NCBI GenBank assembly: GCA_017526905.1
Contig: JAFXQT010000051.1
Location: 1-42,806 of the forward strand
Direction: 5' to 3'
DNA from: Bacteroidaceae bacterium
Lineage (GTDB): Bacteria > Bacteroidota > Bacteroidia > Bacteroidales > Bacteroidaceae
Length of the DNA: 42,806 bases
Part shown: piece by piece, positions 1 to 42,806 of the stretch
Layout: each line of letters opens with the position of its first letter
How positions within the stretch are numbered: position 1 is the stretch's first letter
Position numbers and translations under genes: made by a program
The notes under the pieces: model-generated
The model's input: the letters and a program-made list of their open reading frames with translations, nothing else
The model's database searches: none
What the model was told of the DNA's origin: nothing

Positions 1-112
1 TATTTCCGAACAGATTTTGTTTCAAGGCCGCCGGGGCGTAGCGGGCTACGTCCCAAGGACTTGGAACAAAAGATGCCGGAAAGAGGCAAGAGCAAACAAA
101 GATAATTCATAG
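1..112 (+). other. Left-edge fragment, possible 3' end of a gene
   Basis: Two plus-strand frames are open from the window edge, one to a TAA at 103-105 and one to a TAG at 110-112. I cannot choose between them and recognise neither peptide. The same stretch can fold strongly: bases near 18-29 pair with 70-81 (11 of 12), and GGGGCGTAG pairs with CTACGTCCC inside. It could therefore be a structured RNA end instead. The plus-strand terminator at 156-193 implies that some plus-strand transcript ends here. Confidence 0.25.
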
Positions 113-155
113 AGAATTTATTAATTAATAGAACACACCTTAAATGTAAACACTA

Positions 156-193
156 CCCCCGGCCACTCGTTGCGAGCAGCCGGGGGCTTTTTC
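156..193 (+). terminator. Rho-independent terminator
   Basis: A perfect 8-bp stem, CCCCCGGC at 156-163 with GCCGGGGG at 179-186, carries an inner CTCG/CGAG pairing and is followed by CTTTTT. The T run lies on the plus-strand side, so it mainly ends a transcript entering from the left edge. It may also serve the minus-strand gene ending at 250, because hairpins of this type are often bidirectional, but the minus-strand T content is weaker. Confidence 0.7.
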
Positions 194-249
194 ATGATAC
201 TTTTTGCATTTGGCGTTGGCAATTACCTATAGGGCTTTTGTCACCAGCC

Positions 250-3200
250 TCAATGCGCTACCATCTTTCGTCCGTTTTGGATGTAAATGCCGCGTGTGGC
301 AGGGCGGGCGATGCGGCGTCCGGTAAGGTCGTAGATGGCTGCATCCACCACCTTCAGTCGTCCACCTTCCATCTCGCTGATGCCCACGGTGAGGGTGTCG
401 AAGAAGCGCGGATAGGCTTCGGCTTCGGCCTCGGTGAAGGGTTCGCCGGTGTCGCGTACAGAGGCCACGGCCAGGTCGGCTATGTGGGTGCGTGCGCCAC
501 TTTCTGAGCCGTCAATCTCGAAGGTGAAGGTGCCGCCTTTCTTCATGCGGATGAAGAAGTCGAGCGTTTGCGGCGAGCGGCCGTCGGCGCCGTCAACGGC
601 TACGGTTCCGTATTCCTTAGTGAAGAGGAAATCGTCCTTGTCACACTGCCATTGTCCAGCAGCCAGGTAGCGGTTGCGCATGTTCAGCGTGTTGGCTTGA
701 GTGGCTTTGTCGCGGAACACAGTCATGGTGGCAAAGTAGATGCCGTCGGCCGGGGCAGTGAAGGCGATGGCGGGCGATGCCGAGCCGGTGGGGTGGAAGT
801 TGCCGTTCTCGGTCACGAAGCAGTACTCATCGTTGGTGTACCAGGCCTTTCCGTTGGCTGCCTTGGCCTTGCCGCTGCCGGTATCGAACTTAGCAAACTT
901 GGTGTAGGTGCCGTCGGCCACAGCGTAGCGGTAGAAGCCCCATGGTGCATTGTTGTTCTCGGCAAAGTCGGCTGCTGCTGTGGCATAGGTGTCGCCATCG
1001 GCGGTGCGGAACAGGCGGTAGTTGCCTTCGGCATCGAAGTTGATGGGCTTCTCGTCGGGGTCGCCTACGGCATCGTAGAAACGGGCGTATGCCTTGGCTT
1101 CTGCGATGGTGAGGGGATCGCCTGCACTGTGGCAGGTGGCCACGGCCAGTTCGGCGATGTGCGTACGAGCACCGCTCTCGCTGTCGCCAATTTCGAAGGT
1201 GAAGTGCTGTCCGGCTTTGAGGCGGATGTAGAAGTCGAGTGTTTGCGGCACCTTACCGTTTTGGCCATCCACCTCTGTGGTGCCGTAGGCTTTGGCAAAC
1301 ATAGAGCTGGAGCTGGGGCATTGCAGTTGTTCGTTCAGGAACCGGCTACGCATGTACAGGGTGTTGGCCTGTGCATCTTTGTCGCGCCACACGGTCATGG
1401 TGGCGTAGTAGATGCCGTCCTGTGGTGCGGTAAACACTACGGCGGGCGATGCCGAACCGGTGGGGTGGAAGTTGCCGTTCTCGGTCACGAAGCAATATTC
1501 GTTGTTGGTGTACCAAGCCTTTCCGTTGGTAGCCTTGGCCTTGCCGTTGTTGGTATCGAAGTTGGCAAACTTGGTGTAGGTGCCGTCGGCTACGTCATAT
1601 CGGTAGAAGCCCCATGGCGTGTCGTTGTTATTAGCAAAGTCGGCTGCCGCAGTGGCGTAGGTGTCACCGTCGGCGGTTCGGAACAGATGGTAGTTGCCGT
1701 CGGCATCCAGGTCGATGGGTTTCTCTTCCACGGCGTGGCGGCTGGCCTCAACGGCAGCCCATGCGCGCTCCATATAGTACATATAGGTGTGTGTGAGGTT
1801 CACGTTCAGCTTCTTGTCGGCCACCACCTGCTTGGCCTCGGTAATCACATCGCTCAGCTTCTTGTATTCGGCCTGACCTACTTCTCCGGCGCCGGTGCCT
1901 GGCGTAACGGAAGCAAGCAGGCCCTCATACTTGGCAATGTCCTGGCCAAGCACTTCGTAGATGTCGCCGATACTCCACACCTCGTCAGCGTTGAATTCCG
2001 ATGGCTTGATGATCCATTGGCGGTTGCCGCTGGTGCGGTTCTTCTCGTTGCTTTCCCAACAGATGAGTGCGGTGCCGTTAGTGTTGCCGCCGCCGGACAC
2101 GTTGGCCGTGCGGGTGTATTTCTTGTTGATGATATTGTAGTAACTGTTCTCCTCGCTGGCCAGGCTGATGGTCCACAGTTGAGCCTCGTCAGTGGCGTCA
2201 GGCTCGGCCAGTGTGAGGCGTGTGTTGAGGTCGCCGTTGGGTGCGAAGAGTGCCAGGCCGCTGGCGCGGTTGATGAACTGGTAGGCATCGCCCACCTGGC
2301 GGATGGCCCAGTCTTGGGTGCGACGGGTGTCGTCGGCATTCCACAGACAGGTTTGTGTGCCGGCGGTCAGCCCCTCGTCCATCACATCGAACATCAGGCC
2401 CACGCCCACGCTCTTTACGCGGTAGAAATAGTTTGCGCTGACCTGGAACTCCTGTGCCACGTCGTCAGCCTCGGTGGCACGCTGTGGGAACTCAGTGTCG
2501 AGGAAAGCAAGGTGGTCGGTAATGAACTGCTTCAGGTCGTCCAGGTATTCTTGGTAGGTGTTGTGCATGACCGTCTCATTATACACCTTCTTGTTGATGC
2601 CATATTTGTCGTGGTTCAGCTTGGCCGACTGTGCGATGTGTGCACCGAGGCTATCCACGGCGTGCAGCAGGTGTTGCTCGATGCCGGCCTGACGCAGTTC
2701 CTTGTAGCGGCGGTTGATGAGCTGGCAGAACCAAGGATCCTTCCACATGCGCAGGAACCACTGGCGGCACACGCCGGTGTTGATGTCGCAGATTAGGCGT
2801 TGTGTGGTGTTGTTGCCACGTGTGTCATTGTTGTAGGCTATATCATAGTCCCACAGCGGACCGAAGTAGAGTTTCAGGTCGTTGGGGCGTTTGTACAGAT
2901 AGGTGCTCCAGAAGCCGTCGTAGTTGGCGCTCATCTCGGTGCAGATGTACAGGTTGGCCAGCGACACTGAGTCCACCAGCTTGCGGTAGCCCTTGTCCTT
3001 GTCGCGGAAGTCGGCGCTGTAGAGAGCCGTCTCGAAGGCGTCCATCCACGTCTTCACGTAGTTGGCCTGTGCGTCGGTGATCTCTCCGTCCTTCGGCTTG
3101 TGTATACGTATGGGCACGCTCTCGCGTGTGGTTGTGATATATTTGTGGTCCTTCCATCCGTCGGCTTCAAGGAAGAAGCCCTCGCTGGGTGTTGTCTCGT

Positions 3201-3723
3201 CGCCGGGTGTCTCTATGTCCAAACGCCCGGATTCAACATCGGGATGGTCGGTAATCTGGTAGTTGCCCATGTACGTGCCATTGATGACCACATCCACAAA
3301 CAACGCGCCCGGATTGAACTCCATGCCGCAGAAACGTCCCATCACATCAGTGGTCAGTGCGTTACGAATGAGCGATTTGTCAAAGTGGTTGGCCATGAGC
3401 ACCCAGTTCCTGTCGGTCACGCTCTTGTCGCCCAGCAGTGCCACGGCCTTGCTGAATTTCATACGGTAGGCGGGTTTGTCCTTGGCACTGGTGTTGTTGT
3501 AGGTGGAGTTGCCTCGGCAACGAATCTGGACATTGGAATACACCTCTTTCTTGGTGCCGTCCACCATGGTCCAAGTACTGTTTACGAACGTCTTCTTGCT
3601 GGTGATGGCAGTAGAACCGCTTGTGGTGATATACACCGTGGGCAAGTTGCTGTACTGCTTCTGCGCCTGTGAGGATAGCGTGAGCCCCAGCAGCGCGAGG
3701 AGTAGGAATAAGTAGCGTTTCAT
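250..3723 (-). CDS. Secreted CotH-type kinase-like protein with beta-trefoil and duplicated C-terminal domains
   Basis: The 1157-residue product starts with a signal peptide (residues 1-20, ending SSQA). Residues about 25-410 form a CotH kinase-like domain: RGNST at 70-74, KPAYRMKF near 83-90, NWVLMANHFDKSLIRN at 106-121, and WDYD at 291-294, which matches the conserved acidic pair of this family. Residues about 426-575 look like a ricin-type beta-trefoil with QDW/QLW/QW-type repeats. A helical linker leads to two tandem near-identical domains (667-890 and 891-1109). The end, IYDLTGRRIARPATRGIYIQ..., resembles the C-terminal sorting tails of secreted Bacteroidales proteins. CotH proteins of Bacillus phosphorylate spore coat proteins; the role in Bacteroidota is not known to me. 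It is a single gene with its own upstream region, and the same type of tail occurs on the three giant proteins at 29571-41412. The domain order is well supported; activity and substrate are not. Confidence 0.85.
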   Translation of the reverse strand: MKRYLFLLLALLGLTLSSQAQKQYSNLPTVYITTSGSTAITSKKTFVNSTWTMVDGTKKEVYSNVQIRCRGNSTYNNTSAKDKPAYRMKFSKAVALLGDKSVTDRNWVLMANHFDKSLIRNALTTDVMGRFCGMEFNPGALFVDVVINGTYMGNYQITDHPDVESGRLDIETPGDETTPSEGFFLEADGWKDHKYITTTRESVPIRIHKPKDGEITDAQANYVKTWMDAFETALYSADFRDKDKGYRKLVDSVSLANLYICTEMSANYDGFWSTYLYKRPNDLKLYFGPLWDYDIAYNNDTRGNNTTQRLICDINTGVCRQWFLRMWKDPWFCQLINRRYKELRQAGIEQHLLHAVDSLGAHIAQSAKLNHDKYGINKKVYNETVMHNTYQEYLDDLKQFITDHLAFLDTEFPQRATEADDVAQEFQVSANYFYRVKSVGVGLMFDVMDEGLTAGTQTCLWNADDTRRTQDWAIRQVGDAYQFINRASGLALFAPNGDLNTRLTLAEPDATDEAQLWTISLASEENSYYNIINKKYTRTANVSGGGNTNGTALICWESNEKNRTSGNRQWIIKPSEFNADEVWSIGDIYEVLGQDIAKYEGLLASVTPGTGAGEVGQAEYKKLSDVITEAKQVVADKKLNVNLTHTYMYYMERAWAAVEASRHAVEEKPIDLDADGNYHLFRTADGDTYATAAADFANNNDTPWGFYRYDVADGTYTKFANFDTNNGKAKATNGKAWYTNNEYCFVTENGNFHPTGSASPAVVFTAPQDGIYYATMTVWRDKDAQANTLYMRSRFLNEQLQCPSSSSMFAKAYGTTEVDGQNGKVPQTLDFYIRLKAGQHFTFEIGDSESGARTHIAELAVATCHSAGDPLTIAEAKAYARFYDAVGDPDEKPINFDAEGNYRLFRTADGDTYATAAADFAENNNAPWGFYRYAVADGTYTKFAKFDTGSGKAKAANGKAWYTNDEYCFVTENGNFHPTGSASPAIAFTAPADGIYFATMTVFRDKATQANTLNMRNRYLAAGQWQCDKDDFLFTKEYGTVAVDGADGRSPQTLDFFIRMKKGGTFTFEIDGSESGARTHIADLAVASVRDTGEPFTEAEAEAYPRFFDTLTVGISEMEGGRLKVVDAAIYDLTGRRIARPATRGIYIQNGRKMVAH
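397..1725 (-). repeat. Tandem intragenic domain duplication (period 672 bp)
   Basis: Within the CotH-like gene, residues 667-890 and 891-1109 are two copies of one domain with a period of 224 residues. Long stretches are identical, for example LFRTADGDTYATAAADFA and YCFVTENGNFHPTGSASPA. The DNA copies (1054-1725 and 397-1053) remain very similar, which points to a recent duplication or ongoing gene conversion. Each copy has the look of a secreted beta-sandwich module; I do not recognise the family. Confidence 0.85.
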
Positions 3724-3959
3724 GATGCTTTTAGTTTTAATATTAATGTTAGTATAAAAGTGTCAATATAAGGTAGTTTATTAGGCCTGATATATGTCTT
3801 TTATAGCTTGTTGACAGGGGCAAATTTAAAGAATTTCTGTGAAACCATGTCACCTATCACCGTTTTTTTAACCTTGAAAGCCAGAATGAAACATTTTTTG
3901 CAGGATTTGAAACGCAATTGTCCAACCCTGTGGGCAAAGGAAATGTCCCCGTGGCAATT
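3724..3959. other. Gene-free stretch before the repeats
   Basis: This is the A+T-rich upstream region of the CotH-like gene. Apart from the possible -7 box I see no gene, RNA or strong hairpin. It continues into the 91-bp repeats next to the tmRNA gene. Confidence 0.5.
3821..3828 (-). promoter_or_regulatory. Possible -7 box for the CotH-like gene
   Basis: The minus strand reads TAAATTTG, which fits the Bacteroidota -7 consensus TAnnTTTG, about 100 bases before the start codon. No TTTG -33 box lies 19-21 bp upstream. A GTTAA-starting, A-rich element (minus strand of 3857-3872) lies farther upstream and resembles one arm of the element found before the giant paralogues, but about 20 bp closer to the box. 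Confidence 0.35.
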
Positions 3960-4025
3960 CCCGAAGGCGTAACGGAATGAAATGGAGTGGGGCTGGAGGG
4001 GCCTGCAGCATGGAATGCTGCGTAT

Positions 4026-4060
4026 AAGAAAACGCCCTCGGGGTTCAATTCCCGAAGGCG
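4026..4060 (-). terminator. Second copy of the tmRNA terminator hairpin
   Basis: CGCCCTCGGG at 4033-4042 pairs with CCCGAAGGCG at 4051-4060 (9 of 10). On the minus strand a TTTTCTTA run follows. It is the repeat copy of the hairpin nearer to ssrA and would act as a back-up terminator. Confidence 0.6.
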
Positions 4061-4116
4061 TAACGGAATGAAATGAAGTGGAGCTGGAGGGACCGGCAGC
4101 ATGGAATGCTGCGCAT

Positions 4117-4151
4117 AAGAAAACGCCCTCGGGGTTCAATTCCCGAAGGCG
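4117..4151 (-). terminator. tmRNA terminator
   Basis: The hairpin CGCCCTCGGG (4124-4133) with CCCGAAGGCG (4142-4151) starts 18 bases after the mature tmRNA 3' end and is followed on the minus strand by GTTTTCTTA. The loop carries a TTCAATT sequence like a T-loop, which makes the site look like a tRNA T-arm. There is no complete tRNA here. Confidence 0.7.
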
Positions 4152-4169
4152 TAACGAAATGAAATGAAG

Positions 4170-4569
4170 TGGAGCTGGAGGGAATTGAACCCTCGTCCAA
4201 ACAGGGACATCCTGCGCTTTCTACACGCTTATCCCAGCCTAAGGTTTTCGAGCGTTGGTTGGACCTGGGCCACCTGCCAGCGCCTTATCCTCTGAAAGTG
4301 TCGCCGAGGGTGCGAGGCCATCCTCGGTTAGTCCCGATGTTGCTGCGCCGCCGGTTCGGAGAGTTTCAGGACAGTGCCTCCGGGCGACGTCTCGTTCCAG
4401 CACCTTGTGCCGGAATAAAGCTTAGAGATCTACTATGCTTCGATCAAGCAGCGAGAGCGTAAGTGTTTTCGCCAGATAATTGTTGGAGACCATGGATTAA
4501 GGAGAGCGATCAGCGACTCTCCGCGTGCTTACGCAACATCTCGACCTGCTGTCAAATCCAGTCAGCCCC
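4170..4569 (-). ncRNA. ssrA: tmRNA (ssrA)
   Basis: The minus strand starts GGGGCUGA at 4569 and ends CAGCUCC plus the discriminator A at 4170. These ends form a 7-bp acceptor stem with one G-U pair, and the T-arm reads GGGTTCAATTCCC. The CCA is not encoded and would be added later. The tag reading frame runs from 4473 to 4444: GGC GAA AAC ACT TAC GCT CTC GCT GCT TGA, giving GENTYALAA with GGC as the likely resume codon. This is the YALAA ending expected in Bacteroidota. At 400 bases it is of normal tmRNA length. The RNA rescues stalled ribosomes with SmpB and tags the product for proteolysis. It has its own promoter at 4586-4617. Confidence 0.96.
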
Positions 4570-4585
4570 GATTTGTTTGCGGCCG

Positions 4586-4617
4586 CAAAAGTAGTGCATC
4601 GAACTGAAATGGCCAAA
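4586..4617 (-). promoter_or_regulatory. ssrA promoter
   Basis: On the minus strand TTTG (4614-4617), exactly 20 bases, then TACTTTTG (4586-4593) match the Bacteroidota vegetative consensus fully. The box ends 16 bases before the mature tmRNA 5' end, which leaves a short leader to be trimmed. Confidence 0.85.
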
Positions 4618-4780
4618 TAAAACGGCATTTTTTCTGCTTCGACCTTTCTATTTGCAGCCCAAACACGCCCATCTTCAATGAGATAAGTGGCGGCGTGAAG
4701 AATAAGTGACTTTTTTTGGTAAACTTTAACAATAAAAAGCGGCTTTTTGAGTTATTAAAATAAAAGATATTATCTGCACA

Positions 4781-5422
4781 ATGATTAACCAAGCTACATT
4801 AGAATTGAACATAGCAATGACAGATGGAATGAATATTGTGGAACGTGCGGTCAAGCGAGCCTTCGACTTCACCGTTTCGCTGTGTGCGCTTATTCTGTTG
4901 AGTCCCGTTTTTCTCGTAGTATTCATTGTCCTGAAGCTACAGGCCGATGGCCCTGTTATTTTCAAGCAGGAGCGTATCGGCTTGCATGGACGTCCGTTCA
5001 ATATATATAAGTTCCGCACGATGGTGGTGAACTCCGAGGAGAAGGGTAAGCCACAACTGGCGCAGGAGGGCGACGATCGTCTGACACCCGTAGGACGCTT
5101 CCTGCGCGAGCACCATCTGGACGAGCTGCCACAGCTGTGGAACGTCCTGATTGGCGACATGAGCCTTGTCGGTCCCCGTCCCGAACGTCAGTATTTTATA
5201 GATAAGATCATGGCTGAGAACAGCGACTATGAGTACATCTTCCTGATGCGTCCCGGCTGCACATCGCTGGCCACTATCTATAACGGATATACGGATACCA
5301 TGGAAAAGATGCTCATCCGTTTGCAGATGGATCTTGACTACTTGCAGAAACGCTCTCTTTGGCTTGACATAAAGGTGCTGGCCACGACGTTCGAATACAT
5401 GGTGTTCGGCAAGAAGTTTTAG
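4781..5422 (+). CDS. Initiating sugar transferase (monotopic phosphoglycosyl transferase)
   Basis: The 213-residue product is a bacterial sugar transferase. It would transfer a sugar phosphate from a nucleotide sugar to undecaprenyl phosphate at the inner membrane, the first step of the polysaccharide made by this operon. It has the N-terminal KRAFDF then hydrophobic segment (29-52), the GPVIFKQERIG and YKFRTM motifs, the LDELPQLWNV motif with the catalytic Asp-Glu pair at 114-115, and SLVGPRPE. It is a short, catalytic-core form of the family without the extra membrane segments of WbaP/WcaJ. The start is uncertain: an in-frame ATG at 4817 would remove 12 poorly conserved residues. No consensus promoter is evident upstream. 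It is the first gene of an operon reaching to 17317. The donor sugar cannot be told from sequence. Confidence 0.92.
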   Translation: MINQATLELNIAMTDGMNIVERAVKRAFDFTVSLCALILLSPVFLVVFIVLKLQADGPVIFKQERIGLHGRPFNIYKFRTMVVNSEEKGKPQLAQEGDDRLTPVGRFLREHHLDELPQLWNVLIGDMSLVGPRPERQYFIDKIMAENSDYEYIFLMRPGCTSLATIYNGYTDTMEKMLIRLQMDLDYLQKRSLWLDIKVLATTFEYMVFGKKF

Positions 5423-5452
5423 TAAGAAGAACCTATCATTACTCCGAATAAA

Positions 5453-7999
5453 ATGAAGAAACACATACTCATTGCCCTCCTCCTCTTGCTTGTGGGTGGC
5501 ATGCCGCTTGCCGCACAGCAGATGACCGACAACCAGCTCATATCCTATTTGAAAAAGGAGAAAGAGAAAGGCACGGATCAGGCTACAATCATAAAAAACG
5601 TCATGCAAAGAGGTGTTACACCCGATCAGCTGCGCCGCGTACGGAAAAAACTGGAGGCCGAACAAAAGCAGCTCGGCGCCATCGCTACAAAGCCGGAAGA
5701 AACTGGTGCTGCGTCGCGCACAAGAAATAAGCGGCAGGTGGCAGAGGACAACCGGCAGAAGCAAGATAACTACATGATCCGTTCGCAGCGCGAGGCGGAT
5801 GAGTTCCGCTATTTGGACCGCGAGACACGTATGAATATGTATGGCGAGGAGTTGAATTTTATGGATTACGACTCCTTGCAGTATTATTATGACCAGGTGC
5901 CGCGCGAGCAGCAGGTGTGGGGCCGCAATATCTTCAGCCAGCGCCTGCTCACTTTCGAGCCCAACCAGAATATGGCCACCCCGCCAAACTATAGGTTGGG
6001 TGCTGGCGACAAGGTGATTATCGATGTGTGGGGTGCCAGTCAAGTAACGTTCGAGGGCGAAGTCTCGCCCGATGGTACCGTAACCATCGAAGGGGTCGGC
6101 CCGATAAAGGTCGGAGGCTTGAGCGTGTCACAAGCCACCACCCGAATCAGACAGCGCCTGGGGCAGTATTATGCCGATTGCCAGGTGAGTCTCTCACTTG
6201 GCGAGACCCGTAGCATCATCGTGCAGGTGATGGGCGAGGTGGTGATGCCCGGCACCTACACGCTCAGTTCGCTCTCGTCGGCATTCAATGCGCTGTATGC
6301 AGCGGGTGGTATCAGCGATATCGGTACGTTGCGTAACATCAAGGTATATCGTGGTGGGCGCGTCATTTCCACCGTCGATGTCTATGACTATTTGATGAAC
6401 GGCAACTCAAAGGGCGATGTGCGCCTGCAGGACAACGACGTTATCATCGTAGGTCCCTACGAATGTCTGGTTGAGGTGCGCGGAAAGGTGAAGCGCCCGA
6501 TGTTCTATGAAATGAAATCCAGCGAGAGCGTGGGGCAGTTGCTGGCCTATGCCGGAGGCTTCACTGGCAATGCCTATACCAAAAACGTTCGGCTGGTGCG
6601 CCGCAGCGGCGATCATGAATACTCCATCCACACAATCGAGGAGTTTGAAATGAATGGTTTTACGGTGGCCGATGGCGACTCGCTGACAGTGGATAGCGTG
6701 ATGCCCCGCTTCGCCAATATGGTCGAGGTGCGTGGCGCAGTGAAGCACGCCGGCCAGTTCCAGATGGATGGCACCATCCAAAGCGTGCGCGACCTCTTGC
6801 GTGTGGCCGAAGGTCTGCGCGAAGATGCTTTCGTGGAACGCGCAGTGATGCACCGTGAGAAGGAGGACCTGACGCTTGAAATGGTATCGCTCGATCTTGT
6901 GGGTATCATGAACGGCACCACAGCCGATGTCATGCTGAAAAAGGGCGACGTCCTGTATGTGCCCAGTAAGGTGGAGATGCAGGGCGAGCAAATCCTGCGC
7001 ATCAATGGCGAGGTGAACTACCCTGGCGAATACCAGTTTGCAGAGAAAACCACCGTCAAGGATCTCATCCTGATGGCCGGCGGCCTGAAGCGCGGTGCCT
7101 CAACGGCCAAAGTTGATGTGTTCCGCCGCATTTATCAGGTGGATGCCACAGAAAGCACGCCGCGCTTGTCGGATCACTATCAGTTTAATATCTCCAACGG
7201 CTTCTTTATTGAGGATACTGCATTCGTGCTCGAACCATTCGATATCGTGCAGGTACGTAAGAGCCCTACCTATCAGGAACAGCAGAACGTGACCATCAAG
7301 GGTGCGGTTAATTTCGAGGGCGAATATGCCATGACCAGTAAGGAGTTCCGCCTGTCGGAATTGGTAAAGATGTGTGGCGGGCTCAGTTCGTTGGCATACC
7401 CTAAAGGAGCGCGTTTGTTGCGCGAGATGACACCTGCCGAACGGCAGCAGCGTGAAAACCAACTGAAGGCTGCGCAGATTTCGCTCTATGAGCAGAGTAT
7501 GGACAGCGAGCGGAAATTCAATCTGGAGCGTGCCGACTCGTTGCTCGAGATGAAGATGGACCTGGGCAACACCTATAATGTGGCCATCAATCTGGACGAG
7601 GCTATCAAGAACCCAGGATCAGAGCATGATATCGTGCTGCGCGACAAGGATCAGCTCATCGTACCCCAGTACAACGGAACGGTAAAAATCAGCGGTGAGG
7701 TGATGTATCCCATCAGTATCAACTACAAGAAGGGTGCCGGTCTGAACTACTATATCAAGCGTGCCGGTGGCTACAACCAGACGGCAGGAAAAAGCAACAC
7801 TTATGCCATGTACATGAATGGTGCGGTGGAACAGTTGGGACGACGTGCCAGCAGCAAGAACATCGAACCGGGATGCGAGATTGTGGTGCCCACCAAGAAG
7901 AAGCGCGACGGCCTCTCCACCGCTGAAATCATGATCCTCGGCACCTCCACCGTCAGCATCTCGTCGATGATTATCTCGTTGATTAATAGTATGAAGTAA
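5453..7999 (+). CDS. Outer-membrane polysaccharide export protein with multiple SLBB domains
   Basis: The 848-residue product has a signal peptide (1-21) without a lipobox cysteine and a charged helical region (25-150). A Wza-type polysaccharide export domain follows at about 176-250 (YRLGAGDKVIIDVWG). Six SLBB-like units then start near 256, 339, 424, 515, 613 and 744, each with a (V/I).G.V..PG.Y core. A charged insert rich in Glu and Arg (660-700) splits the fifth unit. A hydrophobic helix ends the protein (822-847). It is much longer than Wza (about 380 residues), as is usual for SLBB exporters of Bacteroidota. It would form the periplasmic and outer-membrane channel for the polymer. The next gene encodes its likely inner-membrane partner 7 bases downstream. 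Confidence 0.92.
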   Translation: MKKHILIALLLLLVGGMPLAAQQMTDNQLISYLKKEKEKGTDQATIIKNVMQRGVTPDQLRRVRKKLEAEQKQLGAIATKPEETGAASRTRNKRQVAEDNRQKQDNYMIRSQREADEFRYLDRETRMNMYGEELNFMDYDSLQYYYDQVPREQQVWGRNIFSQRLLTFEPNQNMATPPNYRLGAGDKVIIDVWGASQVTFEGEVSPDGTVTIEGVGPIKVGGLSVSQATTRIRQRLGQYYADCQVSLSLGETRSIIVQVMGEVVMPGTYTLSSLSSAFNALYAAGGISDIGTLRNIKVYRGGRVISTVDVYDYLMNGNSKGDVRLQDNDVIIVGPYECLVEVRGKVKRPMFYEMKSSESVGQLLAYAGGFTGNAYTKNVRLVRRSGDHEYSIHTIEEFEMNGFTVADGDSLTVDSVMPRFANMVEVRGAVKHAGQFQMDGTIQSVRDLLRVAEGLREDAFVERAVMHREKEDLTLEMVSLDLVGIMNGTTADVMLKKGDVLYVPSKVEMQGEQILRINGEVNYPGEYQFAEKTTVKDLILMAGGLKRGASTAKVDVFRRIYQVDATESTPRLSDHYQFNISNGFFIEDTAFVLEPFDIVQVRKSPTYQEQQNVTIKGAVNFEGEYAMTSKEFRLSELVKMCGGLSSLAYPKGARLLREMTPAERQQRENQLKAAQISLYEQSMDSERKFNLERADSLLEMKMDLGNTYNVAINLDEAIKNPGSEHDIVLRDKDQLIVPQYNGTVKISGEVMYPISINYKKGAGLNYYIKRAGGYNQTAGKSNTYAMYMNGAVEQLGRRASSKNIEPGCEIVVPTKKKRDGLSTAEIMILGTSTVSISSMIISLINSMK

Positions 8000-8006
8000 T
8001 GGCCTT

Positions 8007-9083
8007 ATGGAAGAAGTCAAGAAGAACGAGATTATAGATCTGCGTGAAGTCGTTCGCAGCATACTGAAGCGGAAGAAACTGTTTCTGAAAGTGTGGTGCA
8101 TCACGTTTGTCTTGTCGTGTGCATGGATATTGCCTATACCCCGCTCGTACGTGGCCGATGTGATACTGGCTCCAGAAGCAGGAGGCGCCAGCACTGACGG
8201 CATGTTGGGTTCCCTTGCCTCTCAGTTCGGGCTTAATATGTCGGTTAATTCGGGCGATGCCTTGTATCCTCTGCTTTACCCCGACTTGATGGCATCGAAT
8301 GATTTCTTGGTAGATCTGTTTGACATACAGGTATCAACAATCGACGGCGAATTGAAAACCGACTATTATACCTACCTGACCAAGCATCAGAAGAAGGCGT
8401 TCTACCGTTGGCCGATTATTTGGACGAAGGGCTTGATACAGAAGTTGCTTCCGAAAAAGGAAATACGTACCGCAGCTGGAAAGGGCGGGAAGGTTGATCC
8501 GTTTTACCTCTCGGAGAAGCAGTACCAACTGATTGAGGGGATGAAGAAACTTATCACTTGTTCGGTGGATAAGAAGACGGATGTGATCACGATACAGGTC
8601 GTGGATCAGGATCCGCTTATCTGTGCGTGCATAGCTGATTCGGTAAGAGTGCGTTTGCAGAAATTCATCACCGACTACAGAACAAGCAAAGTGCGTGTTG
8701 ACCAAGAGTACTATGAACGCCTCGTAAAGGAGTCGTACGATGCTTATCAGAAGTCGATGAATGCCTATGCACGCTATTGTGACAGGCATCGTGATGCCAT
8801 TTTGCAGACGATGCTGTCCGAGCGCGATGCCTTAGAAAACGACATGCAAATGAAATTCAATACCTATAACGTCATGAACACGCAACTGGAGGCAGCCAAA
8901 GCAAAGGTGCAGGAAAAGACACCGGCTTTCACCATCCTGAAGGGTGCATCTGTACCAGTTAAGCCTTCAAAACCCAAGCGCATGATTTTTGTGGCTGCAA
9001 TGCTGTTCCTCACGACTATGGGCACCATTTTCTATATTATAGCCAAAGACACGTTGCAACTTATTCCGTCATTGCCTAAGTAA
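8007..9083 (+). CDS. Wzz-like chain-length determinant without kinase domain
   Basis: The 358-residue product has a membrane segment near 27-44, a large periplasmic part with predicted helices (210-305), the typical proline-rich approach PVKPSKPKR and a second membrane segment at 326-345. This is the architecture of polysaccharide co-polymerases that set chain length. No Walker motifs or tyrosine tail follow, unlike the second family member at 25525. It lies between the SLBB exporter and the polymerase, with gaps of 7 and 8 bases, so its partner is probably the exporter just upstream. Confidence 0.85.
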   Translation: MEEVKKNEIIDLREVVRSILKRKKLFLKVWCITFVLSCAWILPIPRSYVADVILAPEAGGASTDGMLGSLASQFGLNMSVNSGDALYPLLYPDLMASNDFLVDLFDIQVSTIDGELKTDYYTYLTKHQKKAFYRWPIIWTKGLIQKLLPKKEIRTAAGKGGKVDPFYLSEKQYQLIEGMKKLITCSVDKKTDVITIQVVDQDPLICACIADSVRVRLQKFITDYRTSKVRVDQEYYERLVKESYDAYQKSMNAYARYCDRHRDAILQTMLSERDALENDMQMKFNTYNVMNTQLEAAKAKVQEKTPAFTILKGASVPVKPSKPKRMIFVAAMLFLTTMGTIFYIIAKDTLQLIPSLPK

Positions 9084-9091
9084 GGAATCCG

Positions 9092-10330
9092 ATGGAAGTC
9101 AGTAAACTATATCTTATCCGCAAGGATTCGTTGGCGCGTGCCTTGTTTTATACAGGCATGATACTGGCTTATGTGACTTCCCTGCACCCTTGGTTTTCAT
9201 GGAACTATCGTCCGCATCTTTACCTGTTGTGTGCATTGCTGCTGGGAGGGGCCATGGTCATAGACCGACAGACCTCCAAGCCGATATTCTCCAATGGGAA
9301 TTTCCTCTTCCCTTGGGGTGCAACCGTGTTGATGCTGGTTTATGACCTGCTGATACATGATTCCAATTTTAACGGCTATGTAACCACACTGTTCCATGTA
9401 TGTATCTTTTTGGCCATCTATCGTGCCGACTTTTCGCTCTTCCGTTCGCTGTCCACAAAACTGGCCCGGATCATGGCCGTGTTCCTGCTCTTTTCGGTGC
9501 TGGCATTTTTCCTCTATCTCTTGGGCTTCTCGCTGCCGCATAGTAATATTGAGCATCCTGGCGGAACTTATTCCTTTACAAACTACTATCTTTTCCTGTT
9601 GGACGATCGCTTCATGCTGGCGATTATCCCTCGTTTCCACTCCATCACCCTTGAACCAGGCCATCTGGGCTCAGCTTTGACCGTGCTGCTAATGTCCCAA
9701 AGCGGGCGTTGGAGACGTTGGTACAACATCATCCTTATAGGTGTGTCATTGCTCACCCTCTCGTTGGCTGCCTATGTGCTGCTGTTTGTAGGCTCGTTTC
9801 TCACCTTATGGGTGCGACGTGGCGCGGTGTTGAAATGGATTGCGGCGTCAGTCGTTGTACTGAGTTTATCGGCCGTCGCCGTTGTGAACTATAACGATGG
9901 TGCCAACATGCTGAACGATATGATTCTGCTCCGCTTGGAAATGGAGGATGGCGAGTTATCGGGCAACAACCGCGTGTCAGATACTTTCGAACGTGAGTAT
10001 GATGGCTTCCTTCGGTCGTCCGATCTCCTATTTGGCCGTGGCAACTTTGAAGAGAAGGAACTGCATGGCAATTCGGGCTATAAGTTGTTCCTCTATGAGT
10101 TTGGATTGTTCGGTGTCATGCTTGTCATTCTGTTTTACGGCGCTGCAATCATGTATGGTACAGATGTCCGAGCCTCACTTGCTGCGGCGTTGGTGGCCGT
10201 GTTGCTCTTTTTGGTCAGGGCAAATCCTTTGTGGTACTTCGACTTCCTTGGGGTGTATATGATCATGTGTCAAAAAAGTTTGCCGGGGTATCTGTCTGTC
10301 GATGAACATTCTGAAACCGAGGAGGTGTAG
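9092..10330 (+). CDS. Wzy-like O-antigen/capsule repeat-unit polymerase
   Basis: The 412-residue product is almost wholly hydrophobic, with roughly ten membrane segments. Between the segments ending near 280 and starting near 330 lies a polar stretch (EMEDGELSGNNRVSDTFERE...) that would be the large periplasmic loop typical of Wzy enzymes. Sequence identity in this family is very low, so the call rests on topology and on its place between the Wzz-like and Wzx-like genes. It would polymerise lipid-linked repeat units in the periplasm. The stop and the next start are 2 bases apart. Confidence 0.78.
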   Translation: MEVSKLYLIRKDSLARALFYTGMILAYVTSLHPWFSWNYRPHLYLLCALLLGGAMVIDRQTSKPIFSNGNFLFPWGATVLMLVYDLLIHDSNFNGYVTTLFHVCIFLAIYRADFSLFRSLSTKLARIMAVFLLFSVLAFFLYLLGFSLPHSNIEHPGGTYSFTNYYLFLLDDRFMLAIIPRFHSITLEPGHLGSALTVLLMSQSGRWRRWYNIILIGVSLLTLSLAAYVLLFVGSFLTLWVRRGAVLKWIAASVVVLSLSAVAVVNYNDGANMLNDMILLRLEMEDGELSGNNRVSDTFEREYDGFLRSSDLLFGRGNFEEKELHGNSGYKLFLYEFGLFGVMLVILFYGAAIMYGTDVRASLAAALVAVLLFLVRANPLWYFDFLGVYMIMCQKSLPGYLSVDEHSETEEV

Positions 10331-10332
10331 TT

Positions 10333-11874
10333 ATGGCTAACGAAGCATCAAAGAACCGGCGCATAGCAAAGAATGCAGCCCTGCTCTATTTCAGGATGTT
10401 GCTGCTCATCGCCGTGAATCTTTACACATCGCGTGTCATTCTTGCTGCCCTGGGGGTTGATGACTATGCTGTCTATACGACGGTAGGTGGGCTTGTAACG
10501 CTCTTTGCCGTGCTCAGCGGCACGCTGTCAGCAGCCATCAGCCGTTTCATTGTTTATGAGTTGGGCAAGAATAACGGCGAACGGCTTCAGCACATCTTCT
10601 CCACGTCGTTGATCATCCAGATGGCCATGGTGGTAGTGGCTGTGCTGGTGGGCGAGACCTTGGGCCTTTGGTACGTAAATTCCGTCATGCAGTGTCCGCC
10701 GGAACGTCTGGCAGCCGCAAATTGGTGTTTTCAGTTCTCGCTCCTGTCCTTCTGCGTGAATCTGTTAAGCATCCCCTACAATGCCGAAATCATTGCGCAT
10801 GAGCGTATGTCGGCCTTTGCCTATATCAGTATCATTGAAGCCTTGGGCAACCTCGGCATCGCCTTCATGGTGTCTTTCACGCATTCGGATCGTCTCGTCC
10901 TCTACGCAGTGCTGATGTTCTTCCTGGCACTTGTCGTGCGTCTTTGTTATACATTCTATTGTAACCGTCATTTTAAGGAATGTCATTTCCGGTGGCATCT
11001 TGACCTCCCGCTGTTGAAGGAGATGATGGCCTTTGCCGGCTGGAATCTGATAGGTGCTGCAGCTGGCGTGATACGTGAGCAGGGCGGACTGCTGCTGGTC
11101 AATGCCTTAGCCTCCTTGGTGGTCAATGCAGCCATGGGACTTTCCATGAAGGTGAGTGCCGTTGCCACCAAATTCGTGCAGAATATCATGGTGGCCTTGA
11201 ATCCGCAGATCACCAAGTCCTACGCCGATGGGAACCACTCCTATATGTTCAACCTGGCCTTTCAAGGGGCGCGCATTTCTTTTTATGTCCTCTTGTGCCT
11301 TGCGTTGCCTATCATCTTCAACACACAACCGCTGTTAGACATTTGGCTGCATGATGTGCCTGCACACACGGCTAATTTCGTCCGCCTCATTCTCGTCCTG
11401 ATGCTCAGCGAAAGCCTCTCCCTGCCACTCATAACCATTATGCTTGCCACTGGCAACATACGTAACTACCAGCTCATCGTCGGAGGGCTACAACTGCTCA
11501 ATATCCCCATAAGCTATCTGTGCCTCAGTCTCGGTGCCATCCCAGAGAGTGTGACACTCGTGGCCATTGTGCTTAGCCAGTGCTCGCTCGTGGCACGTCT
11601 CATCCTGTTGCGCAGGATGGTGGCTCTTGACATCCGTAGCTATTTTCACAAGGTCTATCTTAATGTGATACTTGTCACGCTTGTGGCTTCGACGATAACT
11701 TGGGCGGTCAACAGCCTAATGGCCTACGGCTATCTGCGTTTGCTTGTGATGTCGCCCGTCATCTTGGCCATCGTGTTGGCAACCGAGTTCTATGTGGGTT
11801 GTACGTCGTCCGAGCGTGCAATGGTGCTGCAGAAGGTCAGGGCGTTTTCCGAGCGAAGAACAAAACATGGATGA
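10333..11874 (+). CDS. Wzx-like polysaccharide flippase
   Basis: The 513-residue product is a MATE-like polysaccharide exporter with about 12-14 membrane helices. The N-terminal pattern (KNAALLYFRMLLLIAVNLYTSR VILAALGVDDYAVYTTVGG) is characteristic of Bacteroidota repeat-unit flippases. It would move the lipid-linked repeat unit across the inner membrane before polymerisation by the Wzy-like protein. Its last codons overlap the next gene by 8 bases (ATGGATGA arrangement), which suggests translational coupling. Confidence 0.9.
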   Translation: MANEASKNRRIAKNAALLYFRMLLLIAVNLYTSRVILAALGVDDYAVYTTVGGLVTLFAVLSGTLSAAISRFIVYELGKNNGERLQHIFSTSLIIQMAMVVVAVLVGETLGLWYVNSVMQCPPERLAAANWCFQFSLLSFCVNLLSIPYNAEIIAHERMSAFAYISIIEALGNLGIAFMVSFTHSDRLVLYAVLMFFLALVVRLCYTFYCNRHFKECHFRWHLDLPLLKEMMAFAGWNLIGAAAGVIREQGGLLLVNALASLVVNAAMGLSMKVSAVATKFVQNIMVALNPQITKSYADGNHSYMFNLAFQGARISFYVLLCLALPIIFNTQPLLDIWLHDVPAHTANFVRLILVLMLSESLSLPLITIMLATGNIRNYQLIVGGLQLLNIPISYLCLSLGAIPESVTLVAIVLSQCSLVARLILLRRMVALDIRSYFHKVYLNVILVTLVASTITWAVNSLMAYGYLRLLVMSPVILAIVLATEFYVGCTSSERAMVLQKVRAFSERRTKHG

Positions 11875-13024
11875 AGCTATGATTGATGTGTGGGAACATA
11901 AAGAAGATTGTACCGGCTGCACTGCTTGTCAGCAGGCCTGTGCGCACGGAGCCATTACGATGCAGCGTGATGCCGAAGGCTTCTTGTACCCTGTTACAGA
12001 TGCCGATGCCTGCACCAACTGCGGCTTGTGCGAGCACGTTTGTCCGATGCTTAGGGCTGATGAGCGTCCTGCGGATGAGTCTGCTCCGAAGGTGTTCGCC
12101 CTGCGCCACAAGGACGACGCCGTTCTTGGCGAGTCGGCCAGCGGGGGCGCCTTCACCGCTATTGCCGAATATGTCATCAAGCAGGGTGGGGTAGTAGTAG
12201 GATGCCGTCACGACAAAGATATGAATGTAGAACACGCCTTTGCCGATACTGTCGAAGCCTTGCGGTTTATGCGCGGTTCAAAGTACGTGCAGAGCAGCCT
12301 GGGCGATTGCTTCCATACTGTCAGGAAACAGTTGCAAGCCGGACGGTTAGTCCTGTTCACCGGCACCCCCTGCCAGGTGGCCGGCCTGAATGCTTTCCTG
12401 CACCGTCCATATCCCACGCTTCTCACTTGCGACATCTTGTGCCATGGTGTGGCTTCGCCCGCCTTGTTCTCTTCATTCATCCGTTATGCCGAACGTGTCA
12501 CACACAGGCAGGTGGCGGACTACCGCGTGAGGGATAAGTCGTTGGGATGGGGGCATACGCTCCCTCGAATGGATTTCCAGGACGGTTCCCATATCAAGGG
12601 TGGTGTAGCGTGGTTGTGGGCCAAGGCGTATGGCTCGACACTGGCTCATCGTCCTGTCTGCTACCATTGCCGCTTTACCAGTTTCCGTCGTCCGGCCGAC
12701 CTTTCCATCGGCGACTTTTGGGGAATCGAAAAGCACCATCCGCACTTCATCCATCCGAAGGGCGTTTCGCTCGTGTTGGTTAACTCGGCGAAAGGACAAG
12801 CGCTTTTGGAGGCAATCCGTGGTGCTGTCCTTGTGCAGGAATCCACCATGGAAGCCTGCGTGCAGCAATGCTTGCAGCAGCCGGTGCCCCGACCAGTGCA
12901 GCGTGACAAGTTTTGGCATGATGTCCAGACCTTGTCCTTCCATCGTCTTTGCGTATCCTATTTTGAATGGGGCTTCTGGAACCGCTTCAGGAAGAAGCTC
13001 AAAAGCATTGTTAAACGAATATAG
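11867..13024 (+). CDS. FrhB/FdhB-like iron-sulphur oxidoreductase of polysaccharide clusters
   Basis: The start chosen is the ATG at 11867, overlapping the flippase stop; the longer reading frame before it is only flippase sequence in another frame. The 385-residue product begins with two 4Fe-4S ferredoxin motifs, C15-x2-C18-x2-C21-x3-C25 and C49-x2-C52-x2-C55-x3-C59-P. These are followed by regions typical of the coenzyme F420 hydrogenase beta-subunit family (GTPCQVAGL, LTCDILCHGVASP, DFWGIEKHHP). Bacteroidota have many such genes in capsule clusters next to pyruvyl transferases, although they are not known to use F420. It is probably a flavin-dependent reductase acting on a sugar or on the pyruvyl group; the reaction is unknown. 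The pyruvyl transferase follows after 4 bases. Confidence 0.85.
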   Translation: MDEAMIDVWEHKEDCTGCTACQQACAHGAITMQRDAEGFLYPVTDADACTNCGLCEHVCPMLRADERPADESAPKVFALRHKDDAVLGESASGGAFTAIAEYVIKQGGVVVGCRHDKDMNVEHAFADTVEALRFMRGSKYVQSSLGDCFHTVRKQLQAGRLVLFTGTPCQVAGLNAFLHRPYPTLLTCDILCHGVASPALFSSFIRYAERVTHRQVADYRVRDKSLGWGHTLPRMDFQDGSHIKGGVAWLWAKAYGSTLAHRPVCYHCRFTSFRRPADLSIGDFWGIEKHHPHFIHPKGVSLVLVNSAKGQALLEAIRGAVLVQESTMEACVQQCLQQPVPRPVQRDKFWHDVQTLSFHRLCVSYFEWGFWNRFRKKLKSIVKRI

Positions 13025-13028
13025 AACT

Positions 13029-14120
13029 ATGCGAATCGGAATCCTTACCTTTCATGCAGCACACAACTACGGAGCCGTGCTTCAATGCTTTGCCTTGCAG
13101 ACTGCCTTGCAAGCGATGGGGCATGATGTGTCTGTCATAGATTATCGCATACCTTCGATGCTTCGCACCTATAAGGTGTTCGACTGGCGGCGGTTTGTGG
13201 CCACACGGCCCGTAAAGATGCTTCGGAAGATCCGTACAGAAGCGCCGTTACTATTTGTCAGGAAGAGGCGCTCCGATGCTTTTGAACATTTCATCAACAC
13301 ACGGCTCAGGCTTGTGCCGGTCAGCACGATCACTCAGCGCCCGTTCGACTACATCGTCGTTGGCAGCGACCAGGTTTGGAACACCAAACTTACGGGTGGC
13401 TTCGACTCCTACTTCTGGGGGCAGTTTCCATGCCCGGCGGCTACGAAACTGATCAGCTATGCGGCCAGCCGACAGGACACCTGGAGCAAGGAAGAGGCCA
13501 GTGAGATAGCCTCCCGGCTGAGTCAATGGGATGCCATCAGTGTCCGTGAGCAATCGTTGCAAGCCCAACTGCAAGAGCTTATGCCCGAGAAGACCATTAA
13601 AGCAGTGGCCGATCCGACGTGTCTTCTCTCTCTTTCTGAATGGAGTAAACAGGCCGTGGCCCCCGCTATCAGCGAGCCGTACCTCTTCTTCTATCAGGTG
13701 GAGGCCAGCCCGAAAGCGTTGCTGATTGCAAAAACCATCGCTGACGAGTTACAGTTGCGGTTGGTATGTCTGTCGGCACATGTGGGCGATGTCTGTTCGC
13801 CTGAAGCAGAGGTCACTTCGCCCGAGCAGTTTGTCGGTTGGTTCAAGCACGCATCCTTCGTGGTGTGCACCTCCTTCCATGGAACGGTGTTCAGCCTCAT
13901 CTTCGGCCGTCCGTTTTTCTCCATCCGCATGAACAAGGGTAAGGACAATAGGGTGCTTAGCCTGCTGAAGGAGGTAGGTATGACGGAACGCTTCATAACC
14001 GAGTATCATCCAGGTACAGCACAGGGCGTAGCCGAGGCAAACAGCGTGCAGGCAGATTTACGCAAGGTCGTCCTCCCCTCTGTGGCTTTCCTCTCCGAAC
14101 AAATACCCACCAATGACTGA
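13029..14120 (+). CDS. Polysaccharide pyruvyl transferase family protein
   Basis: The start is the ATG at 13029, giving MRIGILTFHAAHNYGAVLQCFALQ, the usual N-terminus of this family; the frame is open further upstream only by chance. The 363 residues include IVVGSDQVWN (about 107-116) and a late CTSFHGTVFSLIFGRPFF, the His-Gly motif shared with CsaB/WcaK-type enzymes. These transfer pyruvate from phosphoenolpyruvate to a sugar as a ketal, adding a negative charge to the polymer. Here it sits 4 bases after the FrhB-like gene and 6 bases before a GT4 gene. The acceptor sugar is unknown. Confidence 0.88.
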   Translation: MRIGILTFHAAHNYGAVLQCFALQTALQAMGHDVSVIDYRIPSMLRTYKVFDWRRFVATRPVKMLRKIRTEAPLLFVRKRRSDAFEHFINTRLRLVPVSTITQRPFDYIVVGSDQVWNTKLTGGFDSYFWGQFPCPAATKLISYAASRQDTWSKEEASEIASRLSQWDAISVREQSLQAQLQELMPEKTIKAVADPTCLLSLSEWSKQAVAPAISEPYLFFYQVEASPKALLIAKTIADELQLRLVCLSAHVGDVCSPEAEVTSPEQFVGWFKHASFVVCTSFHGTVFSLIFGRPFFSIRMNKGKDNRVLSLLKEVGMTERFITEYHPGTAQGVAEANSVQADLRKVVLPSVAFLSEQIPTND

Positions 14121-14126
14121 TACGCT

Positions 14127-15308
14127 ATGAAGGTTGCATACGTTCTAAATACCACACATGCCAACAGCGGGGCCACAAAGGCGTTCCTGCTGATACTGAA
14201 GGGGATGAAGCGCTTTGATCTCCAGCCGCTCGTCATCGTGCCGGACAAAGGAGGCATCTATAGCGAGCTGCAGCAGCAAGGCATTCCTGTCTTTGCCTTC
14301 AGCTATCGCCCCCACACATACCCGTATGCAAGGACATGGTCCGAAATCCTGTTGTTCCTGCCTCGGCTCCTTGCCCGCCTCTTCGTGAACGGGCGTGCTG
14401 CCAGGCAGATAGCCAAGGTGCTGAAGGCGGCACAGGTCCAGATTGTGCACACGAACGTGGGGGTGGTCAAGGTGGGCTATCAGGCAGCCCGTTATGCCCG
14501 CTTGCCACACATCTACCACATCCGGGAGTATGCCAGTCTGGCAGGCTTCCATTATATTCCAGGCCCGTCGGCCTTTTATCGTCAGCTGCTTGCGTCGGAT
14601 AGTTACTCTGTCTGCATCACAAAGGACATTCAGCGCCATTACAAGATGGAGGGGCACAGCAGGTCGTCAGTTGTCTATGACGGGGTGTTCCAACGCAAGG
14701 CAGACATGCCGCAAGCGTCACAACGCACCTACTTCCTGTTCGTGGGGCGCATCGAGCCCGTGAAGGGTTTGGACCAGTTGCTCGATGCCTACGCTGCCTA
14801 TTCCGCCCAGACAGCGCAGCCTATTCCGCTCAGGGTGGCAGGCATGCTGCCTGACACAGACTATTGCAAGTCGTTGCGGCGGTTTGTCGTGGAGCACGGT
14901 TTGGACGGGAGCGTTCATTTCTTGGGCGATTGCGATCACATAGATCAGCAGATGCTGGGGGCCAAGGCTATTATCATCCCGTCGCTCCATGAAGGCTTCG
15001 GTTTCTGCATGCCCGAGGCTATGCAACAGGGATGTCTGGCCATAGCCCGCAACAGGGCCGGCACGAAGGAACAGTTGGACAATGGCTTGGCTTCCGAAGG
15101 GCAGGAGATAGCCTTGCGCTACGAAACCACCGAGCAGCTGGTGCAGTTGCTCTGCGAGGTGGCAACCCACCCGGAGGACGAGTACGATCCCTATCGTGAG
15201 CGGGCGTTCCGTGTAGTAAACCGATTATATACGATGGAGCAGTGCAGCCAGCAGCTGTACAGCATCTATCAAGGAATTGCCGCTTTTTCTTGCCCACCTC
15301 AATTATAA
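14127..15308 (+). CDS. Glycosyltransferase family 4
   Basis: The 393-residue product has the GT-B layout of GT4 enzymes: an N-terminal acceptor half (MKVAYVLNTTHANSGATKAFL with a glycine-containing loop) and a C-terminal donor half with FVGRIEPVKGLDQLLDAY and the E-x7-E motif in PSLHEGFGFCMPEAM. It would add one sugar from a nucleotide donor to the lipid-linked repeat unit in the cytoplasm. It follows the pyruvyl transferase after 6 bases. Donor and linkage cannot be read from the sequence. Confidence 0.9.
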   Translation: MKVAYVLNTTHANSGATKAFLLILKGMKRFDLQPLVIVPDKGGIYSELQQQGIPVFAFSYRPHTYPYARTWSEILLFLPRLLARLFVNGRAARQIAKVLKAAQVQIVHTNVGVVKVGYQAARYARLPHIYHIREYASLAGFHYIPGPSAFYRQLLASDSYSVCITKDIQRHYKMEGHSRSSVVYDGVFQRKADMPQASQRTYFLFVGRIEPVKGLDQLLDAYAAYSAQTAQPIPLRVAGMLPDTDYCKSLRRFVVEHGLDGSVHFLGDCDHIDQQMLGAKAIIIPSLHEGFGFCMPEAMQQGCLAIARNRAGTKEQLDNGLASEGQEIALRYETTEQLVQLLCEVATHPEDEYDPYRERAFRVVNRLYTMEQCSQQLYSIYQGIAAFSCPPQL

Positions 15309-15320
15309 TGCCTATTTTTG
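15289..15320 (+). promoter_or_regulatory. Possible internal promoter before the WbsX-like gene
   Basis: CTTG (15289-15292, one mismatch to TTTG), 20 bases, then TATTTTTG (15313-15320), an exact TAnnTTTG. It lies over the end of the GT4 gene and in the 37-base gap before 15346, the longest gap in this operon. It could give the last two genes separate expression. Confidence 0.4.
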
Positions 15321-15345
15321 TCGCCACAAACAACTAAGTCATTGC

Positions 15346-16503
15346 ATGAAAGCAAGAGTCATTGCCTATTATTTACCTCAGTTTCATCCGATTCCGGAAA
15401 ATGATGCCGTGTGGGGAAAGGGCTTCACCGAGTGGGTCAGTGTGGCCAGTGCCCGTCCGTTCTTCAAGGGGCACTACCAGCCGCATATCCCTGCCGATCT
15501 GGGCTTTTACGACTTGCGGATGCCCGAGGTGCGCGAGCAGCAGGCCGAACTGGCGCGCGAGGCCGGTGTTGAAGGTTTCTGTTATTGGCATTACTGGCTG
15601 GGCAACGGGCGCATGTTGTTGCAGCGGCCTTTTGAGGAAGTCCTGAAATCGGGGAAACCTGATTTTCCGTTCTGTCTGGCATGGGCCAATCATAGCTGGA
15701 CCACCAAGACGTGGGTGAGAGGCAAGGGTAAGATGGACTCGCAGACGATGATAGCCGAACAGCTATATCCAGGCGACGAGGATTATATCAATCATTTCAA
15801 CTATTGCCTGGCGGCGTTTCGTGACCATCGATACATCACCGTCGATGGCAAGCCCCTCTTTGCGGTTTATGATCCATACCGCTTCACCGACGTGGCTCGT
15901 TTTATCCAAGTGTGGCGTGAACAGGCCCGCGTGCATGGCCTGCCGGGCATTCATTTCGTGGCCATTGCCAACACCACCTCTACGGTGAAAAGACGCGAGG
16001 ATGGTTCTTTGGAAAGGGTGATGCCCAATGTGCAGAGCAGTCAGGAAGTATATGACGACTTGCTGGCACTTGGGTTCGATGCCGTGAACTCATTCGGCAA
16101 GCCGCGCGCAGAGATGATTTACGGAGGACGTACTCGCAGGCTGGTTCAGAAGGCTTTGCGCAAGCTTTTCCCCCAGTTGCCTGCTGTCATACTGGACTAT
16201 CCCAAGGCTATGCGCCATTTCTATGCGCCTGAAGATGCATGGGAGAATGTCTATCCGTCGTTAATGCCTGGGTGGGACAGAAGTCCACGTGCAGGAAACT
16301 ATGACGGCGTTTTCGTCAATAGCACCCCAGCCCACTTTAAGCAGCACATCGTCAACGCCTTGCAGCTGATCGGGGATAAGCAGCCCCAGCACCGCATCCT
16401 CTTCCTGCGGTCGTGGAATGAGTGGGGCGAGGGCAATTATGTGGAACCCGACCAGAAGTATGGGCACGGCTTCCTGGATGCCCTCAAGGACACAATCCGT
16501 TAA
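15346..16503 (+). CDS. WbsX-like / GH99-like polysaccharide protein
   Basis: The ATG at 15346 gives MKARVIAYYLPQFHPIPEND, the standard N-terminus of this family. The 385 residues include WGKGFTEWVSVASARP, HYQPHIPADLGFYDLR, GFCYWHYWLGNGRMLL, CLAWANHSWT and the C-terminal FLRSWNEWGEGNYVEPD. WbsX-like proteins share a GH99-type barrel and occur in O-antigen and capsule clusters. They are usually described as putative glycosyltransferases, although hydrolase or transglycosylase activity is possible. There is no signal peptide, so the protein should act in the cytoplasm. It is followed after 7 bases by the GT2 gene. Confidence 0.88.
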   Translation: MKARVIAYYLPQFHPIPENDAVWGKGFTEWVSVASARPFFKGHYQPHIPADLGFYDLRMPEVREQQAELAREAGVEGFCYWHYWLGNGRMLLQRPFEEVLKSGKPDFPFCLAWANHSWTTKTWVRGKGKMDSQTMIAEQLYPGDEDYINHFNYCLAAFRDHRYITVDGKPLFAVYDPYRFTDVARFIQVWREQARVHGLPGIHFVAIANTTSTVKRREDGSLERVMPNVQSSQEVYDDLLALGFDAVNSFGKPRAEMIYGGRTRRLVQKALRKLFPQLPAVILDYPKAMRHFYAPEDAWENVYPSLMPGWDRSPRAGNYDGVFVNSTPAHFKQHIVNALQLIGDKQPQHRILFLRSWNEWGEGNYVEPDQKYGHGFLDALKDTIR

Positions 16504-16510
16504 TCAGCGC

Positions 16511-17317
16511 ATGATGCAGTTGTCTGTGATTATACCCACCTATAAGCCGACCGCGTATGTGGCTGACTGTCTGGAGTCATTGTCCAAGCAGCAGTTAGAC
16601 CGCTCCCAATTTGAGGTGATTATCGTGCTGAATGGTTGCCGCGAACCTTATGAGGACTATCTCCGTTCGGAGGTCAGTCGCGTCGGACTGGCCTCGTCGG
16701 TTGTTTTCTTGCAAACAGACATCCCGGGCGTGTCCAATGCACGGAACATAGCGTTGAATTGTGCCCGGGGGCGATATGTCACGTTCGTCGATGACGATGA
16801 TTGTCTCTCGCCTTCCTATCTGAGCGATATGCTTGGCGCTGTGCAGGGCGAGCATGATGTGGTCGTAACCAATGTGGTTGGCATGGTCGAAGTCGGCGGC
16901 GCTGTGTGCGATGATTACATCGGTCAGGCCTACCGGGCACTGCCCGACGAGGGTTCTGATGCCTTGTTTGCACACCGCTCCTTGCTGTCGTCGTCCTGCT
17001 GCAAACTCATCCCTAAGAGCCTGATTGCCGACCGCCGTTTTGACCACCGCTTCGCCATCGGCGAGGATGCCTTGTTCATGGCCACCGTTTCCGACGCCAT
17101 TCACACCTTGCGCAAAGCGCCCTCATCGGCGGTGTATTACAGACGCATCCGCGAGCAGTCGGCATCGCGTAAGCCACGCACCAGGCTCCAGATAGCGCGC
17201 AACTCCTTGGCATTGTCCCTGGCCTATACGATGGTTTATTGCTCCGCACCCACACGTTATAGCCTGCCCTTCTTCCTGAGTCGGATAGCGGCAGTGCTGT
17301 GGTGGATCGTGAAGTAG
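16511..17317 (+). CDS. Glycosyltransferase family 2
   Basis: Two adjacent ATG codons (16511, 16514) begin the family start MQLSVIIPTYKPTAYVADCLESL. The 268-residue product is a GT-A enzyme with the nucleotide-binding N-terminus, a VSNARNIALNCARGRYVTFVDDDD segment that carries the metal-binding Asp cluster, and a later GEDALFM motif. It would add a sugar to the repeat unit. It is the last gene of the operon that begins at 4781; a weak hairpin follows. Confidence 0.9.
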   Translation: MMQLSVIIPTYKPTAYVADCLESLSKQQLDRSQFEVIIVLNGCREPYEDYLRSEVSRVGLASSVVFLQTDIPGVSNARNIALNCARGRYVTFVDDDDCLSPSYLSDMLGAVQGEHDVVVTNVVGMVEVGGAVCDDYIGQAYRALPDEGSDALFAHRSLLSSSCCKLIPKSLIADRRFDHRFAIGEDALFMATVSDAIHTLRKAPSSAVYYRRIREQSASRKPRTRLQIARNSLALSLAYTMVYCSAPTRYSLPFFLSRIAAVLWWIVK

Positions 17318-17333
17318 AAACAGGCTAAATGGG

Positions 17334-17368
17334 CGAAAAACACCCTGTTTTCGAGCTTTATTTTGAAA
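17334..17368 (+). terminator. Weak terminator-like hairpin after the polysaccharide operon
   Basis: CGAAAA(a)CA at 17334-17342 pairs with TGTTTTCG at 17346-17353, with one bulged base and a 3-base loop. AGCTTTATTTTG follows. The stem is A+T-rich and therefore weak. Confidence 0.4.
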
Positions 17369-17372
17369 AGGA

Positions 17373-17454
17373 ATCTATCATCTATCACTACTATCTATCA
17401 CTTGCAAATGGTTATATATCATTGCATTGTAGCGTTTAGTGATAGATGATAGAT
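17373..17454. repeat. 18-bp perfect inverted repeat
   Basis: ATCTATCATCTATCACTA at 17373-17390 has its exact reverse complement at 17437-17454, separated by 46 bases. The arms are themselves made of repeated CTATCA units, and the spacer holds a smaller near-match (TGCAAATG and CATTGCA). The element lies between the end of the main operon and the wecB promoter. Confidence 0.85.
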
Positions 17455-17543
17455 ACATTTTAATTTAATGGGGGTATTTGCTGCTCAAATGTGATGATAA
17501 GTGGTGGGCGTGGCATGCCATGATGAGATTATGAAGGGAAAAA

Positions 17544-17574
17544 TTTGCTGTTTCAGGAAAAAGCAGTAATTTTG
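17544..17574 (+). promoter_or_regulatory. wecB-wecC promoter
   Basis: TTTG (17544-17547), 19 bases, then TAATTTTG (17567-17574) match the Bacteroidota consensus. Transcription would begin about 45 bases before the wecB start at 17624. Confidence 0.8.
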
Positions 17575-17623
17575 CGCGATTTTCCTCGCCACGATGCGGA
17601 ATGAGGAACCTATCCATGTTCTG

Positions 17624-18808
17624 ATGAAACGTATAATGCTTGTATTCGGAACTCGGCCGGAAGCTATCAAGATGGCCCCGCTGGTCAAGGAGTTCCAACA
17701 ACATAAGGATGACTTCAAGACGATTGTCTGCGTAACCGGTCAGCACCGCGAGATGCTGGACCAAGTGCTCCGTATCTTTGAGATCAGCCCCGACTACGAC
17801 CTGAACATCATGAAGCAGGGGCAGGATCTGTACGACATCACCGCACGCGTGCTGCTGGGTATGCGCGATGTGCTGAAGGAGGCGCAACCGGACGTCGTGT
17901 TGGTGCATGGCGATACGACCACTTCCACTGCCGCCGCCCTTTCGGCCTTCTATCAGCAGATCCCCGTGGGGCATGTGGAGGCCGGATTGCGGACACACGA
18001 CATCTATAGCCCGTGGCCGGAGGAGATGAACCGCCAGATAACAAGCCGCATTTCCACCTATGACTTTGCTCCCACGGCCCTTAGCCGCGAGAACCTTCTT
18101 GCCGAGGGGGTGGCCGATGAGAAGATCGTCGTGACGGGAAACACCGTCATCGACGCCTTGCACTGGGTGGTGGAAAAGATGAAGAACGATGCCCACCAGC
18201 AGGTGGAACGTGAAGCCTCACTGCGCCAGGCAGGCTATGACGTAGGCCGGTTACAACAGGAGCCGTCGGCATCCGCTGCCAGCCAGCGTAGGCTGGTGCT
18301 CATCACCGGCCACCGCCGGGAGAACTTTGGCGAGGGCTTCATCTCCATGTGCCGAGCCATACAGCATCTCACACAGAAGTACCCCGAAGTGGATTTCGTC
18401 TATCCCATGCACCTCAACCCCAATGTGCGCAAGCCCATTCACCAGGTGTTTGGCGAGGGCCTCAAGGAACTTGGCAACATGTTCTTTATCGAGCCGCTGG
18501 AATACCTGGACTTTGTCTATCTGATGGAGAAGGCATACATCGTCCTGACGGACAGCGGCGGCATCCAGGAGGAGGCACCGGGACTGGGCAAGCCAGTACT
18601 CGTGATGCGCAACACCACCGAAAGACCCGAGGCCATCGAGGCAGGTACGGTGAAGCTGGTGGGGAACGACTATGATACGATCGTGCGCGAGGTGTCGCGT
18701 CTGATTGACCAGCCAGAGGCTTATCGGCAGATGAGCCAGGCCGTGAATCCTTATGGCGACGGACACGCATGCCAACGCATCGTGAAGAGGTTGAAAACTG
18801 AAGATTGA
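17624..18808 (+). CDS. wecB: UDP-N-acetylglucosamine 2-epimerase
   Basis: The start at 17624 gives MKRIMLVFGTRPEAIKMAPLV, the classic N-terminus of non-hydrolysing UDP-GlcNAc 2-epimerases; ten extra codons upstream are open but unlike the family. The 394 residues include HGDTTT, HVEAGLRTHDIYSPWPEEMNR, TGHRREN, and TDSGGIQEEAPGLGKPVLVMR, which hold the known substrate-binding and catalytic residues. The enzyme converts UDP-GlcNAc to UDP-ManNAc in the cytoplasm. The neighbour wecC then oxidises this to UDP-ManNAcA. A short variable insert near 210-220 (EPSASAASQ) is unusual but lies in a loop. It has its own promoter. Confidence 0.96.
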   Translation: MKRIMLVFGTRPEAIKMAPLVKEFQQHKDDFKTIVCVTGQHREMLDQVLRIFEISPDYDLNIMKQGQDLYDITARVLLGMRDVLKEAQPDVVLVHGDTTTSTAAALSAFYQQIPVGHVEAGLRTHDIYSPWPEEMNRQITSRISTYDFAPTALSRENLLAEGVADEKIVVTGNTVIDALHWVVEKMKNDAHQQVEREASLRQAGYDVGRLQQEPSASAASQRRLVLITGHRRENFGEGFISMCRAIQHLTQKYPEVDFVYPMHLNPNVRKPIHQVFGEGLKELGNMFFIEPLEYLDFVYLMEKAYIVLTDSGGIQEEAPGLGKPVLVMRNTTERPEAIEAGTVKLVGNDYDTIVREVSRLIDQPEAYRQMSQAVNPYGDGHACQRIVKRLKTED

Positions 18809-18901
18809 AAATGGAAGATTGGGCTTGCCGGGCAACAGCCACAAGCACCCGCCAACGCGATGAGTGCGGGAAGCACGCAGCCCAATATAGAATATGAAAA
18901 G

Positions 18902-20110
18902 ATGAAGGTATGTTTCATGGGGTTAGGCTACATTGGTCTGCCCACAGCAATCATAGCAGCCAAGCACGGCATCAATGTGGTTGGCGTTGATATCAACCCG
19001 GAAGTGGTGGCACAGACCAACGCCGGGCATCTGCATATTATCGAGCCCGGCATGGAGGAGATGTTGCAGGAGGTGATAGCCAGCGGACGCTTGCGTGCCG
19101 CCACCAAGCCCGAGGTTTCGGACGCTTACTTCATTGTGGTGCCTACGCCATTCAAGGATGGCCATCAGCCGGACATCTCCTACGTTGAGGCTGCCACATG
19201 TGCGGTGTTGCCGCTGCTGAAGGAGGGCGACCTCTTTGTCATCGAATCCACGTCGCCCGTTGGCACAACGGACAAGATGGCCGACCTGATTTTCAGCCGG
19301 CGCCCTGAACTGGCCGACAAGGTGCATGTGGCCTATTGCCCGGAGCGTGTGTTGCCCGGCAATGTCATTTATGAGCTGGTGCATAACGACCGCGTGATTG
19401 GTGGTCGCGATGCCGCCTCCACGGCAAAGGCAAAGGCTTTTTATGCCCAGTTTGTGCAAGGAACGCTGCATGCCACCAACTGCAAGACTGCCGAGATGTG
19501 CAAACTCACCGAGAACAGCTGCCGCGACTCGCAAATTGCCTTTGCCAACGAGCTGAGCATCATCTGCGATAAAGCCGGCATCAATGTATGGGAGCTCATC
19601 GAACTGGCCAATAAGCACCCGCGGGTGAACATCCTGCAGCCCGGCTGTGGGGTAGGGGGGCACTGTATCGCTGTGGACCCCTATTTCATCTCGTCCGAGT
19701 TTCCCGACGAAGCCAAGATGATTGCAACGGCACGCGAAGTGAACAACGGCAAGGCTGATTGGTGCGCAACGAAGGTGGAAAATGCCATCCTGCGTTTCCG
19801 CCTTGACCATGGACGTAAGCCGGTGGTTGCGCTGATGGGACTGGCCTTCAAACCCAATATCGACGATTTGCGCGAGAGCCCGGCCATGAAGATAGCCTGT
19901 GAGGTTACTGCGAAGATGAGGGCTGAAGCTGAAATGCTCGTGGTTGAGCCCAATATCAGTAAGCACGAGCACTTCCAGCTGACCGACTATCGGCAGGCAT
20001 ACGAACGTGCAGACATTGTTGTCCTGCTTACCGCCCATGCTCCCTTCCGTGAGCTGGCATGGGACGACAATAAAGTGATTCTGGATTTCTGCGGAATATT
20101 CAGGCGTTAG
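18902..20110 (+). CDS. wecC: UDP-N-acetyl-D-mannosamine dehydrogenase
   Basis: The start at 18902 gives MKVCFMGLGYIGLPTA with the Rossmann glycine motif at residues 7-12; an ATG at 18860 in frame would add 14 unlikely residues. The 402-residue product has the family catalytic motif GCGVGGHCIAVDPYF with the nucleophilic Cys at 255, preceded by KLTENSCRDSQIAFANEL. It oxidises the C6 of UDP-ManNAc to the acid with two NAD+. UDP-glucose dehydrogenase is a related alternative, but pairing with wecB and the NSCRDSQIAFANE pattern favour WecC. The 93-base gap after wecB contains a short imperfect direct repeat (GAAGATTG). The stop overlaps, tail to tail, the stop of the convergent GT4 gene. Confidence 0.93.
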   Translation: MKVCFMGLGYIGLPTAIIAAKHGINVVGVDINPEVVAQTNAGHLHIIEPGMEEMLQEVIASGRLRAATKPEVSDAYFIVVPTPFKDGHQPDISYVEAATCAVLPLLKEGDLFVIESTSPVGTTDKMADLIFSRRPELADKVHVAYCPERVLPGNVIYELVHNDRVIGGRDAASTAKAKAFYAQFVQGTLHATNCKTAEMCKLTENSCRDSQIAFANELSIICDKAGINVWELIELANKHPRVNILQPGCGVGGHCIAVDPYFISSEFPDEAKMIATAREVNNGKADWCATKVENAILRFRLDHGRKPVVALMGLAFKPNIDDLRESPAMKIACEVTAKMRAEAEMLVVEPNISKHEHFQLTDYRQAYERADIVVLLTAHAPFRELAWDDNKVILDFCGIFRR

Positions 20111-21309
20111 CCTTCCTTACAGATGCGGCATACGAACTGATGGTATGCCTGCATCTGTTTGTCGAACGAGAATACCTCGTCCGACGCTTTCATACAATTC
20201 TCCCTGTACTTCATATAGGTGTCGTCGTCCATTTGTGCGAACTCCCGTATGTGTTGTTTCAGCTGTTCGATATTGCCTGGCTGCGATGTGAGGCCGAGGT
20301 GGTATTCCTCGACAATGTCTGCCCCTTCGCCACCGCCACAGAACAGCACTGGGATACCTAAGGAAATAAGGTCGAATATCTTGGAGGGTACTGCACCCTG
20401 AATGCGCACTAACAGCGGCACGATGGACACGTGATACTGTGGCAGTATCTTCTTGACATCGCTCTTGGACAGCATGCCGTTGTAGTAGGCACCGGTGTCG
20501 TTCATCAAGGTGTAAGTTTCGATCTGCTGTGCCTGGTTGCCGGCTCCGTAGATTTGGAACTCAGCCCCCAGTTCCTTGAAGTTGATGGCTTTGACAAGCC
20601 CCAGGATGTCCTGTGCCACGCCAAGCAGGCCGGCATACACGATTTTCAATGGGCGGCGCTGCTTGGTGTTGCTCAGCTGCACATCCGATGCGTGCTGCAG
20701 GTTTCTGTACAGGAACAGGGGCTTGGCAGGTACGAACTCCTTCACATGACGCAGGATTTCATTGCTTTGGCCCTGTATGGCATCGACATTTTTGTACAGG
20801 TAGCGTTCCACCCACAGCAGGAACCGGTGCGACAGGCTGTGCTCGCGCATGGCACCGAGTTCGATGGCCGATGTGGGCCACAGGTCGGATACATTCAGTA
20901 TGACCTTGCGCCGGTAGAGCTTCTTGAACAGGAGCAGTGCCGAGAAGCCCACAAGGATGGGGGGCGACTGTATGATGACCACGTCGTAGCTCTTGATGAG
21001 TTTGCGCTTGAAGGCAAAGAACCACAGCGTGATGGAAAATGAAAGCATACATAGCATCCGCACCAGCGCGCTTTTGGATACTGATGCAAAGCTCCAGCAC
21101 ATGAACACGTTCACGCCGTTGATGTTCTCGCGTTTGGAGAAACAGCCGCGGTACCCCTCAAAGATACGTCCTTTGGGGTAGTTGGGCAGACAGGTCAGCA
21201 CATCCACATCGGCACCTTCCTGGCGCAAGCCTTCGGCCATGAAAGTGATGCGTGATGCAGCTGCCCCAATCTCTGGGTGGTAGTAGTGCGATACGATGAG
21301 TGCTTTCAT
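20107..21309 (-). CDS. WbuB-like glycosyltransferase family 4
   Basis: The 400-residue product begins MKALIVSHYYHPEIGAAASRI, has VDVLTCLPNYPKGRIF, a hydrophobic stretch after residue 85 that may sit on the membrane, and LNVSDLWPTSAIELG, all seen in WbuB-type GT4 enzymes that transfer amino-deoxy sugars. The donor half holds IVYAGLLGVAQDILGLVKAI and a shortened acidic region near IVPLLVRIQGAVPSKIFDLISLGIPV. It lies 23 bases after rny on the same strand and converges with wecC, with overlapping stop codons. It probably belongs to polysaccharide assembly with the wecB/wecC sugar, but is transcribed from the rny side. Confidence 0.88.
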   Translation of the reverse strand: MKALIVSHYYHPEIGAAASRITFMAEGLRQEGADVDVLTCLPNYPKGRIFEGYRGCFSKRENINGVNVFMCWSFASVSKSALVRMLCMLSFSITLWFFAFKRKLIKSYDVVIIQSPPILVGFSALLLFKKLYRRKVILNVSDLWPTSAIELGAMREHSLSHRFLLWVERYLYKNVDAIQGQSNEILRHVKEFVPAKPLFLYRNLQHASDVQLSNTKQRRPLKIVYAGLLGVAQDILGLVKAINFKELGAEFQIYGAGNQAQQIETYTLMNDTGAYYNGMLSKSDVKKILPQYHVSIVPLLVRIQGAVPSKIFDLISLGIPVLFCGGGEGADIVEEYHLGLTSQPGNIEQLKQHIREFAQMDDDTYMKYRENCMKASDEVFSFDKQMQAYHQFVCRICKEG

Positions 21310-21332
21310 TTTCCCTGTCGGTCACTCAAGGT

Positions 21333-22892
21333 TTACTTGGCGTAGTTCACCGAGCGTACCTCGCGGATTACGGTAATCTTCACCTGTCCGGGATAAGTCA
21401 TCTCGTCCTGGATCTTCTTGGCGATTTCGCCGCTCAGGGCTTCGGTTTGCTTGTCGTCGATCTTGTCGGCACCGACGATGACGCGCAGTTCGCGACCGGC
21501 CTGGATGGCATAGGTCTTGATGACGCCGGGATAGCTCATGGCGATGTTCTCCAGGTCCTTCAGGCGCTTGATATAGGCTTCCACGATTTCGCGGCGGGCA
21601 CCGGGGCGAGCGCCACTGATGGCGTCGCACACCTGCACGATGGGGGCGATGAGGGTTTCCATCTCCATCTCGTCGTGGTGGGCACCGATGGCGTTGCATA
21701 TATCCGCTTTCTCCTTGTACTTCTCGGCCAGTTTGGCGCCGTACAGGGCGTGGGGCAGTTCGGGCTCTTCGTCGGGCACCTTACCTATGTCGTGCAGCAG
21801 TCCGGCACGCTTGGCCTTCTTCGGGTTCAGGCCCAGTTCGCTGGCCATGACGGCACAGAGGTTGGCCGTCTCGCGGGCGTGTTGCAGCAGGTTCTGTCCG
21901 TAGCTGGAGCGGTATTTCATCTTACCCACGATACGTATGAGTTCGGGGTGCAGGCCGTGTATGCCCAGGTCGATAGCCGTGCGCTTGCCGGTTTCGAGCA
22001 CTTCCTCGTCAACTTGTTTCTTCACTTTGGCCACCACCTCTTCGATGCGGGCGGGGTGTATGCGTCCGTCGGCCACCAGCTGGTGCAGGGCCAGGCGGCA
22101 TATTTCGCGGCGCACGGGGTCGAAGGCGGAGATGACGATGGCCTCGGGTGTGTCGTCCACCACGATTTCCACGCCGGTGGCGGCTTCGAGGGCGCGGATG
22201 TTGCGTCCTTCTCGTCCGATGATGCGTCCCTTCACCTCGTCGTTCTCGATGTGGAACACCGTAACGCTGTTCTCCACGGCCGTTTCAGTGGCCACGCGCT
22301 GGATGGTCTGAATGACGATGCGTTTGGCCTCCTTGGTGGCGTTGATCTTGGCATCGTCCATGATCTCGTTCACATAGCTGGCAGCAGCGGTCTTGGCTTC
22401 GGCCTTGAGGGTTTCCACCAGGCGCTCCTTGGCCTCCTCGGCACTGAGGCCGCTGATCTTTTCCAGTTGGGTGCGTTCCTGCTCGATGAGGCTGTCCTCG
22501 CGGTGCTTGATCTCCTCCTCGCGCTTCTGCAGCATGGCCTGTTGCTGGTCCATGCGCTTGCGGTCGTTCTCGTTCTCGGTCTTCCTGCGGTTCAGCTCGT
22601 CCTGACGCTGGTTCAGGCTGATTTCGCGCTGTTTCAGCCGGTTTTCGCTTTGTTGTATCTGTTGGTTGCGTTGCTGCACTTCCTTTTCCAGTTCGGCTTT
22701 CTTGTTCAGGAATTTCTCCTTTACTTCCAGCAGTTTCTTCTGCTTGATCACTTCAGCCTCTTTGTTGGCTTCGTCGTGCATCTCCTTGATTTGGTTGGGC
22801 CGCGTGTGCTGGTACCATATCACTTGATAGACCACCATGGCGAGTGCTATGACGGCCGATGCGATAGTAATGATGAGTCCAATCGTTGTCAT
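21333..22892 (-). CDS. rny: Ribonuclease Y
   Basis: The start chosen at 22892 gives [21 protein letters not shown], the N-terminal membrane anchor; the open frame upstream lies in the structured intergenic region. The 519-residue product continues with a long charged coiled coil (about 30-190), a KH RNA-binding domain with GREG at 226-229, and an HD domain with LLHDIGK (His-Asp at 367-368). This is the full, standard RNase Y, an endonuclease that starts mRNA decay at the membrane. It follows zapA and a candidate small RNA, and a GT4 gene is placed directly after it. Confidence 0.97.
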
Positions 22893-22925
22893 TTCAGTTG
22901 TGTTTTTAATATATAAAATGAGTAC

Positions 22926-23040
22926 GCACCGCCTGCCGCTTCTGGACACGTGGTGCCAGTAGGGCTATGGTGGTGCGTAGCGTTCTTTATGTTTCGCTAA
23001 GAGTGTTGTCAAAGCATCTGTGCATGCCGGCAGCGGCTGC
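22926..23040 (-). ncRNA. Structured intergenic RNA, candidate 6S-like RNA
   Basis: Between zapA and rny the minus strand can close a long stem. GCAGCCGCTGCC (23029-23040) pairs with GGCAGGCGGTGC (22926-22937) over 11 bp with two single bulges, enclosing about 90 bases. A competing local fold pairs TACGCACC with GGTGCGTA (22923-22979), with inner GCC/GGC and CTGG/CCAG steps. Size, a closing stem around a wide middle and the place beside zapA recall 6S RNA. I recall 6S annotations near zapA in other bacteria, but I cannot run the model. A TTTG-N20-TA pattern (23010-23013 and 22982-22989) might drive a shorter RNA. A plain terminator or attenuator for zapA is the main alternative. Confidence 0.4.
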
Positions 23041-23052
23041 ACGGAGGCGCCA

Positions 23053-23343
23053 TTATCTAAGCGCGTTCTCCACCTCGTTGACCAATCCCTCCAGGATGCC
23101 CATCACGGGCTTGAGGTTGCCGCTTGCTTCCGTGCGTTGCAGGTTCACGGCAATGTCCAGCGTAGCCATCATCAGGTAGGTGTCGTTGCCCTGATGTGGG
23201 TAGTGGTTGGCGTAATAGGTGAAACGCTCATTGATGAGCTTTTCCGCGTTGCGATAGAACAATTCCTCGTCCCGCTTGATGGTGATGGGGAACGTCATCG
23301 CGCCCAGCTTCAGCTTTATTTGAAATGTATCGCTAACTTCCAT
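23053..23343 (-). CDS. zapA: Cell division protein ZapA
   Basis: The 96-residue product has the ZapA pattern: an N-terminal strand (FQIKLKLGAMTFPITIKRDEE), YRNAEKLINERFTYYANHYP, then a helix with YLMMATLDIAVNLQR and a coiled-coil end. ZapA binds FtsZ and bundles its filaments at the division site. It lies 15 bases after a coiled-coil gene that is probably its partner. The operon promoter is at 23710-23741. Confidence 0.9.
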   Translation of the reverse strand: MEVSDTFQIKLKLGAMTFPITIKRDEELFYRNAEKLINERFTYYANHYPHQGNDTYLMMATLDIAVNLQRTEASGNLKPVMGILEGLVNEVENALR

Positions 23344-23358
23344 GTGCCTGTTTGTATG

Positions 23359-23679
23359 TTATGCATATTGAGTTCTGCCCGGTTCGCTTCCTTTGAGCAG
23401 GGCGATACACTTGTCAACGTCTCGCACCAATTTGGCCACTCGCTGCTTGGCGGCGGCAAGGTCGTTGTCGCCTATTTCCAGCATCTTGGCCATTTTGAGG
23501 TTGGCATATTGCTCATGCAGGAGTTTGTTCTCCTTGCGTGCTGCTTCCAGCTCGCTATCCTTGCTTACCAGTTCCTCCAGCAGTGCCTCGTTCTCCTCTT
23601 TCAGTTGTTGGAACTTGAGGATGAGTTGGCGCGTCCGGGTCTGCAAATCGCGGATGGTTTTCTCTTCAGCGGCAGTCAT
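23359..23679 (-). CDS. Small coiled-coil protein upstream of zapA (ZapB-like)
   Basis: The start at 23679 (MTAAEEKTIRDLQ) is chosen over an ATG 11 codons upstream, which would begin at the predicted transcription start. The 106-residue product is almost all heptad-patterned helix rich in Leu, Glu and Lys (about 5-95) and has no membrane segment. A coiled-coil gene before zapA is a common arrangement in Bacteroidota and by analogy with ZapB it may link ZapA to other division parts. The sequence alone does not prove this. Confidence 0.8.
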   Translation of the reverse strand: MTAAEEKTIRDLQTRTRQLILKFQQLKEENEALLEELVSKDSELEAARKENKLLHEQYANLKMAKMLEIGDNDLAAAKQRVAKLVRDVDKCIALLKGSEPGRTQYA

Positions 23680-23709
23680 GACAATAGCCTGTGTGTGTTT
23701 ATTTGGGCA

Positions 23710-23741
23710 CAAAGGTAAGATAAACTATGCAAAATGCCAAA
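23710..23741 (-). promoter_or_regulatory. Promoter of the zapA-rny unit
   Basis: On the minus strand TTTG (23738-23741), 20 bases, then TACCTTTG (23710-23717), a full consensus match. It lies between the unknown gene ending at 23791 and the ZapB-like start, so the division and RNase genes are separable from rfbA. Confidence 0.85.
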
Positions 23742-23790
23742 AAAACATGGCAGTTTTTTGCTGCATAGGTCCTACTTCCTTTGCTTTAGC

Positions 23791-24420
23791 CTATTTGGTG
23801 TCTTTGTCTATGTCTGCCCGTTTCTCTTTTTTGGCCAGCATGACTATGGTGTACACGTATTCGGTCATCCAGCTTTCGCTGAAGCCGAGTGTCTGCTGCA
23901 TCTTGCGTATCTGGGCGCAGGTGCGGCGCACGTTCTCGTCCTTCCAGTCGTTCTTGTTGAGCACGTCGTGCACGGTCTTCTCCGTCATGGAACGCAGGGC
24001 GCTGCGCATGAACGAGGGCAGGCGGAACTTCCACTGCATCAGGTTGCCCACCACCATCATCAGTTCCTGGCTGAAGGCTTGGAACTGAAGCAGGTAGGGC
24101 TGCACGTCCTGAATCTTGTGCACGCGTTTCTTGATGCTGGTGTCCATCTCTTTGCTGAAGGAGTCGCTCATGTGGTAGATATCCTCCAGCATCTGTGCGC
24201 AGCGTTTCTTCTCGCCCAGGCCCAGCTTGTTGTTCAGGGTGGGCACTTTGAGTGTCTGTTTGAACACGCGCAGGTCGGGCAGGGCGGCCAGGTTGGTGAT
24301 GCCTACCTGTGCCGCTATCGTGGCTTGATAATAGACTCTGATCAGGGTCATGAAGTCCTCCATGCCCCCCACTTTGGTATCTTCGGCCTTTTTGCCGAAT
24401 AGTTTTCCGAAAAAAGACAT
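23791..24420 (-). CDS. Conserved-looking protein of unknown function (MSFFGKLFGKK type)
   Basis: The start at 24420 gives MSFFGKLFGKKAEDTKVGG, 20 bases after the rfbA stop; the longer frame runs into rfbA. The 209-residue product is rich in helix, has no signal peptide or membrane segment, and ends with a charged tail (KKEKRADIDKDTK). Features include an amphipathic N-terminus and three Trp residues in the second half. I do not recognise the family. Its close spacing suggests co-transcription with rfbA. Confidence 0.8.
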   Translation of the reverse strand: MSFFGKLFGKKAEDTKVGGMEDFMTLIRVYYQATIAAQVGITNLAALPDLRVFKQTLKVPTLNNKLGLGEKKRCAQMLEDIYHMSDSFSKEMDTSIKKRVHKIQDVQPYLLQFQAFSQELMMVVGNLMQWKFRLPSFMRSALRSMTEKTVHDVLNKNDWKDENVRRTCAQIRKMQQTLGFSESWMTEYVYTIVMLAKKEKRADIDKDTK

Positions 24421-24440
24421 TATATATATTAAATAAGGTG

Positions 24441-25343
24441 TTACTCGTCCAGCAGCTTGTGCCCTTTCATCTCGTCGATCAGCTTGAGCAGGTACTGTCC
24501 GTATTGGATCTTGATCATGGGTTGGGCCAGCTGGCGCATCTTCTCGTCGCTGATCCATCCGCGGCGGTAGGCGATTCCTTCCAGGCAGGCCACTTTCAGT
24601 CCCTGCCGCTTTTCGATGACTTCGATGAAGGTGGATGCTTCCGACAGCGAGTCGTGTGTGCCGGTGTCCAGCCAGGCAAAGCCTCGGCCCAGTGTCTGCA
24701 CCTTCAGTTCGCCGTCGGTCAGGAACTGCTGGTTCACCGACGTTATTTCCAGTTCGCCACGTGCCGACGGCTTGATGTTGTGCGCCACCTCGACCACTTT
24801 GTTGGGGTAGAAATAGAGGCCCACCACGGCATAGTTGCTCTTGGGCTTGGCCGGTTTCTCCTCAATGCTCAGGCAGTTGCCGGCATCGTCGAACTCGGCC
24901 ACGCCGTAGCGCTCGGGGTCGTTCACCCAGTAGCCGAACACGGTGGCCTTGTGTTCCTCCTCGGCCGTGCGGACGGCTTCGCGCAGCATCGGTGCGAAGC
25001 CTGCGCCGTGGAAGATGTTGTCGCCCAGCACCAGGCACACGCAGTCGTTGCCAATGAACTCCTCGCCGATGAGGAAGGCTTGTGCCAGGCCGTCGGGCGA
25101 AGGCTGCTCGGCATATTCGAACCGCACGCCATAGTCAGAACCGTCGCCCAGCAGGCGGCGGAACCCGGGCAGGTCGTACGGGGTGGAGATGATCAGTATG
25201 TCGCGGATGCCGGCATTCATCAGCACCGAGATGGGATAGTAGATCATGGGCTTGTCAAAGATGGGCAACATCTGTTTGCTCACACCTTTGGTGATGGGGT
25301 AGAGGCGGGTGCCGGAGCCGCCGGCCAGGACGATACCTTTCAT
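24441..25343 (-). CDS. rfbA: Glucose-1-phosphate thymidylyltransferase
   Basis: The start at 25343 gives [28 protein letters not shown], the nucleotide-binding signature; the open frame upstream covers the promoter. The 300-residue product has the usual length and motifs ([48 protein letters not shown]). The enzyme makes dTDP-glucose from dTTP and glucose-1-phosphate, the first step to dTDP-rhamnose and other deoxysugars. The partner genes rfbB, rfbC and rfbD are not in this window. It has its own promoter at 25408-25439 and is divergent from the autokinase gene. Confidence 0.96.
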
Positions 25344-25407
25344 GTGCAGGTCGTTGTTTGGGTGTAAAAACCGTGCGAAGTTGGTTCCGCACGCACATTT
25401 GTGAGCG

Positions 25408-25439
25408 CAAAAGTAAAGTAATTTGTCAATATTCCCAAA
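25408..25439 (-). promoter_or_regulatory. rfbA promoter
   Basis: On the minus strand TTTG (25436-25439), 20 bases, then TACTTTTG (25408-25415), a full consensus match. The leader to the rfbA start is about 58 bases. Confidence 0.85.
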
Positions 25440-25489
25440 CTTTATACACTTTTTGTGCTTTTGGCGCGGGTGGCTTGCGAAAAAATGAC

Positions 25490-25497
25490 TACTTTTG
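25490..25497 (+). promoter_or_regulatory. -7 box of the autokinase gene
   Basis: TACTTTTG is an exact TAnnTTTG 27 bases before the start at 25525. The only TTTG upstream (25460-25463) is 26 bases away, too far for a standard -33 box, so the promoter may need an activator or be weak. Confidence 0.5.
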
Positions 25498-25524
25498 CCC
25501 CGCATTTATAATCAATCATTACGT

Positions 25525-27975
25525 ATGGCAGAATACATTGATAACGAAAAACTGGAAGAGGAAGGCTCATCCGGCTTTGATTTTAGAAAGATTTGGTCCT
25601 TGGTAGTCCTGAACTGGTACTGGTTCATCCTGTCCATGTTGGCCTGCTCGGCCGTGGCCTATCTCTACCTACGCTATCAGCGCCCGGTATATCAGGCAGC
25701 AATGAAAATCCTGATCAAGGACGATGTCAGCAAGAACAGCCGCTATGGCAGCAATGCCCTGGCGCTGGATCAGCTGGGCATCATGAGTAACAGTAACGGT
25801 TTTGACAACGAGCTGGAAATCCTCCGCTCTGCAACGGTGGCCACACGTGCCGTCAAGTCGCTCAAACTCTATGTCACCTACTCCATGGAGGGGCGCGTCA
25901 CCACTGCCGACCTCTACAAGAACTCGCCCGTACTGGTCGATCTGGAAGAGAACCGTCAGGACCAGCTCAAGGTGCCCGTCGTGATTGAGATGAACAAGAA
26001 GGGCAAGGGCATACAGGCCGACATCCATCTGCCTGCTGCCTCGAGCGAGCCCGTGGTGCAGAGCCACACCATCACCAAGTTCCCTGCAACCATCGATACC
26101 AATGTGGGTAAGATCATGTTCTCCCGCAATCCCGGTACGCAGATAGGCGCTCGCACCCTCACGGCCACCATCTACCCGCCGGTGATGATGGGCCGTGCCT
26201 ATGCCAAGCGTCTGAGTGCTCAGGCCACATCGAAGTTTACCAGCGTGGCACTGGTTTCGATCCTTGACACTAACAAGGAGCGCGCCACCGACTATCTGGC
26301 CGAGCTCATCCGTGCCTACAACCTGGATGCCAACCAGGACAAGAACGAGGTGGCCAAGAAGACAGAGGAGTTCATCAAGGAACGTATCGAAGTGATTCGT
26401 GGCGAACTGGACGATACCGAAGGCAGCCTGGAGGATTTCAAACGCAGCAACCAGTTGGTCAACCTGCCCACCGACGCATCGCAGGCACTCTCGCAATCCA
26501 CCCAGTTCCAAAAGGATCAGGTGGCCATGCAGACACAGATGTCGCTGGTGCACTCGCTCATGGATTATGTGAACAACCCCGCCAACAGCATGGAAGTGAT
26601 TCCGGCCAACCTGGGCATCACCGATGCCGCCGTGAACCACATGGTGGCACAGTATAACGAGGCCGTGCTGAACCGTAACCGCCTCATCCGCAATGCGTCG
26701 GAAGATGCACCGCGTGTGCTTCAGGTCACCGACGAGGTGCAGGCCCTGTGGGTAGCCATCCAGCAGCAGTTGAACAGCATTTACCGCAACCTGCAGATGC
26801 AGAAGTCCAGCATCGACCATCAGTACGCCCTCTTCTCGGGCAAGGTGAGCAGCACCCCTACCCAGGAGCGCGTGCTCAACAACATCGGTCGTCAGCAGGA
26901 AATCAAGTCGGGCTTGTACCTGATGCTGCTGCAGAAGCGCGAAGAGAACTATATCTCGCTGGCATCAACGGCTGCCAAGGCTCGTGTCATCGACGAGCCG
27001 CAGACCGGAGGCAAGGTCAGCCCGAAGAGCTCCATCATCATGTTGGCTGCCGTGATTATCGGTCTGTTGCTGCCGCTTCTCTTCTTCTATCTGGACGAAC
27101 TGCTCAGATTCCGTATCGAAGGCCGTGAGGATGTTGAGAAACTCACCAAAATACCCATCCTGGCTGATATCCCCCTCACCAAGGACTTGGCCACCGGCGA
27201 GCGTGCCATCGTGGTGAAGGAGAACACCAATAATATGATGGAGGAGGCCTTCCGTGGCTTGCGAACCAACCTGCGCTTCGTCATGGGGCCGGGCGAGAAG
27301 GTGCTCTGCTGCACCAGTACCATCCCCTCGGAGGGTAAGACCTTCGTGGCCACCAACCTGGCCATGTCGCTGGCACTGTTGGGCAAGAAGGTGCTCATCG
27401 TGGGTCTGGACGTGCGCAAACCCCGGTTGGTCAAACTGTTCGGTCTGCCTTCCAGCCATCAGGGCATCACGACCTACTTGGCCGGTGAGACTGCCGACTT
27501 CGACCTGCTGGAGAAGCAGATTGTCCACGGCGTGCTCAACCCGAACCTCGATGTGATGCCTGCCGGCGTGATTCCGCCTAACCCGGGCGAACTCATCACG
27601 CGCGACCTGTTGGACAAGGGTATTGAGTACCTGAAGGGAACATACGACTATATTATCCTGGATACGCCTCCTATCGGCCTGGTGAGCGATACGTTCGAAC
27701 TGGCCCGTCTGTGCGACGTCACCTTCTTCGTGGTGCGTTCGGAATACTCCACCCGTGGCGACTTCGAGCAGATCAACCGCGTGCAGGCCGAAGGCAAACT
27801 GCCTAAGATGAACCTCGTGCTGAATGGTGTGGACCTGACCAAGAAGAAGTACGGCTTCTACTATGGCTATGGCAAGTACGGCACCTATAGCCGCTATGGC
27901 ACCTACTATGGCCGCTACGGCCACTATGGCACCTACGGCAATTATGGCGACCGCTCGCAGCATGTGGAGAAGTAG
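25525..27975 (+). CDS. Wzc-type polysaccharide co-polymerase and tyrosine autokinase
   Basis: The start at 25525 gives MAEYIDNEKLEEEG; ten codons upstream overlap the promoter. The 816-residue product has a Wzz-type N-terminal part with a membrane helix near 31-50, a periplasmic part with long helices (250-470), a second helix at 503-522, and a cytoplasmic BY-kinase domain. That domain shows Walker A STIPSEGKT (598-606), A' VLIVGLDVRKP (623-633) and Walker B YIILDTPP (709-716). The tail has 13 tyrosines in 33 residues (776-808), many as YG repeats, the expected autophosphorylation cluster. It would control polymer length and export by cycles of phosphorylation. No phosphatase gene of the Wzb type is seen. 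It converges with a Wza-like gene at 28536, its likely partner. Confidence 0.95.
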   Translation: MAEYIDNEKLEEEGSSGFDFRKIWSLVVLNWYWFILSMLACSAVAYLYLRYQRPVYQAAMKILIKDDVSKNSRYGSNALALDQLGIMSNSNGFDNELEILRSATVATRAVKSLKLYVTYSMEGRVTTADLYKNSPVLVDLEENRQDQLKVPVVIEMNKKGKGIQADIHLPAASSEPVVQSHTITKFPATIDTNVGKIMFSRNPGTQIGARTLTATIYPPVMMGRAYAKRLSAQATSKFTSVALVSILDTNKERATDYLAELIRAYNLDANQDKNEVAKKTEEFIKERIEVIRGELDDTEGSLEDFKRSNQLVNLPTDASQALSQSTQFQKDQVAMQTQMSLVHSLMDYVNNPANSMEVIPANLGITDAAVNHMVAQYNEAVLNRNRLIRNASEDAPRVLQVTDEVQALWVAIQQQLNSIYRNLQMQKSSIDHQYALFSGKVSSTPTQERVLNNIGRQQEIKSGLYLMLLQKREENYISLASTAAKARVIDEPQTGGKVSPKSSIIMLAAVIIGLLLPLLFFYLDELLRFRIEGREDVEKLTKIPILADIPLTKDLATGERAIVVKENTNNMMEEAFRGLRTNLRFVMGPGEKVLCCTSTIPSEGKTFVATNLAMSLALLGKKVLIVGLDVRKPRLVKLFGLPSSHQGITTYLAGETADFDLLEKQIVHGVLNPNLDVMPAGVIPPNPGELITRDLLDKGIEYLKGTYDYIILDTPPIGLVSDTFELARLCDVTFFVVRSEYSTRGDFEQINRVQAEGKLPKMNLVLNGVDLTKKKYGFYYGYGKYGTYSRYGTYYGRYGHYGTYGNYGDRSQHVEK

Positions 27976-27996
27976 TAGTTCACTACAAATACTTAT

Positions 27997-28041
27997 CGCC
28001 CTCCGTTCCAAATGTGATAGGAACGGAGGGCGATTGTTATT
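27997..28041 (+). terminator. Terminator of the autokinase gene
   Basis: A perfect 13-bp stem, CGCCCTCCGTTCC at 27997-28009 with its complement at 28020-28032, has a 10-base loop and is followed by ATTGTTATTG. The T run is broken, but the stem is strong. Confidence 0.75.
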
Positions 28042-28044
28042 GCA

Positions 28045-28177
28045 TTGATTCAGCGTGCAGTTATTGCGTTAGAGCGTTGAATCAGTGTGCAGTTGTTATG
28101 GCGTTATAGCGTTGAATCAGTGTGCAGTGGTTATGGCGTTATACCATTGAATCAGCGTGCAGTGGTTATGGCGTTGG
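28045..28177. repeat. About four copies of a 35-bp tandem repeat
   Basis: The core TTGAATCAGTGTGCAG recurs with its CAG(C/T)GTGCAG part at 28051, 28083, 28118 and 28153, spacings of 32, 35 and 35 bases. The copies follow each other without unique spacers. The first has a 3-base deletion. No coding role is evident. Confidence 0.85.
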
Positions 28178-28347
28178 CTTTAGCTGATGTTTGCTATGGC
28201 ATTGCATCGGCAGGCGATGTCTTTTATCTCTTGATGCCTTGGCGGCCCATGCGGGTGGCAAGTGGCCAGACGAAGGCAAGGCGGGCGCTGTGTTGCCGCA
28301 AGGCGGGCTTCAACCTACCGCAAGTCCAGTCGTGTGCGACAGGCAGG
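28178..28347. other. Gene-free stretch between the repeats and the small gene
   Basis: About 170 bases without a supported gene on either strand. Several GGCGGGC/GCAAGGCGGGC-like short repeats occur near 28255-28310. I see no convincing terminator or promoter. Confidence 0.5.
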
Positions 28348-28479
28348 CTAATGTTCAAACAGCGAATCCCACAGCTGCGGAATCTTCACATCCCAGTGCT
28401 TATAGTAGTAGGATGTGTCCCACCATGCAAAGATATAGGTGAGCAGGACAAAGGCGAGCCAAGCAAGGAGGTATAGCAT
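28348..28479 (-). CDS. 43-residue predicted membrane protein
   Basis: A minus-strand ATG at 28479 opens a 43-codon frame ending with TAG at 28348-28350. The product starts MLYLLAWLAFVLLTYIFAWW, one clear membrane helix (about 1-20), followed by a polar, aromatic tail (DTSYYYKHWDVKIPQLWD, ending in SLFEH). The composition, hydrophobic then soluble with many Trp and Tyr residues, is unlike random translation. It begins 57 bases after the Wza-like gene on the same strand, beyond a G/C hairpin, and could be its small partner. I recognise no family. A truncated gene remnant is the alternative. Confidence 0.55.
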   Translation of the reverse strand: MLYLLAWLAFVLLTYIFAWWDTSYYYKHWDVKIPQLWDSLFEH

Positions 28480-28496
28480 ATATGAGAGGTCTATAG

Positions 28497-28531
28497 CCCT
28501 CCCTTGCGGGAGGGTGGGGGAGGGAGTCCCC
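28497..28531 (-). repeat. G/C-rich hairpin between the Wza-like gene and the small gene
   Basis: CCCTCCC (28497-28503), a 4-base loop, and GGGAGGG (28508-28514), followed by more G-runs and GGGAGTCCC. On the minus strand no T run follows, so it is not a standard terminator. It may stabilise the upstream message or limit read-through to the small gene. Confidence 0.5.
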
Positions 28532-28535
28532 CTCT

Positions 28536-29351
28536 TTACTTTGTCAATGCAATGCCCAGTGCCACGATGCTGGAAATAACGCTGATGATGCTGGCACCTG
28601 CGCTGAGGAAGGTGGTGAAGGCCGAACTGCGCACGTTTTGGGCCTTGTTGGGCTGTATGTAGATCATGTCGTTCTGCTGCACGTAGAAGGCGGGGCTGTC
28701 AAAGATGTCGGCCTGTGTCAGATCCAGGTCATACTTCTTGCGCATGCCGTTCTCCTCGCGGATCAGCGTCACTTTCTGGCGCAGTGAAGCGTCGGCCACG
28801 TCGGCACATTGTGACAGCACGTCGAGCACCGAGTTGCGCTCGGAGGTGAGGTTGACCACCTTCGGTGCCTTGGCAGCGCCCAGCACAGTCACGCGGGCAT
28901 TGAGCAGGCGCACCGTCACTTGCGGGTTCTTGATTTTCTGCACGTTCACAATCTGTGCTTCGACGGCTTTGGCACATTCCTCGCAGGTCAAGCCGCTCAC
29001 CTTCACCGTTCCGACACCGGGCAGACGCACAAAGCCCTCGTTCGTCACCGTGTAGCCGTAGGCATTGCTCATGCCGCCGCTGGCGCTGCTCATCGAGCTT
29101 GAGCTTGAGCCGCCGCCGCCACCTATCAGCACGTCATTGCTGAACACGTCCAGCAGGGTGGGATCCTCGCAGGTCACCTTGATAAGCAGCTGGTCGGCCG
29201 GTTTGATGTGCATCTCGTAGCGCTGGGTGATTTCCCGATCTTCCTGGAACATCTCGTCGGCGCCCTGGAAATAGATGATTTTCTTATTGCTGACGCATGA
29301 GCAGAGGGCTATGGTCAGGGCCATGCAGGCCAACAGTGACAGTTTCTTCAT
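28536..29351 (-). CDS. Wza-like polysaccharide export lipoprotein
   Basis: The start at 29351 gives MKKLSLLACMALTIALCSCVSNKK; the open frame upstream is promoter sequence. The 271-residue product is a lipoprotein by its lipobox (ALCSC, Cys about 19). A polysaccharide export domain follows (HIKPADQLLIKV...), with a Gly/Ser-rich insert (about 76-93), then SLBB-like parts (VTVLGAAKAPKVVNL) and a C-terminal hydrophobic helix after residue 240. It is shorter than Wza but typical for Bacteroidota. It would form the outer-membrane exit for a polymer handled by the convergent autokinase at 25525. It has a full-consensus promoter. Confidence 0.92.
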   Translation of the reverse strand: MKKLSLLACMALTIALCSCVSNKKIIYFQGADEMFQEDREITQRYEMHIKPADQLLIKVTCEDPTLLDVFSNDVLIGGGGGSSSSSMSSASGGMSNAYGYTVTNEGFVRLPGVGTVKVSGLTCEECAKAVEAQIVNVQKIKNPQVTVRLLNARVTVLGAAKAPKVVNLTSERNSVLDVLSQCADVADASLRQKVTLIREENGMRKKYDLDLTQADIFDSPAFYVQQNDMIYIQPNKAQNVRSSAFTTFLSAGASIISVISSIVALGIALTK

Positions 29352-29376
29352 TTTTCCTTTATTGATTATTCCTGCG

Positions 29377-29408
29377 CAAAGGTAGGGGCTTTTTGCGGAA
29401 TCTCCAAA
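29377..29408 (-). promoter_or_regulatory. Promoter of the Wza-like gene
   Basis: On the minus strand TTTG (29405-29408), 20 bases, then TACCTTTG (29377-29384), a full match. The leader is about 20 bases. Confidence 0.85.
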
Positions 29409-29512
29409 CGAACGACGGAAAAACACTTGGTCGATTGCCGAAAAACCGTTTTTGCCTTCGGGCACAGCTGCTGCGAATGATGTATTGGGGTGAGATTCAA
29501 TCCCCAATATGT

Positions 29513-29546
29513 AAAAAGCCCCTGCGGCAGATGTACCGCAGGGGCT
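29513..29546 (-). terminator. Terminator of the first giant secreted-protein gene
   Basis: An 11-bp perfect stem (AGCCCCTGCGG at 29517-29527 with 29536-29546) is followed on the minus strand by TTTTTAC. A second hairpin, TATTGGGG/CCCCAATA, lies just beyond (29483-29509). Together they separate this gene from the Wza-like promoter. Confidence 0.85.
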
Positions 29547-29570
29547 TTGTATCAGTGCTTGAAAATAATC

Positions 29571-32500
29571 TTACTTCACCACGACCTTCTTGCCATTGAT
29601 GATGTAGATGCCCTTCTGAGCCTTCTGCACCTTCTGGCCAGCCAGGTTGTAGATGCTCTGGATGCCCGTGTTGGCAGCGTCGATGCGCTGAACGGCATCG
29701 GGAGCGTTCTCAGGACCTGCGCCGAGGTAGGAGAGCGTCCAGTTGCTGAAGATGGTCCAGTCGCCACTGATGTGGGCATACTTGCTCAGACCGATGGTCA
29801 GCACGCCGTCCTCGCCCACTTCGACGTTGAGCGTGTTGGTGTAGGAACCGTCGAAGTTGAGGTAGGTCTCGGCAGAAACCATCATGTTGGGGATGTAGCG
29901 AGTGATGTCCTGTCCCAGTTCAACGGTCACCTCGTCCGATGCAGCAATAGCAGTTTCCTGTGCGCCAGCAAAGATGTCCTTCACGGCAACACTCATTGAG
30001 TCAACGCCGATGGCATACATGGTAGCGTTGTAAGCCATAGTGTCAGCAACGAAAGCAGCTGCAGCTGGTTCGGGGAAGCCGGCACGATAGTAGGCATCAA
30101 CGGTCACGGTGTAGTAGCCGGGCAGCAGGCCCTTGATGGTCTGGTAGTGGTTGAAGTTCTTGTCGTAGAATTCAGCCTCGTTGTAGCTCAGGCCAGGAGT
30201 AGTTGTTGTGCCGTCCTCGTTGAAGGAGCTCCAGCCGTTGGCCGAGTTGGCAGCGGTCTTGGGATCCACGTAGGTGGGGTTGTAGATGACAGCAGTTACG
30301 TCGATGGGAGCATCCTTAGAAGCATCCACGGCGCCGCTCATCAGGTACGGAATCCAGTCGGCATCGATCTTGTCGATGAGTGCCTGGAGTGCATCGTTGT
30401 CGGCCAGTTCCTCAGCCATCGAGTACGGGTCAATCCAGGTTTCCAGCAGCTGGTCGTATTCCTCCATGGTCGGGACGAGGGCCTCAAGCTTGCCAATCTG
30501 GTCGTAGTAGAACTCAACGCTCGAAGCCAGCTCTTCACCCAGCTCGTTGCCCTTCTTCACGTAGTCGATAGCCTCGGTCACTTCCGAGATCATAGCCATG
30601 ATGGCGTCGCCATCGGCATCATCGATAGCCTTCTGAGAGCGTGCGGGCAGGGTCTCGGCCATTTCAGTAGCCTTGGCAGTGAGGAATGCATTGTCGGCAG
30701 TGGTGACTGCTTCAAACTCTTCCAGCTTCTTGTTGAGCTGCTCCTCATATACGCTTACATCCTGTCCGATGTACTTCAGTGCGAAGTTGTCAAAGATAAC
30801 CCAGTCGTTGGTTGATTCGCAGTGGATACCGATGGTCAGGTCGCCTTCCTTGTCCAGAATCACCTTCACGTGGTTGGTGTAGTAGAGTTCGCCCGTGTTG
30901 GGATTGGTCTCCTGGAACCAGTAGTAAGCGCCAGTCATACCGTTGCACTGGTACAGGGTGTTGCCCTCTTCGTCGGTGCTGATACCGCGGCTGTTGTCAT
31001 AGTTGCCGTCGCCCAGCTGGGTCATGCCGTCGATGTACTTGCGGTTCTCCTCGGTCACTTTCTGCTCCACGTCGTTGTCCAGGTCGATGAGATAGTCCTT
31101 GGTGATACCGCCATAGAGCCATGTGCCTTCGGTGTCGGAGGCATTGTCGTGGCGGGCAAAGCCTTGCAGCGTCACGTCATAGACGCCGGCGGGCATGCTC
31201 TTCAGGGTCTGGCTCAGGTCGAATGCCTTGTGGTAAGTCTCGATGTTGTGTGTGGCGGCACGCAGTTCCGTCATCGAACCGCTATTGATTTTCCAGCCAG
31301 TGGGGTTGGCAGTGGTACCGGTGGTGAAGCCAGGATTGGCCAAGAGGAAGGTGAGGTCGGTTCCGGGCTTGATTTCGCCGGCCAGGTTATCCATCATGGT
31401 GTTGTAAGCCACGCCAGCCAGCGTGTCGATCATTTCGGCAGTGGCGGTGCCTTCTTCGTAGGCAGCACTCCACTCGTCGTTCAGCTCGTCAACGGCGCCG
31501 GATGCTGCCTCAAAGCCTGCATCGTAAGCCTTGCTGGAGAGTTCGTTGGCTTCGTCAATGTAGTTGCGAAGTTTCACATAGTCCTTGATAGACTGTTGTG
31601 CAGCAGCCAATGCGGCTTTCAGCTTGTCGCTGGCAGCGGTGCACTCTTCGGCGGTGGCGCCAGCGTTAGCGGCTACATCCTGAGCCTCTTCCAGCGCAGT
31701 CATAAATGCGGCGAGAACCTCCTTGTTGGCATTGTCGGCATCGGAAATCTCCGAATCCTGGGCCTGTTTTACCATATCCTTCAGGATCAGCATCTCGGGC
31801 AGTTCTTCAGTCTTACCATAGTAGTAGATGCGGAAGTTGTCGGCTGCAATCCAGTTGGCGGTGGTGCTCTCTGTCTTCAGACCGAAGGTGAGTGCCTTCA
31901 CGCCCTCAGGACATACGAAGGTGATGCTGAAGTGTTCGGGGTTGTTGTTGTTGGTTGCCACTTCTTGGAACACTTCGTTGCCGGTATCGGGAGCAATGAA
32001 CAGTTTCACGCCTGTAGCAGGATTCTCAAACTTGCCCCACTGATGCACTGCAATCACGTCGCAGGAAAGCTTGTACATACCTGAAGGCAGACCATAGACG
32101 GTCTGAGAGAGCTCGGCGTCGCCAATCTTCCACGGGTCATTGTTGTCCTTCCAAGCTTCGATGAATTTGCTCAGGTAAGCAGGGCTGCCATCATCGTCGG
32201 TGGCAGAACCGGCAGCGGTCAGCGTGGTGCCGTTGTTGGTGTAGCTGGCACCCTGGTAGCCAATGTTGGTAGCCTTGCCACTGAAGGTGTTGGTCCAACC
32301 GTTGATGTTGCCCTGATCGAAGTTAGCGTTGACCAGGCAGATGCCGGTTACTTCCTGAGGATCGTCGGGTGTGCCGTTGAACTGGCCAGCAAAGATAGCT
32401 GCGTTAACGGCGGCGTTCAGCGAGTTCTTTGCTGCTTCGAGATCCTGAACAGTAGCTGCGCTATTGTTGTAGATGGCTGCGGCTTCGGCAACGTCTTGGT

Positions 32501-33302
32501 CGATGTTCACCTCGGCAATCTCGGCATCCTCCAGTGCCTTGGTGTAGGCATTGTACAGGGCCACGCGGGCGTTGTAGATGGCCATTGCGTTGTTAAATGC
32601 CTCATCGTTGTTGTGAGCTCTGACGGTCTCGGCATAGGCCTTGATGTTCTCAGCCTCGCTTATAGGAACGAAAGCCCATTCCACCCAAGGTGCAACAGTG
32701 CTCGACTCGCCGGCGATGTTGAGGTCGGTCCAGGTGTAAACGGTGTTGGCCGATGCGTAGTTGTTGGCATCCACGCCGAAGAAGATGTTTTCCTCGGCAT
32801 AGTCGCTGGTCATGCGGTACACGTTGGTCTTACCTTCCACGGGAGTGAGTACCCACAGGCCATCTGAGGCAAAACGGCTGTCCCAACCATCGCACCATGC
32901 GCCGTTACCTTCGTGCACAAGGTGGAAGGGGTTGTCGGTAGCGCCAACCTTGCTGGTGCCCATGTGGGCAATGTTCCAACCGCCCTCGGCTTCGTCCAGC
33001 TGGAAGGGGAGGATGAAGCTGACGTTGGTCTTCAGGTCGATGTTGTCCTGCGTGGAGATGAGCGAATCAAGCGTCACAACGGCACGTGTGCCCCAGTCCA
33101 TACCGGCACCGAGGAACATACCTGCCTCAGTGTTGAGGATGTAATACTGTCCGCCACTTTCAGGAGCAACGGTGGCTCCTGTCCAGCTCGGTGCTACTGG
33201 CCGTTCTGGACGTACGGGCTCGGTCCAGTCCTGTGCCATGGCACTTGTGCTCAGAAACGCTGCGCCCATAAGCGCAATCACAGAGAGTAACTTGTGTTTC
33301 AT
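29571..33302 (-). CDS. Giant secreted modular protein, paralogue 1
   Basis: The 1243-residue product has a signal peptide (1-23). An N-terminal trefoil-like region spans about 45-215 (GGQYYILNTEAGMFLGAG). Three beta-sandwich modules lie near 318-497, 648-847 and 998-1195. Each begins around VNANFDQGNINGW, carries a (L/M)P.G.Y.(L/V) core strand and ends around NW(I/V)..DNF.(I/L).Y.G. Helical stretches of 80-150 residues that look like FIVAR-type bundles separate them. The tail IYNLAGQKVQKAQKGIYIINGKK matches the sorting-type tails of secreted Bacteroidales proteins. The modules resemble carbohydrate-binding or galactose-binding folds, with no catalytic signature that I can see. It shares layout with the gene at 37750 and less with 33686. 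A surface or matrix glycan-binding role is inference. Confidence 0.85.
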   Translation of the reverse strand: MKHKLLSVIALMGAAFLSTSAMAQDWTEPVRPERPVAPSWTGATVAPESGGQYYILNTEAGMFLGAGMDWGTRAVVTLDSLISTQDNIDLKTNVSFILPFQLDEAEGGWNIAHMGTSKVGATDNPFHLVHEGNGAWCDGWDSRFASDGLWVLTPVEGKTNVYRMTSDYAEENIFFGVDANNYASANTVYTWTDLNIAGESSTVAPWVEWAFVPISEAENIKAYAETVRAHNNDEAFNNAMAIYNARVALYNAYTKALEDAEIAEVNIDQDVAEAAAIYNNSAATVQDLEAAKNSLNAAVNAAIFAGQFNGTPDDPQEVTGICLVNANFDQGNINGWTNTFSGKATNIGYQGASYTNNGTTLTAAGSATDDDGSPAYLSKFIEAWKDNNDPWKIGDAELSQTVYGLPSGMYKLSCDVIAVHQWGKFENPATGVKLFIAPDTGNEVFQEVATNNNNPEHFSITFVCPEGVKALTFGLKTESTTANWIAADNFRIYYYGKTEELPEMLILKDMVKQAQDSEISDADNANKEVLAAFMTALEEAQDVAANAGATAEECTAASDKLKAALAAAQQSIKDYVKLRNYIDEANELSSKAYDAGFEAASGAVDELNDEWSAAYEEGTATAEMIDTLAGVAYNTMMDNLAGEIKPGTDLTFLLANPGFTTGTTANPTGWKINSGSMTELRAATHNIETYHKAFDLSQTLKSMPAGVYDVTLQGFARHDNASDTEGTWLYGGITKDYLIDLDNDVEQKVTEENRKYIDGMTQLGDGNYDNSRGISTDEEGNTLYQCNGMTGAYYWFQETNPNTGELYYTNHVKVILDKEGDLTIGIHCESTNDWVIFDNFALKYIGQDVSVYEEQLNKKLEEFEAVTTADNAFLTAKATEMAETLPARSQKAIDDADGDAIMAMISEVTEAIDYVKKGNELGEELASSVEFYYDQIGKLEALVPTMEEYDQLLETWIDPYSMAEELADNDALQALIDKIDADWIPYLMSGAVDASKDAPIDVTAVIYNPTYVDPKTAANSANGWSSFNEDGTTTTPGLSYNEAEFYDKNFNHYQTIKGLLPGYYTVTVDAYYRAGFPEPAAAAFVADTMAYNATMYAIGVDSMSVAVKDIFAGAQETAIAASDEVTVELGQDITRYIPNMMVSAETYLNFDGSYTNTLNVEVGEDGVLTIGLSKYAHISGDWTIFSNWTLSYLGAGPENAPDAVQRIDAANTGIQSIYNLAGQKVQKAQKGIYIINGKKVVVK

Positions 33303-33490
33303 AAAGCAGTTAATTAGTAAGTGATAAAAAATTAGTTAGTAATAAGTAGTCTCGTTGTTTTGTAAGCGGGCTTGATGTGCGATGGTTATGTGCGCCGGTA
33401 AGGGCTGCCTGCGCTCGTGTGTATCACTTCTTTTGCCACCTCGTTTTGGCCCTATGGGACAATGTCGGTGGTGCCGAAACCATCCTTTGG
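33303..33490 (-). other. Long untranslated leader of paralogue 1
   Basis: No gene is seen here. The last 60 bases before the start are A+T-rich with repeated TTAGT/TAGTTAG motifs on the plus strand. Similar motifs precede the other two giant genes. A structured leader is possible but I see no known riboswitch. Confidence 0.4.
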
Positions 33491-33525
33491 CCGATATTTC
33501 GTGGCAAATATACACTTAATATCGG
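33491..33525 (-). promoter_or_regulatory. Promoter -7 box inside an operator-like dyad
   Basis: The minus strand carries TATATTTG (33505-33512), a TAnnTTTG match, with no TTTG -33 box. A perfect 8-bp dyad, CCGATATT (33491-33498) and AATATCGG (33518-33525), flanks the box evenly. This is a classic place for a repressor or regulator. The leader to the start at 33302 would be about 190 bases, unusually long; I found no nearer box. Confidence 0.55.
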
Positions 33526-33560
33526 AAGGGCGAAGGTTCCTTAACAGTTAAATGCAGTGC

Positions 33561-33576
33561 GTTAAGATTTTTTAAC
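33561..33576 (-). promoter_or_regulatory. GTTAA-N6-TTAAC element before paralogue 1
   Basis: GTTAAGATTTTTTAAC on the plus strand is a 16-bp dyad with 5-bp arms. Its near edge is 48 bases from the -7 box at 33505-33512. The same dyad at the same distance precedes the gene at 37750, and one arm is kept before 33686. Confidence 0.6.
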
Positions 33577-33616
33577 CAAAAGCGACATGGCGGACGTGTC
33601 AGCAGGGTTTGGCAAT

Positions 33617-33654
33617 TAAAAAAAGACCCCCTGCGGTTGCTGCACCGCAGGGGG
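33617..33654 (-). terminator. Terminator of the second giant gene
   Basis: A perfect 10-bp stem (CCCCCTGCGG at 33627-33636 with 33645-33654), loop of 8, followed on the minus strand by TCTTTTTTTAA. Strong. Confidence 0.9.
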
Positions 33655-33685
33655 GTATTGTCAGTTTTGTGACGTTGTTTCAATC

Positions 33686-36600
33686 TCACCGGATCACCAC
33701 CTTGCGGTTGCCGATGATGTTCACGCCCTTCTGTGCGCGGCCCAGACGCTGTCCGGCCAGGTTGTAGATGGCGTTGTCGGCATTGGTGATGGTGCGGTCG
33801 GCCTGGAGGCTTTCAACAGCCACGGGAGGTTCGGTGCCGAGGTACTCCAGCTGGAAGTTGTTGAACGGAGCCCAGTCGCCGGCATGGCTTACGTTCTGGA
33901 ACAGACCCAGTTCGATGGCGCCCATGCTCTCCTCATACTGGAAGATGAGGTAGTTGTAGTAGCGGCCTTGCTCGGCGAATGTGGCCAGTTCTGCACGGTT
34001 GTTGGGTGCGTAGAGTGTGTCGGTTTCGTTGATACCGTACTTCTGGGTGCTGATGAATTCGGGCACTTCGTTCATGAAGGCACCCTTGCTGGTGTCGTGC
34101 CAGTCCACGATAACGGCGTTGTCGTTGCCGGCATAGAGGAACATGTTCTGCTCGGTGGCGATACCGTTCGTCAGGCTATCCACAACGGCGGCTGTGCCGA
34201 TGGGGCGGTACAGGGCGTTGCAGGACAGGCGGTAGTAACCTTCCTTGAGCTGCACTTTCTGGTAGATTTTCCAGGCAGAGGGTACGTTCCAGAACTCCAG
34301 GAATCCGGCATCCCAAGTGCCGCGGTTGCCGCTGGTAGCCTCGGTCTCGATGGTCCATCCGGCAGCGTGGTTTGATTCGTCGGCAAAGTCGGCGTTCTCC
34401 AGCAGTTCGGTCACGTTGACGGGTTCGCTGCCGCTGGCGCTTTCCATGCCGCTCTGTGAGAGCACGTAGGCCACCCAGGCGTCCTTCAGGCGCTGCACGG
34501 CTTCGATGAGCTGTTCGTTGGTCTCCGACTCTTCGGCCAGGGGTGCCACTTCGTCGAGCACAGACTGCATGATTTCCATGTCGGCGTCGATCTCGGAGAG
34601 TGCCAGGCGGTTGTCATACTTCATCACCTCCTCGTTCACGCGCTGAGCCAGTGCGGGGCTCTTCTGAGCGTAGGCGATGGCTTCCTGCAGCTGAGCGATG
34701 GCAGCGATCTTGGTTTCGACAGCATCGGCTTCCTGAGCTTTCAGGCCGTTGTCGATGGCGTTCTCCAGGTCGGAGCCAGCCTTGGCAACGCCGCCGTACT
34801 GGGCGTTCTCAAAGATATTGGTAGCGGTGGCAATGAGCACGTCGATCTGTCCGTCCAGGGCATCCTCCATGCCTTCGGCACCCTTGTACACTACGGTAAA
34901 GGCACCCCAGCAGGTCCATTCGTCGCCTTCGAGCTCAACGCCCTTGATGCCGATGGTCAGGTTGCCGTCCTCCACCAGTGCGGTGGTCACGGTGTTCTTG
35001 GCTTCCTCCTGGTCGTAGAAGAGCCAGTGGGCATTGTTGTTGCTGTTGGGCACCCACAGCGAGTCGCCCTCGGCGGTCACGATGCCGGCGGTGTGGTTCT
35101 CGTCGGGAGCGCTCACGGCGTAGAGGGCCACGTTGTTCAGCAGCGTCTGGTTCTGGTTGGCATAGAGGTAGGCCATGCCGGTGACGGCTTCAGCCTCAAA
35201 CTGGGTGTAGTTGCTTTGGTTGGCAGCAGCGCGGTAGAAGCCGTTTGTGCTGATCTCGTACACACCCTTAGGCATGTCGGCCAGGGTCTGATACACGTTG
35301 AAGTTGTTCTGGTTCCACACCTCGGCGGTCTGCACGCGGCTCAGGAAAGCGGTGGTGCCGGTTTCGTTCTGCCAGCCGGTAACGGTGTTGTTGGCATAGT
35401 CGATGTTGTTGAACAGGGCGCTGATGTCCACGTTCTGCTTGCCACCTTCGGCAGCAGCCTTGGCCAGGGCTTCCTTCACGGCGCTGACGATGATGGCGTC
35501 AAATCCGGAGATGGCCTCGTTGATCTGAGCGGTGGTGTAGGTGCCTTCTTCGTAGCCGGCCTCGTAGGTTTCCAGCATATCCTCCAGCTGTTCCACCAGG
35601 GTGGTGAAGGAGCTGTTGTCCACATACTTGTCGATGGTTGCCGTCACCTTCTCGCTGAAGAAGTTGTAGAAGGTGTTGTAGGCATTGCGGCTGGCGCTTG
35701 CCTCGGATGCGATGTTGTTCAGCGCGCTGGCGGCGTTGGTATTGGCCTCGTCGTCCTTGCTGTTGGAGCTTACGAGCTCTTCGGCCACCTGGTAGGCCTC
35801 TTCAACCTTGGCGCGAATGGCCTCCTCGAACTGTCCGTCGTTGAAGGCGGTGAACTGCTCGGCATTGCGCACGGCGGCCTGGAGAGCCAGGAGCGACGGG
35901 TTGACGCCAGTGCCGATGTAGGTGAGCGAGATACCGTCGATGAAGAAGTGAGGCATGCTGGCCGAACCGGTGTTGGTGGCTGTGTAGCCCATGGAGAAGT
36001 TACCGCTGGTCTCATCAATCAGTTCGAACTCGATGGTCTCGTGTGTCCACTTGCCCACGGGGAAGGTCTTGTTGGTGCAGAGATACTCGGTGCCGTCGTC
36101 GGCAATGAAGCCGATCAGGTTCTTCTCGATGGCGCTGGCACCGCCGCTGTTGTAGTAGCTGATGCTGAGGATGTACTTACCGGCGGGGATGGTCACGTAC
36201 TGCTTGTACTGGATGGTTCCGGTCCAGCAGGTAACCATGCCGAGCACCTTACCCTCGGTGGCGCCGTCGGACATGGTGGTGGGGGGCAGGAATTCCTTAC
36301 CTCCGAGGAAGCAGTCGCTGCCCACTTCATACACGCCGCTGGCGCGTCCGTTGGTGGCGCCGCTGGTACCGGCAAACCAGATGTTGTCGCTCTCGTTGTT
36401 CACGGTCCATCCGGTGACGTGTTGTGCGCCGTAGCGCTTGGTGCCGCCTTCGCCAACGCCCCAGCCGCCGGTGTTGCTGCCGCCGGTCTGGCCGTCCATA
36501 TCCTTGGAGTAGGTGTAGATTTCGCTATCCACAGCATCGTCCTTGGTAAAGTGGGGGTTCTGGATGAAGAAGTCGGAGAAGTCGGTGGTGCCGCTCTCGT

Positions 36601-37492
36601 TCAGCTTCTTCTGATTTTCGATGGCTGCCAGCACTTGCTCCACGGTGACGTTGGGATTGTCGTACACGGCCTGCGCCTCGCTGGTATCCACGCCGTAGGC
36701 CTCGCCAATCTGGATTACCTCCAAGAGGCCCACTTTGGCTGCGTCCACCTCGGCTTTGTGGAGAGCGTCGGCATCGCCTTCCTCAATAATCACCTGGTCG
36801 ATGAAGAGGTGAGGCATGGCGCCTGAGCCGCCGGGGCCGGTGTAGCCCAGGCTGATCACGCCGCTGGTGGCCTGCTCCAGCAGGAACTCGATGGTGTCGT
36901 TCTTCCACACCTCGACGTCCCATGTCTTTTTGGTGGAGAGATAGCTGGTGCCGTCGTCGGCCACGAAGCCGCACAGGTTGGCACTCACTTCGGTGGTGCC
37001 TGCGCCATTGTAGATGGGCAGGATGATGCGGTAGGCACCTGCGGGCAGGGTCACTGCCTGGGTGTACTGAGTCTTGGCGCCCCACACGCTGACGATGCCC
37101 AGGGCATTGCCTGTGGCGTCACCGTTGGGGTTGGTCATGGGTGCGAGATAGGTGTTGCTGCCCAGCCACACGGTCTCGTCGGCATTGATGGCGAATACGC
37201 CGGCAGCGCGGGCATTCAGTCCGTCGGTGCGTGCGTTGCTGCTGCTTTCGCTCACAAGCGTGTTGTCCGTGAGGTTGGATGCTTCCCAGTCCTCTACGGC
37301 CTGCATGCCGAACAGCGTGGTGCCGTTGTTGGCCATGTCGTAGTCGTAGGTGCAGATGCCTGCTTGCACGGGCTGGCCTGCACTGAAGTCGGCATTCTTC
37401 AGGAACTTGGCAGTGAGGTTGTCGCCCACTGCAGCCTGCATGCCGAACGTTACGGTCATCATTGCGATGACAGAGAGTAAACGTTGCTTCAT
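33686..37492 (-). CDS. Giant secreted modular protein, paralogue 2
   Basis: The 1268-residue product has a signal peptide (1-20). Unlike its neighbours it lacks the trefoil-like N-terminus and begins with two related beta-sandwich modules (about 26-238 and 302-527). These share FVADDGT/FIADDGTEYL, SLGYTG/SMGYTA and MPH(L/F)FID patterns. A long helical region (528-690), a third module (688-872), another helical region and a fourth module (1024-1219) follow. The last module ends EYLGTEPPVAVESLQAD, identical in the gene at 37750. The tail is IYNLAGQRLGRAQKGVNIIGNRK. It is rich in Asn, Asp, Glu and Ala, with few cysteines. I see no enzyme motif. Its promoter has both boxes, and a terminator follows. 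Confidence 0.85.
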   Translation of the reverse strand: MKQRLLSVIAMMTVTFGMQAAVGDNLTAKFLKNADFSAGQPVQAGICTYDYDMANNGTTLFGMQAVEDWEASNLTDNTLVSESSSNARTDGLNARAAGVFAINADETVWLGSNTYLAPMTNPNGDATGNALGIVSVWGAKTQYTQAVTLPAGAYRIILPIYNGAGTTEVSANLCGFVADDGTSYLSTKKTWDVEVWKNDTIEFLLEQATSGVISLGYTGPGGSGAMPHLFIDQVIIEEGDADALHKAEVDAAKVGLLEVIQIGEAYGVDTSEAQAVYDNPNVTVEQVLAAIENQKKLNESGTTDFSDFFIQNPHFTKDDAVDSEIYTYSKDMDGQTGGSNTGGWGVGEGGTKRYGAQHVTGWTVNNESDNIWFAGTSGATNGRASGVYEVGSDCFLGGKEFLPPTTMSDGATEGKVLGMVTCWTGTIQYKQYVTIPAGKYILSISYYNSGGASAIEKNLIGFIADDGTEYLCTNKTFPVGKWTHETIEFELIDETSGNFSMGYTATNTGSASMPHFFIDGISLTYIGTGVNPSLLALQAAVRNAEQFTAFNDGQFEEAIRAKVEEAYQVAEELVSSNSKDDEANTNAASALNNIASEASASRNAYNTFYNFFSEKVTATIDKYVDNSSFTTLVEQLEDMLETYEAGYEEGTYTTAQINEAISGFDAIIVSAVKEALAKAAAEGGKQNVDISALFNNIDYANNTVTGWQNETGTTAFLSRVQTAEVWNQNNFNVYQTLADMPKGVYEISTNGFYRAAANQSNYTQFEAEAVTGMAYLYANQNQTLLNNVALYAVSAPDENHTAGIVTAEGDSLWVPNSNNNAHWLFYDQEEAKNTVTTALVEDGNLTIGIKGVELEGDEWTCWGAFTVVYKGAEGMEDALDGQIDVLIATATNIFENAQYGGVAKAGSDLENAIDNGLKAQEADAVETKIAAIAQLQEAIAYAQKSPALAQRVNEEVMKYDNRLALSEIDADMEIMQSVLDEVAPLAEESETNEQLIEAVQRLKDAWVAYVLSQSGMESASGSEPVNVTELLENADFADESNHAAGWTIETEATSGNRGTWDAGFLEFWNVPSAWKIYQKVQLKEGYYRLSCNALYRPIGTAAVVDSLTNGIATEQNMFLYAGNDNAVIVDWHDTSKGAFMNEVPEFISTQKYGINETDTLYAPNNRAELATFAEQGRYYNYLIFQYEESMGAIELGLFQNVSHAGDWAPFNNFQLEYLGTEPPVAVESLQADRTITNADNAIYNLAGQRLGRAQKGVNIIGNRKVVIR

Positions 37493-37563
37493 GTTGTGTT
37501 AGTTAACAGTTAGTGGTTAGTGAATATGTTTTTCTTCTTGTCCGTATAAGCCGATTCTGGCTG

Positions 37564-37594
37564 CAAAATTATCAATTATTGCCCATTGTGCAAA
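37564..37594 (-). promoter_or_regulatory. Promoter of paralogue 2
   Basis: On the minus strand TTTG (37591-37594), 19 bases, then TAATTTTG (37564-37571), a full match. The leader is about 65 bases. Confidence 0.8.
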
Positions 37595-37619
37595 CAAATC
37601 GTGCTTTTTTTTGCATAGG

Positions 37620-37635
37620 GCACCTGAATCTTAAC
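37620..37635 (-). promoter_or_regulatory. Degenerate GTTAA element before paralogue 2
   Basis: The minus strand reads GTTAAGATTCAGGTGC. The upstream GTTAA arm is intact and lies at exactly the same distance from the -7 box as in the other two giant genes; the downstream arm has decayed. This promoter is also the only one of the three with a good -33 box. Confidence 0.45.
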
Positions 37636-37684
37636 ACTCTCTGCCGGTGTTGTGCCTATGCCTGGGTGGGGGCGTTGGGGCATG

Positions 37685-37719
37685 AAAAAGCCCCGCGAAC
37701 CGTGTGGCTCGCAGGGCTT
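37685..37719 (-). terminator. Terminator of the third giant gene
   Basis: AAGCCC, GCGA and CC blocks (37688-37701) pair with GG, TCGC and GGGCTT (37706-37719) with two mismatches. On the minus strand TTTTTCATG follows. Confidence 0.8.
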
Positions 37720-37749
37720 GGCGTTACCTATATATATAATAAGGTGTGT

Positions 37750-40700
37750 TTACTTTACGAGGTACTTCTTGCCACCCACGATGTAGATGCCCTTCTGCAT
37801 CTTGCTCACCTTCTGGCCAGCCAGGTTGTAGATGGCGGCGTTGGCGATGCGCTTGTCGGCGTCGGCCTGGAGGCTTTCGACAGCCACGGGAGGTTCTGTG
37901 CCGAGGTATTCGAGGCAGAAGTTGTCCATGGGCACCCAGTCGTAGGCGATGGTAGCGTTCTTGCGCACACCCAGGCTGATGGCACCCTGGCCTTCCTTGT
38001 ACTCGAAGATGACGTAGTTCAGATAGCGTCCGGCTTCGATGAAGGTTTCAAATGCGGCGCGGCTGTTGGGTGCGCAGAAGGCCTGGTCGGTACCCAAGGT
38101 GTAGTCGGTGCCGTTGAGGGTGGGGTAGTCGGACTGGTTTTCCTCCAGCGTGCCGGCCAGAGCGCCGTCCTTCAAGTTGGTCCACTGCATAATCTTGGCC
38201 GTTTCGGCACCGGCATAGAGGTAAGCCTCGTTGGTCAGCAGGGTGTCGGTGGTTTCAAGTGCATTGAGCACACCGATTTCGTTGTCGCTGTTGCCTGCGC
38301 GGTAGAAGGCGTTCACGGAGAGGCGATAGAAGCCGGGACGCAGCATGGCGATATCCTGGTGCATGTCGAAGTTGGTGCTGTTCCAGAATTCGACGCATCC
38401 GTCGGCATCCGTGCCGTTCTTGGTTTCGCACTCGGTGACCCATCCATTGCGTGCATCGTCAAGGTTGGCGTTGACCATCAGCATGGACACGTCAACGGGG
38501 TTTTCGCCGGTGGCGTTGTCCAGCTCGTCCCAACCGAGGATGTACTTCATGAACTCGTCGGGCAGGGCGTTGATCCAGGCCTCGATCTGTTCGTTGCTCT
38601 CGAACTCTTCAGCTTCGATGGCGGAGTTGATTTCCTCCACCATGACATCGAATGCTTCGTAGTTGCTCACGAAGTCGGCATCCAGTGCGCTCTGCTTGTC
38701 CTCGTAGGTGCTGAGTGTGGTCTGCAGGTCCTTGACCAGTTGTGTGCTCTGTTCGGCGGCCTTGATGGCATTGCTCATCTCGTCGATGGCAGCAATCTTG
38801 GTGTTGGCATCGTCGGTAGCCAGAGCCTTTTCGCCTGTGGTCAGTGCCTTTTCGATGGCTTGTTCTGTGGCACTCACGCCGTGAGCCTCGGCCATGGCCA
38901 GTTGCTCTGTGAGTGCTTCAATCTGTGCGTCGTAGTCGGATGCTGTAGCAGCGTTGTAGTAGATGTGGAACTCTTCCCAGACAGTCCACTGGTTGCCCAT
39001 CAGGCCGTCGCCGCTCTTCACGCCGAAGCGCAGTGTGCCGTCGGACGAGAGGACGGTGCTGACGGTGTTGAGCACCTGCTCGGCATAGGGCTCGTGAGTG
39101 AAAATGTAGTGAGCATTCTGCTGGTTGTTGGGCTGGTACATTTTGTTGCCGTCGGCTGCGTCGAACGTGCCGTTGAAGCCTTCGATGGAGTCGGTGCGGC
39201 ACAGGTTGGCCACGTTGTACATGAGGGTCTGCGAGTTGCCGGCGTAGAGGTAAGAGAAGCCGCCAGTGGCCTCTGCCACGTAGTTGTCATAGTTGACGGC
39301 GTTGTCGGCCTCGCGGTAGAAGCCCTTCACGGTGATGGTGTACTTACCCTTCGGCAGTTGCAGTTCGCGATAGACGTCGAAGTTCGTGTCGTTCCACACC
39401 TCGGCGGTGCCGAATTGAGTCTTGAAGTTCTCAGTCTTGGTGGTATTCTGCCAGAGGCTGTCGGGCAGGTTGGGGTATTTCACAGCGCTGCCGCTATAAA
39501 CGTAGCTGAGCTGGTCGAACAGAGGTGTGATGTCAATCGGTTCGTTCAGTGGCTCGCCGGAAGCAACGGCATCGTCAAATGCCTTCTGAACGGCGTTCTT
39601 AAGCAGCGGCTGGAAGTCCTCGATGGCTTTCTCGATTTGCTCGTTGGTATAGGTACCTTCCTCCAGGGCGGGCTCGTAGGTTTCCAGCAGAGCTTCGATG
39701 GCCTCGACATAGTTCTCGTAGCCAGGCTTTTCAAAATAGGTCTCGTTGTCAGCGTGCATCTTCTCCACCAGGTCGGCGAACTTCTTGTAGGCGGCAACAG
39801 AGGCCTTCATTTCGGTCAGTACGTCGTTCAGCTTGGTGTAGGCAGCCTGGTACTCGTCCGACTTCTCCTTTTCGGGAGTGGTCGAAAGCAGGTCTTCGGC
39901 CTCCTCAAGTGCGCTTGCGCAGGCGTCCTTCACGGTAGCCTGTGCATATTCGGCATTGATGTAGATGTCGCTGGCTTCAGCCGTGAGGGCACGCAGGGCG
40001 GTGTAGGTGGCAGGCGTCTGCACCTCGCCGATGGCAAAGAGCTGGAAGTTATCGGCAGCCACCCAGTTGGCGTTGGTGGCGGACGTCATCAGACCGATGG
40101 TCATGACATCGGCACCGTCGTAGTCGAACTCGAAGGTGAAGTGCTGGGGCTTGCCGTTGAGGGTGTAGAGCGACTCCTCGCTGTGGATGGTGTAGCTGCC
40201 GTTGTTGTAGTAGAGATACACACCTGTTACGATGGTGTTCTCATCGCCCTGCCAGCTGGCAATGGCGTCACACTCCAAGCGGTAGCGGCCTGCGGGCAGG
40301 CCCATGATGCTCTGGCTCAGGCCGCCGTCGCCCAGTGCGCCGGTGCCGGTGGGATACCAAGCCTCGATGAATCGGTTCAAGCTGACGCCGGTTTCCTCGG
40401 TAGTGTAAACCTGATTGGACTGATAGCCGAGGTTCTCGCCCATCTTTGCCACTGTCCAGCCGTCAACATTGCCCTGCGTGAAGTCGGGGTTGACCAGCAC
40501 GAAGGCGGTAATCTCGATGGGGTTGTCCTCCGAGCTCTCGCCGATGCTGGCCAGCACGGCAGCGCGGTTCACGGCGGGTGCCAGTGCCTCGTAGGCGGCA
40601 TTGAGCTCCTCCAGCGTTGCGCTGGCGTTGGTATAGACGGCAGCTGCTTCGGTGTAGGCCACGCCATACTTCACAGCCTCGTTCAGCTTGTTGTACAGTG

Positions 40701-41412
40701 CCAGTTGGGCCTGGTACAGCTCGTAGGCCTTGTTGTATTCGACAACGGCCTGGTTGTAGGCATCCACGGTGGATTGGTAGTCGGTGCTGAGGTCAACGCT
40801 CTCCACAGGGATGAAAGCCCACTCGATGTTGGGATCTTCGGCGGTGCAGGTGAACTTCACGTAGGCACCGGCACCGGTGCTGCCTGCATACTCTTCGGCT
40901 GCATTGTCGAATTTTCCCTGCTCGACCGATGACTGAATGTAGTAGTAGCCGTTGGCGTTCTTGGTGAATGAGAACCAGTCGCCGCCTTGGTTGTTCATGT
41001 CCACGTAGCCGTCACCTCCCGAGCGGAACAGGTGGTTGCGGCCTGCGGGCGGGTTGTAGCCGTTATCGCGGCCATGGTCGCCGTAGAACTTGTCGTTGGC
41101 ATCGTTGGTGCGTTGCATCACCCATGCATTCTCAGTGCCCTCCTGGAGCACAGTGGTGATTTGCATGTAGGGTGTGGCATTGTCAGATAGGCTAATCTGG
41201 GTGGCCCATACGTTGGCACCCACCAGGAACTGGCCTTCGCCTACGTTCATCACGTAGTAGTTGCCTTGGTCTTCCACGTCGGCTGCATTCTCCAGGAAGG
41301 CCCTTGCGGGGCTTTCAGGACGAACGGGCTCTGTGGGTGCGGTCCATGACTGCGCGAAGGCACCTGCGGTGAGGGCGAGCGCAGCACATACAGAGAGTAA
41401 ACGCTGTTTCAT
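37750..41412 (-). CDS. Giant secreted modular protein, paralogue 3
   Basis: The 1220-residue product has a signal peptide (1-20, then QSW). An N-terminal trefoil-like region spans about 47-205 (GNYYVMNVGEGQFLVGAN) and matches the layout of the gene at 29571, including the preceding EPVRPE-type segment. Beta-sandwich modules lie near 298-463, 626-822 and 972-1173, separated by helical regions. The first begins VNPDFTQGNVDGW and ends NWVAADNFQLFAIG. The tail is IYNLAGQKVSKMQKGIYIVGGKK. With its neighbours it forms an array of three tandem genes on one strand, each with its own promoter and terminator. Function is unknown; glycan binding at the surface is inferred from the modules and the location by an export locus. 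Confidence 0.85.
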   Translation of the reverse strand: MKQRLLSVCAALALTAGAFAQSWTAPTEPVRPESPARAFLENAADVEDQGNYYVMNVGEGQFLVGANVWATQISLSDNATPYMQITTVLQEGTENAWVMQRTNDANDKFYGDHGRDNGYNPPAGRNHLFRSGGDGYVDMNNQGGDWFSFTKNANGYYYIQSSVEQGKFDNAAEEYAGSTGAGAYVKFTCTAEDPNIEWAFIPVESVDLSTDYQSTVDAYNQAVVEYNKAYELYQAQLALYNKLNEAVKYGVAYTEAAAVYTNASATLEELNAAYEALAPAVNRAAVLASIGESSEDNPIEITAFVLVNPDFTQGNVDGWTVAKMGENLGYQSNQVYTTEETGVSLNRFIEAWYPTGTGALGDGGLSQSIMGLPAGRYRLECDAIASWQGDENTIVTGVYLYYNNGSYTIHSEESLYTLNGKPQHFTFEFDYDGADVMTIGLMTSATNANWVAADNFQLFAIGEVQTPATYTALRALTAEASDIYINAEYAQATVKDACASALEEAEDLLSTTPEKEKSDEYQAAYTKLNDVLTEMKASVAAYKKFADLVEKMHADNETYFEKPGYENYVEAIEALLETYEPALEEGTYTNEQIEKAIEDFQPLLKNAVQKAFDDAVASGEPLNEPIDITPLFDQLSYVYSGSAVKYPNLPDSLWQNTTKTENFKTQFGTAEVWNDTNFDVYRELQLPKGKYTITVKGFYREADNAVNYDNYVAEATGGFSYLYAGNSQTLMYNVANLCRTDSIEGFNGTFDAADGNKMYQPNNQQNAHYIFTHEPYAEQVLNTVSTVLSSDGTLRFGVKSGDGLMGNQWTVWEEFHIYYNAATASDYDAQIEALTEQLAMAEAHGVSATEQAIEKALTTGEKALATDDANTKIAAIDEMSNAIKAAEQSTQLVKDLQTTLSTYEDKQSALDADFVSNYEAFDVMVEEINSAIEAEEFESNEQIEAWINALPDEFMKYILGWDELDNATGENPVDVSMLMVNANLDDARNGWVTECETKNGTDADGCVEFWNSTNFDMHQDIAMLRPGFYRLSVNAFYRAGNSDNEIGVLNALETTDTLLTNEAYLYAGAETAKIMQWTNLKDGALAGTLEENQSDYPTLNGTDYTLGTDQAFCAPNSRAAFETFIEAGRYLNYVIFEYKEGQGAISLGVRKNATIAYDWVPMDNFCLEYLGTEPPVAVESLQADADKRIANAAIYNLAGQKVSKMQKGIYIVGGKKYLVK

Positions 41413-41499
41413 TCTTCTGCTTGTTTAAGAGTTAGAAAATAGTTAGTTAGGAATAGTCGTTTTTTGCTTGCTTAGTAGGTGTTGTGCACTTTAGCGGGG

Positions 41500-41507
41500 C
41501 AAATGTA
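41500..41507 (-). promoter_or_regulatory. -7 box of paralogue 3
   Basis: The minus strand reads TACATTTG, a TAnnTTTG match 88 bases before the start. There is no TTTG -33 box at 19-21 bp, as in paralogue 1, which fits a promoter that depends on an activator. Confidence 0.5.
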
Positions 41508-41555
41508 CGAATTAAGGTCAGTGCGCGTGCATGTGCGTAAAGGATTTTTAAGCCT

Positions 41556-41571
41556 GTTAATTTTTTTTAAC
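41556..41571 (-). promoter_or_regulatory. GTTAA-N6-TTAAC element before paralogue 3
   Basis: GTTAATTTTTTTTAAC on the plus strand is a 16-bp dyad with the same arms as at 33561-33576. The gap to the -7 box is again 48 bases. Confidence 0.6.
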
Positions 41572-41603
41572 GAAATGCGCACGCTTGGGCGGGTGCTTTT
41601 CCG

Positions 41604-41611
41604 TACCTTTG
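41604..41611 (+). promoter_or_regulatory. -7 box of the HAD gene
   Basis: TACCTTTG is an exact TAnnTTTG 24 bases before the start at 41636. No clear TTTG lies at the right distance upstream. Confidence 0.5.
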
Positions 41612-41635
41612 CCGGCAAAACAAAAGTTTTGCACC

Positions 41636-42058
41636 ATGACCATTGCAGTTGACTTCGACGGAACCATCGTCACACACCGTTACCCCGACATAGGCGAGGA
41701 GATACCCTTTGCCACCGACACGCTGAAAATGCTCATCGCCGATCATCACCGACTCATCCTTTGGAGCGTGCGCGAAGGCGAACTCTTGGACGCAGCCGTG
41801 GAGTGGTGCCGCAAGCGCGGTGTGGAATTCTATGCCGTGAACCGCGATTACCCTGAGGAGGACGTGGAGAAGAACCGCCATTTCTCGCGCAAGCTGAAGG
41901 CAGATATGTTCATCGACGACCGCAACCTGGGCGGACTGCCCGACTGGGGCACTATCTACACCATGATTCACGACCACAAGACGATGGAGGAGGTGCTTAT
42001 GGAGGAACTGAATCCCCAGCAGGTGGTGAAGCGCAAGAAGAAGTGGTGGCAGATTTAG
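41636..42058 (+). CDS. Small HAD-superfamily phosphatase-like protein
   Basis: The start at 41636 gives MTIAVDFDGTIVTH; the longer frame upstream includes the promoter box. The 140-residue product has HAD motif I DFDGT (Asp6 nucleophile, Asp8), a motif II-like serine (ILWSVRE), a lysine (RKLKAD) and motif IV MFIDDRN. There is almost no cap, so it is a small, capless member that could act on a large substrate or a sugar phosphate. The C-terminus is basic (VKRKKKWWQI). Similar small HAD proteins are common in Bacteroides and Prevotella; their substrates are not known to me. It is a single gene, divergent from the giant-protein array. Confidence 0.85.
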   Translation: MTIAVDFDGTIVTHRYPDIGEEIPFATDTLKMLIADHHRLILWSVREGELLDAAVEWCRKRGVEFYAVNRDYPEEDVEKNRHFSRKLKADMFIDDRNLGGLPDWGTIYTMIHDHKTMEEVLMEELNPQQVVKRKKKWWQI

Positions 42059-42087
42059 GCTGACCGCTGTCAGAGCCTCCCTTTTGT
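42057..42087 (+). terminator. Terminator of the HAD gene
   Basis: AGGCTGAC (42057-42064) pairs with GTCAG-a-GCCT (42069-42078), with one bulge and a 4-base loop. CCCTTTTG follows. The stem overlaps the stop codon. Moderate strength. Confidence 0.5.
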
Positions 42088-42189
42088 GCCTGTCTGTTCA
42101 GGGTTTTCTATTGTGTGCTGCCGTTCAGCCTCCTTTTGTGTGCTGCCGTTCAGCGCCTCCTTTTATGTGCTGTTTGTTCAGCGCCTCCC
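42076..42189. repeat. Imperfect tandem repeat of about 26 bp
   Basis: The unit CCTCCTTTTGTGTGCTGC, ending in CGTTCAG, recurs about four times (42076, a partial one at 42111, 42129 and 42156) with small changes in length. There is no coding frame common to the copies. Confidence 0.75.
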
Positions 42190-42410
42190 GTGCGCCTACA
42201 TCTGAGTCGCGGTGTGCCTACGTTCGCGCCCCTGTGTGCGTAGGCTTCCCCCTCTCATTTCCTTTGCAAAGATACGGCTTTTTCAGGCGTCGGGCAAAAT
42301 GGGGGGTGGGCTAAGGTGTGAAAATCTGTTAACAAATGGGGCATTTTCGGATAAAATGCAGGGCGCGGAGGCTATGTGTTGATTACCAGGCGTTTGCGCT
42401 GATTAGACTG

Positions 42411-42446
42411 GTGATGAGAGGCGTGATGAGAGGCGTGGTGAGAGGC
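42411..42446. repeat. Three copies of a 12-bp tandem repeat
   Basis: GTGATGAGAGGC, GTGATGAGAGGC and GTGGTGAGAGGC follow each other directly and lead into the left arm of the nested palindrome. Confidence 0.85.
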
Positions 42447-42453
42447 GGATGGA

Positions 42454-42604
42454 TGGACGGATGGACAGTTGGACAGTTTTTTGAGCGAATCGAAGTTTTT
42501 TGTTTAGGAGAGTATAGTATATAATATATATATTATATACTATACTCTCCTAAGTCGTGATAGGCACTGCCCTAATATTTTCTGTCCATCTGTCCATCTG
42601 TCCA
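42454..42604. repeat. 151-bp nested palindrome
   Basis: The core (42504-42553) is a 50-bp perfect palindrome with no loop: TTAGGAG at one end, CTCCTAA at the other and an alternating A/T centre. Outer 23-bp arms (42454-42476 and 42582-42604), made of TGGACAGA-type 8-bp units, are inverted copies matching at 21 of 23 positions. Both pairs share the same centre (42528.5 and 42529). The spacers between inner and outer arms (27 and 28 bases) are not complementary. It codes for nothing visible. Confidence 0.9.
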
Positions 42605-42806
42605 GGCAGGACAGGCTAAAGCCTTGCCGTGAGGCTGGAGGGGGGAGCAGGCAGTGAGGTGTGACCGGAGGGAATAACGCGGAACCTCCTTAATGTCACG
42701 ATGTCACTTGTCACGCGTCACTTTTCGAGCGGACATGCCTATGAACTTTTGACTATTTATTCAAGTTTCGCAAGTATGCTAATTCGCTGTGAACCAAAGC
42801 CCCAGA
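42605..42806. other. Gene-free right edge
   Basis: No gene is supported up to the window end. Short repeats of the unit TGTCAC(G/T) occur at about 42693-42723. No promoter with both boxes is seen. Confidence 0.5.

Follow-up and report, generated by a model that had tools for sequence, protein, structure and literature searches.

Three tandem giant genes of a Bacteroidaceae bacterium code for putative glycan-binding surface proteins with apparently exchanged modules

Carbohydrate-binding modules (CBMs) are mostly familiar as components of enzymes (PMC13003330). Among the described systems closest to the proteins analysed here is that of 'Candidatus Paraporphyromonas polyenzymogenes', a member of the rumen Bacteroidota for which multimodular CAZymes exported by the type IX secretion system (T9SS) are reported, and one hypothetical domain of these proteins was shown to bind Avicel (PMC5831590). 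A second point of reference is provided by RemA and SprB of Flavobacterium johnsoniae, T9SS-exported surface adhesins that work in gliding (PMC11205867, PMC9127263). RemA binds sugars via a lectin domain (PMC11205867).

The window, as the whole stretch of DNA is called here, comprises 42,806 nt from a bacterium with a close relative found in a goat's stomach. It contains three tandem giant genes, designated P1 to P3. In common with their products, the CAZymes mentioned above are from ruminant Bacteroidota, large and multimodular, and many contain CBMs; a C-terminal signal directs them to the type IX route, a role that the tails of P1 to P3 probably share. They differ in carrying glycoside hydrolase domains, none of which is over cut-off in P1 to P3, and in tails that were found with TIGR04183, a profile whose cut-off the tails of P1 to P3 do not reach (PMC5831590). 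The resemblance to RemA and SprB lies in a putative role as T9SS-exported surface adhesins, a difference in the CBM4/22-like sandwich modules of the giants. No description of this protein family was found in the titles and abstract openings listed for openly licensed PMC papers.

Organization of the gene array

A preliminary description of the window had proposed three giant secreted paralogues of 1220 to 1268 residues with alternating sandwich and helical modules. Examination of the open reading frames confirmed three long frames in tandem on the minus strand, arranged as follows.

29571..33302, minus: P1, 1243 aa; signal-like stretch, T, helices, A, helices, B, helices, C, tail
29574..29723, minus: P1 C-terminal tail (tail comparison)
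33686..37492, minus: P2, 1268 aa; N1 and N2 instead of T and A, then helices, B, helices, C, tail
36758..37432, minus: P2 extra sandwich N1, residues 21-245 (sequence comparison)
35873..36604, minus: P2 extra sandwich N2, residues 297-540, related to A (hhalign 96)
33689..33838, minus: P2 C-terminal tail (tail comparison)
37750..41412, minus: P3, 1220 aa; module order as in P1
40798..41352, minus: P3 module T, residues 21-205, trefoil-like N-terminal domain (weak profile evidence)
40015..40536, minus: P3 module A, residues 293-466, CBM4/16/22/61-like jelly roll (AF2 model, structure search, hhalign)
39547..40014, minus: P3 helical stretch HB, residues 467-622 (AF2 model, hhalign)
38944..39546, minus: P3 module B, residues 623-823, homologous to A (hhalign)
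38488..38943, minus: P3 helical stretch HC, residues 824-975, homologous to HB (AF2 model, hhalign)
37888..38487, minus: P3 module C, residues 976-1175, a homologue of A and B; relatives carry its counterpart as the exchanged cassette
37753..37887, minus: P3 C-terminal tail, sorting-signal-like (tail comparison)

A signal-peptide-like stretch, judged by eye, is present at the start of all three proteins. Comparison by tblastn with P3 identified the three as homologous paralogues (37% for P2, 32% for P1) and revealed 27 matching places in the genome, some of them through the tail only. No tblastn match to P3 at 1e-5 was obtained in a phage collection, and a phage origin of the giants was therefore rejected. 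P3 could be partitioned into modules without a leftover stretch. By hhalign, modules A, B and C constitute one family, with pairwise probabilities of 99.4 to 99.9, and the helical stretches HB and HC are homologous as well (96.4). The two extra sandwich modules that had been noted in the middle gene were likewise recovered, N1 and N2 being 38% identical.

Each gene had also been thought to possess its own promoter and terminator, and the following elements were detected.

29505..29568, minus: terminator-like hairpin 3' of P1 (fold)
33605..33684, minus: terminator-like hairpin 3' of P2 (fold)
37670..37748, minus: terminator-like hairpin 3' of P3 (fold)
33505..33512, minus: TAnnTTTG box upstream of P1 (motif scan)
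37564..37571, minus: TAnnTTTG box upstream of P2, with TTTG further upstream (motif scan)
41500..41507, minus: TAnnTTTG box upstream of P3 (motif scan)

The hairpins are strong (folds of -28.8, -28.8 and -30.9 kcal/mol) and are accompanied by a T run. The sequence TAnnTTTG, which we take to be the Bacteroides promoter motif, is located at most 210 nt from the ATG of all three genes, with 0.09 occurrences per 300 nt expected from the window's own frequency. A TTTG at the right spacing to the box is found only at P2.

Module families and secretion route

An AF2 model of P3 combined with a structure search assigned to module A, among the matches listed, a jelly-roll fold like that of CBM families 4, 16, 22 and 61. 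T and part of C are not resolved in the model, and a few structural matches extend over both A and B. For N2 of P2 a low-confidence model (pLDDT 49.7) yielded CBM4-like structural matches among those listed, which are weakly suggestive. At the sequence level, the fold family is not recognised: CBM_4_9 (PF02018) gave no match to P1, P2 or P3 at E<=1, and a sequence search for solved relatives returned nothing below E 0.8 for P1 and P2. A homologous module encoded elsewhere in the genome (L149) scores 25.6 bits with PF02018, the cut-off being 25.9, and modules of this kind sit on a GH30 enzyme and an arabinofuranosidase of the same genome. Across 38 giants, the modules show conserved aromatic and acidic residues. 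In P3, conserved E-x-W positions are E350/W352, E671/W673 and E1008/W1010.

In the Foldseek search with the whole P3 model, the top rows were Cry insecticidal proteins with E-values down to 4.9e-14. With TM scores of 0.10-0.12 and an rmsd of 21-23 over more than 900 columns, these rows were taken to reflect a fortuitous succession of helices and sandwiches.

P2 matches DUF5013 (PF16405), a family without stated function, with 37.2 bits over a cut-off of 28.5, and the best stretch lies in module C. P3 remains just under this cut-off (24.9 bits), and P1 gave no match to this family. Since C is homologous to A, this relationship suggests a CBM-like fold for DUF5013, and the giants would provide that family with a likely fold and job.

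The trefoil-like N-terminus claimed for two of the three proteins received weak support. RicinB_lectin_2 (PF14200) hits at E<=1 were obtained for 16 of 34 N-terminal domains, the best with 1.4e-4, P3's own domain being without a match. A PDB profile search with the trefoil returned ten sequences, all Fyn, Yes or Blk kinases (best E 7.5e-4), which were regarded as chance hits.

The tails of P1, P2 and P3 are of the same kind, as previously noted, but they are not special to the array, since 81 matches at E<=0.01, not each confirmed as a protein end, are present in the genome. For this reason the tail was rejected as a mark of this system; it marks a route. When eight tails (three from the window, four from related giants and one from an unrelated enzyme in L028) were scanned with TIGR04183, the T9SS type A sorting domain, none reached the cut-off, and only that of P3 matched at all (13.2 vs 23 bits). 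The SprA translocon (TIGR04189, 2608.7 bits vs 200, at G000:C55) and the T9SS sortase (NF033707, 964.8 bits vs 420) are encoded. P1 to P3 are probably type IX secretion cargo.

The reading we favour, and regard as reasonably likely, is that P1 to P3 are non-catalytic surface proteins that use the T9SS route and bind outside glycans multivalently through exchanged cassettes. They would be exported to the cell surface by Sec and then the T9SS. Helical bundles would serve as spacers between three to four CBM-like sandwiches (A to C, or N1, N2, B and C in P2), P1 and P3 would add the trefoil-like domain, and this array of modules would permit multivalent polysaccharide binding. The large, non-catalytic, glycan-binding-like architecture proposed before is supported by the fold of A, the homology of the modules and their reuse on enzymes.

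Polysaccharide export genes in the neighbourhood

The giants were originally described as lying beside a polysaccharide export locus. The neighbouring genes are these.

24441..25505, minus: RmlA glucose-1-phosphate thymidylyltransferase; adjoins a giant in several relatives
25495..27975, plus: Wzc-type tyrosine autokinase (profile match)
28536..29372, minus: Poly_export (Wza-type) protein; delimits the site on one side in relatives (profile match)
41585..42058, plus: BT0820-family HAD phosphatase; delimits the site on the opposite side in relatives

Linkage was counted in 41 congeneric genomes with neighbouring wza, the window genome included. In 15 of them a giant adjoins wza or is one gene away, in 21 wza adjoins the BT0820-type phosphatase gene and no giant is present, and in five neither is found beside wza. 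The association is therefore real but neither obligatory nor specific: 26 of the 41 are unlinked, and a giant is beside the phosphatase gene equally often (15 genomes, once with another tail gene between), in four cases without wza there. Obligate coupling to polysaccharide export was rejected on these counts. In the two nearest relatives a P3-P1 pair is located at another place, unlinked from wza. Relatives of the giants also occur in unrelated surroundings, one of them flanked by an RrnaAD (ksgA-type) gene and a lyase gene, and within one genus P1-like members were detected in 30 of the 61 genomes sampled. On a tree, giants near wza (22 rows) and those near the phosphatase gene only (6 rows) were not clustered, 198 of 500 shuffles being as low, with 15 other rows outside the count; a lineage of their own for the wza-linked giants is thereby made less likely. 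Under the favoured reading, the site between the phosphatase gene and wza would gain and lose giants.

By analogy with RemA, which is thought to interact with polysaccharides and for which binding of rhamnose and galactose as well as increased aggregation are reported (PMC11205867), the giants could be matrix proteins that hold the Wza/Wzc-made glycan at the surface. The linkage in 15 congeners, despite only about 35-47% identity of their linked giants to those of the window, and the RmlA gene near the site in several of them would fit such a role. The genomes in which wza and the phosphatase gene are neighbours without a giant, the four with a giant and no wza there, the unlinked pair of the nearest relatives, and the equal linkage of the phosphatase gene argue against it, and we consider it unlikely. 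The occurrence of the modules on GH30 and arabinofuranosidase points at least as much to an outside, plant-type glycan as to the cell's own exported one, and also argues against the matrix role. No evidence was seen for host glycans, the other suggestion, and the earlier interpretation is partly upheld overall. Under the favoured reading, a plant-type or other outside glycan would be the likeliest target and the own exopolysaccharide the second choice.

Module exchange and absence of enzyme domains

Comparisons of the modules among relatives revealed that T, B and C diverge unevenly while A is kept. In module trees, the P3 of one relative carries a P2-type module C, a conflict that fits cassette exchange. 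Outside the exchanged modules, the genomes G015 and G223 are each other's closest relatives, but within these modules they differ more than G223 does from the window genome; fast divergence in place of exchange was for this reason judged unlikely in the G015 cases, although it may account for the other flagged pairs. Modules seem, from these sequence comparisons, to move as cassettes between paralogue classes, which is new here. If binding modules are exchanged in this way, binding repertoires would differ between species, and swapping could change what cells stick to. In a further proposal, possible but tentative, three classes of surface protein would retain frame, module A and tail, and T, B and C would be traded across classes and species at one site, which would provide each strain with its own set for polysaccharide attachment, in a logic comparable to variable adhesin loci of other bacteria. 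A CBM-like family without a recognised enzyme domain, apparently reshuffled one module at a time, would allow direct study of the partitioning of polysaccharides among related species.

The uneven divergence of T, B and C beside a constant A could also indicate that phage or immune pressure acts on the giants as structural proteins of the surface or as decoys, in which the sandwiches are spacers, exchange alters the antigen, and binding is lost or incidental; the 27 places matching P3 would be in keeping with this. The conserved aromatic and acidic positions and the module reuse on enzymes fit binding better, and this alternative appears quite improbable.

The preliminary description had seen no enzyme motif, and indeed no enzyme family reached the curated cut-offs of Pfam or NCBIfam in P1 to P3. 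That a divergent activity is hidden in a sandwich or trefoil module, as the jelly-roll fold of A, common to cyclases, and matches at E<=1 of the trefoil domain of an ulvan lyase to 6 of the 34 N-terminal domains might indicate, is very improbable, given this result and that such modules elsewhere in the genome adjoin separate catalytic domains. Sub-threshold enzyme matches, such as that of P1 to an exonuclease VII subunit (13.5 vs 71 bits), are of no weight. One helical stretch of P1 weakly matches the helical spacer FIVAR (PF07554; 16 vs 29.2 bits), a likeness taken as analogy.

Gene organization and module architecture

The region 29571-41412 is taken up by three minus-strand genes for large modular proteins (giants), as the preliminary description had stated:

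P1, minus strand, 1243 aa
P2, minus strand, 1268 aa
P3, minus strand, 1220 aa

Each gene was also thought to possess its own promoter and terminator. A hairpin followed by a T run is present at all three, and a TAnnTTTG box is located within 210 nt of each ATG, but the TTTG partner of this box was detected only for P2. An open frame of 1139 aa antisense to P3 (37513-40932, plus strand) is taken as a by-product of codon use and not as a gene. By eye, an AT-rich palindromic stretch is seen at 42500-42560, close to the right end of the window.

Module profiles were built from 38 giants with the P2-type kept apart, and those for N1 and N2 from five P2-type giants; module borders are our own choice. 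Profile-profile comparisons with hhalign placed the sandwiches A, B, and C in one family (values of 99.4, 99.7, and 99.9) and related the helical stretches HB and HC (96.4). The sandwiches N1 and N2 of P2 form one pair (100); N2 is related to A (96.1), N1 less clearly so (66.3). From these homologies, the order T-HA-A-HB-B-HC-C-tail follows for P1 and P3, starting with a trefoil-like domain (T) and ending with a tail resembling a sorting signal, and N1-N2-HB-B-HC-C-tail for P2. The two extra sandwiches noticed earlier in P2 are indeed present, as N1-N2 in place of T and A. The reported lack of enzyme motifs was also borne out, no enzyme family reaching its cut-off in P1-P3 in Pfam and NCBIfam profile scans. 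P2 matched DUF5013 of Pfam (37.2 bits, cut-off 28.5), the best stretch being in C.

Proposed exchange of modules among paralogues

The nearest relatives by P1-P3 identity are the congeneric genomes G015 and G223. Identity between their P3 proteins is 96-98% across T, HA, and A and drops to 74% in HB, 76% in B, and 65% in HC, with the tail at 93%. Module C shows only 39% identity, yet 54% between G223 and the window genome, which are less alike elsewhere. C of P3 in G015 is 53% identical to C of P2 from the same genome and groups with three of five P2-type modules in the module-C tree (support 100/100); in a tree of the last 780 residues, P3 of G015 groups with P3 of G223 and the window genome (100/99). 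In P1, B is 41% identical between G015 and G223 and 75% between G223 and the window genome, and the values for T are 23% and 43%. The module-C tree further separates six C modules from six genomes on a long branch (100/100); four come from P1-type proteins, one from a P2-type, and one from a P3-type. The P1, P2, and P3 classes used here were assigned by best score.

A wider comparison covered 14 non-independent pairs with a second-best module of at least 60% identity. In nine of them, one of T, B, and C fell under 45% and trailed the second-best module by 30 points or more, by cut-offs of our choice; module A was never the lowest. We propose from these sequence comparisons that binding modules have been exchanged among paralogues. 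A module could also look exchanged through chimeric assembly, a concern tempered because the array of G015 is located within a 242-kb contig and the six-member C group spans six genomes.

The chromosomal site in related genomes

From a larger group, 61 congeneric genomes were drawn evenly, with completeness of 61-97% in those listed and including the likewise incomplete window genome (2.8 Mb, 104 contigs, 79% complete). Two relatives in a public collection are Bacteroidaceae MAGs, one originating from goat reticulum. A wza orthologue (at least 48% identity) was found in 41 genomes, and gene order was read at all of them. The suggested link of the array to Wza/Wzc-type genes held in 15, where a giant adjoins wza or is one gene (RmlA) off (the window genome G000, G002, G003, G010, G011, G016, G017, G018, G019, G194, G204, G206, G207, G210, and G212), and failed in 26. 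In 21 of the latter, wza directly adjoins the BT0820-type phosphatase gene without a giant, and in five (G013, G022, G214, G222, and G223) wza has neither neighbour, though in G222 the contig stops 0.3 kb from it. The phosphatase gene has an adjoining giant in 15 genomes, with another tail gene intervening in G210; in four (G015, G205, G218, and G223) wza is not there. In G015 and G223, P2 remains at the phosphatase gene and the P3-P1 pair is located elsewhere; wza is at a third place in G223 and was not found in G015. Other giants are at unrelated loci, for example between an RrnaAD gene and a lyase gene. The simplest reading of these arrangements would be an old phosphatase-wza neighbourhood with giants arriving and leaving.

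P1-like proteins are present in 30 and P3-like proteins in 31 of the 61 genomes (E<=1e-50). In the wider family, P1 was matched in 10 of 151 genomes and four of 30 genera (E<=1e-60). The site may host other tail proteins besides giants. A 719-aa tail protein is located at the site in one genomic stretch (L100:11518-13677), and a 1452-aa protein near wza of G022 (L091:10233-14591, minus strand) has a similar tail and is unrelated to P1-P3 at the score used. The window holds two Poly_export/Wzz-type sets, an 848-aa SLBB Poly_export protein plus a short Wzz (5453-9083, plus strand) and the Wza/Wzc pair next to the array (25495-29372). A 412-aa ORF in the glycosyltransferase cluster (9092-10330, plus strand) gave no Pfam or NCBIfam match at E<=0.001.

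Tail, module reuse, and proposed function

The window genome codes for SprA and for a sortase of the PorU type, both over cut-off. The P1-P3 tails missed the cut-off of TIGR04183, the T9SS type A sorting domain. At E<=1, TIGR04183 matched 30 places in this genome, ten over cut-off and P1-P3 not among them, and at the same E-value it also matched in 13 of 14 control genomes. The tail profile yielded 81 matches (E<=0.01; places not individually confirmed as protein ends), five of which coincide with TIGR04183 places, all below cut-off. The congeners G006, G010, and G015 have 23-29 tails each (E<=1e-4) and no SprA match in assemblies 73-88% complete. Thirteen genomes from other families of the order gave no tail-profile match at that threshold, though 12 have SprA. 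Because TIGR04183 was not reached and the tail was confined to congeners among the genomes tested, we only infer a T9SS route for P1-P3, by way of a local tail variant. In the window genome, G006, G010, and G015 this variant is mostly overlooked by TIGR04183, and cargo counts based on that profile may come out too low.

P3 matched 27 places on 16 contigs of the window genome, some by the tail alone. Larger ORFs in stretches from 12 of the 15 non-window contigs were searched with the module profiles, revealing 15 ORFs with matches, 14 of them covered by a Pfam scan. These are examples rather than a census. Module A was found on a GH30 protein, a CotH-LTD protein, and a DUF6055 protein, and C on an alpha-L-arabinofuranosidase, and a tyrosine-phosphatase-like protein carries T together with B/C; several others lack a named catalytic domain in Pfam. 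In the stretch L149, a match to CBM_4_9 just under its cut-off (25.6 against 25.9 bits) overlaps a module of the A type.

As a computational reading, we propose that P1-P3 would bind polysaccharide multivalently and non-catalytically at the cell surface, their predicted binding modules being swapped between paralogues. The likeliest of three targets would be outside plant-type glycans, judging from the modules common to GH30 and the arabinofuranosidase. The cell's own exopolysaccharide would rank second, by the location of the array beside wza and the RemA precedent, and host glycans last, nothing observed pointing to them. The closest published case (PMC5831590) is that of T9SS-exported multimodular cellulases of rumen Bacteroidota, of which a hypothetical domain proved to bind Avicel.

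The end of a 1157-aa protein with CotH kinase and RicinB_lectin_2 domains (250-3723, minus strand) is also recognized by the tail profile (E 2.3e-5). An unusual pairing is seen in a tail protein of 1608 aa (L151:1880-6703, minus strand), whose tyrosine-phosphatase-like domain lies between T and B/C modules.
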